Shown one piece after another: positions 1 through 64,000 of a DNA stretch of 64,000 nucleotides (positions are counted from its first letter, which is position 1; each line of letters starts with the position of its first letter). Both the position numbers and the translations under genes were made by a program. The notes below the pieces were generated by a model that saw nothing but the letters and a program-made list of their open reading frames with translations, searched no databases and was not told the origin of the DNA. The DNA is from Dactylellina haptotyla. Its lineage: Eukaryota > Ascomycota > Orbiliomycetes > Orbiliales > Orbiliaceae. The stretch lies in assembly GCA_031310005.1 (NCBI GenBank), contig CM062386.1, positions 2,914,001-2,978,000 on the forward strand, written 5' to 3'.

Positions 1-2058
1 GTACTGCTACCCAAATGTACAACCATAGAAATAGATGATGGTTTTGGAAGGACTCCGATGTCATGGGCCACAATGTGTAGAGGGCAAGATGCGATGAAAT
101 TGTTGTTCAAACATGGTGCAAAGCTTACAAGCCTAATTGGAGAAATGCCATTATTGTGCTGGGCGGCGAATTCTGGACACTTGAACATTGTAAAACTGCT
201 CCTAGAGCTAGGTGCCCGGCCGGATGAATGCGACCTTTGCGGGCAGCTAGCGCGAGCGGCATCGAATGGACATGAGGAGGTAGTCAGATTATTATTAGCG
301 AACGGTGCGAATGTGGATGGAATCAAGATTAATGGCGGTTTCCCACGAACCCAGGGCACACCTCTATGGGAGGCCGCTAAAAATGACCATATTGGTGTAG
401 TAGAAATTTTACTAGACCTTGGCGCGGACCCGAATCAAGTAGGTATCCGCAGAACAGCACCGTTATATGAAGCTGTTGAGAACGGGGCCACAGATATATC
501 CAGGCTTCTAATTGATAGAGGAGCAATAACAGAAGACACTGATCATCACGGTAAGGTTAAGACTGTGCTGGGTGTCGAAGAATGGCACCCCCGAACACTA
601 CTGAAAACTTCTTTCAAAGGCCGCTACGAGGCTCTCGTCAATATCTTTCTGGAGGAATTGGGGCCGTCAAAAATTCAAGGAGAGAAAGGGTACTATGCAT
701 TGCTAGATGCTGCAAAGTCTGGGATGTATCACAAAGTAACAGAATTGGTCAACCAAGGTGCAGGTACAAAGTTCCGGGATGATTGCAATGACGTCGCATT
801 GGCTGAAGCTGCTCGGACCGGACTCAATAATGAGATCCAAATTATCGAATTTCTGTTAAGGAAAGGTGCAAGCATCGAAGGTAAAGACACGGATGGGCGA
901 ACAGCCTTGATAAAAGCTACTTGCTATGGAGATTTAGATTTGATAAAGTTCCTCCTCGAGCACGGAGCCGACCTAGAAAGCAAGGACCGTTGGGGACAAA
1001 CCGCATTGGCCACGACCGCGAGTGGTGGAGATGAGGAATTCCTCGAAATCGCGGCATTTTTGGTTCGAAGCGGCTCCAATATAGAAACTAGGAATGAGGA
1101 AGGGCAAACACCACTTGCGATCGCGGCTAAGGGAAGTCTTGGTCTGATGTACCTGCTTCTTCTAAAACTGGGGGCAAATCCTGGCACTAAAGACGATTTA
1201 ATGCGAACGCCTTTGATGCACTCAGTGAAGGCATTTTCCAATTACGTGTCAGTTTATGATTATTGTACGCTGGTTGACCTTATCGCAAAAGATTGCCCGG
1301 ATATAGATGCCCGGGATGTAGAAGGGAACACAGCTCTTTCTTTAGCTGCGGCGCTTCCCTACCATCCAGTGGTAGAGATTATGAAGGAATATGGCGCGGA
1401 TGTTGAATGCAGGGACAACCACGGTCGTACACCGTTAATACTAGCAGTTACTCCAAGAGGAGCACCGGTGGTTGAGTTTCTACTTGAATGGTCGAAATCT
1501 ACCCTCGAAGTGAAAGACGACAGAGGCTACACTCCCCTTTTGGCCGCTGCGAGTTTAGGTTCCAGCGTATGGAAAGTAACAAAAGTCCTCTTAAGCTATG
1601 GAGCAGATTTTGATGCCACGGACAAGACAGGCCGTACGCCCTTGTCATTAGCGGCATCTGTTGGATGTCATAAAACAGCGAAAATGTTGATAGAGGCAGG
1701 TGCGAAATTGGACGCAAAGGATGATATTGGTCGAACGCCATTCCAGGTTGCGTTAGACGGCGGACAGACGGTTGTCGCACAACTTCTTTTCGATCTATCG
1801 GTTGGGATTCGAACTCCTACGGCTGAAGAACTGCGCAAACTCGAAGATATGAAAGCTGCCCAAAATGAAACTACGGATTCTCAATCGGAAGTCGTCGACG
1901 ACGACGACGACGACGACGACTGGCCAACGGGTATATGGGAGCAGAGCCAATGGGTCCTATCCCGGCCGGTGAGATGGAGAACAGCTTGGGAGGACCAATA
2001 TGGCCCTAAGGAAGACGAACCTGAAACTATGGATAGGAAAGCCTGTAACTGCCAGTAG
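1..2058 (+). CDS. Ankyrin-repeat protein, 5' part outside window
   Basis: The reading frame is open from base 1 (GTA, CTG, CTA...) to the TAG at 2056-2058, so the gene is cut by the left edge; the first in-window ATG at 58 sits inside an ankyrin unit (DGFGRTPMSWA) and is not the true start. About sixteen ankyrin units follow each other, with the usual GRTPL..A...G and LLLE.GA..D cores, interrupted near bases 560-780 by degenerate units. The chain ends in an eight-residue poly-Asp run (1894-1920) and a Trp-rich tail without ankyrin character. No intron is needed. Ankyrin arrays bind proteins; in fungi, long C-terminal arrays are often attached to NACHT or other N-terminal domains, which would lie to the left. 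That N-terminal identity is inference. The product is presumably intracellular. Confidence 0.9.
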   Translation, partial: VLLPKCTTIEIDDGFGRTPMSWATMCRGQDAMKLLFKHGAKLTSLIGEMPLLCWAANSGHLNIVKLLLELGARPDECDLCGQLARAASNGHEEVVRLLLANGANVDGIKINGGFPRTQGTPLWEAAKNDHIGVVEILLDLGADPNQVGIRRTAPLYEAVENGATDISRLLIDRGAITEDTDHHGKVKTVLGVEEWHPRTLLKTSFKGRYEALVNIFLEELGPSKIQGEKGYYALLDAAKSGMYHKVTELVNQGAGTKFRDDCNDVALAEAARTGLNNEIQIIEFLLRKGASIEGKDTDGRTALIKATCYGDLDLIKFLLEHGADLESKDRWGQTALATTASGGDEEFLEIAAFLVRSGSNIETRNEEGQTPLAIAAKGSLGLMYLLLLKLGANPGTKDDLMRTPLMHSVKAFSNYVSVYDYCTLVDLIAKDCPDIDARDVEGNTALSLAAALPYHPVVEIMKEYGADVECRDNHGRTPLILAVTPRGAPVVEFLLEWSKSTLEVKDDRGYTPLLAAASLGSSVWKVTKVLLSYGADFDATDKTGRTPLSLAASVGCHKTAKMLIEAGAKLDAKDDIGRTPFQVALDGGQTVVAQLLFDLSVGIRTPTAEELRKLEDMKAAQNETTDSQSEVVDDDDDDDDWPTGIWEQSQWVLSRPVRWRTAWEDQYGPKEDEPETMDRKACNCQ
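1894..1920 (+). repeat. GAC trinucleotide run (poly-Asp)
   Basis: Nine tandem GAC codons near the 3' end of the ankyrin gene encode an acidic stretch. This is a slippage-prone microsatellite, so its length may vary among strains. Confidence 0.9.
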
Positions 2059-2977
2059 TCTGTCTCTGGAGAGAAGAGACTGATAAGTCTGGTGGATCTT
2101 TACCTTGATAATTCGAGCGCATACAACCTTGAACTCAAGCAACACTGTAAATATTATAAACAATCAATCGCCATTGGAGTTATATCTTACATCAGATAGG
2201 CCAAACTCAATAGTGATTTCAACTTTATAATTTTGCGATACTAACAATCTCTTCGAAAACATGTTGTTAAAGTATAGCAGATGGTCCACCAATTCTGTCG
2301 CAATGAAGAATAGCCGTCGCTCGGACATCACGAAGAGAGTCGATTATACTCCAGACGGCGAGATTCCCAGCCTTGTAAAATAAAACCACATCATTGAGGG
2401 ATTGGGTGATGTGTAATACTACTCAGAGGGATTTGTCGCTCAATGAATTCAATGTGGTGAACAAGCGTCTCGGCCGGCTGCTAGATAACGTTAGCCTCCA
2501 CACCAGCACGGCGTCAGTGCTGCAGTGTGTTACAAGTTTGACAGGCAGCCGGCACTTAGTTCCCGAGATGCAAAACATGATATCCGCGGATCCTAGCAAT
2601 TCGCTAGCACAAGCTCGAATTTTCAATAGAAAAGGTCGACGTCATAGCTATAGTTCGGCACTTCAAGATGATATAATGTCGTGAACTCATGAAAATATTT
2701 TTGTTTAACGTTATTATAACCGCCAATTCTATAAACTGCGCTTGAGAGCACGACGGTAAAGTATTGCGTATAAAATGGCCATCTTCGTCTCTCTTTGAAT
2801 GAGTAAATTGCCTGCCATAGATACAACTCCACATAGAGCGCACTTATAAGGTGTTAGTTAAGAAGCTTAAAAGCCCATATATTTTTATTTTCTCAATTTG
2901 AAGCCAACAGTGCAATTTTATCAACAGAGACCATACAATTGAAAGATCGAGACCAGATTCGCCCAAAATCTTATAAA
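2059..2977. other. Intergenic, no gene recognised
   Basis: The stretch lies between the ankyrin gene and the UPF0145 gene, both on plus. It holds only short, low-quality frames with many stops and is AT-rich near 2690-2930. It must contain the terminator of the first gene and the promoter of the second, but I see no clear motif. Confidence 0.6.
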
Positions 2978-3488
2978 ATGTCCTCCAAAGCTGAAGTCAC
3001 GCATGTCTCACCGGACGTCTCTGACCTCCACTGTTTCACTGAGACAGGCGGGGTGATCACCACCACGATGTTTGATATTCCAGGCTATAAAATCGTAAAG
3101 ATCCTCGGCGTGGTTTACGGCCTTACCGTTAGATCTCGCAATATAGCCGCCGGCCTGGGTATGGTCGCGAAGAGCATGATCGGTGGGGAGTTGAAAATGT
3201 TCACTACGGTGGTGAGTGTTCTTCTTGATATATTAAATAGATGTTACTTGTAGCGACAGATTGACTAAGAGATTATATACATATATGTAGCTATATTCCG
3301 CCCGGAATGATGCTGTTGCCCGCCTGGTTGAAGAAGCTACCGCGCGAGGTGGCAACGCCGTCATCTGTATGCGTTTCGAGTCTGGGGATATGGGTGGTTT
3401 CGCGCAATCTTGCGCATATGGGACGGCTGCTATCGTTGAAAAGGTAGACGCTAGTACACAGGCAGCACCACAATTAGCTACGCACTAA
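2978..3488 (+). CDS. UPF0145 (YbjQ/DUF74) family protein
   Basis: Two exons, 2978-3211 and 3291-3488, joined in phase 0. The 79 bp intron has a GTGAGT donor, TTGACTAAG branch point and TATGTAG acceptor. The product is 143 residues. The start was put at 2978 (AAAATG, MSSKAEV) rather than the in-frame ATG at 2939, because homologous proteins begin close to the conserved core. The core reads TTTMFDIPGYKIVKILGVVYG, followed by ARNDAVARLVEEA and GGNAVICMRFES, and ends in CAYGTAAIVE. This order is typical of the UPF0145 fold, a small pentamer-forming family described in bacteria as a putative heavy-metal-binding domain; the function in fungi is unknown. No signal peptide is present, so it is presumably cytosolic. 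Confidence 0.85.
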
Positions 3489-3606
3489 TTAATGTACACG
3501 CTTGGTTCCCTAGTCATTCGGAGTTTGTAATAATTTAAATGTTCGAGTAAATAAGAAACAAGAGATATTTACTTCTTCTAAGTCTAACCGTATACTTAGT
3601 TTCTTC

Positions 3607-4986
3607 TCAGTTGGTTAGATATATCCAAATAGGTATTCCCACCACACAAAAGTTGAGTGCATCCGCCCGCCAGGGGGCCGCCTCCAGAAGCTGTGTAGTT
3701 ACAAATAAAATAAACCACCCGGCCATGCAAAGGGCCATAAATGCCATAAAAAGGAGCCCGCAAAGTGGTATCGCCACCAAACCCAGAAATCTAACGGCTG
3801 CGGGAATCAACATCACGATTCTTCCAAATTTGGCGCCCAAACCAAAGATGCCGAGAAGGTTCCAGACCCCAGCACCCCTTCCGTACTCCTCCCATCGCGT
3901 GTCATCTACAAACTTAAAACCCTTGTCTTCTCTTACGGCGGGAAGAAGGACTCCAGTGACACAGCCAGCCCAGAGAGGGTACAAGAAGATACTTACAGGA
4001 TCTCCACTGTACAGTTTTGATCCCGAGATTTCAAACAGGACGCCCCGATCGGCAGAAATTAAATCGCAAATATACTTTATGGCTATCCACAACCAAACGA
4101 GGTGGACGAGGTGATCGATGGCTCGCTTCTTCCGAAAAGTTCGAGCATGGTATAATATTCGTTTGGCTTGGTTTGATATCTGCTCATTTTCGTACTTAGG
4201 CCCTTTAGCTGCATCTTCGAGATCCGATGAGGCGCCATTTGAGTACATGAGATATCTCAACAATATCAGGGCCTGTATGGAGTTCCAGTTTATGATGTAG
4301 AGGCCCAAAAGAGTGGTGATAAAAGGTGCATCCTGAATACTGTGGATTCTAAAGATTGCGACCAATATAGCAAAAGTGCCCATTATTTGTTTCCTCTTGT
4401 CCGTTGAATGCATACCTAAGGGAGCATCGTCCAATGGTATCGGGTATGCCTCGCCTAGAGGCTGCCACCCGTCATGTGGGTTCAAAAAACGACTCCACGT
4501 AACGGTTTCGATAGTATCGGCTATCTGGCGGTGCTGTGGGATATCTGTGATCCGGCTACTGTGTATCTCCTCCCCGGTTCTCACATCTGTAGCCAATGGT
4601 AATCCTCGAACGAAGAGTAGTGCCACAGCCGTCTGTTTGAATCCGGCGATCGAGATGCTCAAGGAGTTACCCTGCGGGAATAGCAGATAATAGACGACCA
4701 GAGCTGTTTCGTAAAGGCAGAGCACGGGATTGATACGCCACAGCCATGTTTGGCGGGCAATATAAACCAAAGAACCGCGAGGTTGTAGGAGCAATGCGAA
4801 CTGAACCAAGATGAATACCATGAATATGTTGGATTTAGATGTAGATGATGTGTTGGTCAGGGGTAGTGCGGGTTTCTGAGCCCCTATGTCGTCGGTAGGC
4901 TCCTCGCCTGCCACAACCGCGAGACAGGAGGACCACAGGATACAAAAGGAGAAAAAGGCGCTCGGAGCCATCGCACTAGCATACAA
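3607..4986 (-). CDS. Multi-pass membrane protein, unknown function
   Basis: An uninterrupted 459-codon frame. Met1 is followed by a second in-frame Met five codons on (MAPSAFF), and either could be the start. The N-terminus is a hydrophobic signal-like segment (about residues 5-27, ending AVVAGEE). About eight further hydrophobic segments follow. The loop around residues 120-200 is hydrophilic. The C-terminus is almost wholly hydrophobic and ends close to the last segment (PIWIYLTN). I do not recognise a named family. The layout (cleavable signal, short luminal acidic stretch, seven to eight helices) resembles uncharacterised fungal integral membrane proteins. Transport or receptor function cannot be assigned. 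Confidence 0.75.
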   Translation of the reverse strand: MYASAMAPSAFFSFCILWSSCLAVVAGEEPTDDIGAQKPALPLTNTSSTSKSNIFMVFILVQFALLLQPRGSLVYIARQTWLWRINPVLCLYETALVVYYLLFPQGNSLSISIAGFKQTAVALLFVRGLPLATDVRTGEEIHSSRITDIPQHRQIADTIETVTWSRFLNPHDGWQPLGEAYPIPLDDAPLGMHSTDKRKQIMGTFAILVAIFRIHSIQDAPFITTLLGLYIINWNSIQALILLRYLMYSNGASSDLEDAAKGPKYENEQISNQAKRILYHARTFRKKRAIDHLVHLVWLWIAIKYICDLISADRGVLFEISGSKLYSGDPVSIFLYPLWAGCVTGVLLPAVREDKGFKFVDDTRWEEYGRGAGVWNLLGIFGLGAKFGRIVMLIPAAVRFLGLVAIPLCGLLFMAFMALCMAGWFILFVTTQLLEAAPWRADALNFCVVGIPIWIYLTN

Positions 4987-5427
4987 GAAAGATTCTCAAA
5001 TGACAACATGTAACAATCGCGCGACCCATCCGCCGATATATAAATGTTCGTTGTATGCAACTTGGTTCGTTCGATTAATGCGTGGTGCGGCTGAGTGTGG
5101 CGATTTAACCATCCCGGTTCGCGTTGCCAAGTCGTTTGCAACTTGGAGCAGCGCAGCCCGTACGAGCCTGTTAGCTATTCTTCAAGGCCAGGATGGATTT
5201 GCAGACGCTTGAATGCCTATATATACAAGCCGATGTGATTTACTCAATAAACTTTGTATAGAAACAATCTAGACATATATCTAATCGGCTACATTTAGGC
5301 AACGGAGCTTGCCCTGTGGGCGGGTATATTTTGATATAGTTGTGTTTTGTGGGCGAGTCTCTCACAAACAAGCATCAGAAACCGGAAATTTAGATCTAAC
5401 TATTAGATATCCAAAGCTCTTGAACAT
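4987..5427. other. Intergenic between two minus-strand genes
   Basis: It contains the promoter side of the membrane-protein gene and the 3' end of the P450 gene. Apart from AT-rich runs (a TATATA element near 5036) nothing is recognisable. Confidence 0.5.
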
Positions 5428-7328
5428 TCAAGCACCTAGAGGCGAATGCCTAGTACCCGCCAAAATCTTAAGTTCGCCTGCTTTTGGACTGATCGTCAAG
5501 TATTCCACGATTTCCATACTATCATCGGTACAAGAGTCTGCTAGCACTGCATTGGGACATGATAGCAGTAAGCTGGCGATGAGAAGGCGAATTTGCATCA
5601 TTGCTAGTCCTTGACCAAGACAGACTAGATTTTATACAAATTATATCATTAGAACGCAAATCTTTACACAAATTATACCAAATAAGCCCGAGAAGGTGAG
5701 GGACGATATACCTCTTGAAGCGCCGCCGAACGCTAAAATAGCGGATTCCATATCTTTGGTTGGGTTTGCCCATCTTTCTGGTTTAAAGCTGTTTGGGATT
5801 AGCCGTTATTGATTATTCTAAGTTAGACGTCTAAACCACTCGCTAACTTACGAATATGGATCAGGAAATATATGTGGATCTCTTTGAACCGTATAAATAG
5901 GCGAAACCAGCACTGTCCCTTCAGCAAAGAAGTGCGGTCCTAGCTGCCTCCCACCCTTCGGCACACTTCTTGGTATCAATGTTTGAGCTGCCGCATAGAG
6001 CCTGAGACCCTCTTTTAGGATAAAACTAAGATACGGTAGCTTTTGGAGGGTTTCATCCATAATCCCCTGCTTAGAAACATTAAACTCGATGAGTTCCTGT
6101 TCCAGCTTCGTACGTATATCTTCATTCCTAAAAATTTCCCAAATGATAAACGTCGCCGTTGAAGGGGTAGTATGACTCCCTGTAAGGTTGTTAATAAAGG
6201 CCTCCGACTTTACTTCTTCCATTGTTAAACTATGTTTGACACTAGGATTATCCATAAGGCCTAATATTTTGGAAAACAGCGTTGGTCGCGGCTCTCCTCC
6301 TTTGCACCCTTGGACCTCATGCTTGAGGTTAGTAAGTACTTCTGTGCTGTATTCTGATAACCTTTTTTTGCATCCGAAAAACCATTGTATTGTGGGATGG
6401 GGAATCTTTGATAAAATAAGATCTATTAGATTGATTATCGGGAACTGTCCGCGCATTGCCATCGTGATGAAAAAGGATGTTGTGTCTTTGAGGAAGGGGT
6501 CCAGCTATTTTTAAAATTATTAATTTTCACTTATATTCTCCCCTTTCGAGGCTAATTTAGAAAGAAGGAAGGAAGGACGGGACTCCATACTTTCTCATTT
6601 TCAAGCATCTTGAAATCCAAGCCGTAGCTGATTTCTCCAATGATATCTGCGGCTAGGAGTTGCGCCCACATTTTGAGGTCAGGGGTTCTAGCGCCTTCCA
6701 TTTCACGCTTCACCTTTTCGATGGACCTGTCGATGTGCTTACGAACGACAGGCTCCAGCAGGCGCACATTGGAGTTGGAGAATGCATTTCCGTAGGCTTT
6801 ACGCCGACGCTTGTAGAGATCGTGGTCGGTAATAAAGGCGATTCCGAGATCTTCACCAGAGCTAATAATGCTATACCACTCAGATTTGAGATATAGATCT
6901 TGTGTGCTGTGTATCTTTCTCAAAGAATCAACATCGGCAACAGAGATCTCATACGGTGAAATCCGAACGTAAGGTCCTAAAAATCGTTAATCATTCTTAG
7001 CCGAGCCATCGCAGATAAACAGCTGCGGCCTCTACATAGAATCGCCAATGGGATAATAAAAAATAAGTAGCGTAGCTTCAAACATACCATATCGCTCGTG
7101 TAAAGCGTGGACATCAAAGATCAGTCTTCCTTTCAAGGCTCTAGACCCAACCCAAAGCCGTGAAACTGCGGCGTACCAAGGTCCCGGTATTTTCGATAGA
7201 GGAGAAAAATAAATCTGATAAACCGCGTTGGTGAAGAGATAGAATATGACAGCTACAGTGATGGTGATGATTGCATGTTGGAAACTGAGTTCCGATATCA
7301 ATTGAGGGCTGATTAAATGTAGCTTCAT
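5428..7328 (-). CDS. Cytochrome P450 monooxygenase
   Basis: Five exons on minus: 7088-7328, 6591-6976, 5852-6504, 5712-5788, 5428-5624. All junctions keep frame and have GT-AG ends (for example GTATGT at the first, GTAAGT at the third). The product is about 517 residues. An N-terminal membrane anchor (residues about 18-40) is followed by the Pro-rich hinge KIPGPW. The I-helix motif is TGSHTT (317-322). ExxR is EGLR (374-377), the PERW motif is FKPERW, and the heme loop is FGGASRVCLG with Cys454 as thiolate ligand. It is a microsomal heme-thiolate oxygenase needing a CPR partner. The gene faces a terpene synthase across a shared 1.4 kb upstream region, so oxidation of a terpene product is the likely role (inference). 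Two motif positions deviate: His replaces the usual acidic residue in the I-helix, and Ala replaces the usual second Gly in the heme loop. Confidence 0.93.
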
Positions 7329-8756
7329 CGTGGAAATCGCTCCAAAAAATTAAGTAGGTGACTCTACGAGTCAACCAAAATACTCGTATCTTTTAAATAT
7401 CAGCCATGGATAATATATTGCAAAGTTTAGAATTTCAGAGATAAATACCAAATTGGAAGGAAGAAACCCCCACATCGTGTTGACGATCAGGCATGTTTCT
7501 CGGTCGGAAAAAGCTTTAAAATGAGCTGGCACGGACCTGCTAAAATGAAAGCGGCAGGTTCCCAACATCAAGCTACCTAGTAGAATCCTGAAAATTCACT
7601 TAATTCTCCGGCACTGTTTACATTCTTGACGGGTAAAATAGGCAGACCTACATTCCGAGCCGTCCCGTCAGGCGCTTGCCAGGGTTTAGCCATACTATAA
7701 ACAGGAAACAGAGATCGATCTATATCGATTCCGAGATCTAAGGATCTTGAGTCATCAGTGGGACGACCAGATTGTCCCTGTGTCAAGCATTCAACTTCCT
7801 GCTTCGCAAATATATGCGTCGGGTGAGTACGGGTCGAAATCCCTTACTCTCAGTCACATCGACGGATAGCCAAAGCAGGCTTAACGTGGATATCTCTGTG
7901 ATTTTAAGTGTATATCTGCATTATACGGCCTAAGATCTCGGACCCATGTCCTGTCCCGAACTATACGAGTTCGGTGATATCAAAACCTGAAGATCATGCA
8001 TATCATTTGTTACACCACTGAGAATTTTTTCTGGCAAGAAATTGGACGAGAGAAAGACAAAACTACGAATGGCCGCCCAATTGCTGCCATTTGAACATGT
8101 TTTATTCCAGCTAACAGAGCCGATATCATCGGAATATCCCAATCGGCGGTTCGCTGCAGCATGGGCAGCGTCGGGAAATTTACCCCAATTTGGTTAGTCG
8201 GTTGGGGGATTTCTGTCAGATTGGGTAACGTTGCTCCAACAATGCATTTTATTTCCTGCCTAAGGAATTCCGACAGAATGAATAGATAACAGAGCTCAGA
8301 AAATATCCTAGTGCTTTAAGTTTAGCTCCGATCTTTAAAAGCCTAGGCTTCTGCACGTCGGGAATATATATCCGGTAGCAGGCAGGTGAATTTGCCATCT
8401 GACGTCTGCCACGCATTTGATCTTCGATTCAAGATCTTACGAGGCAAAGCTTAAATTACAGCGTGTTGAATACAACCCTATTTGAGCGCGTAATGCATAT
8501 GCTTTTTTTATCCTTTATAAGTCTATCTCGGGGGTCTTTGTTTATCTGGTTTAGGACAAGATTCTCCATGACTCGACAGTATAGGGCGGTTGAGCCCGGA
8601 CAAGATATATATCGTTGAATTCTGCCATCCGAAGAGACCCTTTCCGCTAGTGACTTTCAATAGATTAATCTCAAGATATCGCAGACTTGAAATTTCTTTA
8701 TTTTATTTTTTACGATTTTAATTTTTAGTCTTGTGAGATATTAATACCAACGCAAT
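7329..8756. promoter_or_regulatory. Divergent upstream region of P450 and terpene synthase
   Basis: 1428 bp between the two start codons, which point away from each other. No convincing coding frame lies inside. It must carry the control elements of both genes, and its position suggests co-regulation. I could not identify a specific transcription-factor site; short AGATCT and CGG-type words occur but are not convincing. Confidence 0.55.
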
Positions 8757-10118
8757 ATGCCTCTCAATTTGGGTTCCCACGACTATGTCCAGACCTTGAA
8801 GGGTCAGACTCTAGTCTTCCCCAACTTAGACGAACTCTTCAAGAACTGGCCTACAGGAATAAGTCCATATTATAAAGGTCTGCGGAGGCGATACGGTAAC
8901 GAATTAGCAAAGTATGTTCCTAATCATCATGTCGCGGTAGTCGGGCTAAAACTAACAGAGGGGTATGAACAGAATTTATGGCAAAGGATCTAAGCATTAT
9001 GAAGTATTGATGGCAGTTGATGTCAGTTTACTTGCATCAATATGGGCTCCGTATGCCAGCGTCGATCGTCTGCCAGCGTTCCAAGGCCAGGCATCATTTG
9101 TATGTCCCAGTTTGATTTACGATAGGATCCACGGTATCGCTAAAGAGTGTAAAAGCTTTATGTTTTCGACGATGAACTAGATACCCCGGTTCACTCGGAT
9201 CTTCTATATGACTTAGATGCCGGTAACCGATTTCGAGCAGAAACGATCACCTATATGAAGGGTATCCTTGGAGACAATCCAAAGGGCAGCGCGTGGACTG
9301 CCGAAGCCAAATCGCGGAAGTCGTCTCTTCCTGCGAATTTAGAATTGGCGATCCAGAGTTTCGGTGCTGTCGCAAAACCCATTGTACCTTTTCTCACAAA
9401 GCGCCAGCGAGAATTATACCTAGAGGCAAATATTTCTTACGTCAACGGAACTGGAGAAGAACAAAAAGTGGAATTGAGTGGTTGCGCTCCAAATATCGGA
9501 GAGTATATGGCGATAAGAGCTGCCACAGGTGGTGTCAAATCTATGATCGCCGTTCTCGAGTATGTCATTTTACTGCACCCTGGATAACATAACTATATTC
9601 AAAACTGTGTACTAATGCCATTCATCAGATATGCGCTAGAAATTGACCTCGAAGACGAGATTGGATACGACCCGGATGTCGACACGCTGTACGAAGAAGC
9701 TAACATTATTATCTTTCTTTGCAATGACTTGTTTTCTCTGAGGAGAGAACTCGCATATCCGTTCTATTGCAACTCGGTTGCTGTCCTATACCATGAACAT
9801 AAAGACCTTCAGGTGCGTACAACCCAAGAGATCGCAGCATGCAACACTTGCACATGTTCTAATAAACAGAAAATCGTCTTATTGTAGATCGCGGTCGATG
9901 AAACTTTCAAAATGATCAGTGATAGTAAATCGATGTTTGATGCCACCACGAACAGGTTGCTCGAGCGATATGACTCGCATCCCAAACTTGACGCGCTCGA
10001 GGCCTTGGTCAATGGCTTAAAACTGATGTCTACAGGAAATATTGCCTGGTCGAAGCAAGCCAAAAGATACAGTCTGGGTGTCGAAAAGTTCGACGGTACA
10101 ACATTCATCACCATCTGA
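8757..10118 (+). CDS. Terpene synthase, class I (sesquiterpene-cyclase-like)
   Basis: Five exons: 8757-8911, 8973-9099, 9156-9559, 9629-9812, 9888-10118. Introns are 56-75 bp and all junctions keep frame; the first intron is the least certain because several AGs are possible, and 8972 was chosen because it alone gives the open continuation KIYGKGSKHYEVLMAVD. The product is 366 residues, normal for fungal sesquiterpene cyclases. The Asp-rich metal motif is DDELD (99-103) after LYVF. The NSE metal motif is NDLFSLRRE (261-269). A C-terminal Arg-Tyr pair (350-351) follows WSKQAK. These bind the Mg2+-diphosphate of farnesyl or a similar prenyl diphosphate. The enzyme is presumably cytosolic. The early part (FPNLDELFKNWPTGISP) resembles presilphiperfolanol-synthase-type proteins, but the product cannot be predicted. 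Confidence 0.92.
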
Positions 10119-10748
10119 ACCCGTTAGCGCCAGAGCGTTGGACAACGCGACGTCATGAGTACCGAACGAATGTATAAATTTTCAGCTTATTAAATTTTCT
10201 TGGAGTTGTGGTACTGTATCATAGTAGAGGCTGGTTTCAATCTGAATAGCATGCTTGTTTTTAATTCAATAAGAATATATCCAAATATTCAGTGACTTTC
10301 GATGTGGTAGAGAATCCGTTCAGAAAGCAGGTCAGCTATTATTTTTTATTACGTGTGTTGTGTGTTGTCTGCAACTTGTAGTGGCTTGCGGTAGAACTCC
10401 AACCAGCCTCCATCGAGAACATTTCAAATAGAGAATGAGAATCAGGCTGGAACTTGAAGGATCAATTTGCCAATATTTTCTCGACATCAAGACACTTGGC
10501 AGCTGCGCGCTACCGATTTGCCCCGACCGTGTAGCCAATAGACATTGATGCAACAACGCCATAAAACAACATGGTTTCAGCCTCATACCAGGTTGCCAAG
10601 GACCTGCGCGCTCCTGCTATACCCGCTAGCTACATCTAGCTCGATATCGCGATCACTACTTAATCGCAAACTTGGACCTCCCTAATATTCATTTTGCAAG
10701 TATTGCAGGCGTTGATCGCAATCCTAAATATCATATCGATTGTGAGCC
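10119..10748. other. Intergenic, no gene recognised
   Basis: 630 bp between the terpene synthase stop and the surface-protein start. The opposite-strand open stretch at 10332-10586 has no homology I recognise and lacks coding character. A 3' UTR and a promoter are expected here. Confidence 0.5.
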
Positions 10749-11585
10749 ATGTTGTCGAGATACCCTTTTTTTTGTGTTCTATCCATCACGAACCTATTCA
10801 AACTAGCTACGGGGCAACCGTGGTCCGGGCCAAATATAATCACCATCCCCAATGACACGACAATCATCACTGCAGGCGATACACTCGTCATTCGGTGGGA
10901 GAACCCCGTCGGATCGCGTATTATAATGCGCTTTAACAACCCTTCTCAGAGCGAAATATCAAGTTCCCTCATAATCGCTGAGAGACTAGAAAATACAGGC
11001 TCATACTCTTGGATCGTGCCTAACGATGCCCCGACATCCGACAAATATGTAATTCTAATAATGCCCGGAGTTTCCGGCGAAAATTTTGATTGGAGTTACT
11101 CCGACCGATTCACTGTTCAGAATCGGGCTGATATCTCCAGCACGATATCTTCAGATTTGGCAACTGCAACGCCGGCATCGGATAGCGTCTCAGCTGGCAG
11201 CTCAGCACCGCCTTCAAAAATCTCGTCATCAAGCCAAATAACCGACAGATCTACAACCGGAGAAATCATATCTACTACCTCTCAATCAGCTATGGATGCA
11301 AATTCTGGCTTACCCTCGACTTCTGTTCCCTCCAGGTCAACGTCTTCGTCAAGCGATTCTACGAACCAGTCGCCCCAATCAACAAATCCAGCTGTTACAT
11401 CATCTTCATCAACAGTACCCGTTGGAGCGATAGTAGGTGGCGTCGTTGGCGGCCTAGCGGTCCTACTGGTTGGCGCCTATTTGATTTTGAGAGAGGTGCG
11501 AAAAGCATCGCAGCGCCGATATCCAGCCGCGCCGCCAGCACCTGATCCTGGCCATCAGTCAATCTGGGATGGCGGGAAAGCATGA
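10749..11585 (+). CDS. Ser/Thr-rich membrane-anchored surface protein with Kre9/Knh1-like domain
   Basis: Single exon, 278 residues. Residues 1-22 form a signal peptide (hydrophobic, ending LATGQ). Residues about 30-125 form a beta-rich domain with TITAGDTLVIRWENP, GSYSWIVPNDAP and a final DRFTVQN, the pattern of the Kre9/Knh1 N-terminal domain found in many Ser/Thr-rich GPI or membrane cell-wall proteins. Residues about 130-222 are Ser/Thr-rich and likely O-glycosylated. Residues 225-247 form one membrane helix (VGAIVGGVVGGLAVLL...). A short basic-then-Pro-rich cytosolic tail follows. The topology (signal, wall-facing domain, glycosylated spacer, single helix) suggests a cell-surface sensor or wall protein. 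There is no GPI signal at the C-terminus. The domain call is from pattern recognition; the role is inferred. Confidence 0.8.
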   Translation: MLSRYPFFCVLSITNLFKLATGQPWSGPNIITIPNDTTIITAGDTLVIRWENPVGSRIIMRFNNPSQSEISSSLIIAERLENTGSYSWIVPNDAPTSDKYVILIMPGVSGENFDWSYSDRFTVQNRADISSTISSDLATATPASDSVSAGSSAPPSKISSSSQITDRSTTGEIISTTSQSAMDANSGLPSTSVPSRSTSSSSDSTNQSPQSTNPAVTSSSSTVPVGAIVGGVVGGLAVLLVGAYLILREVRKASQRRYPAAPPAPDPGHQSIWDGGKA

Positions 11586-11712
11586 TTATATATCTTGAGG
11601 GTTGATTCTTATATCAATCTATCGTCCTAGAGCAACATAGGTTCAAAAATTATCAAAGTGTACAACAGCCGGAACAAGAATTGATAGATTGGTATTGGTT
11701 CTATATTATATA

Positions 11713-12617
11713 TTAAAAGTGAAATTCTTGTCCCATCCCATATAAAAACTGGGTCTCTGGCTCCTCTTCATGATCGTTGTTCTCAGCCTCTCTCTTAAAG
11801 AATTTATCTTTGATACCTCCAGCGATATTTCCACCGATCCATTTACCGGAGTCTATCCCAGTCGACTTAATGCTAGAAATAAGTTGATCCACGATCAATC
11901 TGCCAGCAGCCCGAACATAATCTGTATTGTTCTGAACATTCATATAGAGTTGTTTACTCTTCTCATTCATAATAATAGCGAGGCCAATCGAATCATTAGT
12001 ATTTCGCCCCGTCGCAGTTTTAACAACCGACATTCCCCTCTTCTTACAATCTGTTGTATTCCAACCGTAGTCTACTATAGTATAGTCTGCGCGTTCGGTT
12101 TTAAAAAACCCAGTTGTTGAAAGTCTCATGTAGCCCTTCCACCTTGGCTTAGCCGGTAGGCTTTTTTTCAAGTCCACGTTCTCATCCGTGACCTCAAATT
12201 CGATACGCATACTACCTGGGATGTTATTTGCGCCGGTGTCTCCCACAAATCCATCCGCCTCGAAGTATGTCGTACCAATTAACTTTGCCTGTTCGTCTTT
12301 ACCAAACTCGTACGGAACTATTTGCGGCAAGAAAGTTTTGAGGGTGTTTTCGGATTTGTCTTCACTAGCCTGCTCGGATCGACAAAACCTTAGTAGCTGA
12401 AACCCTAGAATACGTATGGATGGATACAACATACACTTTTCCCTCTATAATCTTTTACTAATTTTTCGGGTTTCCCTGGCTCCGGCCATGCGACGAACCG
12501 TTGGCCATATCCACCGCGACGGGTGACATTGCATTCGACATAGGTGATCCAAAATTTCTTACCCTTCGGGAGTGATTCTAGGGTGATTTTTCGATCAATG
12601 TAGGGGTCGATCGGCAT
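11713..12617 (-). CDS. Hypothetical protein, two exons
   Basis: Exon 1 12435-12617 and exon 2 11713-12369, joined in phase 0 through a 65 bp intron with GTATGT donor, CTACTAAG branch point and GAGCAG acceptor. The product is 279 residues and begins MPIDPYIDRKITLESLPKGK. It has no signal peptide and no clear membrane helix. The N-terminal 60 residues are rich in beta-type alternation (FWITYVECNVT). The middle contains GWNTTDCKKRGMSVVKTATG. The C-terminal end is charged (KFFKREAENNDHEEEPE). I do not recognise the family. The clean intron and conserved-looking composition argue that the gene is real. Confidence 0.65.
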
Positions 12618-13956
12618 GATAAATACAGTTGCGAGATATTCCGATATTGAAGGGAGCTTTCGAGAACGATATCTTTTTGATCTCTCCTTTCAGCAGGGCT
12701 TTTGCTAATGGTCTTCCAATTCAGATGGAGGGCATCGGCGGCTTATATACTCCATGTGAGAGGTATTATCCTTAGCCGGTCAGAATATTAGCGATGTGGT
12801 ACCTCATCAGAGACTACGCGATGCCGAAACTCTCCGAAGTAAAATGGATATTGTGTGGGACCTTTACCAGTCAACCTTTTCTTAGATCATTCCCTTGATC
12901 TGTTCAGCCAAGTGATATTTCAATGAAGAATCAGAGCAACGGCTAATACTCCATGGTACTAGTTCCGAAAGAATAGAAAAGCAATCAAGCACTCTCATGT
13001 TTCGCTCTCCAGGTTCATGAAATACCTCAATCCTAAGAAATAAAATAGATCACCAGATCCAAACGGGTTCATAGATCTCCGACTAAGATCCGGATCATCG
13101 CTACACCAAACCTGGTAAATGCAAACCCACGTTACCCTTCGACAGGCTAAAATTCCGTGTTCCCGTAGAATAGGCGCGGACTGGCGCGACGCCGACCACT
13201 CAGTCGGGTGATATACCCGACATAAACTAGCTGAATAGTGCGAGAAATGGCAGCGCCAGCCGGTTCGAGTTTGCGAAGTTAGTCAGCTAGAGCTGAGCTC
13301 TGGCTTGAAATTCTGTGGTTGCTTCTCATCACGAGTGTTCGCTTGTCAGACCATATCGTTTGTTACCCGACGGATCAACAGCCGAAAAACCAGCCCCCTC
13401 CCTTGTTATCGGTCTGGACTCTTGTACCAAGAATAGGGACTTTAGTAATGGAGGTTGTTGTATATTGGTCAAGCTTTGCATTACTGTGTTGGAAGGGGTT
13501 GCATATAAGAAAAGGAATTGTATTATCATACTTGATAGAAATCTGGAGTTTTATCTCGTAATAGATTACCCAAGATCAAGCCGATTAGTTTAGGAGGCTT
13601 CGAACCCATCTCTTAGAAATCCTTTTCACGCCACATATTACAAGGAGGATAGTAGCTAGTAGAAACTAAATCATATTCTATGTTTACTCAGAATATTCTA
13701 CCAGCCTCGAACTCGACCACGGCAACAGTTTGTGTGACTTGGCTGGGTGCGGTCTCCCTAGACCAGAATATGTGACGGTTGTAAATCGTATGTAGCAAGT
13801 CGTTTGTGACTGATAGAGCCACGATTATACACCTAGAAGAAGTCCCTCGCTCTGAAACCTCTGTATTGTTTCGCATATTTTTCGCACATTTTGACAATCT
13901 TTTGCACATTATATACACATCTCATACCCATTCCAAATGAAAAACCGCGCTGGATG

Positions 13957-14083
13957 CCCTATACGAGCGTGCTAGTCTACGAGATAAACCTACACTGTAG
14001 TATTGTATTAATATGCTCAGTGGAAGATCTATAGTGTGAACCCTTCGCGCAGAGCGTGCTAGCCCGCGAGACAAGTGAACCTC
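13957..14083 (+). repeat. Imperfect direct repeat pair, transition-rich
   Basis: Copy one at 13957-13992 and copy two at 14041-14083 share GAGCGTGCTAG followed by a C/T-variable block, then CGAGA and AACCT. Several differences are C-to-T or G-to-A (CCCGCGAGACA against TCTACGAGATA), the pattern left by repeat-induced point mutation. Related GCGAGACAAG-like words recur in both orientations at about 14159 and 14238-14262. Confidence 0.5.
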
Positions 14084-14245
14084 GATAAGCTTTAAAAGAG
14101 TTGTGATGTTGATTCGTAGACTCTCTGATTTCTGTGTCACCTAAGATTTTTGTGTTGTCCGGCCTGCGAGACGAGAGAATTCTTATTCATGGGACCATGT
14201 TTCGTTCTGCGGTCTCGCGCCCAAACCATGATCAAAGGAGGTTTG

Positions 14246-14292
14246 CTTGTCTCGCAAGGCCAGATGCCGTACTGGTCCCACAAGGGAGGTTT
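14246..14292 (+). repeat. Dispersed short repeat, copy 1
   Basis: This copy carries GTCTCGCAAGGCCAGATGCC then GTCCCACAA about 8 bases later. A second copy of the same 20-base core, one base shorter, lies at 24625-24672 followed by GTCCCGCAA. The pair is most simply read as remnants of one dispersed element. Confidence 0.55.
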
Positions 14293-16499
14293 GCCAAAGT
14301 GGATACAAATAATCCTTCGCGCCTTTAACCTATACACAGGAGCACTGTCATATTAATATTGCTTAATCATTGTGTGTTGTCAAGATTTGAAGCCCCTTGC
14401 CTTATTAATGGCCTCTTGCAATATTCCAAACTCTAAGATAAGTGATTCTAAATTCTACTTTATTCAGAGATCGTTCTAGACACGGAGTACACAGTTTCCT
14501 GTGTCACAGAATCAGACGGCTCGAACAATCTTCTAAAGCTTTCGAGCACAAGGCAGCAAGAAGAGAATGTTGAATCCGAACAGGCTTTTCTTCCTCGGAT
14601 AACAACCTTTAACGGTACAAAATCCTGCCAGTTTATCAATAAATAAAAGAGTTTTTATATCTGAAATCCCGTTGGTGGAGCCAGTGGGTCATAAATTTGG
14701 TTCAGACGCGTGCGCTCACGTCACAAATTAGATTTGTTGCTTGGCAGAGAAATACGAATTGCCGTGAAGCAAATACGAATTTCTATGCACCCAATATAGG
14801 GATATCAAATGATGATATACCTGACGTTGAATAAATTGGAAGAGCTCAGTACTCGTTGTTTTGAAGCAAGGGTGAGGTCAAGTCGAGTACTCTCATGTAA
14901 ATCACCACTAAAGCATTCCCTTCAACTGCCAAACAACTTTGAAAATATTTTACTACTTGTGGAACCCGATTTCTTGTCTCGGTCGCTAAATGTTTCCGCC
15001 ATATCCATATCTGAGATGAGACAAGTCGCACAGGTTATCGATTGCCAAGGGCGGGCCAAAATCACGAAATTAATTAAGGAGAAGAACAGAGAAACAGCAA
15101 TTTGAGTGGTTTGCGATCCGCTTGTTGCGCTTGGCATAACGCCTAGCTGAAACTTGAGCCTCGGTTGCTGCTCAAGCCTTCAAAATCCGTAGTGCGAATG
15201 GGACAAAGCTCGGGCCTATAGTATTTACTAAAACCCGACTACCCGTTATTGACCAATTTGAGTCTGTGTGACCTGAGGGCTGCATTCGAATGAATATTCA
15301 CGCAAACGAACGGAATTCGGTAGGGGTAATCTCAAGCTTTTGGAAATTGTGAGGAGAATAATTCGTCTTATTGATTAGTTGATAAATCATCTTCTCTTAA
15401 AAGGCGTTATTGAAGCAAGCACGAATATTCGATGGCTTGGTTTCAACTGTCTGCATAGAAGTTTTGTTTTCGCTTGGCGTCGCTGCGGGACAAGGCTCGC
15501 GAAATTCTCAGGTGTTTTGTGGGGTGCTGTTTTGGTTGTTGTTCGCCTGATGTGCGAGTTCAGCCCTTGGGACTTACCGCTGGGAAACCCGGCTCGTCCT
15601 GACGATCATAAGCTCTTGGCGCGGCAGTGAAGTGGGCAGTGCCGCCCTGCTAATGGCCGTCATTGCGTCAAATGGGGATATTTTTGTGACAAGCTATCCA
15701 CGAGAAAATGCAGCCAAGAAATGGGCAACAGGAGAACCTATACTGTTGGCAGGGCAAAATACTCCGATCTTCGTCCCTCAGTCGCATGTCTACATCCCGG
15801 ATCAGGTTGTGATGAGCTCGAGGGCGAAGAAGGCAACGAATGAGATGACGAAGGGGAAGTTGAATTTGTATTTTCACAACGAATTCCTAGGAAGATGGGT
15901 TTTGTTTCTCTCTCGCTTGTGATCGAAAATACCTGCGGACTGGTGCTATTACAGTTCGAAGTAATCGATCATCCTCATTTCCAAAAAAATATTAGTGGTG
16001 TGCAGGTTTGCGGGATTTCGTGTGAGGGTCTCCTTGCGCCCTGCATTTTTTCTTCTCTTTTGTGCTGTCAATTCGCAGACGGCTAAACAGTGGCTGTCAG
16101 AAGGGCCCGAATAGAACATCTTGGCATGACAATAAGCCCTTGAAGATCGATGCTTCCCACAGGGCAAGCAATTCCAGGTAAATGAAAGATGGTACGCCCC
16201 TAATAGTTCAGTAATCCCGTCTCTTTGTTATTTTGTTTATAACATACATGTACCGACGCTCTTTCTTTTGGATGCTATATTTTCTTCAATATTCAAGTCA
16301 TTCATTTACGTTTTAGAAGTTTCTACCCTTTGAATATTTTTATCTGGATACGATTTGGAGGAGGACGATATTTGAGGTTACACCAACTTATGATACCCAC
16401 TTTAAAATTCGCGAATGTCACCGACGTTGCATCAGTCCGCACATAGTTAAATCAATAAATTGCAACAGCATACTATCTAAAATAAAATAAAAATTCGAC

Positions 16500-18398
16500 A
16501 TGTCGAGTTCTCCAACGACGTCTGGCGAGTCCAGTCGCGACTGGTATCTCGACGTTACAGATCGAGAACGGAGACTATCTGAAGACACGCTGATAGCCAG
16601 ATCCACCCAAGATGAAAGTGATTATGATGGCTCACCCGACCGTGGCGAGAAAGGTACGGTCAAATTTCTTTCTTTCTTGTGATCACTATACACAATAATT
16701 TTTACCAATTATAAATCGGCTTCTGATGAATTGGAAACTATTGCGGTCCGTTGTTGCTGTTTTGTCGAGCGTGAAGGCTAATATGACAATATATGCAATA
16801 CAGGCAGTTTGATGGATCGATCGCCCGGCTTCACCGACTACTTTTTTACTTCTATCTCTAGTGTGCCTAGGAAGTTTGGCACACTTCCTCGAATACGACA
16901 TGGCCTTAGTCGAATACTACTCTTCCTTCTTCCGAGTTTCATTTCAGTATACTTTACGAGTCCAATAGGGCGTCCGGGGTCCGCGAAAATCTCCCCGACG
17001 GCATGGCTAGACGGTCTACGTGGTATTGCCTGTTTCATTGTTGTAATATATCACACCAATTACGGCTATTTTTCTACTATGGAGAGAGCCTACGATGGTG
17101 CTCACAACGTCAGTCTATTGCAACTACCTATCATCAAGTTGATCCATCATGGTTCCCCGATGGTCAAGATTTTCTACATCATCTCAGGCTTCGTTTTGAC
17201 TGTCAAGGCGGCCAGCATTACCAGAGTTCCTGGTACTTTTGACGCCCAAGCACTGATCAGCAACATTTCGACCTCGATATGGAAGAGATATCTGCGATTA
17301 TATTTCCCATGTGCAGGTGCTTTTGTTGTTTGCACTTTCATGCTCTATGCTGGTTGGTTTGAGACAGTTCCCCAGGGCGTCCGACCAGGGTGGATTCGAG
17401 CTGTTAATGAACATAGACCAACTATGGGTACGGGCCTTGTCGATCAAATCGTGCTGCAAGTGGAAGAGTTCTACCAGTTCGCAGTAGAGTTCTCGTTCTT
17501 CGGCAAGACCCAAAACTTTTCTACGGATGTAAGCATTGCCCCTTTCCTATAGTATCACTTGCGAACATGAACTTACCAAAACTGACCATAATAGACCCAT
17601 CTATGGACCATTCCTTTCGAGTTCAAAGAGTCGATCCGTCTCTTCGTGATTGTGGCAGGGGGTAGCATGATTCGACGCCGGTTCAGGATCTTCGTGCTCT
17701 ACCCAATCCTATACTGGACTCTGCTCCACTATGTCGGCTGGGCACTCGCGCTCTTTCTATTTGGACATTTTCTCGCCGAGCTACACGTCGACATGATGGC
17801 AGCCGCTTCCACTCTCCCAACCTACGTCTCCGAAAAACTCGCGGTCGGCAAGCCGCGCGTGAAGAGATTCTTCGTCGTCGCGCTCTTTGGCTCAGGGCTA
17901 TATCTGATCTGTTATCCGCGATCCCCTCCCACCGAAGGCACAACAGGATACAACTATCTCCTACCACTCTCTCCAGTACGATATCCACAGAAAACACAAA
18001 CCCATGATTTCTGGCAGACAATCGGGGCTTCATTGCTCGTTTGGGCGATATTCTACATGCCTCGCTTCCAGGCCGTCGTTTTGTGTAACTCAGTCATACA
18101 ATACCTCGGCAAGATTTCATTCTCCCTCTACCTTCTCCACGGACACGTACAAAAGACAGTCGGCTTTTGGTGCGTCACACATGGATGGAAGGCTGCCGGC
18201 ATCTGGGATTGGAAGAGCAAGAGAGCCGGCGGTGCTGACACGTTGCGTGGTCATGAAGAGCTCAGAGCCGTTGTCGCGATTACCAGCTCTCTTGTAGTCA
18301 TGATAGTGAGCATTTGCATGGCGGACGTCTTTTGGAGAGCAGTCGATTTGCAAAGTGTTAGATTCGTTCGGTGGTTGGAATCGAAAATCAAGAGGTAG
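16500..18398 (+). CDS. Acyltransferase-3 family membrane protein
   Basis: Three exons: 16500-16653, 16804-17528, 17595-18398. The introns are 150 and 66 bp with GTACGG and GTAAGC donors, and both junctions keep frame. The product is 560 residues. A hydrophilic, Ser-rich N-terminus of about 55 residues precedes the family core. The diagnostic first block is AWLDGLRGIACFIVVIYH, with the Arg and His expected in the active site. The second block is KIFYIISGFVL. About ten membrane helices follow, including LGKISFSLYLLHGHV near the end. Family members transfer acyl groups to sugars, lipids or secondary metabolites on membranes; the substrate here is unknown. A secondary-metabolite role near the terpene genes is possible, but they are 6 kb apart with other genes between. 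Confidence 0.9.
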
Positions 18399-19679
18399 AT
18401 GAATTTACCTTGGGATACTGAGGGTAGCAAGAAGCAGGTCGATCTCGGCACACCAGGTTTCCACAAATGCAGTTGGTAACACCAGAGACAATTTATGTCT
18501 AAAAAGCATTTTTCGGCGATACATCCATTTCCTTTGTAGCACTGCAGCCTTTTGTTTTCTTTACTAGTAATTTAAGATGGAAATTGGCGTTTTTATTTTT
18601 TTCGCTCACGTCAATGGGCTTTGCTTGGTTATGGTTTCTTGACATACTAACACATTGACAGGTTGGAGTTAACTTCCTAGGCTTCTAGACCTATAAAATT
18701 CTAGAGATCACACTTCATGTATATAAAATTTTACCCTTTTAGAAACCTAGATGTCGTCTAGCTATCAAATAATTTCAGAATATTTCTTCAATTTTCTCCT
18801 AAGTCGCCTCTGGACAAAATTCATCAAATTTACAACATGTAGAATGTGGTTACAGATGCAACTGAAAATATCACTGCACCAACTCCGGCTTGAAACTGTG
18901 CTAAAATCTTGTGCCATATAGTTCCAAAGAAAGTGGTGGCTTACAACTGGCATAACTTCATCCTGAAACGAGCACCAACTGCATAAAATATACAAAACCT
19001 AAAATCCAGCGCAGCAGCGATCTAAGAGTTGTAAAAACTAACATAGAACTGATATATTTGTGCCAACAACGTTAGCTTTTTCTTTTATTTGCTGCGTGGT
19101 CGGTCTCAGTCGTCGGTTTGACAGCCCAGGTGGCCCGGCTTCCACAAAAACATTGAGTTTTGTTAACATTGACAACCAAAACCAACCCAACGCGTTGTTA
19201 GGCTAGGTCTACTTAGCGTCGACATATTAAGATCGAATTATAGCTGCGCAGAAGGTATTGATATTACGGGCGTCCACCGATTGTAGCTTACACGGGTTCA
19301 TATAAAGATGTTATAAGATACCTAGGTGCTCGACTTTGCATGTCCATCAGCTAATCGAGATCTTCGTTGGTCATATCAACAACAAGACGTCGCTCAAACT
19401 ACCATACTTCGCCCAGCTACTAGTGTTGGCATTTCTAAACTAGCATGGAGTTTGTTGAAGCAAAGCCATAAGATAGTTCATGAATCTATTACTATGATCT
19501 CAGTAGGGATGGTTTTAGTATATATAGATTGGCCACCTTAGTCCCATTTAAAGCTAGCTAGGTAGCGCCCAAAGATTCCAATGGTCTGGAAATAATTATA
19601 CGTCCAAGGTATTAGATGTGCGACAATTAATAACCTTCTCGATACCCGAACAAACACCATCATAAAACTATTTAATCCA
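18399..19679. other. Intergenic, no gene recognised
   Basis: 1.3 kb, AT-rich near 18700-18830, with scattered short frames and no domain. The short open stretches on both strands (for example 18765-18995 minus) look random. Confidence 0.5.
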
Positions 19680-20679
19680 ATGATGAATATATATTACCTC
19701 CTCTTCTATATCTCGATGACGTTCTCGGTACAGGCAACGGACGCAGCTACCGCCCAGAAACCAGATCTATATCAACCTCCGAACTGTTTTGAGAACACAT
19801 GCCTCCCAGGCGCAGATCTAGATAGCAATTGGTACCACTGGTGTGATATTGTCGCCACTTACTCTCAACGCACTCAACCGGGACAGTCGGCATCCTACTC
19901 TGATTTCACTGATGACAGTCTAGATTTTCAAAAGAATTGCACATCCGAGGACCCTGGTTTGGTATATGAACAGTTGTATAACGCATGCAATTGTAAAAAC
20001 CGGTTTATAATTACGGCGAGTCCAGGACTAGTACCTTTCTTGCCATCTATAAAGACAGCAACATTTCTACCAAGGCCTACCACAACTTCTACATCCAATT
20101 TAGGATCCACTACTACCAGACCCTCGGGTCCAATAGTCATAACTACTTCAGAGCTTATCAAGTCTATAGTAGAGGGAGGCTGGGTGGATGGTCTCAGAAA
20201 CCTTAGTGGTAGACTGCCCAACCCTCCTTGACAATTCTAGTCCTCCCCTAGATCCCTATCTGCCTGAAAGACGGCACACACGCTGATATCACATTGTAAT
20301 CAACATAGGATGGGCCGCTGTGACCACCATTCCGATAACAATAACCTCTGGTACATCGAAATATACAACTTATGAGTGGAATTACATGTATAACGCTTCC
20401 GCAACCGGATGGAAAGCAGCTTACGGCTTAACCGCACCATATAACAATGAAACTTCTGGGAAAACAACGCTGGCATTACCTCCTGACTCTTCAGACCCAA
20501 TGACTTCACCGACACCGATAACTTTAACGACTTTACTGACTTCAATCACAGGCACGGCAATGCCTAATGTTTCGGATTCTAAGATCATAACAAATGGGAC
20601 TAGTGAGAGCAGGATGAGCATTACTACTAACCCTCCGATAACCGCAAAAGAGGGCTTTCCTACTGCAAGTTCAGCTTAG
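19680..20679 (+). CDS. Small secreted Cys-containing protein with Thr/Pro-rich tail
   Basis: Exon 1 starts at 19680 (MMNIYYLLFYISMTFSVQA, a signal peptide). The mature N-terminal part has about six Cys (CFENTCLPG, WYHWCDIVATYS, FQKNCTSE, YNACNCKN), then a Thr/Ser-rich segment. Read alone, the frame stops at 20231. A second Ser/Thr-rich frame runs to TAG at 20677-20679. A phase-1 intron 20209-20308 (GTAGAC donor, AACATAG acceptor) joins them and gives about 300 residues. The donor is weak, so the exon boundary is uncertain and the protein could instead be 183 residues. Secretion is well supported. The N-terminal Cys pattern resembles small secreted or CFEM-like proteins but does not meet the eight-Cys CFEM signature. 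Confidence 0.6.
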
Positions 20680-22550
20680 AGATTTTAGTTGTTCAGGTTT
20701 TTGTCCCAGTATCCACGAACGGTGTCTTTTGTTTCTCCTTAACAGTTAGCTAAAAGGAATTTCCGGCTAAGTCTCGGTTTGGATCCATGAAGCCTAAGGA
20801 GGCGTTTGTATTCTCATAAAACATGTATGGTGAAGAAGTCTTGGGATGCTGAAGATTAGCTCCTCGGTGAAAGGGGAGTTGGTATCTAATTCATTACCAA
20901 ATCAACGTTTAGCTTTCCTATTTGCTATAACCGCCTGGTATTCAGGGAGATTTAAGCTATCTTTAACGTACTGTGATAATGATTATGCGTATCATTAAAG
21001 TTTAATGTGTTTGAACCAACGGCCGCTATACTACCATCGCCGACTGTAACATTGCCAATTTGTTGAGAAGAGCCATGGCAAAAATATGAAATTTCGCCGG
21101 GTATCGCCAATGCGGATAGGGCATCTTAAAATGCTTTTCTGATAGCCTGCTTTAGCAGCGCTGCAGCTTTCTACTAGACTAGAAGCCGTCTATGGGCGAG
21201 CGAAGCTATGGGCGGGTTAGACGAGCTCCAGGGGTAGCATGAGAAGGGGGTGATTTTCACTCTGCTAGAATCCCGGGTCTCTAAATTATGAATCCCTCTG
21301 ATTTATAACCATGAGAGCTAAGGAGGATATTTTTTGGCTGTATTTTTAGCCTAGTAAGTACTGGAGAGGAGGATTGGAAGGAGGAGAAAAGAATTTTGAG
21401 GCGCTTGGATAGGGGTTCTGAGATTGGAACGTTTTCGCTGTGAATCCTAGCCGCACAATGCTATGGTTTTTTGCATTTTATCTTGTGTTTTTAAGCCTCG
21501 GTCGATGCAGCATGTACAGATATCAAATATGAAGCAACAGAGCGACGACCTGGCAGGGCACGAGCAAACAGCTCGCTGGTTACTATATAGCTATATTTCT
21601 ATGAAGCATTCTATGTAAATAAAACAGAACGATTCGCTCAGTCAACTCATCTGTCTCTGCCCAGCTATTAGTCTCGATTATCAATGTCGGTATGTCCATA
21701 CTACCCTAGACGTCCTGTTATATGATGTGTTGAAATAGCAAGGGATTTTCGAGTGTCATCTAGAGCGTATACGATAATTCTGCCATTATTTCATTCGTCC
21801 TTTACTATCTTACTATATGTCTCCCTTCTTTAGAACCGTTTGACGTTTGAAGCGATCGCGGACTTGATGGTTTCGATTCCATGCTCTCTAGTAGGCAAAA
21901 TGTGCAATTGTAATATTGAGGCAACTTGGCTTCCAATCGAAACAAAATACTGACATTTGCATGCATGGTTTGCGATTAAAATTCCTTATATAAATTGGAT
22001 ACTCGATATTTGAATTTGTCAATATCGTATCTATATACTGCGAAGTAATTAGAATTGGGATTGCTGTATACTAAACCCTCGATATTAGCTTAACATTTTA
22101 ACCAGTTTGGATTATAGAAGTGGTTCAACACTAGTACACTCCGCGACAGGCTCATCCAATATGGGTTTTAAGGCTAGATTATTCATCCACCAAGAAATCT
22201 ACAATGCCAAGTCGGGCTCGGAATTTACACGCTCCATGCTAATAACAAAATCAAATATCTGATCCTTCAATATTTTCTTGGCTTAGAATGCAACTCAATG
22301 GGTGGTATTACCAATTGGTCGTCATGAGTTCTTCGATTGACGAGGACGGCATCGCCAAGTTCGTGGCGCCCTCCTAGAATCCTAGAAGAGCTTGGCGACG
22401 CCTAACACAATTAAGTAAAAAATCTCGCTGATATCTTCCCCCCTCCTTAATTGTGATTTCAGCTGTTACTTAAAGATGAAAATGCCTTCTGTGGGCCAAA
22501 TATCTAACTTCAAATGTTTTCGGATCTAGGTTGATTGGTATTTCAAGACG
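20680..22550. other. Intergenic, no gene recognised
   Basis: 1.9 kb without a coding frame worth reporting. A small local duplication (CTATGGGCGAGCGAAG, then CTATGGGCGGGTTAG) lies near 21190-21220. The rest is AT-rich and stop-rich. Confidence 0.5.
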
Positions 22551-24499
22551 ATGCTCCTTGAACGTCTTGCTCGCTTATGGGCTTTGGGTGCGGCTGTTAA
22601 GACGGCGAGTCAAACTGCTGGAGCGCAGTTGACGAAAAGGGCAGATGGAGATGGCTTGATACTGAATGTAACGGTCGTGCGTTTCCTCTTCATCACGCTT
22701 CGGAATCACGCTTCGGATATTTTCGGCCTTTGATCATTCTAACCTTTGAGAAACAGAGCGACGATGGGTATTGGGTATACACAAACGTGTCGATAGGTAT
22801 GCGCGCGCTTGGTTTATGGACCAATCTTAATAAATATCAGTAGACTAAGCTAAGAATGCTATTGTAGGCACACCACCAAAGGACTTTAAACTTGCCTTGT
22901 CCATGAACGACTTCACATTTGTCCCGTCTATAAGCGCGCCTGTATCAAGTTATTGCGCCGATGCGGCCAACGAAGCTGCATGCCGATATGCCAACTATTC
23001 TGGTTATTGTAGGTCCATGGTCGATTCCTAGTGTTTTCTCAGTAGATCGGAGCTAAATATCCTGCGGAATATAGTTACACCAGAAGACTCTTCGTCATTT
23101 AAATCCCAATCAGGGCGGACCTATATGGATCCAGAAGGCGAGCTGGTGAGTAGTGACCCCGAGTCTATCTTGTGGGTGGAGATAATATCTTAACAATACT
23201 CTGCCAGGTTATGGCGCCAACTTCCGGCGAAGATGTTTTCCAGTTCGGCTCTACGAAGGTCGAAAAGGTTATTATGAGCCTAGCTGACGTATTTACGATA
23301 CCCCCATCGATCGCACTCGCCTCTCGAAAATTGAACGATGAATACGAAGCGTTCTTGGATTCACTTGTTGCAAATGGCATAACGAATTCGATGGTGTACA
23401 GCATATATCTCGACGTGGTTGGATTCGGATACGGTACCGGTATTCAATGGGGCCAGATCATGTTCGGCATGATCGATACGGGACAATTTTTCGACACGCT
23501 AACTTCCTTCGATACTCCCCAAATGGGAATCATACCGGTTCATAGTATGTACTGGCTAGACAGGGATCTTGCCAATACCTCGATCGTGCCAGTGGGTGCG
23601 ACACCGAGTGATTTTGGTGTAGCCCAGATATCTCTATCTCCGTGAGCTTCCCGCAGTTTACAGCCGTAAATTCTTAGTTCTGATCCCTGGGGACTAGGTT
23701 TATATACCTCCCCGATGCGATATTCGATATAGTGATCAGCCTGTTCCCCGCCGATGAAATCCAGGAAACAGAAACTGGCAGTTCCACATATACACGTCCC
23801 TGTAACCTAACCAGCAACTCCGTCAACCTCAGCTTTATCGAGATATCGTTTGGCGGCAAGATAATTGACATCGGATATCTCCATCTATTTGTCACAGACA
23901 ACGACGAAGCGAACAAATGCACACTAGCATTACGACCGATGAGCAAATACAAGGGCGAAACGACCGCGGATTTTGTCTTGGGGTTGCCTCTTATCCGATC
24001 GGCCTTCACGGTTATGGATCATACGAACAAACAGACGCATATCGCGCAGCGAGCCTTTTCGTACAATCATAGACCAACGATTGTCGGGGTAAGAAACGCG
24101 ACAGTTACGGGGCGCGGGCCTGATAGAGATCCAATATGGACACCACCAACAAGCACGATTTCTCAAGCTCTCCGTCAGCAGACGGGTACCGATAGCACAC
24201 CTAGTAACGGCACTGGAACAAACGGAGGACCTGGAGGAACGGATCCTGCAAACCCTTCCGAAAATTCTGGCGGGAAATCGAATCCAAATATTGGTGCGAT
24301 AGCGGGCGGAGTTGCAGGCGGGGTCGTTTTGTTGGCTGCTCTGGGTGGTTTCTGGCTTTATCGACGAAAAGCGCAGAAGAAGGTAATACCGGAGAGCCAG
24401 ATTGGGGGTATAGAGATGAGTCCACCAGCGGAGAAAGCCTACAATGTTATGGGAGGAAATGAAGATGGTAATGCAACCGGAGGCATCATGAAGTACTAG
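22551..24499 (+). CDS. Membrane-anchored aspartic-protease-fold protein, catalytic motifs lost
   Basis: Six exons: 22551-22676, 22757-22796, 22868-23008, 23075-23145, 23208-23641, 23698-24499. All junctions keep frame. The product is 537 residues. The pepsin-type (A1) fold is shown by YWVYTNVSIGTPPKDF, then GYFTPEDSSSFKS, FGMIDTGQFFDTL (equivalent to the FGGIDT.KY.G.L block) and later FIYLPDAIFDIV. The first DTG(S/T) is replaced by SMND (67-70). The second motif, which should precede the YLP block, is missing (QISLSP). It is therefore probably a non-catalytic homologue. After a Gly/Asn/Ser-rich spacer, one membrane helix (about 470-492) and a RRKAQKK stop-transfer follow. The N-terminus is only moderately hydrophobic and has a KR site at 29-30. 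A surface receptor or sensor role is inference. Confidence 0.85.
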
Positions 24500-24963
24500 A
24501 TTTACTTTTGTATAGATGTTTTGTTTAGTAATGATCTATGTTTCTTTTTGGGAGAGGTAACAATAAGTCCAATAGATATGAGCCAACTAGATTGGTGACT
24601 TTATATAACTAGCAATGATTTTTGGTCTCGCAAGCCAGATGCCGACCTAGACTCCTAGTCCCGCAAAAGGATGATTTTCTTTTTTTTTCTAAAAAAATCA
24701 AATTAAAATTAAACATAAGATAAAAGTATGACCAACTTGAATCTTAAAATTCAATTTGAGCAAGAATAATTATTAATTATACAATAAATTATTTTTAAAA
24801 ACAGGGTCCAATTATCAAATAATATATAGTATTAAATAGTACAGGGATATAATCTGGTGCCAATATTTGCGGTATTGTATTTCTGCTACTTAATGAATTA
24901 ATAGAGCTAAGCTTCGTTATAATAGTACAGTGCAAAGTTAAATTATAAAGATATTACTATGCG
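24500..24963. other. AT-rich spacer between convergent genes
   Basis: The 3' ends of the plus-strand protease-like gene and the minus-strand secreted-protein gene face each other here. The segment 24670-24960 is extremely AT-rich. The second copy of a dispersed repeat lies at 24625-24672. Terminators of both genes are expected. Confidence 0.6.
24625..24672 (+). repeat. Dispersed short repeat, copy 2
   Basis: GTCTCGCAAGCCAGATGCCG is followed by GTCCCGCAA. It matches the copy at 14246-14292 with a one-base gap and a different spacer, 10.4 kb away. Confidence 0.55.
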
Positions 24964-26857
24964 CTACGAATTCTGAGGAAGAAGACCTAATGGCAAGATT
25001 CTAGCAGCTGGGCCCGCGCATTTAGCAACCTCCTCCTTGGGAGTCCATTCTACCTTCAAATCCGATTTGGTTTCCAGCTTTGGTAAGATGGATCCGAGTT
25101 TTATGGTCATCAACGCGCAACCCTCTGCCAAGTTTCCGATCCATGTCTTGTAGTACTTCTCCATAGCGCCCTTCACAAATCCCTTAGTAACCTTTCCGCC
25201 TGGTAGGACGCTGATCTCAGCGACTGGCTTCAATCTCGCCATCAGCTTGAAAGTGTTGGTGATTTCAGATTTGCCAAGCTTTGGGATCTTGATGCTCATG
25301 ACGGTCTGGATTCGTGGCTCTACAGCTGCTAGGAGCCCAATCTTACCAGCGCTTGTCTCCCTCGCTGGATCTTTAAAGAATTCAACGCCCGCGCCTATGC
25401 CAACACGAAAGTAGGAATTTACAGTTGCAGTGATACCAGCCCCTTCCCACTTCGGCGTGCCCATTTTTAGCGCACTGACTGGCCACTTGAGGATCTGCAA
25501 GTCCGTTCTGAGACCTGCAACGACCTTGATACGAGAATTTTCAAGATTAACGTCAATCGGGATAGTCACATCGCTGACAAGTTCGCCTTTCACGGCAACC
25601 CCCGGTCCTGGTATTACGTCTGGAACAACCCCGATGAGGGACTTGATGCCCTCCATCTTTAATTTGAAGTTGATAACTTCAGCTATGAGGTTGTAGTCCT
25701 TATTCTTTGTGAGTTTCCCAGCTAGTTTGAAATTTAGCTTACCCTTGATATTTGGTGTCAGATCGAGGGCCACACTCGGGATAGCACCACCCGAGCGAAT
25801 AACTAAAGCTGAGAATTGCACGTCGCCCATGAGATAGCAGTCGATACAGTTGACTGCCACGTTGACATTGGGACCGCCTTTCCAGTCGCGGTCCACTAAG
25901 GGCGCTTTGTCCGCTTTCCAGTCGATATGGTAAGGAGCATAAGCCACAGCACCTTTTTTAGCGTCAAGTTCCTTTTTTAGGGCGTCAGAATTAGCAGTTA
26001 TAATCTTTGTCTGGTCGGCATTCATGTCCGTTTGGAAAAAGTCGGCGACTTCGACAACAGCATCAGGTTTCACGCTTAGCATCTTTATCTTGTTTGCGAC
26101 GGCTGATTTTGTGATGGCGCACTGGAGAGGAAAAAGGACAGAGTCGCATACGATGTCCTTTAGTCCGCCGGTGCGTTTGCGTAAACTCTGCTTGGGATGG
26201 TCGACAGTGTCAATGGTCATTTGGAAGTTCTGAAGAGCCTCATCCCAGGTAGTCTTTTTCTTGGTCAAGACAGCAGTTAATTTACCATTATCGGCGGAAG
26301 CCGCGACGATCTTATGCGGTTTTCGCTCTTCATCAGGACCGCAACCCTTGTGATGGTGGTGGGTGATCATGTAGAAGTAGTTATCTCCGCCTTTGTTGAC
26401 AAAATCCCACGCTTTCATGGCGCTAGCCATGGCTTCTTTGTTTTTGAATTTAAGGGATATCTTGCCGTCGTTTTCTGTACAGGTTATGTTCTCTGTAAGG
26501 TCATCAAAGCTCTCCAATTTTACGAAAGGATGCTTGGGGTCCTTGACGGTCATATGTGCAAGGCGGATCTTCTCATCGGCTGTATTTACTGTTAGCAGGG
26601 ATTTTATATCAATATAGGTTATTTCAAAACTTACAGATGGCTCTTCCAAAATGCATGTGGAACTCATGTTGAGGTGCCACTCTGGAAAAATCGTCGGCTC
26701 TTCGTTGCAAATGTACATTTACGTGCTCCTCACGCATGGGCAAGTAGTCGATGTCCTTTCCATGGGCCACAGGTGTGTGCCATTCTGCTGCTTGGGTATG
26801 TGCACCGAAAAGCCCGAAAGATAGAGCAACCGGGAAAATCTTAGATGCGGCAACCAT
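24964..26857 (-). CDS. Secreted protein of the DUF7029/DUF7223 type
   Basis: Exon 1 26635-26857 and exon 2 24964-26588, with a 46 bp intron (GTAAGT donor, TGCTAACAG branch/acceptor) joined in phase 1. The product is 615 residues. Signal peptide residues 1-23 end at THTQA-like sequence (GAHTQA). The N-terminal domain has FVKLESFDDLTENITCTEND, then MKAWDFVNKGGDNYFYMIT and a His-rich CG stretch (HHHHKGCGPDEER), as I remember for the DUF7029 domain of fungal secreted proteins. The central part has paired Cys (NCIDCYLMGDVQF) and long beta-rich sequence typical of the accompanying DUF7223. The domain names come from memory of pattern, not a search. No membrane anchor is seen at the C-terminus (LPLGLLPQNS). 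The function is unknown; an extracellular or cell-wall role is inferred. Confidence 0.8.
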
Positions 26858-27928
26858 GTTGAACGATAGTCAAGATGTATTAAAAATGTCAATTAATTAT
26901 TAGTGTGTTTTTGGTTATAAGCCGGTCAACGGTCCTGGTAGTTTTAGAATCAGGTGAGAAACGAGAGTATGCGAAAAGAAAGAATATGTTAATCTCCACC
27001 GACCTGCGGGGAACTTTTTACGAGCGTGATGATGATCAATGTGTATGAAAACAAAGACGGCGGGACAGGGAAGTATATATACTCTTCGAACAAACGGCTA
27101 GATTGATTCGGATTGTAAAGAAAACATTATTACATGCACTCGGGTATACCGAAATATTACTGGGCCTAAAACTCGGAAATATACAAAACGTGGTATCACT
27201 GGGATATTCGCGGGAAGACCCTGTCGCACTAGCACATCACATCGTCTTGAGATCAGACCAGGAACAAATTTGTCCCGAGTCAGGTCTCGGCATTACTACA
27301 GGTTGATACCAAGCAATTCTTGGCTTAGTAGGCGGACTGAAGTTCCAGAACGGGACTACCAGGCTGTGCAGCTATGTTTTGTCTGCTGAGTGGTCCATAT
27401 ACAGTTAGCCTGTCTAGTTCGAACGGCTACTAGCCTCGAGGAGACGGGTATTTTATGGCGTTGTGCTTGGAAGGAAATCTTAATCCCAAACACCGTGGCA
27501 TGGCGCAACATTGTATTATTGTTACAAATAGCATAAATATTTGCGATTGAAAACACAGGCAGCTTTATACGATCCCTGACCATGTCAATTTGCTAGGGAA
27601 GCCTATATTCAGACTGTTTATTAAAACAATTTTATAGCAACTTAGGAGTTGATTGTTCTCGAATTCTCTCCGGGATCCTAAACTCAGAATCCGCATGCCT
27701 TGATGCTGACGACATCAAATTTATATATATTGCCAGGTATCCTCCAGCCGCAGAACTTACTTGCCAAGTTTCCAAATTATCTACCTTCGGTTCCTCATCC
27801 ACTGATAATTCTTTGCGCTGTGCTGGTCACGTTTGCAGAACTTCACGAAGACAATCGGTTTAACTTATAAAGTCTTTATTCTCACCTTTTAAAATTTATA
27901 ATTCTTAATTTCTAAATAACAACCCAAA
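26858..27928. promoter_or_regulatory. Divergent upstream region of two secreted-protein genes
   Basis: 1071 bp between the minus-strand secreted protein and the plus-strand small secreted protein. A palindromic AGTATATATACT lies near 27072, about 215 bp before the first start, and a TTATATATATT box near 27720, about 200 bp before the second. These are candidate TATA elements. No coding frame is supported. Confidence 0.45.
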
Positions 27929-28395
27929 ATGAAGGCATCAGTTTTCTTCACAATTCCAATTCTAATTGCGAGCGTGGCTGCTTCTACAATTCCAGGCTTG
28001 GAAGCTCGAAGCGACCTCGTAGGGGCCAATGTAGCTGATAGCACCCTTGAACAAGGTAGGTTATATTAAGCGAACGACCCTATCTATGTAGGTTTAAATT
28101 ACTAACGCAACCATCTATTACAGCCCCCGCGATAGGTTCCTTCACCGATAAAGCCAAACGTGCAACTGACCTCACCCCAGAGCAACTAAAAGAGAAGATA
28201 CTGGCTCTTCCAAAGTTGAAGCTCTTGCCAGCTAAGGAAGTTGCGTTTCTCAAGACAGTACCTGCGGAGCTATGGGCTAGCTTGAGAACTCTGACGCCAG
28301 AGCAGTTCACCGCGGCTATGGCGGATCTGGAGGCTGCTGAGAAGCCAGATCTTGAGAAGATTCGCAAAGATATCCCTGGCAAGCTGTCTACTTAG
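27929..28395 (+). CDS. Small secreted protein, 132 residues
   Basis: Two exons, 27929-28055 and 28124-28395. The 68 bp intron has a GTAGGT donor, TTACTAACG branch point and TTACAG acceptor, joined in phase 1. The start follows an AACCCAAA leader. Residues 1-18 are a clear signal peptide (MKASVFFTIPILIASVAAS). A possible Kex2 site (AKR, about residue 54) precedes the C-terminal part, which is Leu/Lys/Glu-rich and predicted helical (LTPEQLKEKILALPKLKLLP, then LTPEQFTAAMADLEAAEKP). There are no Cys in the mature chain. The two LTPEQ segments suggest an internal duplication of a helical unit. The family is unknown. It could be an effector or a wall-associated peptide; the function is not claimed. 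Confidence 0.75.
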
Positions 28396-30467
28396 TGTAT
28401 AGACTAATACTCGCACAACAAATTTATAATGTAAAAATAAGCAATGGTTCTTCTGAATATGGATCTGCCCTGCAGTATAAGAAACAATAAACAATAATCT
28501 TTTAATTAAAAATCTTTAGTGTTACAAGTGAAAAGAGTAATTTAATAAGAGGGCTTCCAGTCAACAGCCCATTGAGGTTCAGGTAGTTTACAATTTGGGT
28601 CTACAAGTTCAAGTCTTTCATGGCATCATTCGCCTGTTCAAAATAATATCCCATTTGGTTTGCAACCAGCCTCTTCCCCTTCACTGTGTCGACAATATCG
28701 ATATAACGTGGTTACAGCACGTGTCACTAAAAGTCCAAGCCACCATATCGGAGTTTGTCCAGCAAACGTGTCATGCCAATGCTGAAACCAGACGAAATCT
28801 TACTGATTTTGTGTGGGGGTCCTGCGCCTCAAATGAATGGATCCACCACGCTAACTATCTGCGCTTGCTCGCCACATGTCTTTATCAGAAATACCACTCA
28901 CAGTCGCCATTCGAGAACTTTACGGAACTTAGGTTGCTCCGGTATATCCGAAAATCACACGTATCTATTATAATCACACAAATAGCGGGTGTCTTCCAGG
29001 TGTGCTTCCGGGTGGAAATAGACCATAAGACTCAGCACCGTGAGCCGATTGTTATGTTTGTAAGAACTTAGAATTCACTTCTAGAGTCTCCAATACGAAG
29101 CTCCGCTAGGCCGAATGAGTGGGCATATTTTTTGTGCCTTGATATTGACTTTCTCCGGATATGAGCCTGAGAAATAGGATGGTGTTGTACAATTGTGGAA
29201 TCTCAAACCGCCTAGGAAATGACATATTTTGGCGCGACAGAGACAGTTAACATTTAGACTACGAAATATACGATAATCACCAGCGCCTATATAGCACAAA
29301 TACACCCGTTAATACGCCAATAAACATTTCTAGCCCAATAAATCCTAACATAAGAATCAGACGCAGTGGCATCGCCTGTTGCAGATTGTGCGTTGCCCGA
29401 CCCCTGCCCGCGCCAATCCAGGCGATTACCCAAAACGGGTTCCGAACTGGAACAAATGATGTGCATTAGGCAGGCGACAACTCGCATCTCGAATTTTCCA
29501 AGGATGCAGGAACGTGCGAAATAGCCAGGGATCTTAGGCGGCGGCGACTTCTTCAATGCATCAATGGGCAGGTTTCCTGCTGAGAAGTCGTATCGGGCAA
29601 GGACCCGCCCGGGCTTCCCCTACCAGATCGCTCCGGTAGCCTGCCTGCAGCTTTTTAAAATTTCGATGAACCCGAAGAAAGCAGCTGCTAGACCCCCTCT
29701 GGCCTTGCGGGGCCCTTACAAGCGCACGTCAGACAGAACAGATGCTTGGAATGTGACAGGAATCCTGCATCTCGCGAAGTCTCAGATAGGACAAGCCAGC
29801 CTGATTTCTCGGTGTAAAGCTTCTGGCATGACGACCTCTAATTTCGAAAGGGTAAAGTGTAAGACATTCCCCTCCCAGCCAGCTGGGAAGAGCATGGCTG
29901 TTCACGTTCAGAGATAAGCTAGCACTGCTGGGTTCCCTTATATACCAACCCAGCGGCCCTCCTCGATCTCGAAGAGCTCTTCTTGTTTTGAAGTCTCAAC
30001 GTTTTTCTTTTCTTTTAGTCAGTGGGGAAAAAAAATAACAAAAAATATCTTTACGTAACCTTTGATGAGTCTTGAAGGCAGTGTCGTGTGACACCATCTA
30101 CATCTATATATCGACGGGACCGGCGTCGAGACTAGGGATAACCGTAACCTTGGAGAGTTTCTAGCACTTTTTCGACTTTCGATACCTTGGATCCGGCGCG
30201 AGAACCCTCGAGGGGAAACTAAGCGTGCTGCTAGCTGTAGACGTCACAATCTGTGTAACGGCGGAAAACAAAAAAATCTCGCCGCACTTCCCATTCTCGA
30301 TACAACACATTCCGACATCCACCCCAGAACAGTTCGATTTCCTCGAACGGGGACTTTTTTTTAGCATTCCTCCCGACCAACGGTTTCGACAACGGCGGTA
30401 GTTTAGGCCATATTCGGAACTACACGCCAACGTTGCCTGATTAAGCTAAAAAGCTAAAATCGAAAGA
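28396..30467. other. 2 kb stretch with a probable gene remnant and a long leader
   Basis: Apart from the remnant at 28542-28711 (listed separately), no gene is supported. The segment 29300-29900 is more GC-rich, with several overlapping open stretches in different frames, none with recognisable protein character. The last few hundred bases upstream of 30468 should hold the permease promoter. Confidence 0.5.
28542..28711 (-). pseudogene. 3' remnant of an unidentified protein-coding gene
   Basis: On minus, one frame reads RYIDIVDTVKGKRLVAN, then MGYYFEQANDAMKDLNL and a stop at 28601-28603. The neighbouring frame continues immediately with VDPNCKLPEPQWAVDWKPSY and a stop at 28542-28544. Both look like real protein, and no GT-AG intron fits between them, so a one-base loss is likely. 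Upstream (to about 29060) more coding-like bits occur in shifting frames with stops. This is best read as the decayed C-terminal end of a gene. I do not recognise the family. Confidence 0.4.
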
Positions 30468-32400
30468 ATGTCGGGTGCGTCGAGTCCCGGCGGTCTCGAT
30501 GGGTCGAATGGCCTCAAGCGCGTGAGTACAGGGAATAAACGGGAGGACCTGCCGAAGAACCTGAGTATGGTATCGATTATGGGATTGTAAGCTACTATCT
30601 AGATTCAATATCGCCGTTCGAATATATATACAAAATACTAATGTGGTTTAATTGATAGATCTTTTGCTATTATGGGTATGCTAGCTTTCTACTAAACGAC
30701 ATATATAGTCTATAGATATTTAATACTAATGAATGGCTTGGAGAACAGCGGTACCCTTCGGCCTGTCTACTACATTAGCGCTCAGTTTGACAAACGGCCA
30801 GAGTGTTACTGTATTATGGGGGTGGGTGTTGGTATCGTTGATATCGATGGGTATCGCAGCTAGTCTGGCTGAGATATGCGCGGTGTATCCGACTGCCGGT
30901 GGTGTCTATTACGTAAGTTCACGTGTTTATATTCAAATATACGAAGAGGTATTAATGAGTGTAGTGGGCGGCCATGTTGTCGACGCCAAAATACAGAGCG
31001 ATTGCGAGTTGGATCACCGGATGGCTAACATTAGTCGGCAACTGGACGTAAGTCTTTATTTCTGATTAGCGCTATAATGGTATTTATAACTAACAGCGTC
31101 AAGTGTCACGCTATCCATTTGCTTCTCGACCGGCCAGCTGTTCCTCTCCGCCATCACAATCTTCAGAGAAGACTTCGTCCCGAACACCTGGCAGACGGTA
31201 CTCATGTTCTGGGCCGTCATGGCGGTATGCACCAGCGTCAACGCGTTCTTCAGCAAGCACCTCAACCTGCTCAACACGATCTGTATGATCTGGACCGCCG
31301 CATCGGTACTCATCCTGCTCATCGTGCTGCTCGTCACCGCCCGCCACAGGAATACAGCGGAATACGTATTCGCGCACTACGACGCCAGTTTATCCGGGTA
31401 TCCGTCCGGTTGGTCGTTCTTCGTGGGATTGTTACAGGCTGCGTATACGTTGACGGGATACGGAATGGTCGCGTCGCTGTGCGAGGAGGTGCAGAATCCG
31501 CATAAAGAGGTGCCTAAGGCGATGGTTTTGAGCGTGTTGATGGCCGGGTTGACGGGTGTGATGTATCTTATCCCGTTGTTGTTCGTGCTGCCGGAGGTTA
31601 AGATTATTTTGAGCGTGGCGAACGGACAGCCGATTGGGTTGATCTTTACTTTGGTGACGGGGAGTAAAGCCGGTGGGATGGGATTGTTGGCTCTCAGTAG
31701 GTTTTCTTTCGCAGATATTAATGTGAGATGGATTCTAATGGGGGTATAGTTCTCGTCATTGCTCTGTTCGCTGGAACGGGAGCTCTCACTGCCGCGAGTC
31801 GATGTACGTTCGCTTTCGCAAGAGACGGTGCCATTCCGGGGTCTAGATTGTAGGTCTACTAAATCTTCATTTTATTGGTTGATACCTCAGCTAACTTATA
31901 ACAGATGGTCACAATACAACTATCGTTTGAATGTCCCTCTCTACGGTCTCCTGCTATCATCAGCGATCTGCTGTCTCCTGGGCCTCATCTACTTTGGCTC
32001 TAACGCCGCCTTCCAATCATTCGTCGGCGTGGCTACAATCTGTCTGTCTACTTCATACGGCTTCCCCATCCTCGTCAACATCCTCAACAAGCGTAAAGCG
32101 GTGCAGAAGTCTACTTTCTCGCTCGGCAAGTTCGGCTACGCGATCAATATAGCCACGGTTACTTGGATCATTTTGTCTGTTGTGTTGTTCTGCATGCCTG
32201 TTAGTATTCCTGTTACCGCAGTGGGGATGAATTACGCAAGTGTGGTGTTTATGGGCTTTGCATTTATCAGCGTGGTATGGTATGTTATCAGAGGGCGCAA
32301 GACATTCAACGGGCCCGAGGAAGTCTTTATCGAGGGCGTGGATCGGTTTACAGCGGATGACGAGGAGCACGCTCAAGCTGAGAAGAAGCAGCAAAAGTAG
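30468..32400 (+). CDS. Amino-acid/choline/GABA permease, APC superfamily
   Basis: Seven exons: 30468-30586, 30659-30675 (17 bp), 30749-30912, 30965-31047, 31104-31696, 31750-31849, 31905-32400. All junctions are GT-AG and in frame. The product is 523 residues. The start lies in a hydrophilic N-terminus. Family blocks are LPKNLSMVSIMGLSFAIM, GQSVTVLWGWVLVSLISMGI, SLAEICAVYPTAGGVYYWAA, ASWITGWLTLVGNW, GYGMVASLCEEVQNPHKEVP and TAASRCTFAFARDGAIPGS. These are the signatures of the fungal GABA/choline/amino-acid permease group (Uga4/Hnm1-like) with twelve helices. It imports an amine or amino acid by H+ symport; the substrate is not predictable. The C-terminus is acidic and lysine-rich. Confidence 0.92.
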
Positions 32401-34679
32401 AAAGCCACGAGACTCAACTCGCGAGCTAGTTATGATAATTTGCATATTTTGATTTGTATTGTATTTTTATATAATGGTATATCAGGGAGGAATGAAGCAG
32501 CTATTATCACATTTCGAGCTATAACGCCTATAATATATTTAATTTATAGTATTGCAATCGGAATTCGGTTCCAGATGACCTGGGCCCGAGGTGGGTCTCG
32601 AAGCGGGTCCCGAAGCTGCGTTGCGTGTGGTATTGTTATTATAGCGGATTATTTGTGTTGTCCGACAACGCGTCTATCTGCACCCTTTTCAACGCTTGGC
32701 TGATATCAATTCACTATAATTGCAATCGAGGCGATATCATGACGATGATGTGATCAATTGGACATTAATGCCGCGGATCGCCCTGGTCGACAGAACGGGG
32801 ATTGTACTTGTAACTCTCAGCAGCCTGGGCGAATATTAATCTCGCTTTTGTAGACGGCAAAGGGCAAGAGGTTTCTCACCTGGGGACGTGGGAAGCCGGA
32901 GCCTGGACCCCGGTTGTGGGCTCGTTGGTTGGTCGTGTGCAGCTCGCACCTCGCCTCCTTCAAACCCAGACAGTTTCAATCTATCTGCCCGGTCGCGGCA
33001 ACAATTTACAATTTTTCTTTATTGTCTACTCCGTAATGAGCAAGAGAACAGACAAGGCAAGCAAAAGGGAAAAAGGAGACGAGCTTCCAAATATTCGGCT
33101 CGCAATCAAATTCCCTTTTTTGCTCTTGTTTTTTCTTCGTGGGCCACGGGTTCCTGAAGCAAACCCCGTTTTAAAGATATTAAACTGGAAGCTTCCGCGG
33201 GCAGGCATGCGCAGGCCAGGTATCTGTAGCTAAGGTAGGCGGAACGAAAAGGAACCCCCTTTTCATTGAGCGGCGAGAGCGCGCAACCAGGGCGTCATCG
33301 TTTCCCTTTTTTATTTCTTGCTTTCGATCTGAAAGGCGATCTCGGATTCGAACAGGATGATGGACCGACGTGACTGAAGCAGGGGCACGACGGTCGCTGT
33401 GGTTCGCATTGACTATCTCCAAATTTGGCCCGCAACTAAACATTCGAAGGGTGCAACGATATGCACTACATGCACTACAAACATTGCATGCATTGCAGAT
33501 AAAAAGAGATGCAGTGAATGATATCTTTAGAAGACGAGTAAATGGCCGTTGAACGCCATCAGGCGCCCGCCGTCGACGCGAGCGAGAGCCACAGATCCTC
33601 ACGCTGACATTTTTCTACGAACGCTTGCTTTGTTTCATGAGCAATCGCTCGCTGACGGTGCTCCTGCTGCTTCCTTCCCGGATTCCGGTCAACGTATGGT
33701 TGGCGTTTAATCTTGCCGTTGGATTTGAGGGTTATTCAGACGGACCCCTGGGCGAGACATTGTGAGGGAATCTCAACAGCCGAGTGGTCCGACAGGCCCA
33801 AATAGCCAGGAAACGACAAATAATTAGCCAGGAACCGAGAGAGAGGGGAAAACCAGGTGTTTATGTTTCCTTCGGATGATGAAGGTGCGAAAGGGCGGGG
33901 CTCTGGTGAGAGGGCCTTAGAACTTGGCGGTTTCGAAGTGATGAGATATCACGACTAGCACCGAAAAGGGCGGCTGTCATCCCACCGCCATCAGCCTACG
34001 GGACAGCGCCCTACGCAACCAACGGTGGGTCCTGACTGTGGCGATCAGGAGCATGCAATCTAACTTAATTTTCTCGACCCTGGAACCATGTTCTCTCGTG
34101 TCCCTTCGAGATCTGGGCAACCAGCGGAGGACCAGAGCTGTGCAGAAAGGGAGTGCATAGTTAGAAGGCGCTATAATGCGAGTGCTATAATAACGCTCGA
34201 CGACCGTCTTTTGAGAAAGCTCTTTCTTCCTCTCTTCTCTCTCTAGCCTGCGGCTGTTGCTTGACGTTACCCAGTTCTTCTCTTTCCGTTCTTTACGAAC
34301 GCCACACTCCTTCACTTTCATTCTTTACGTTTTGGTTGTTGGATACAACACACGTTCTCTTTCGCAGAACCATTCGCTCTTTACGTGCAGTCCGCACCAG
34401 AATTAAAAGTCCCAAAGATACAGAGCCCAGTTGCTTCTTGTATCACCACCGGAACGAATTTGATATTTGTTTCGAAGATATCTGTTTGATCAGATATACT
34501 CAGGAATTCCACTAGCTGGATATTTCGCCATCTGTTGTTTTTTTCGCTCTTCAGCATCTTTGAGAGATTAGACTGGGTCGTCTATAGTTTGCAGCGCAGC
34601 TACATTTTTTTTATATTCTACCAACAAGCGGTATTTATTAAAAGAATCTTTTTGAATTTTTATTATTTATATTTTCAAA
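32401..34679. other. 2.3 kb upstream region of the AA9 gene
   Basis: No gene is supported. Open stretches at 32888-33602 and 33977-34321 lack protein character. A pyrimidine-rich run near 34224-34256 (TCTTTCTTCCTCTCTTCTCT) resembles the CT-rich tracts found before fungal transcription starts, which would give the AA9 gene a leader of about 400 bases. The segment 34590-34679 is strongly AT-rich. Confidence 0.5.
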
Positions 34680-36374
34680 ATGAAGGCTACTTTGATTACT
34701 CTTCTCTCTGCCGCCTCGTCGGTTATGGGACACGGGTTCGTCCAAGAATTCTTGATCGGCGGACAGCGATATGCTGGTTCCCTTCCGTTCTACGACCAAT
34801 ACCAGAAGCCGGCGCCGGACCGTATCACCCAGCCCTTCTGGGAGAACGGCAACTCCTTCGTCGACGATGTCACCAGCGTTGATATCACCTGTAACAAGGG
34901 CTCTAAGCCGGCCAAGCTCGTCGCGAAGGCCCCCGCTGGCAGCGAGGTCAAGTTCTTCTGGACCGCGTGGCCGGACTCCCACAAGGGCCCTGTTATCACC
35001 TACCTTGCCGACTGCGGCGGGGACTGCACCACGGCCATCGGCTCGCAGCTGAACTGGTTCAAGATTGATGAAGCCGGTCTCCTCGCCGATGGCACCTGGG
35101 CCGCCGATGCGCTCCTCAAGAACAATAACACCTGGTCCCTCACCCTCCCCAGCAAGATCAAGAACGGCCAGTATCTCATGCGCCACGAGATCATTGCCCT
35201 CCACGCTGCCCACGAGCTCAAGGGAGCCCAGTTCTATCCGTCTTGCACAAACATCGAGATCACTGGTGCCACCGGCGAGAACTCCCCGGAGACCGTCAAG
35301 ATCCCCGGAGCGTACTCTGCCTCCGACCCCGGTATCTTTATCAACATCTACTACCCCAAGGTCACCAACTACACCATCCCCGGACCTGCTCTCTACAAGG
35401 AGGACGGTACCAGCCCCGCCGGTCCCACCAGCGCTCCACCTCCACCAACCCTCTTCACCACCGCCCCAACTCTCTTCCAGCCCACCACTGCCACTTATGA
35501 GACTTTCGTCCCAACTGATACCCAGGGCGTCTTCCCTAGCGGAAACGCCCCATCCGGTACCGCTGGCATTGATGCTACCGCTACTTCTCAGGCTGCCCCG
35601 GTCCCAGATGCCACTGAGTCTCCAATCCTCTACCCTACTGAGACCGAGGAGGAGCCAGAGCCAGAAGAGACCGAGATCATCACCACAACCATCTACACGA
35701 CTATTGCCGGCCAGTCTGTCACCTTGACTGCCGTGTACACCACCACCCCACCACCCGGCTGCGACGCAGAAGAGCCAGAAGAACCAGAAACCACCTACGT
35801 CCCAGCACCAACCGTCGAGCCAGTCGGTGCCGTCTGCTCCGAAATGGAGACCGTCACAGTCACCGGCGTCCCTGAAACCGTCACCGTCACCGACTCTGTC
35901 ACCATCACTGTTACTGCCACCCCAGTTCCAGAACCCACCCAAGAGCCACCGGTGACATCCATCGAAGCCGTCCCAACTCAAGCTCCCACCACCACCAGCG
36001 CCCCCGTCGCCATCCCACCAACATACACCTCAAACATCCTCGACCCAATCTCCACCGACCTCCCACCAGGCTTCTCAGTCATTCCATTCCCCACTGAGAC
36101 TCCCGCAACCGTCAAGGACGTCCCCACCGCCACCTCCGCGCAGCCGTACGAGCCATCAGGCACGGGTGCTCCGCTGACCGGTTACGAATCAGCCCTCACC
36201 CGCCGCGACTGCGACGATGCGTTCATGAAGTGCCAACGTAGCTACGAGGGGTGCATGAAGCGCGCCAAGAGAAGCGGTATGCAGACTCGCAGCTGCGAGA
36301 AGTTCAAGCGTGACGTCTGCGTTGAGGGATTGAGGGGGTGTGATGCTAAGATTTGGGGATACGCTGCTGTCTAA
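34680..36374 (+). CDS. AA9 lytic polysaccharide monooxygenase with long Cys-ended tail
   Basis: Single exon, 564 residues. Signal peptide 1-17 leaves His18 as the mature N-terminus, required for the copper histidine brace. The second brace His is His101 (SHKGPVITYLADC). His169 lies in QYLMRHEIIALH, and the axial Tyr is Tyr186 in AQFYPSC. The catalytic domain ends near residue 240. AA9 enzymes oxidatively cleave cellulose or hemicellulose outside the cell. A 270-residue Pro/Thr/Ser/Glu-rich tail follows (with Val-Thr repeats such as ETVTVTGVPETVTVT). There is no CBM1. The tail ends in a basic module with six Cys (511, 518, 525, 539, 547, 554; spacing C-x6-C-x6-C-x13-C-x7-C-x6-C). This terminal module is unusual. 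Codon use is strongly C-ending, unlike neighbours, suggesting high expression. Confidence 0.95.
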   Translation: MKATLITLLSAASSVMGHGFVQEFLIGGQRYAGSLPFYDQYQKPAPDRITQPFWENGNSFVDDVTSVDITCNKGSKPAKLVAKAPAGSEVKFFWTAWPDSHKGPVITYLADCGGDCTTAIGSQLNWFKIDEAGLLADGTWAADALLKNNNTWSLTLPSKIKNGQYLMRHEIIALHAAHELKGAQFYPSCTNIEITGATGENSPETVKIPGAYSASDPGIFINIYYPKVTNYTIPGPALYKEDGTSPAGPTSAPPPPTLFTTAPTLFQPTTATYETFVPTDTQGVFPSGNAPSGTAGIDATATSQAAPVPDATESPILYPTETEEEPEPEETEIITTTIYTTIAGQSVTLTAVYTTTPPPGCDAEEPEEPETTYVPAPTVEPVGAVCSEMETVTVTGVPETVTVTDSVTITVTATPVPEPTQEPPVTSIEAVPTQAPTTTSAPVAIPPTYTSNILDPISTDLPPGFSVIPFPTETPATVKDVPTATSAQPYEPSGTGAPLTGYESALTRRDCDDAFMKCQRSYEGCMKRAKRSGMQTRSCEKFKRDVCVEGLRGCDAKIWGYAAV

Positions 36375-37825
36375 GTACTAAGGTAGCTTATGCTTAAAAA
36401 AGTTTCTATCGGCGAGTGTAAGATATTATGTTATTATCCTTCGAGGATGACGTGACGGATCTTTCGCAGCGAGTGAAGGTTCTTGATTTTTTTTGGTTTC
36501 TGGATTTTCTTTTGTATTGCAGCTAGCTTGCTTCCTGTTGATGAACGGGTGGGGGCTATTTCGGTTCTTTTGTAGATATTTGGTAGAATCTAAAGATACA
36601 TTTTGTATAAATTTTTATCCGTCGTAAATCTGTGAAGTCTATAAGATATGCTTGTGTAGTGACCGATTGGCAAGTCTGGTTACGAGACTGCCTCGAAGTG
36701 TCGAATTGGACTGCCAAAAGATAGTGTGTTGCATTTTGGCTTGCACATCCCAAATAGGATAAGGCAACACAGAAAATGTTACAAGACAGTACCGAAATGG
36801 AAAACCGGTCGTGTGTTGAGCCTTCTCTTCAGCCTATAAAATTAGACATCGCCATCGTTCTTTCCCTCACCACGTACGCATTCCTTCTACATATTCCACC
36901 ATTTGTCACTCACACTCATTTTATTCATCATCATCATCATCACAATCATCATCATAATATCACGCTGAAAGCTCACTAGAAGACCGCTCTTCAAACCTGA
37001 AGAAATCTCTAAAAGCGATAGTTCACACCCTTCGAGCTCCTCTGCATGCAACCTCCACCAATATCAACTTGAGCAACTTTACAGCTGATGCTAGCTCACT
37101 CTCAATCTATTGATATATTCTTATCGCCGGACGTGTCCTACTGATACACCCTGGCAACTGATTCGATTCATCGGTTAATATAACCACGGTCACAACGGTC
37201 TCGTTGTAAGACTGATCTCCTCACACGGCTTTCCTCGGCTGATACGTCATATTGAAGAGACTATTGAGATATTCTCGTTGACAGATACTACAGGGGTAGT
37301 CTACATAATAGACAGGTCGGATATATTTGCCGGTTCTCCTTTATGTCGGGCTATAGCTTTCTGCAACGGATAGTCTATTCCTGTCGTTGCCGGGCGCCGA
37401 CTCTGCACTTCATATAACCATCAAAAACTATAACTTGGCTCCTACCACTACTTGCCTCACCGATATAATCTGGTGTTTCGCTGCTCATCTCAACCAATAT
37501 AGCCTGGTGTTCGAGTCACCCAATTCTCGTTACGAGGCTGTGACCAGAGTATTTTGAAAATTCAAGCGTCGGAGCTATCAATCTCGACTCATCAAATAAA
37601 GACTTACTGAACCGGCAAACGTCTGTCATATTTGAGAGGTTACTCTTACTTTCGAGAAGCTTCCGCCTTATTTGATGCCGCAAAAGACATTTTTGAAGGG
37701 TTTAAAACGAAAGTTCTACTAGCTGATTGTGTCAGGCTAAGCAGGGCAAGAGGTGAATAACCTATAATTTGGCAGAGCATATAAGAAGGTATACTTGACA
37801 GATTGCATATATCCGCAACGACAAC
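36375..37825. other. Intergenic, no gene recognised
   Basis: 1.45 kb. It contains an imperfect CAT/CATAAT microsatellite at about 36926-36960. Otherwise it is stop-rich in all frames. The AA9 terminator lies at the left end and the promoter of the next gene at the right. Confidence 0.5.
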
Positions 37826-40800
37826 ATGGCGCCAGGTGGATTTCTATATTCTCCTATCGCGCCAGACTTTGCAGGAACCAAGCAAAAAGCTGAGAACACT
37901 GTTGCCAACGAGGACTCTGCAATATTTCCTGATGAGCTGAGTAGAGAGTCTGGGAGCCAGAGGTATAAACACGAAGATGCAGTTGCTCCAAGCACGATCA
38001 CGACGTTTGGGAAACCTACGAGTCGCTCTACTCTTAACTCTGCTACTTCACAACAGCCCTCTGTGGACAACGGAACTCAATACTGTTTGCCCGAAAATGC
38101 TAGAATCCGAGGTCAACATTCTGATGAAATATCACAAGATATTGATGTCAGCACTGACAACCGACGATTTCAGCAAGCATCTAGAAAATCTTCTTCGCTA
38201 ATGACGACTGATGCAACGGATGAACCGAATTCTATCGATGAAGGCCATAGGTTGCCTGACTCTGCTGTTTCCTATGCAGCTTCTACACGCCCGAGCGAAT
38301 GGGGTCTGTTTCACTTTAGGCGGGAGGCAACACCCCTCAAGGAACCTACTGGAATCTTCACTCCGCGAAAGGTTATTCATCCCGGAGAGGCGAATCATAT
38401 TCTTCCCACCCTTGCAAAAGAAGAGAATCACCCAAGCGCTGGCGAACAGGATGGTTCTGACAACGACGATGGCGACGGCGGAGCTGAACTTCTACTTGAC
38501 GAGAATACTCATCCGCAGGGGTATACGCCTGACCTGACGGATGAACACGGAAGAAGAAAAATTTGTTTTCAGCAGCCTTCTGGTTCCCATTCATCTAGTC
38601 TCCGTTCTGAGAATGACAGGAGTACTACATACCGAAGAGCGAGCTCGAATATCCTCAACTTTTCAAACACAGTACTTGGACGTCACGAGAGCGTACTCGC
38701 AGCCCAGCAGAAATCTCCGGGGTCCGCTCACTCTGATAACATTCCCGAGAATACAAACCAAATCTCTAGTCCGCGAGATTCGACGTCTAAGTTTTTTCAA
38801 AGGTCGGCTTCTTCGATAATTCACAACAATACCGATTCGAATAACGCTTGTCATGCACTTTTTGCTCCCGTGAGCCCATATGATTCGCTTCCATATCACC
38901 CTGGCACAATGTGGTCCCGCAGCTTACAAGATTCCGACGCCGATGAATCCACGTTTGCAGACGCCTGGGCTAAGGAGTCTTTATTATATGACAGCTTCTT
39001 ATCTGATTCGCAGGAACCTGCTTCTATTGATATTGTGTCTCCTCAATCGATCGATCCCGTTCGCTTGGCTCATACGGTACCCCCGCGAATGACCACGAAA
39101 AGCTACAGGCATTTAAAGATCATCGAGGATGAGGATTTGAAATCTAGGTCGTGGGTCAAGAGTACACCGAAGGTTAAAAAGTGGTCTTCGAGAGATAGGG
39201 GGTTGCAGGAGAACTACTCAACCTTGAAAAGATCTGATGACGGCGAACGTTTAACACCACTTCGGGAGGGCTTTTTAAATCACTTTAACAGTCTTGAACT
39301 TGGGCATCTGAAGAAGTTTACAGCAACAGAAGAGAGGAAGGCACTCGAGCTCCTCTGTGGCGTTGGTAATATTAAACTTGGGGAGATATCGTCGGCTCAG
39401 GAGCTACGCCGCGCACTAGACCAGAAATCATCAATGAACTCTGATGATTTCATGGATGTGTTGAATGAGATTGAAGAGCGGCATATCGAACTCCAGAGAG
39501 AAAAGAGTTATTATATTCGTGAACTCGAACAGGAAGAGGAGGATGGCTCGGATTATGACACCTACATGGCGAAGCTGGTACCTCCGATCCCCTGCACGCC
39601 GGGTTAGAAGCCCGTCGAACGAGGCTGGAGGTCTGCTGATGGGGGATTAATCTGTGTCAAGGAAGGCGATGTACCGAGCTTTGTCTACCTAGGCCCTCGG
39701 TGGGAAGACCAGATAGACGAATACTTGACCATGGGTCCACGGGCGCCGGTGTACTGGTGGACCGGTGTTAAAAGTACCGACGATGAACATATAAACCTCG
39801 ATTTATCATATAAACTTCTCGGATTGGAAACAAAATGGGAGGAGAGCGCCAGTGGCCAGTACCTCGCAGAGTTGGTTTCCCCAAAATCAATTTGTTCTGC
39901 TAAATACTGATATATATACTGATAGCATAAACGACAGCGAAACTTCATCTGAAGCCTCCGAAGAGGAAGTATCATGGGCCAGCAGTCTCCTAAATCCACG
40001 GCTGATGCTGACGTGCAATTCCGTCCACGGAAGCAACGTCGACCTAACGTTCGATCCGGAAGAACTCGACGTCCCAACACTAGACTTCGAACGCAACTTT
40101 GAAAAAATGAACTGCAAATTACAGCACCAATACCCCAACAACGCCACCATCCACAAATTCAACCAACTCGGCCAAATCACAATCTCAAAACCGCCCCCTC
40201 GGGATAAAAAGAAGTTACCGAAAAGCTGTCTGAAAAAACTGCAGCCGAAAGAAAGTTCGAAGAATAACAAGGATGATAAATCCACCCGCTCGAAAAGGAA
40301 TAGAGACCGCAAACGTGTCGCGTTCAATTTGAGTGAAGACGACGCTGGGTACGCGGATACATTCCACCCGAGGGGCGTGCGGTGGTGTACTCGCGTTCTC
40401 AAGGTATTCAAAAGGGACGATCAGGTTAAGCGCGGGTGGCATGATGTACTCCCCTCTGTTCGTGCGGGGTTCACGAGGATTAAAGGGTTTGAAAGGTATA
40501 TCTTCCCCTCTTATATCCGTCGTATTCTATATATAATTTACCTAACAATTACGAAATAGATACTACCCACGATTCCTACAGCCTCCAAAGGGCACACACA
40601 GGACGCAGACGAAATCCAAGGAAACAGCATACTTTATGAACCATATCGCCCGGTTCAAACTCGGCTTCCCCCCTTCTAACAACAACAGCGCTGAGGATAC
40701 GTATACGACACCATCAATTCGAGTCATTTTAGAAAAAATCCTCAAAAGAAGAGAGAGGGCGAAGATTAGAAGCGGGGAAGACCAGGGGAAGGATATATAC

Positions 40801-41016
40801 CGATACGACATCTTTACCCGCGTGGTGAGCGGGAGGATGAAACGGGTGGGGATGGTTGATCTTGGTATTGATGATGGTAGTGATGACGCTGCGGGAGCGG
40901 GTTCGCATAGAGCGCCGATGAATGGGAAAGAGCCGGGTGAGTATTTGGTTTATGCGGGGGCACGCGTGCATAGCTTGATGGAGATGGGGGAGGGTGAGAG
41001 GGGAGTTGATGTTTAG
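37826..41016 (+). CDS. Large unknown protein with PP1-docking-like motifs
   Basis: Four exons: 37826-39577, 39662-39858, 39926-40495, 40560-41016. Introns are 84, 67 and 64 bp; the first two donors are GTACCT, the third is GTATAT with a CCTAACAA branch point. All keep frame, giving 991 residues. An alternative is that the first frame ends alone at 39607, but exon 2 has clear protein character (VYLGPRWEDQIDEYL) and needs a donor. Residues 1-460 are Ser/Asp/Asn-rich and probably disordered. Around 500-580 a helical acidic segment occurs. Residues 740-783 are very basic and contain SCLKK and then KRVAF (779-783), which fits the RVxF protein-phosphatase-1 docking pattern. No enzyme domain, signal peptide or membrane helix is seen. 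A nuclear or cytosolic regulatory role is inference. Confidence 0.7.
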
Positions 41017-41393
41017 GTGTATTAGGGGAAGGGAGAGGGTAGATAGTCTTATCTATATTGCTGGTTTCAACTGACAGAGAATATTAGACTCAAGTGGTGG
41101 TGGAGGAAGTTAAGGCGAGATGGAAGTTAGACTAGATTTTGTCCAATTAATCTTTTATGCTTGAAAATATTAATTAATAAGAATCCGAGAAGCAATTGTG
41201 TATTTCCCCCCTTTATAACTAGTGTAAAATTTATAGCAAATTACCGCTTAAGGTTATACAAGCACAGCGTATAGGTGCCAGCTTCTAGCTAGGGTATATC
41301 AGATTCTATAGATGTGCTTATATACTAACAGATATATAATGTTCCACGGAACCAGTATTCGGTTCCACTGAATGATATTTTTCAGTTAGAACA
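41017..41393. other. Short convergent spacer
   Basis: 377 bp, AT-rich, between the 3' ends of the large unknown gene (plus) and the ankyrin-subtilase gene (minus). It presumably holds both polyadenylation signals. Nothing else is recognisable. Confidence 0.5.
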
Positions 41394-43743
41394 TTAATAC
41401 GCCCGATCGACACTTTCTAGGGCGATTGATATTCTCTGCCATATCTTCTCTCTGCTTTTTTCTCTCGCTCTGATATTTGAATTTCCGAGTAGCTTGGACG
41501 GAACGACGCAATCATAACTATCATCCCTTCCTCCCTTCGCCATAATCGCAAAAATTGCAGCCATACCATCGACTGTTTTCAATAACTTGATATCTTCCGG
41601 GTCTGCCTGTACATCACTTTGTTTCGCGAAATCGATCACCAACGCCGCCACAGCTGCGCCAACAAATGTCGCGTACGAAGTTCCACTTTTCGTCTTATCT
41701 TTCAGGTGCGAGTACACAGGGACATCCTGACCTAGTAGCGCGAAGTTGTTGTCCCTCCTCTTCGGTTCAGGATTGAACTCATTTTTAGCCTTGCCCATAC
41801 CGCTACACGCGAACATACACATGAGGGCGCTTTCAAGATACATCCTGGCAGGGAACGTAATGCCTTTGATGGACCCGTAGTTTGAGGCGGCGGCAAATAT
41901 GATGATATGCTTAGCGGCGGCGGCGCGCACTGCGTCGCGAATACCCTCATGAGGTGAATGTAAGCCACTCGCGATAGTTATGATATCGACATTCCAAGTA
42001 TTGATAGCATGGTATATGGCTTTAGAGATGAGGCCCGGGGTATCTGATACTGCTTCCTTGCCCTTGAAGACTCTTGCGATGTATAGGTCTGCATCTGGAG
42101 CTATTTCAGTTACGAGATCGACACCTGTGGACCCGTGACGAGTTTCGTCAACCATGACATTGTCCTCAGTGATGAAGTCTTTGTATTCTCGATTAGTGCG
42201 AGCTGGGGGTGAGATGGATGGATACCGCTGTCGATAATTGCGATTCTGACGCGGTCTTCATCGCTAGTATCACCCTGAAGCACGCATTGTAGTCTTTGGG
42301 TGTCTTGTAACCACCCCGCAGCAGGGTTTGAAGTTGATCTGATTTTTGGAAATTCGTTAATGTTGATGTCAAGTTATTTTGGGTACTTATCATTGTAGAG
42401 TATACTTACATTGCCTGCGTAGCTCCATACCAAACTGGCTCGTCTAGTTTCCCATTTCGTTCGAGGGTTTTTCTACGCTCTTGCTCTGATGTCCGTTTTA
42501 AATATCTCCTTTTGTTCCATTCCATGGCTTTTTCAATCTCTTCTTTGCAAACTTCTTCGTCGAACGACAGAGGCACCTGAATAAACTGAGGTGGGTGGGA
42601 AACGGTTTTCGACTGTAGCAGTTCCCAAAGTTCTGGATTCTCGTTCCTTCCCACCAAATCAATAGCCGTATAATGCGCCGCATTCGCCAGATTCGAAATC
42701 GCTCCTCGGTCTAAAATCAATTTTATGACATCAATCCCAGCCCGATACTTCACAGTACCTGAGTATTCTGGCTGCACTGCGATACCAAGTGGCGTATACA
42801 AGCGTGAGAGCATTATATGTAACAATGTATTGCCATGGTTATCCACGGCGTTGACATCTGCCCCATTGTCAATCAAAATCATCATAATATCCGCGGGCGG
42901 TGATCCGATTTTCGGGTCTCTCTCTTCCAGCGTATAGTGTAACGGCGTTCGCCCGTCTTTTGCCCTTCCGTTTGGGTTGGCCTTCGCTTCCAAAAGCATT
43001 CGCACCACATCAGCCTTGCCAGAGCTCGCGGCTATGTGTAACGATCCTATTTCATTTTTGCTACCGTGCCACGGAGCGTCGACGTTGGAGATATAACGGA
43101 GGATAAGGTCGATGATGCCACGAATACTGCGCTTTCTTTTCTGATAATTAAGCTCCCAGGAGTATTTGTCTTCCTGCGAAGCGGCTTGCACCGCCAAATG
43201 CAGCGTTGACCTTCCATCAGCAGTCTTGTCGTCAGCAGAGCATTTTGCTTTTTCCAGTAAGTATTTTATAATTTCTAGCGTAGAAGTACTAATCGCACAG
43301 TGGAGTGCATTCAGTCCACTTTCGTCGTAAACCGACAAATTCGCGCCGTGCTCAACAAAAAGTTTGATGATCGGCAATTCGTTAAACCATATCGCGTAAT
43401 GAGTCAGACTTGTCTTGCGCGCTAGAGAGTTGACATTTGCGCCCTTGTCGAGAAGGAATTCGGCAATCTTGGGCTTGTTGCATAAAATTGTGCGATATAG
43501 CGGTGCGTGTCCCCAAATGTCTTGCCGGTTTATTTCAGCCCCATTATTAAGGAGAAGTTTAACCATGCTAATATCGACCTGGTCGACTGCAAGGTTGAGA
43601 GGAAGTTCATTTCCAGGAGTATTAGGAGAAACACCGCTTTCGAGAAGCCTCAGGACTTCGCTCTCGTCGCCGATTCTGATTGCAGGGCTGAGTTCATTGG
43701 GCGGGGGCCTTGTGTCCTGTACTTTGGACAATCCCAAAAACAT
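41394..43743 (-). pseudogene. Ankyrin-repeat/subtilisin (S8) fusion gene, frameshifted
   Basis: Exon 1 42410-43743 (about nine ankyrin units, starting MFLGLSKVQDTRPPPNELSP) is joined by a 71 bp intron (GTAAGT ... TTAACG ... ATCAG) to exon 2 41394-42338. Exon 2 opens with a linker, then VRIAIIDSGIHPSHPQ containing the catalytic Asp (Asp481). A one-base shift within about 42190-42215 then changes frame. The next frame reads NREYKDFITEDN and carries the His (DETRHGSTGVD), APDADLYIARVF, the oxyanion Asn (AAASNYGS) and the Ser (SGTSYATF), ending at 41394. All triad residues are thus present, but no GT-AG intron repairs the frame. Either the gene is a fresh pseudogene or the base is an assembly error. 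No signal peptide is present, so an intracellular protease of the ankyrin/NLR type is inferred. Confidence 0.8.
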
Positions 43744-45401
43744 CCTTAAAGAACTTAGAGTGGTGGTATTGAGGATATAGATATGTAACTGCCGTTGTTG
43801 TAACGGTGCGGCAGCATATATATATATGTATATGTGTGTGTGTGATTAAAGTATATAGCTATAGAGGTGATATGAAAATTGACTTCCTCGCGGTTCGAGC
43901 CAAGCTGATTGTAAATATCGAGATTTACAAGGTCGTAAAAGATCCAAAGATAGATCTAATTCAAATTCTCTTGATAATTCGTAAAATCTTTTATACTTCC
44001 GTCCTTAATATTTGCAACTTTGTGTCCTGAGAATAGAGTATTCTGGTCGAGACCCTTCAGAAGCTCGGGAAACCCTCAAAAGAAGGATCTATAAATTTAC
44101 AAGAATATAATCTTATCACCCCGCCTTGATTTTCAGCTGGCGGAATATCACCCAATCCCAGCTACAATGTTAATCGTGGGTTTGATCAGGAGGTCTTGAC
44201 CCCTGCTTGAAACCAGGCACGCAGGACCCAATGCAAGACGGTTATTCCATAATAGAGCCATCGTCACTGGAAAATGAGAACTGCGTTGTTTCGTTGTCCG
44301 AAGCTGCGGGAAGCAGGCTTATAGTATAGCTTTCAGACCATTAAAGAGACTCATGCACAAGCATCTTCATGTACCCTAGTCATCGAATTCATACTCTTCG
44401 ATGCAATCAGGCCATCTTCGTAAATTCTCCGCACATCGGTGGGTCACTCTAACTATCAGAGGATATTATTGCAGGATGAATCAGCATTTAAATTTAAGTC
44501 GGCGGTTGAAATGCTGAAATCGGCCTCATACAAGGATTCGAAGTGGGGTGGAGACTTTTCGCCAGGCGCCGCCGAGTCCGGCTTCTAACTTATACTCTGT
44601 AGAGCTTATACTTAGTCCTGTATACTAGCACTTAGGTCTCGAAGCCAGGCGGGGTAGTTTTGCTGCTGGTCCAGCAGCAAAATTCCGCGCAAACACAAAA
44701 CGACAACTAGCACTGCATGATTGCAGCGCCGTAAGTCTCGAACCAAACCAAACAAGACAGGCATGATTGTTGAACTTCATATTCGAATATATTCCACCCC
44801 CACAGTCTGTGCTACAATGTCATCATGCACTTTTTCTTATGTACCACTACAAGTGCCCTCTCCCGGCGCGAAACATGGTTTGTGTAGCTAATTTGGTACC
44901 ATGGTACTTTCCGAATACAACCCTGAACGTCCGATGTAGGAACTTGAAAAGGAAGATCTGAAGAACTTGGGAGCTGATCAGACTGGACGTGGACAGGTTG
45001 TGGTAAAATTCAACTAAGACCGGGTTTTCTCTTCAATTTTTAACATCGCACAGATCGGGAGACCGATCGGAAGACACATTATATACATCCATCGTAGAGC
45101 CGCCATTCGTTGGATATCCGCAGCCGGCTGGGATTGGGGGAGTGGTTTATCCATGTCGACGCCGACATGCGGATCGCCTTTTGAAAGTCGTAGGGGTGTC
45201 GACCAGACACAAGCCGCCGATTCACCTACCCTTCCTCCAATCTCGCATCGGTAAATATCAAAAGCGGGCAGCTGGAACAGAGAATCCAATCTTTTAACAG
45301 GCTCAGGAGAGCCCACACTATGATTTTTATTATGCGAGTTCAAAATTATTAATAATCTAATGCCATAGATTATTCAACTGTGCAAAGAAGAGTCTCAAAA
45401 T
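43744..45401. other. Intergenic, no supported gene
   Basis: 1.66 kb. An alternating AT/GT microsatellite lies at about 43818-43845. A 109-codon frame on minus (45014-45343) has an ATG and no stop but no recognisable domain, and could be part of the 3' UTR of the neighbouring minus-strand gene. The rest shows no coding character. Confidence 0.5.
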
Positions 45402-47293
45402 TCAAACCCTTGCACTGGCATGCATCTCTCCCTGTCTAGTATTGTCAATCGTAACCCCTGCGAAAGCGCTCAAATCCTCTATATCCGAATCGGAGAAATT
45501 CCCGTCGGGATTTCGATACTCGGCAGCTCGCCTCTCCTGTTCCTGCTCGAAGGCCAAGATCTCCTCTAGCTCCATATCCGGGAATAGCATGGCAAAATTG
45601 CGGTTTGTAAGGTAAGCCTGCACATCTCTCTCAGCTGGAATAGAGGTATCATTCTCCGGGTTTTCCGTTTCCATCCATTCGTTCTCGTTGGCCACGTCGA
45701 CATCCCGCTGCGGTGCCATGTCTCTTAGCTCTACATCTGTGGGTTCTGACTTCGTTTGACGGCTTTTGCTAAAGATTTGACCGAGTTTCAATCTGAGGCC
45801 CTTGGTACTAATCGCCCACCACCGTTGGAACCCGCTACTAAATTTCTTGGATCTGGTGGTTTTCATGACATCTTTAAGTGTAGGTTCTGCACCCGCTGGA
45901 CCGAAGAAAACCTTGTAAGAACCCGTTTTCATGAGCCGGCTGAAGCGGCGATCAAATTTATAATCGTGCAAGGCGTCGGTGCAAGCGTTCACCGAAGCCT
46001 TCTTCCCACGCCAAAACTTGGGTAAAGGGTACAAGAAGAATTGAGAATAAGAGTAGATGAGCTTGAGAGGCTGATAGCTGCGAAACCCCATTTTACCTTC
46101 CCGAGAGATATCCATCCACACATGGAGAGCGGGGATCGAAGTGGTAAGGATCTAGTGAGAACGGGAAAAATGGTTAGTAAAAGTCATTCTCTTTACGATA
46201 GTAAGAATCGTTAACGTTCATACTCCGATGTTGAGTTCGAGAACGCCGAGGAGCACGAGGTCCTTCGATTCCGCGCTGTACTCTGTTGTGGCCGGCATGA
46301 TTGCGACACCACGCAGGATGGAAATGCACGTCGTCAGGAAGGTTATCCACATCCATCCACTTCTGACGCGAAGTCTCTCCTCTCTAAGAAAGGTGGGTTT
46401 TATGTAGATTAGCGGTATGACGAAGCACATTATGTCGCAGGTGGTGGATATTGCTAGATTGGGTTATCCTGATTAGTCCAGTTTGTAAGATAGATAGATA
46501 TGCTGGGCACGTACTTGCAACGGTCGAATATATGACGGTGGTATAAGGGAGTAGATCGACGCCGGGCAGCGGATATTCAACTGATCCCTAATCACTAAAA
46601 ATTAGTGAGGTTTCCGTGTGGATATTCTGGCCGAAGAGGTGTAATACTGGTGGGAACGCCATCATAAGCGCAACCATACACATAACGCTCAATGCGATGC
46701 AACATCCAAAAACGAACATAACCGCATACTTCCCTTCGAGACGACCGTGGGTCATTCGATGACATGTCACACAGAGGGATAACTAGCTTATAGATCAGAG
46801 AACTCCACTGGCAATATAACTACTACGGTTTGGAACCTACTTTGAAGAACATGATGCCTCCGAGGTAGAAAACTCTACCGTAGTAATTCGGCTGCATTTG
46901 GGCATTACATCAGTAAAATAAACTAGGCTCTATTAGAAAACTACTTACACCTTGAAACATCTCCTCTAACACTGGCGGACGGTCATACATAGGTATGGCA
47001 AGACCATACCGAATCTCTATTTCCTGATGAGCAAAAGTGTAACGATCCTCAGTCTTGAGCAACGTACGGGCGAAAGCGAAACCAGTGTATATAAGCGAGA
47101 AGAGCTCAGTAAGGGCCATCAGGATATCATCCCAGAGAATCTTCGCGTATAATTTATGCTTAACGTAAGCTCTTAGCCACCAGGCGGCGAGTCCGATCAG
47201 GCTGGTAGTGAAGACGCAGATGAAAGAGGCAACCGATTCGCGGTCCCAGTACTGTGGAGATCTGGGGTCGACAAGGAAGTAGAATCTCGCCAT
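45402..47293 (-). CDS. Fungal-rhodopsin-type 7TM membrane protein
   Basis: Six exons on minus: 46949-47293, 46841-46891, 46648-46782, 46515-46587, 46224-46453, 45402-46151. Introns are 57-72 bp and all junctions keep frame. The product is 527 residues. Seven hydrophobic segments lie in the first 330 residues. Family features are the early RAYVKHKLYAKILWDDILMA block (R...WDD), the loop before TTCDIMCFVIPLIY, and GVLELNIGILTTSIPALHVW, the ELN.GI..TSIPAL signature of the fungal rhodopsin-like (Pth11-related) family. There is no CFEM domain before helix 1, so it belongs to the plain class. The C-terminal 190 residues are cytosolic and acidic (MELEEILAFEQEQERRAAEY). These proteins are presumed surface receptors; ligand and partners are unknown. 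Confidence 0.87.
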
Positions 47294-49576
47294 TTTGCGA
47301 CGCCGTAGGCGAGTTTGAGCTCGTTTTCTAGAATCAGATCGTTAGGCGTTCAGGTGGAGATTAGAGTGTAGAGGTCAGTTTGAAGGCATGTAAAATTGGG
47401 GATGGAAATTTTGGGGTGATGACAATGAATACTAAGGCTTGTAATAGTGAGGGTAGAAATTGCATGATTGTGATAGGTATAGCTAATTCGACCGATTAGC
47501 AGCTTCGAGAACACTCGGCGCAAATCAGAATTTCCAGCCACCTAAAGCTGACAAGCGTGATGAAGCATAATTTGGGATCTTCTAAATATTGAGGATTATA
47601 GATGTCCTCACCGGGACGACCTTCTTGGTATAACATGGGCCTATACGGTACATTACCTCTACCTTAAACCCGGGCAAAAGTCTGCATCCTATTCTCCGGC
47701 TTCAATCTCGCTTGTGCTACTACTGAAGCACATGCGGGCAATTGTACGACTTGATATCTCAAGATTGTTGTGAAGTAAACCACTCGACTTCCATATCGGT
47801 GGTATTGACAGTTACCGACTGTTGAATTAGCCTTTCAGCCACGTGAGAAGACTCGTTTTTTGGATCATATGGGAGATGAAAATGATGGTTGTTGGTTCCT
47901 GCGACTTCTTTTAATAGATCAGGATAGCTTATAGATATCCTTGGCACTCAGTACATCGAATCCGGATCGAAGTCTTGGGACCGTGAGATGGTACATATTT
48001 TGCCAATCGGCCCTTGAAAGAGCCGACTAATATCTATAGGTTTGGGTTATCGGCATTTGGGTTTGTCCGCTTGTGGTGCAGTGGCATAGAATGGCTTCCA
48101 CACAGGTTTTCAAAACTGGGGAACATGACTAGACAAATAAATGTTAAGCAACTTGAGATTTGAGCCTGATGTATGGGTCTATATTCGTTTTGCGAAGAGG
48201 TATGTGACCCAAGTCACAAAGAGAGAGGTTTCTTTAGATAAATCCGGACCGCGAAGAACTCTATTCGGACCTTACAAAGGTTTGTTCAACACTATTACGT
48301 ATTGATTTGGCGATATTTGGACGTACCCCATATACGTTGTTCGGTCTTGCGCAAAACTATTTGACGATAAAATGAGAATAGTTTGAAGCACAAAGACCCT
48401 TGCTATCTAATTTGTTAGTTCCTTACCCCCAACGGCCATGCATATTATACCAACATTCGGAAGGCACTGCGGAGAGTTGCAGACTGGTTGGACGAATGGC
48501 GACAGGACAAGGATATCCTTGGCAGTACCGATTCTCAGTTGATCGGGCAATTCGTTTCTGCCTGTTCCATATATCTCGAGCCAATGAATAATATGTTCGA
48601 CAATTATGCCATACAGGGATGTAGTAAGATTCTATTGGTCTCCTGCCTGAACGAGGTATCGCCTTTAGAAGCGCAACGAAATCGGTCGGAATATAACCCC
48701 ACCTTCGGATTTGGGACCGATGCAAGTATATATAGTGGAGAAAGCTCGAGAAAGCAATGCTACAAAAGTTAAATTCAACTACTTTAGAATTATTTACCGA
48801 TAATATTTGTGTACGATTTCTAAAAGTCGCTGCTGATCTGCTAGGTCAGATTATAACTCCATTCAAAAATACTACCAAACCAGCTCGCTCCCGTTCACGA
48901 TCCTCGCAATCTGGAAACAACCCACTTATTCTCATATGAACTTTAGGTACTTTTGTTTGGGAAAATCACTACACTATTAGAGGTAAGGCTGAGATAACTC
49001 AACCGAGAAATCCTGTGACATTCGCTAAGTTCCTCGATAGGGTCGGATCACGAATCTAGCCCAATCGGGATCAAGCGATAGCTCTCTACCAATCAAACGA
49101 CCCTAAACTGGTAGGGTTTCGCTGGAATTTATTTGTAATATCTCCCTTCACCAACTCGATTAGATAAACCAATAGCATGGTGAGGCTGGTCGAAAACCCT
49201 TTGGTCCGATAGGTTGGTTATATTTCTACAGGTTGGCTGGAACCTCGGTATACATCAAGCTTCAACCTCCTTGGCTATTCTAACTTTCCAATTACAAGCT
49301 GAAAATTAGCCTTCCGATTGGAAAACACGTACCTCGAAGACCATTCGCCGCTTTGTTTACTTAGGCTTGCCAAACAGAACTACAAATTTAGAATATATAG
49401 CGCATATACCCAAACCAACATTCCCAGAGTTTTTAGTTTTCGGTATATTCATAGCTCATCCTGTTCCACTTTTTGGGACCTGTCTATAGACTTACGGTCT
49501 AAATCCTCTAATCTATTATAAAACCATTTATTTGCGGCACATATTTGTTATTCAGACACAGGACAGCCTCCCAACT
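47294..49576. other. Intergenic, no gene recognised
   Basis: 2.3 kb between divergent genes (minus 7TM gene and plus MFS gene). It is AT-rich and has short overlapping frames around 48400-48770 on both strands without domain or intron signals worth a call. It must contain two promoters. Confidence 0.5.
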
Positions 49577-51930
49577 ATGGAGACCATAACAAAAGTCGTT
49601 CCAGACCAATATATTGATCTGAAGAGCGATTCTTCTACCCGAATTACGAATTCTCCGACTCCAGGATCTAGGAGAGCTGATGCTGCCTTTGAGTTTCTAC
49701 AGCAACAACGCGCGCTATATAGCACCGCATCGCCAGTAAATGAGAAGGAACTGCTCCGAAAGATCGATTTTAGAATTGTTCCGATCATGTTCGCCTGCTA
49801 TACAATGCAATTCATTGACAAAGTGAACATAAATGTAAGGCTCTTACTTTCCTCTCTCAGCTTACTTCTCCTTTGACTCGCATTTCTATATAGTGCTCTT
49901 GATGCTAACTCAACAAATTGACGTTTAGTATGCCGCAGTTATGGGTCTGAACAAGGAACTTGGTTTAAAGGGAAACGAGTTCTCATGGTGTGCTACCGCA
50001 TTCTTTATCGCATTTCTCGCTGCTGAGATTCCCACCGGTTCGTACTCTACCCACGCTAGGTAACTTAAGAAATAGTGTATACCGACTAGACGGAAATCGT
50101 TCGCTTATCATGCTCGCTGGATGGTCGAACGGATTTTAGGTCGTACAAATAATCAATACCTAGACTTTGCTAATCGGTTTCTCTTTGTAATTCTAGGGAT
50201 GTTCCTGCAGAAGCTTCCAGCCGCAAAGTATCTTGGTTTTAGCGTTATCATGTGGGGCGTCGTTACTGCTTGCACCGCGGCTTGCCACAACTTTGTCAGC
50301 CTGCTAATTGTCAGGATTTTCCTCGGTGTCTTTGAGGTATGCACGAAATATTACCTTGTGATGTTGTATTTTGAGGTTCCGCTGCATATGCATTTTCTCG
50401 CATTTTGTGAGCTGATTGGATTTGAATTTGATAGACCGCCATCGCACCATGTCTGATCCTGATAACGAGTGAGCCGCTTCAAAATATTTTGTTTGATAGA
50501 AAATATGAAGAAACTAATAAAGTACCCCGGCAGGTATGTGGTACACTAAAGCGGAACAAGTCCCCCGGATGAGTTTGTGGTACAGTGGACTTGGTATTGG
50601 TCAGATATTTGGGGGTCTAGTTTCATTCGGTAAGGAGAAAAATACCATTCCTTTTAGCCCCAGCCGCTTTGTAGGAGCGTTGTGATAACTTTACATTAAC
50701 CATTCATAATCGGTAGGCTTCCAACATGTAGAGAGTGAATTCTCAGGCTGGAGAGTTATGTTCCTCGCTCTTGGCGGTGTCACAATAGCGATCGGGATCT
50801 GGACCGTCTGGAAGCTGCCGGACACACCAATGTCGTCGACTTGGCTTACTGAGCAGGAGCGTCTCGCTGCTTTGGAGAGAGTTGAAAAGAACCAGACCGG
50901 GATCAGCAGTACAGATTTCAAACCTAAACAACTCAAAGAACTGTTCTTAGATCCGCAGATTTGGGGCATATTTCTGTGTACCTCTCTTGTACGACATCGG
51001 TATATCTTGACTGGAATAGAAAAAATGCTGACAAATTTCTGACTTCTGCTAGACTTCCATTTCGTCAGGTGTTATTACAACGTACTCAGCGACCGTGATC
51101 CGAGGCTTTGGCTACACACCCAAAGTGACGGCGCTGTTGAACATGCCATCCGGGATTGTATCGATTCTTGCAGCAATAATATCCGGTGTAATCGTAGGGA
51201 AAACATCCACGAGGGCGTTGTGGATAGCAGGATTGTGTGTACCTGGAATAGTTGGCGGTGCGTTGATGTCGTTCCTTCCTGCCAAAGAGAAGGCTGGAAA
51301 CCTAATCGGCATTTACCTTGTCAACGCGGTAGGCTCTCACAATCTTTAGCATTATTTCTCAAATAGTTTTGTTGACCAAAACCATAGATTACTGCCACCC
51401 TAATACTGCTGTATAGTTGGGTGGCTGCCAATGTAGCTGGCCATACAAAACGCATAGCTGCCAGTGTGATGATATCTGGCAGCTTCTCTCTTGGTAATAT
51501 CATAGGGCCCCAGACGTTCCAAGCCAAAGATGCCCCAGGGTATGTTTTAAGTTGAATTTCTAAATATTCGCTTTCCAGCTCGATTACTTTCTTCTTTTCG
51601 CTAACATATATATTTGGTCGAATTTCAACAATAGATACTTTCCAGCCAAAGTTACCGTATTGGCTACGCAGGCGGCAGCAGCTATCGTAGCTCTGCTTTT
51701 ACGGGTCTACTATAACTACCAAAATACTCGCCGCGATAGTATCGAAAGGGAGCGAATCAGCGAAGACAAGAGCGATAGCATGAGTCACGTCGAATGGATG
51801 AACTGTAAGTTCAAAACATCAGCAGTACCATAGAATGCACCTCATCTGATAAGAATCACCTCGCTAACCAACCATCCCGCCTGAAACAGTAACCGACAGA
51901 GAAAATGTTACATTCAGATACGTGCTCTAA
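49577..51930 (+). CDS. MFS transporter, Dal5/allantoate permease family
   Basis: Ten exons: 49577-49834, 49929-50037, 50197-50336, 50435-50468, 50534-50629, 50717-50988, 51053-51328, 51388-51539, 51635-51804, 51890-51930. All junctions keep frame; the second donor (GTTCGT, 160 bp intron) is weak. The product is 515 residues. Family blocks are ELLRKIDFRIVPIMFACYTM then FIDKVNINYAAVMGLNKELG, the conserved EIPTGMFLQKLPAAKYLGF, MWGVVTACTAACHNF, LIVRIFLGVFE and the end LTDRENVTFRYVL (a hallmark of this family). Twelve helices are expected. Members import allantoate, nicotinate, ureidosuccinate or other organic anions by H+ symport; the substrate is unknown. The hydrophilic N-terminus of about 60 residues is typical. 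Confidence 0.92.
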
Positions 51931-53563
51931 AAAATTTCAAACCCGTGGGTGAACAGGTACCGAAGAAACCTAACGAACGCGTCTTCTTTATGAGGCCACA
52001 ATTTATTGTTTCGTGTTGCATCTATTTCGCAAATCAGCTGTAATATGATGATCCAGCGATTACACGCTCTATTTACAGAAGATCATTGAGCGGGCGCCAT
52101 ATATGGACCCCTGGAACTTGTTTACAAGAATATGAACTCATCATGAAATCGACCATCTACACAAATTTAAACCGCGTCTTTTCTTGGCATTGTGGATGCT
52201 TCAGGAGTGAATGCATTATCACCAGAAAAAGTTTTGTAACTTTGGAACATTGAGTGCAAAATCCTGTGACCTAAGACCCTATTCTCGTATTTTCACAGCC
52301 AATAACCAATATTCTCCACATCCCAAGCCCACGGTGCAGGTATCCGCTACTAGGGGTGTTTCAGGCGGCTCGACCCGAAGACTAGATGCCGCCCATCCAT
52401 GTCGACTACAGCGCTTCCCTAAATAGCCACTCAAAAAAGACCCATGTAGACTTACAACTTGTTTTTTCAGAGCAAAAATAATATTTTCAAAATCGCATTG
52501 TGCATTCTAGCAGAATTCACACAGAGACAGACAGAGCATCTTAGCCGCCCGTACTGAATGCATTGATGAAAGCCAGAGGTCTTACATCGTAAATGGGGTT
52601 GCTAGTGGTATGGGATCCGAGGGAAACCCGCGATCGAATAAGGAGGCGCACATAAACGATTGCCAGGATAACCCGGGAATGCTGAACCACATTGGCAGTA
52701 CTGCAGTTTCCAAAAAGTCCAAAGTTTAAACCCAAAATCAATCAATACCTACACTATGACCCAAACGAGGGCTGCCCTCTCAACGAAGTTTTATTCCAGA
52801 TGCCCGGCTGTATTGAATTTTACATCACCAAGGTTCGATGATAAATATCCTCATCACAATAATTTTTGGTCTAGACACGCGTAACAACAGTTAGTATCAG
52901 AAGGGACGCGCTCAAGATCGTGTGAAGGCTAGGAGGCGGGCCAAAGGGACCCGATCGTACGAGAATATTTAAGCTAGCCGCCCGGGTTCCTGCACGACGA
53001 GTTTGCAGGTCATGGATATTTTGCAATTGATGCGAGTGTACGGCACAGCATGCAGCAACCAATTTGGCTGGAAATTTGTTGGTGTTGTGCAAACCCATCC
53101 TTTCAAGCGGCCCTAAATGTTCTCAAAACAATAGAAAATGCATTCTGGAAGAACTAAATAAACCAGCCTTCTCCCCTCGTGATTGCTCTTCATTCTAGCT
53201 TTTCAAGCGATACTCAAAATAGCTAGCTGGCGAAGCATTTTTTTAGATTTTTTACGCTCGCCGCGTCTTCGATTCTTCTTTTCTCGCATTGTTGGGCTGG
53301 TACCTTCACGTTACACAAACAGAAGTTGGTCCAACACATTTCTAGAACCCGGTCCCGATCACGATCATCTGATCACTCGAAGATTGATCTTGTACTCGTA
53401 CAAACCGGTAGGTACTTAAAATCCAAGTCCCTATAGGTGCAAACTTTGTCACTAACTCTAGACCAGCTTTCCACTACCTGGCAGATGACACCAACTTCGA
53501 GATTTACATTCATAATCTCCTGAAGTGCACTTAAGTGTCGCTGAAAATCAAGAATCGACAACC
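51931..53563. other. Intergenic, no gene recognised
   Basis: 1.6 kb. Short frames on both strands (for example minus 52541-52741) lack support. The last 350 bases upstream of the small TM gene contain pyrimidine-rich stretches (53160-53280). Confidence 0.5.
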
Positions 53564-53806
53564 ATGCCATCCATATACAACCGCGATCTTGTCTCAACTC
53601 TTAACGACCCAGAAGTTAAGAAAAACATAGAAAACGCCGGCGCCGCGATTAAATACTTTCAGCCCTCGGACTCTCTGCCTTACGAGTCAAAACTAGCGTT
53701 ATCAGGCCGAATAATAACGGGATTTGCAGCCGCCTTAGTCTTAATGGGTGCATTTGTTATGGGCTTTGCTTATTCGAAGCAGATTATAAGACGGCTGAGA
53801 AAATGA
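53564..53806 (+). CDS. Small one-helix membrane protein, 80 residues
   Basis: Single exon starting at ATG 53564 (CAACCATGCC, a favourable context). The frame is also open upstream but has no ATG there. The N-terminal half is hydrophilic (MPSIYNRDLVSTLNDPEVKK). A single membrane helix lies at about residues 51-73 (IITGFAAALVLMGAFVMGFA), followed by a basic tail (KQIIRRLRK). Positive charge after the helix suggests the C-terminus faces the cytosol or mitochondrial matrix. No family was recognised. The clean composition argues that it is real, but its small size leaves doubt. Confidence 0.5.
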   Translation: MPSIYNRDLVSTLNDPEVKKNIENAGAAIKYFQPSDSLPYESKLALSGRIITGFAAALVLMGAFVMGFAYSKQIIRRLRK

Positions 53807-54476
53807 GGTACGAAGATGTGGTATACGAAATATGCGGAGGAGTGGTTTCGCAGCGTATAGACCAGCGTCCATATCAATATTTCTTAGGCTTGCACGCTGA
53901 GGATGTTGTAACCAGGTCATAGGTGTAGATGAGCTGGAAGTAATACTTTTTTGTAGACGATAAGATTTTAGGATATGTAGTTAGATTGCTGCATGTGATT
54001 GGTACAACTATATAGAAGGGATTTTGAAGAGAAAATAAATGCCTCAAGACAGCCTTCCCATCTACGATATAACAAGAAGTAATCTAATTGAGGAACATAT
54101 TTTTTAATGAAGTTCTGAGTAAGCGGACTTAGTAGAAATTAAGGCTGTCATATCTAGAGCTTACGTGCTTTGTCTTGTGCGGGGCTGTCGGCTGTAGCTA
54201 CGTATATGTTGATCGGAGTTTGTCTTTCGCCATGATTCGAAATGTCTAGTACCATGCGCCAGTCTTCAATAATCCGGTATAAACATCCTCAGCCCCGTGG
54301 TTAAATATAATATCTTACATGATTAATTACAAATTTTGATATCGTCTGTAAAATTGGCAAAAAAAATCTTATTAAGGCAATAACGGCACTAAAAGTACAA
54401 CGCATAACAGCTACCGAATAACGACGTAAGACGCACGTTTTTTTATGATAATACGAATTATAATATTGAAATGAAA
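53807..54476. other. Convergent AT-rich spacer
   Basis: 670 bp between the small membrane protein (plus) and the ankyrin gene (minus). It is AT-rich with no coding frame, and terminators for both genes are expected. Confidence 0.5.
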
Positions 54477-56120
54477 TCAGACTATCCCTTTCATTGGCAT
54501 ATTCTTTTCCAATGCCATCCGCCTCAGCATCTCGTAGAATTTAGGGTCTTTTATCTGGAAAGCCGATTTTCCCGTAGAGTCTCTTATATCTTCATCTACT
54601 CCCTTCGATTTTAGATATTCGTATCTTGTCTCTGACCGTTGGTCTTCGTTCAGGACCACCATGTGAAGGTACGTGCGCCCATTGTCATCGATCTCCGACC
54701 ACTTCACACCCGCTTCGTCAAATATGTCGAGAACCGACTTGTCGAGTTCAATTTGATTCGGACTGTGTCGTTCACTATACCCGGATCTCGGGTCGACAGG
54801 CACTTCCTCCAAGAAGAGACTCAAAGGAGTGCGACCTTCTGTGTTCCGGGCATTAATATCCAGTCCGTGGCGGAGAAAGATTTGAAACAGGCGCCGTTTA
54901 TTGGCACTAGCCTCACTGTCGACCAATCCATCGTCAGCTAGGTAGTGTAGAGCTGTGTTCCCTCGGCCGTCAGCAAAATTCGGTTGAGCACCAGCAGCGA
55001 GAAGGTCATCGATCGTTGTCTCATCTCGTAAATAATGGCCATGGTAGTAATTACACCGCAACCTTTGTAGGGCTGCATGCAATGGATAAGTGCCAAAATT
55101 ATCAGGCTTGTTAATCAATTCTATGCTCTCACTTAGAGATAAGACGTGTCGCAGAGTATTCCTGATTACAGGTGGGCGGAAGTGCCGAGGCTCCGTGTTA
55201 CTCTGATCTAGAAGCTGGTGGAGAACATTCCTGCCTAGATCATCTGTTGCCAATAGATTTGCTCCTCGATTAAGTAAATATTGGAATGCCGTTATCTGAA
55301 CATTGGCGAAAGGATTATGTAAATAAACTTGGCCCTCTTCTTCCGCATCCCTGTGGTTGCTGTTAATAGCCGCATCAGCACCTAGTAGACTACGACATGC
55401 GGAAAGGAGAAGAGTGCGGCCACGGGGATCTCGATGCTCCAGATCGAGTTCCAGATTATCAGTAAGTAATGGGAGGGCATAGTGAGAGTCTTCGAGAATT
55501 GAATGAACCACGCATCGAAGTCCATATTTTTCTTCGAACATGTTGCTGTCAGATCCCCAGTGATCAAAGCCATACGCCTCAGGCTGTGAAACGGGAATCC
55601 GATGACCTGGAAAAACTCCGCGACGATGGGTATGCATCAGCGGCTGCCGATAAACAGCATATAAATCTGCTCCTCGGCTGACGAGTTCGGTCATTATTGC
55701 CCCAATTTTAAGCTTTTCTTCCTGAGCCTTTGGGTGTGTAGGTATTCCTGCGGCAATACTGAGAGGGTATTTCTCACGGTAGGTCCTACCATAGCGAAAA
55801 CGAGGGGACATATTCGGGTCGCTGTGCCAGTATTCCGACACTTCATCAGATATAGCTACGGCGGGTTCAAATAGGCGAACGTTTGGGCTAACCCCAGAAT
55901 TGAGTTGCTCTTTCACGGCCTCGGCGTTTCGATCGCATATTGCCGAAACTAGCGTTCTTGCATTTTGGTTGGCGTGTTGTAAGTTATGGTAATCGTCTCC
56001 GTTATCCCCATCATCTTCGTCTTCCCCATCATCTTCGTCTTCGGATGACGAATGGTAGTGTATTCCGGATAGATCAGGAGGTGTCGGATTGCTATTGACT
56101 TCGTTCTTTGAACAAGGCAT
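54477..56120 (-). CDS. Ankyrin-repeat protein with acidic N-terminal region
   Basis: Single exon, 547 residues from ATG 56120 (MPCSKNEVNSNPTPPDLSG). The frame is open upstream to 56282, but that part is AT-rich, starts MVLSIHISLL and ends just before a CTAG sequence resembling a 3' splice site, so it is more likely leader or intron. A highly acidic stretch (DEDDGEDEDDGDNGDD) precedes the ankyrin region. Degenerate ankyrin units follow from about residue 55 (SAICDRNAEAVKEQLNSGVS) to 540, separated by long inserts, with clearer ones at GRGNTALHYLADDG, NTEGRTPLSLFLEE and NGRTYLHMVVLNED. No other domain or signal peptide is seen. A protein-binding role is assumed. It resembles orphan ankyrin proteins frequent in fungal recognition repertoires. 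Confidence 0.82.
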   Translation of the reverse strand: MPCSKNEVNSNPTPPDLSGIHYHSSSEDEDDGEDEDDGDNGDDYHNLQHANQNARTLVSAICDRNAEAVKEQLNSGVSPNVRLFEPAVAISDEVSEYWHSDPNMSPRFRYGRTYREKYPLSIAAGIPTHPKAQEEKLKIGAIMTELVSRGADLYAVYRQPLMHTHRRGVFPGHRIPVSQPEAYGFDHWGSDSNMFEEKYGLRCVVHSILEDSHYALPLLTDNLELDLEHRDPRGRTLLLSACRSLLGADAAINSNHRDAEEEGQVYLHNPFANVQITAFQYLLNRGANLLATDDLGRNVLHQLLDQSNTEPRHFRPPVIRNTLRHVLSLSESIELINKPDNFGTYPLHAALQRLRCNYYHGHYLRDETTIDDLLAAGAQPNFADGRGNTALHYLADDGLVDSEASANKRRLFQIFLRHGLDINARNTEGRTPLSLFLEEVPVDPRSGYSERHSPNQIELDKSVLDIFDEAGVKWSEIDDNGRTYLHMVVLNEDQRSETRYEYLKSKGVDEDIRDSTGKSAFQIKDPKFYEMLRRMALEKNMPMKGIV

Positions 56121-57497
56121 CGGGATATCTAGTACTAGAATGGAAAAATTAAAAATATTTTTTGTAAAATAGGAGCAAGAAGTCCCCTGTAGTCGGTGTT
56201 TCTTTTTAAGATACGCAAGCAGTTGATCCTCATAGTTCTTGTTGGCGGTGATGAGAAGCGAAATGTGTATAGATAGTACCAATTCTCTTCTCTTTTGACA
56301 TACAAAGGCACTAGTTCAATGGAATCAAGTTGGGCGCTTAAGCTTCTTTCCTGTCTGAACTGGCCGCGTTAGACACCATCGCGGCACAACAGAAGTTCTT
56401 CGTCCCTGCCGAACAGAGTCGATTGACTGATTTAGCTTTGCCACGGTGGTCCTAAAATTGTGCTATTTTGTATCTTTTACTTCATTTCATTCTTTATGAA
56501 ATTTGAGCGATTAGGTATACGAGAAGGTACATACGAATATTATAAGTGGGCCGCAGATGCTTGACTTGCTACTAATACCTGACAGCAAAGTAGTGCAATC
56601 TGCTATGGTGTCTTTCTAGAACCTAGGAAGGAGAGCCTCTCGCTAGCAAGGCATATTTGCGTTTTTGCCCAAGAGTTCCTCTCGTATTGTTTTTGCTTAT
56701 TCATGTAAGGTACTATTTGCTGGTTCGTAAAGCTTAGTCGCGCAAGGACAAGCTTCCGGCTTCCAAGACTCTACCTTCCTTGCTTCCAGGGTTCCGATCG
56801 ATGCAATCTCGGATCGCGGTCCGCCCTATTACAGTCAATGAACTTTTATAAGATGCCATATATTCTGTAAATCTTATCCGAAAGGAAGGTACGACCATCT
56901 CGTGAAATCAATGCGAACTGCGCTTGCAGCACAGCACTTGAGCCTCGCCAGGGATTCGTGACAAAGTCAACAACACCTTCCCGAGTTGTATTCCCAGCCC
57001 TGCATCCTCCCCTCGTTCCTCTTCTGGAACGACCGAGGTAGCGTCTTGCTGTCCAGGAACCCAAGAATATTGCATCCATCTATGAGCTTTTAGAATGCCA
57101 GTTTCATAATACCTGGTATCCACGATCGGAGTTTAATTGCTATATGTTAAAGTTTTCTGAATTCAGGAATTACGAGATTTTGCTTACAGGGAACACCATG
57201 CGAACGAAGGCGCAGGCTGGCGTATTCTTCCGTTGATACCATGAAGATAGTTATTTGACGATACGAGATTCTCATATTCTGAGTCGAAGGCATTATGAGC
57301 AATCTTTGACTATATCTTAATTTCTGGATGTCATAACCAGGGGACTAAATTCATATATATAGAAGACCAAAATATCCCACAGCTTGATCTCAGAAACTCC
57401 GATTCTCGTGTTCGCAGGAGTCCTAAGCATTACGCTCATTTACAATATTCTCTGATTTTTAACTACTTCGTTCATTTCAAAAAAGATTTCATAAAAT
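56121..57497. other. Divergent upstream region of ankyrin and LysM genes
   Basis: 1.4 kb between a minus-strand and a plus-strand start. The open stretches at 56846-57123 on minus look random. A TATATATAG box at 57354-57362 lies about 140 bp before the LysM start and is a candidate TATA element. Confidence 0.45.
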
Positions 57498-58718
57498 ATG
57501 AAGCAATTTCTTTCTCTCGCAATCACAGCCGGGCTGTTGGTGAACCAAGTCGCCTCCAGACCTTTAGCTGCAGAAACCGGTCCAACGAGTAAGTACTATT
57601 GAATTGGACATAGATGATTATATAATATCAAACTTACTGAAACCAACGTCTTTCTATAGCCCCCATCAAGCCAGAGCAAACTGAGAAAGATGAAGCTCCG
57701 AGTTGCGATCTGTGGTATATTGCAGAAGAAGGTAACGAAATAGCCTCTAGCTAAGCTTCCAATTTAGAAATGATAGAATTAGTAATATAATATACTAACA
57801 CTCAATCCGTCAGGCGAAACATGTCTTGCAATTTCAAAGAAAACTGGCATCAAACTGAATGACTTGTACGCATGGGTAGGAAACAGTCCATACACGGTAT
57901 ATTTGGTTAGGCGGTATCGACTAATTCATTCGCGGATTTAGAATCCCGCATTCAATGCTGGCTGCTTCAAGGTGAAAGCAGGTTGGGGATATTGTATAGA
58001 TGCCCCTGCTAGCGAAGGAGCAACTACCCCTGCGCCTGCTACTACTAGTAGTACTACTGTCGCAGCTTCTACCACAACTACATCTGCTACCACTATCGAT
58101 ATCACCACGACTATATCTACTACTCCTACTACTACTACTACTCCTACTACTACTCCTACTACTACCACTACCACGACTACATCTATTACTACTACCACCA
58201 CTTCCCAGATCCCAACAACTACAAGCGTGCCGCCGACAACGACCACGACCGCAAAGCCAACCACGACCGCGGTCACAACTACTGTGGTTACTACGACTAC
58301 GAAGTCAACTACGACTCCGCCACCTCAACCTCCAGTACCTACTTTTACCCCTCAGCAATTCCCACCAATCAAGGGCAAAGCCGTCCAATGTGTCACCGCG
58401 ACACCAGGAAAGCCAGCACCTCCAAGCAACTACGCAGGAAATACTCTCGCCAGAGCCCTCAAGGAGGCTTGCGCTCAGATGCTGCCAGGTGGCACCAAGT
58501 ATCTCGAGAAAGGGCTACCATACGGCGGAGTTGCCGCTGAAGGTGGAAGGAACGTGAACTTCTACATGAAGATCTGGTTGGGTGGTTTCCCAGTGACCAA
58601 TGAGCTGTGCGTCGAGCACATGATGAATATCTCGAATGGTTGTAACACAAATGGGAGAACATTCGGTGGATGCGCTTACAGCTCTGACTTGAACTTCCAA
58701 GCCTGCATCTTCCCTTAA
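57498..58718 (+). CDS. Secreted LysM protein with Thr-rich linker and C-terminal domain
   Basis: Four exons: 57498-57588, 57660-57731, 57814-57875, 57942-58718. Introns have GTAAGT, GTAACG and GTAGGA donors, a TACTAACAC branch point in the second, and all keep frame. The product is 333 residues. Signal peptide 1-19. One LysM domain spans 46-93 (CDLWYIAEEGETCLAISKKT, DLYAWNPAF, C83, C93), which binds chitin-type N-acetylglucosamine chains. Residues about 96-215 are an almost pure Thr/Pro linker. Residues about 216-333 form a separate Cys-containing domain (AVQCVTATPGKP, ALKEACAQMLPG, ELCVEHMMNISNGC, FGGCAYSSDLNFQACIF). I do not recognise that domain. LysM effectors hide chitin from host immunity or protect hyphae; which applies here is unknown. 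The C-terminal domain makes it larger than typical effectors. Confidence 0.88.
58118..58195 (+). repeat. ACT/ACC trinucleotide run in the LysM linker
   Basis: Tandem ACT/ACC/CCT codons encode long Thr runs in the linker of the LysM protein. Slippage could change linker length between strains. Confidence 0.85.
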
Positions 58719-58914
58719 ATGAACTTTCAAACACAATTTTTTTTTCTTTACCAAGCGAGCTCTTTATACGGGCGTGCGATAGTTTTAGATGATTCGTACA
58801 TTTATTTTTAATTTTAAACCTAGATATTATACTACAATTTGACAATACTTGGTTGACAAAAAAGACTCATAACTAAAGCAGCGTAGTCAGCTAATGGACT
58901 TATTTGACCGTTAC

Positions 58915-61900
58915 CTAGCAAATTTCCCAACCATCCGCTTCTAGTTCGCGAGTTCCCTCTATCACCACCTTCTCCTCGCTTGATATCTGCTTCTTAAACT
59001 CCCACACCCCCGACCCAACGGTCCTCACCAGCTTTCCCAAAAACCGGATATCCGCCTCACAATTTCCCGGTATTTTAACTTGCATTCTGATCATCCCATC
59101 ACCGGTATTATACATCCAAGTACACTCACAACTCCCCTTCGGACTATCATAAATCATTTTTGCCCTCGTAAGCCCGCTCGATGGACTGGGGATCGGATCT
59201 ATCACGAATTTCCAGCCACCAGGGTATCCTTCCACGTTCTCCTTTTTGATCCCGCCGATATTTTCGAATATCCACCGTCCCACGCTTCCATACGCGTAAT
59301 GGTTCAGACTTGTCATGCCCGCGGTGTTTACGCTGCCATCCGGCTTGACGGCGTCCCAGCGCTCCCAGATTGTGGTTGCGCCCATGGTTATGGGGTATAG
59401 CCAGGATGGCGGGTTTCTAGTACCCAGGAGGACGTCATACGCTAGGGATATGGATTCGAGGCGGCTTTGCGGGGTTGATTTGGGTGAGGGTGCGCAGATG
59501 GCGTGGAGAAGCTCCGGGGTCCCTGCGAACCCGGTGGATAGATAACAGAGGTTCGTTCGGACGATGAAGTGGAGACGGTCGACCGCTGCTTTTCTGCTGT
59601 TTTCTGGGAGAAGTTGGAAGTTTAGTGCTAGGGCGTGTGCGGTTTGGGTGTCTTGAGATAAAATCTGTGGTGGTTCGTATTTCTGGTTATTTGCCTCCAT
59701 GGATTTATGTGGGAGCATATATTTCGATTGCCACTGGGCTGTTAGATCGGCGGCTTGTGATTCCCAGTATTCGATTTTATCGGGCATTCCCAGCACTTTA
59801 GCTATTTTGACTAGGGTATTCGTGATGTTGCAAAGCCAACTGTCGGCGACATACATTGGAGCCGTAGCTGGGCGGTCGGGCGCATCTGGTGGGGCGCTTG
59901 GATCTAACCAGTCGCCGAATTGGAAACCAGGGCCCCAAAGTCCGGTTGATGGATCTTTCGGGATGCCTTTGATATGGTATTCTTCCATTGCGTCGAACAG
60001 CTCCCTGAGGAGGCTTGTATCGCCGTAGGTCTCGTAAAGATACCAAGGAAGAGTGACGAGAACATCTTGCCACAAGGCGTTTGGTCTATGGGAACCAGGT
60101 GGATACAGAGCATTTGGGGAGCTGATCTTCCAGTTAGTATGATAGAAGCTTTAGGAATTTCAAGTCACATACACTAAAGGAGGAACGTGACGGCCACCGA
60201 TTATCTGGCCATCCACCAAGCCGTGGAGCCAGGATCTCAAAAAACTCTGGCAATCAAAAATGTAGACTGCAGTTGGTCCAAAAGCCTATCTAGCAAATTA
60301 GAAGTAGTATGGGGTAGATTATGCCTACTGCGACTTACGTTAATGTCACCGGTCCTACAAAGTATTATGTTAGTGGCGATTTTCAATATTTCTCTGTTTC
60401 AGCTAATGCTAGTAGAGATTAGAACTCACCAACCCAGTCGTTCGTCTCTTTGGGGGCAATCCGTGCATATTGATAAGAAATTCGCTCTAGCACTCCATTG
60501 TATATTGTTCACCAACCTGTTCAATTCTGGGTGGCTACTTTCAAACGTCAATCCTCTGGGTAGATCGCTCCCATAAACCTTTGCGACTATCTCCAGCCCC
60601 TCGATCCAAGGGTGAACTTGCACATATCGAAAGCCGTGGAAAGTAAATTCCGGTTCGAATTCCTCAACACCAGATCCGTCAAAGATGTAACGGTCGGTAG
60701 CTTTTGCATCCCGAAGAAGGTCCGTACACGGTGTCCCGTTGGGTTGCAGAACCTCCACGTGCACAAAGGTGATTTCTGTACCAGCTGGTGCTGACCCTTT
60801 CATCCGAATCCTACCCGCAGCGTTTTGTCCGAAATCTAGAATCTTCCTGCCGTCTGGCGAGGTGATTATGTCTTTGACCGTATGAACTCCGGTACAGCGG
60901 ATCGGTGGACTAAGAGTAGATTGAAGGACTGGCGCTTTATCACCAGAAAAAGCATCCTTTATAATTCTGACATCTTCCCATACATTTCCGTGTACCTTGT
61001 CGTCCAGAAACTTGTCGATCTTGATACGCGCATCGTAGTGCTCGCCGTCGTACAGTTCGGTTTCCTGAATCGGACATGTCCGGGTGCACTTCCATCCTGT
61101 CTCTTTCGTCTCTCCAGTCCAAGAAAATGTGCCATTATCGCCTATGAACATGCTGCTAAAGAGGAATAAAGCCATAAACCCGGTTTCGTGCCCGAAGACA
61201 CCTCGCCTAGCCTGCGTTCCACTCACAAGCCGGCCGCGGTACCATCCATCCGCGACAAAGACGGTGACTATATTCTCGCCCGCGCGTAGATGCTGCGCTA
61301 TGTCAAAAGTTTGGTATAACAATCTGCGTTTGTACTCTGTCCAGCCGGGCTCCATGATGGTATCACTGACTGGTTTCCCATTGACATATATCTTGTAGGT
61401 GCCGAAAGCTGTTGCAGATATCCTAGCAAGCCTGGGAGGATCTTTTTCGAAAACGAAAGTTTTTCTGAATACTGAGACTGGCTCTGGTTTATTCCAGTTG
61501 TCGAGGTTCCAAGGTGTGCTGATTGGTGCTATCGTTGGGGCTACCGCTTGCCAACTAGCGAATCCGCCAGCGACGATTGCCGTCTGGAAGTCCAAGTCCG
61601 CTGAGACAGTAATCGTATCTTCAGTATTTACTCCGAGTTTGAGTGCAAGATCTTTAGCTAGATCATCGACGGAGGCCGTAGTGGTTTGCACTTTCTGCCC
61701 AGAGTTACCAGCAGCAAGTGGAGATGGCGGCGGCACTTGCCCTGGGACGATTTTATGATTATCATCTCTAGCGAGCACAGCCAAAACAGTGATCCGGTAG
61801 AGGCAAAATGATTCGAGTGGCTGAAAGACACCAGGCCACGGAATATTCTCCGTTAAAGAACTTTTCGCTCCCCGCGAGGCGACATATGTCGTCGACTCGG

Positions 61901-62153
61901 GCTTCACAACACTGGTACCACCAGTAACCCTGGGGTTTCGGAATTTTGCTCGCTGCAAATACAGCGCATAGCTCACCTGCCGCCAGTCCCAGGAGGACAC
62001 TGGTGTCGAATAAGACCACGATACTGAAGGAGTCGGGTCGTCGACTGCGGATAAATTGGACGTATGCGACAGCCTTAGGTTTGTGATTTCAAGAGGTAGA
62101 TCTGCCTGCGACCTAGGTAAAGGTACGAATATATTTGTCGCTACGGAATCCAT
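58915..62153 (-). CDS. Alpha-L-rhamnosidase, glycoside hydrolase family 78
   Basis: Four exons on minus: 60430-62153, 60339-60354 (16 bp), 60173-60285, 58915-60121. The 16 bp exon supplies the codons for TGDIN, restoring the signature CPQRDERLGWTGD (566-578). All junctions keep frame; the third uses GTATGT with ATCAG, the alternative giving a one-residue-different joint. The product is 1019 residues, usual for the multidomain bacterial-type GH78. Beta domains occupy the first 500 residues (FRKTFVFEKDPP, YKIYVNGKPVSDTIMEPGW, ILDFGQNAAGRIRMKG). The (alpha/alpha)6 catalytic barrel contains the signature and WDAVKPDGSVNTAGMTSLNH. A C-terminal beta domain ends the chain. It removes terminal alpha-L-rhamnose from pectin fragments or plant glycosides by inversion. 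There is no signal peptide, so it is probably cytosolic, acting on imported rhamnosides. Confidence 0.94.
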
Positions 62154-62785
62154 AATTCTGTTTCGCTTGTGCTACCCAGCCTCGAGGCAGATATATTTTG
62201 TCGCTATGAACGATTGGACGACCAAACGAATTCGGTAGAGCTTGAGCGGGTTTCCAAACTGTCTGCGATTCAGGGACCGAATCTCAGAGGATTATATAGT
62301 AGAATGAGGACAAGTCCAGATTGTTTCACAAAACCACGGGGGAGAGAATGAACAGGTTGTGTTTAAACGCCTCGGGGATTTGATTGGACTTCTCCACACT
62401 GTCTCCGCATGCATCACGTCCGCGACATGATCTCCGGTACGCATTGCCGATTTGATGCTTCTGCGGGCAGCGCATTCATCGTACGCGTCGTACGTTGGAT
62501 TGTGGCACAGCCCAACACATCGGTGGGCCCTTGGCCTTGCCAATACGGGCGGTGAATGCAGCGAAGGAACATAAGCTAGAACTCTCGGGTATCTCAAGCC
62601 GAAAGGGTAGTGGTACTTAGAGATGAAGGAACTGATTATCAGTTATCAAGATTATTTATTTTTAATATTTCTCCCTATTTACATGTATACACTACAAGAA
62701 TTGAAAATGAAAAAAGCGCTCCAAACGCCCTTAAATGTAAACGTTACACGGCAGACTGGTACATATGTGTACAACTACGGCAAAA
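62154..62785. other. Upstream region of the GH78 gene
   Basis: 632 bp between the GH78 start and the stop of the GST gene, both on minus. No gene is supported. It holds the GH78 promoter (CTCGGG-type and AT-rich segments, none diagnostic) and the GST terminator. Confidence 0.5.
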
Positions 62786-63436
62786 TCAAGCCGAACGAGC
62801 CTGAATCTGGGCTTTATGAACGGCCAAAATTTCTGCTTCCTCTTTGAGTGTTTTGATAGCAGCAGGACGGGCGTCAACACGATCCTTCCACCCGGCAAAG
62901 TTCTTTAGGTGATCGATATTAACACCGGATCGGCTGTTCCAAATAGTGGCCCACGCGTATGCATCTGCCACAGTGAATTGCTCACCAAACAGATACGAAC
63001 GACCGTCCGCAAGCTGCTTATCGAGTCTTTCGTATGCCTTCAACAGTTTGTTGCTGTTGAACTTGATTCCTTCCTCGGTCATGAGCTTACGCATCAGAGG
63101 AATGTGCTTCTGCGCAATCTCAGTAGCGAGGAAAACGAGAAACTGATCCATCTTGACACGATCGAGAGTGCCATGTCGTGGGATCAGACCGGCTTCAGGA
63201 TGCTGGTCAGCCAAGTAGGAAGTGATGATTACTGTTTCGGAAATCAAATCATCAGTGTTGTCGTTGATCTTGAGAACAGGGACGTAGAGAAGAGGGTTGA
63301 TGGCAGCGAAATCGTCACCATTGGAAGTAGACTTTCCGAATACGTCAAAGTGGACGAGTTCGTGCTCTATGCCGAGTTCATTGGCTACCAATTGAGCAGC
63401 GCGCGAACAAGTGTCGTAGGCAATGTAAAGCTTCAT
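62786..63436 (-). CDS. Glutathione S-transferase
   Basis: Single exon, 216 residues, normal GST length. The N-terminal thioredoxin-like domain reads MKLYIAYDTCSRAAQLVANE, with Cys10 at the position used by beta-class bacterial GSTs, then NPLLYVPVLKIND (the cis-Pro) and DLISETVIITSYLAD (the Glu/Ser pair binding the glutathione gamma-glutamyl group). The C-terminal helical domain contains LFGEQFTVADAYAWATIW, the N-capping box region, and WKDRVDARPA. It conjugates glutathione to electrophiles or reduces peroxides in the cytosol. The resemblance to bacterial GstA-type enzymes suggests an old transfer or a fungal beta-like class; this is inference. It lies 632 bp upstream of the GH78 gene on the same strand. 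Confidence 0.93.
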   Translation of the reverse strand: MKLYIAYDTCSRAAQLVANELGIEHELVHFDVFGKSTSNGDDFAAINPLLYVPVLKINDNTDDLISETVIITSYLADQHPEAGLIPRHGTLDRVKMDQFLVFLATEIAQKHIPLMRKLMTEEGIKFNSNKLLKAYERLDKQLADGRSYLFGEQFTVADAYAWATIWNSRSGVNIDHLKNFAGWKDRVDARPAAIKTLKEEAEILAVHKAQIQARSA

Positions 63437-64000
63437 TTTGCAGGTGGAATTTAATATTGTTTTCGAAGTGTTTTTATAAATTTATTTGGGGGTTTGTAAG
63501 AAGAGTGCGAAGCTGGTTGTGTTGATTGGTTCTTAATGTTCGATAGTAAATCATGTCCAGTTCGAGGCAGAACAGCGTGAATTTATGCTCCCCGCATTTC
63601 ATATTGCAGAATATTGAAACAAAGCTCAATAAGTCTCTAATCGCTGCTTTGGTAAATTACCAATGGGTATTCGGGATAGTGATTTGGTAATCAGTTCAGC
63701 AATTCCTCTTCATTCGGAATAGTCCACACAACAGATGTTGATTACGTCAGTTTCAGGCCCTGCCCAACACCTAAGCGCATTTCTGCTGTTCGGATCCGGC
63801 AAACTGGACAAGGGTGCAGGAGAACACCAAATTCGATTATGTCAGCGCCACATGAGTAATCAGATCCGTACCCGAGTTGAGCTCAGGCACCAAAATATTG
63901 AGGAGCCTGAAGCCCAATAACTATGCCCAATCGTGGAATATTGCAGATATTAGAATCCAATAGTATTATAGATTTCTAATTTTTTTTTTTAATGGTTCAC
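63437..64000. other. Upstream region of the GST gene to the window end
   Basis: 564 bp. No coding frame is supported. It holds the GST promoter. The last 20 bases are poly-T-rich. Confidence 0.5.

Follow-up and report, generated by a model that had tools for sequence, protein, structure and literature searches.

The window, a stretch of 64,000 nt of Dactylellina haptotyla DNA, carries on its minus strand a two-exon gene that joins an ankyrin (ANK) part to an S8 (subtilase) protease part. Exon 1 (43743-42410) starts with an ATG at 43743 and stays open for 445 codons of ankyrin repeats and linker, ending in ...WYGATQA; Pfam assigned Ank_2 to 43743-42407 (-) with E = 2.5e-48. Exon 2 (42338-41394) encodes the S8 part. 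Between them lies a 71-nt junction intron of ordinary type (42409-42339, GTAAGT...CAG), which was read in the sequence, is absent from the first-pass annotation, and whose predicted removal links the frame of exon 1 to the frame of the catalytic Asp motif. The first 49 codons of exon 2 (42338-42191) form the start of the S8 domain with the Asp codon at 42232, and the remainder (42191-41394) continues in another frame through the His motif (codon at 42137) and the Asn and Ser motifs to the stop codon. Peptidase_S8 (PF00082) was matched over 42257-41397 (-) at 31.6 bits against a cut-off of 21.8, which places the part after the break in family S8, and the S8 part also matched subtilisin BPN' in sequence (E = 2.8e-6). 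Scanned alone, the 87-codon frame that contains the Asp motif matched no Pfam family. The first-pass annotation had described ankyrin units joined to an S8 domain with recognisable Asp (IIDSGIH), His (TRHGST), Asn (SNYGS) and Ser (SGTSYATF) motifs; the Pfam matches bear out the joining, and all four motifs are present. In exon 1, only ankyrin families exceeded the Pfam cut-offs and neither NACHT nor NB-ARC was matched, so the gene does not have the make-up of a fungal NLR (STAND).

The ankyrin-S8 gene is convergent with a large gene whose frames occupy 37799-41016 (+) and gave no Pfam match over the cut-off. Elsewhere in the window, two more large ankyrin-repeat frames lie at 1-2055 (+), which runs off the window start, and at 54480-56315 (-). 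An AA9 polysaccharide monooxygenase with a long Thr/Pro-rich tail is encoded at 34656-36371 (+) (E = 3e-72), and antisense to it runs an open frame of 463 codons at 34641-36029 (-). At 31090-32397 (+), two stretches of a single frame matched an amino acid permease and are separated by a stop, perhaps intronic.

The S8 part found three other loci in the genome, L025, L026 and L027, at 70%, 52% and 44% identity; a plasmid collection searched with the same part gave no match. Directly upstream of each S8 match in the genome is an ankyrin reading frame, and after intron removal the three gene models are unbroken, with 760, 875 and 661 residues. Their junction introns measure 82, 67 and 63 nt, and the ANK/S8 junction thus carries an intron at 4 of 4 loci, a count that covers this genome, the relatives from other fungi being protein records. 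L026 and L027 each contain one extra intron, and the single stop codons within their S8 matches sit at the ends of those introns. The junction motif GATQA is common to the window gene, L025 and the relatives P0139, P0140 and P0145. When frames of at least 50 codons around the four loci were compared all against all at E 1e-4, nothing was shared beyond the family itself, antisense shadows and other ankyrin frames. Near the L027 gene, four tandem frames (L033:2566-3684, 4563-5570, 6640-7500 and 8098-9024, all on the minus strand) are about 28-34% identical to one another.

Relatives in other fungi were sought with the S8 part of the 760-residue paralogue among 5.8 billion proteins, and 57 were obtained within the allowed length range. 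Nine have ankyrins (eight with S8 called, plus P0145, whose S8 is cut short), 37 combine DUF7580 with S8, and 11 are of other make-up. None is near-identical, the best reaching 73% identity to the S8 query. The best 7 of the 57 each have ankyrins and come from three members of the Orbiliales, Arthrobotrys entomopaga, Orbilia ellipsospora and Dactylellina cionopaga; another ankyrin-S8 protein, P0152, comes from an Aspergillus. P0145 (Orbilia ellipsospora TWF694_004534) ends inside S8 before the Ser motif and is a shortened or misannotated ankyrin-S8 member. With its ankyrin exon, junction intron and S8 exon, and with homologues of the same part order, the window gene belongs to an Orbiliales ankyrin-S8 family. 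The first-pass annotation had proposed a search for intact homologues, and had held that homologues without ankyrins would make the fusion an accident; because three further ankyrin-S8 genes carry their junction intron in the same place and other Orbiliales have full-length relatives, the fusion is not accidental. The S8 part alone, searched against a large protein set, gave 18 relatives, restricted by length to short proteins. The ankyrin part matched unrelated ankyrin proteins, and the 120 of 592 matches listed included no close relative.

The two halves of the protein differ in their rates of change. After the break, the S8 part has 70% identity with L025 and 82% with P0139 of A. entomopaga, to which the window S8 is sister in the tree with support of 98/97. 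In 7 of 7 pairs compared, the N-terminal ankyrin part is 36-50% identical while the S8 part is 70-83% identical. A fast ankyrin sensor attached to a conserved S8 effector fits a recognition role, as judged from these comparisons, and relaxed constraint on the ankyrins would give a like pattern. The predicted model of P0140 (mean pLDDT 82.7, pTM 0.52) shows ankyrin-type helix pairs, a linker of low confidence and a C-terminal part of alpha/beta type; among the 50 of 1439 and 50 of 1194 matches listed from the PDB and viral libraries, most were ankyrin proteins, including designed ones, and gave no information about the S8 half. The first-pass annotation had proposed an intracellular ankyrin-gated protease. 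The fusion is genuine and no signal peptide is evident by eye, whereas gating of the protease by the ankyrins is unsure, as is the domain orientation in the model (pTM 0.52).

A one-base frame change between the Asp and His motifs had been reported on first reading, and the alignments place a single break at about 42191. The DNA of the window gene and that of unbroken L025 are 73% identical over 1068 aligned bases, including the junction intron, and the alignment shows one uncompensated base at 42188-42195; the remaining gaps of the S8 exon balance one another or are multiples of three. Before the break, exon 2 is 84% identical to L025 over its 49 codons. The Asp, His and Ser triad and the oxyanion Asn are consequently split over two frames in the window gene, whereas in L025 and in the relatives P0139 and P0141 the four motifs share one frame. 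As the sequence stands, the product has about 520 residues (444 + 1 + 75), the last 27 out of frame (42190-42110) and followed by a stop. Because this product is without the catalytic His, Asn and Ser, it cannot be an active protease.

The coding sequence beyond the break is well preserved. Its frame is open for 265 codons while the remaining two frames hold 8 and 16 stops, and none of 20,000 composition-matched random first-order sequences produced a frame of this length. Of the 50 columns that do not vary among ten relatives, 49 are retained in the window gene and 48 in unbroken L025; for the 98 columns conserved at 80% or more, the figures are 92 and 90. In a leave-one-out control, each relative kept 50 out of the 50 to 58 columns that were constant among the other nine. 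Between the window gene and L025, pN/pS was 0.17 for S8 before the break, 0.23 after it and 0.67 for ankyrins plus linker, ratios that are rough because synonymous differences are many (pS 0.51-0.77). The retention of invariant residues and of an open frame means that the break is either recent or an assembly error. In the S8 tree the branch of the window gene measures 0.15 against 0.086 for its sister P0139, a difference that could reflect some mild relaxation before the break.

The first-pass annotation had suggested that the frameshift may reflect either loss under balancing selection or an assembly error. If the break were an error of assembly or consensus, the gene would be truly unbroken and encode a working ankyrin-S8 protein. 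Conservation after the break that equals that of the unbroken paralogue (49 against 48 of the 50 invariant residues) would be expected of such a gene, as would an S8 exon with no second uncompensated gap. Against this, a scan of the break site found no homopolymer of four bases or longer, and the closest one, CCCCC at 42209-42205, is about 10-14 bases off. The ankyrin matches in this assembly also include many long unbroken frames, for example of 2024, 1657, 1644 and 1589 codons, which points to a low rate of indel errors. We therefore regard an error as unlikely, though by no means far-fetched, and the sequence comparisons suggest that the gene was lost very recently in this strain.

Splicing could in principle also mend the frame, through a new mini-intron or an intronised stretch yielding a shortened in-frame protein. 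The first-pass annotation had held that no GT-AG intron fits, and had placed a 24-nt GT...AG stretch at the break. That stretch measures 23 nt (42225-42203), and two more GT-AG stretches, of 38 and 47 nt, share its donor, so the statement that none fits is not strictly true: all three lie between the Asp and His codons and keep the frame open, and the longest contains by eye a CTAAT branch-like element. Their single donor, GTATCC at 42225, differs nevertheless from those of the six introns in the four gene models (GTAAGT, GTAAGC, GTGAGT twice, GTGCGC and GTAGGT), all of which have G at position 5. Removal of any of the three would also delete the Gly two residues after the catalytic Asp, which is invariant in 13 of 13 aligned relatives, and the coding sequence of the relatives runs straight through this region. 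Such a rescue is accordingly very improbable. Programmed -1 ribosomal frameshifting, by which a full protein would be made, has next to no probability: the direction of the hand-over, as deduced from the frames, would suit a -1 shift, but no X XXY YYZ heptamer occurs in frame from the Asp codon to the stop, and unbroken relatives need none. We thus consider both cures of the break unlikely, and retain a very recent loss as the preferred explanation.

We further examined the four loci for gasdermin genes. A gasdermin-like frame was found at C3:1315746-1316345 (L026:5247-5846, plus strand), continuing into L031 (C3:1316414-1316746). The gasdermin-like gene lies head-to-head with the ankyrin-S8 gene of L026, its first ATG about 0.7 kb from the start of the protease gene. 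It matched the solved Neurospora gasdermin-like protein RCD-1-1 (8jyz) with E = 4.7e-22, and with 34% identity in the reverse search. Profile and BLAST searches, which covered 4781 pieces of reading frame around the four loci, detected no gasdermin near the window gene (the window and 10 kb beyond it) or in the 25-26 kb around L025 and L027; thus one of the four family members, L026, has a gasdermin gene within about 10 kb, and the window gene has none. In the tree, L026 groups with P0143 and P0144 (support 100/99) in a sister clade, not in the clade of the window gene. Two queries found no second gasdermin in the 39.8-Mb genome, each having scored one candidate chosen by shared short words, so that others may be missed. 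The animal gasdermin profile PF04598 had no match in the genome, and since a fungal gasdermin is present yet unmatched, this profile is too narrow. Thirty Pfam scans of flanking reading frames, with one frame covered twice, named no gasdermin; Pfam is uninformative on gasdermins here, because the gasdermin frame of L026 itself gave 0 families. PDB searches of two neighbouring frames yielded one chance-level match (E = 0.56) for one frame and none for the other.

The ankyrin-S8 architecture has precedent, systems of this type being already on record from other fungi. Of the gasdermin genes in fungi, about 80% are reported to cluster with protease genes and about 63% with S8 protease genes; the S8 proteases so clustered often bear ANK, TPR or WD40 repeats, and HET-Q2 likely cleaves HET-Q1 (PMC10197012, PMC12881547). 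The window gene resembles these HET-Q2 and HET-Q2-like (Q2L) proteases (Clavé et al. 2022, as reviewed) in combining an S8 domain with superstructure-forming repeats, ANK being among the reported kinds alongside TPR, WD40 and NLR parts (PMC10197012, PMC12881547), a likeness that is drawn from the class description in reviews. The pairing of L026 with an RCD-1-like gasdermin gene is a further resemblance; in contrast, the window gene has no gasdermin found beside it and its frame is broken. Proteases of this class would control gasdermins by a cleavage that frees the pore-forming part, and the ankyrin-S8 proteases may do likewise.

Closer in sequence are the Orbiliales proteins named Ankyrin-3 or Ankyrin-2 (P0139 from A. 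entomopaga; P0141 and P0142 from D. cionopaga) and P0140 from O. ellipsospora. They have the same part order as the window gene, GATQA or a near form at the junction, and S8 identity of up to 82% (P0139). They differ in being deposited full-length, without a break, and in the ankyrin part their identity with the window gene falls to 42% for P0139 and 36% for P0141. DUF7580-S8 proteins of Fusarium, Aspergillus and Penicillium share 41-42% identity with the window S8 part (P0146, P0147, P0149, P0150) but carry DUF7580 (PF24476) where the window gene has ankyrins. The genome has 11 DUF7580 matches, and comparison by eye placed none of them within 25 kb of any S8 match listed. S8 is also among the effector domains of fungal NLRs, some of which carry an N-terminal Peptidase S8 (PMC4986451); these resemble the window gene in pairing an S8 effector with a repeat sensor, whereas exon 1 of the window gene has no NACHT or NB-ARC and its S8 part is C-terminal. 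A survey that counted the S8 genes of A. oligospora noted ankyrin repeats in a few fungal S8 proteins (PMC5371821). Among the papers listed, none deals by title or abstract opening with gasdermins or ankyrin-S8 proteins in Arthrobotrys.

The window gene is one of four ankyrin-S8 genes found in this genome; on balance, we consider it probable that the family encodes sensor-proteases for regulated cell death and that this copy was recently inactivated. In the unbroken members, the ankyrin solenoid would act as the sensor and the C-terminal subtilase as the effector. Sensing may free the protease or bring copies together, and the protease would then cut a partner; at least for L026, this is most likely the product of the head-to-head gasdermin gene. 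Cleavage of the gasdermin would open membrane pores and lead to cell death. The window copy, broken between the catalytic Asp and His, would supply the ankyrins and the Asp part of S8, about 520 residues in all. A role in recognition or cell death had been suggested on first reading; it fits the known gasdermin-linked S8 class, although only one of the four loci has a detectable gasdermin.

The three loci without a detectable gasdermin could instead indicate that these proteases serve general processing or quality control inside the cell and have no part in cell death, the gasdermin at L026 being coincidental; that 37 of the 57 wider-family relatives bear DUF7580 rather than ankyrins points the same way. 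Yet the sole gasdermin detected in 39.8 Mb adjoins, at about 0.7 kb, one of the four ankyrin-S8 genes, and clustering of gasdermin and S8 genes is reported as general (PMC10197012, PMC12881547). The fast-changing ankyrin part likewise fits recognition. We hold the quality-control explanation to be a minority possibility and keep the sensor-protease as the preferred reading. More speculatively, the broken copy may be a naturally occurring null allele, or a decoy, at a locus of the incompatibility type, where strains would carry either a working ankyrin-S8 receptor or an ankyrin-plus-stub form. The stub might still bind ligand and damp the unbroken paralogues, with all of them feeding one gasdermin elsewhere in the genome; we rate this as improbable.

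These results place a small ankyrin-S8 receptor-protease family in D. haptotyla, a fungus whose relatives include nematode trappers, with one member physically paired with a gasdermin gene. With a single gasdermin located in the genome by two queries, the set of sensor, protease and gasdermin is testable, and the broken copy offers a natural loss with which to ask whether such receptors segregate as recognition alleles.
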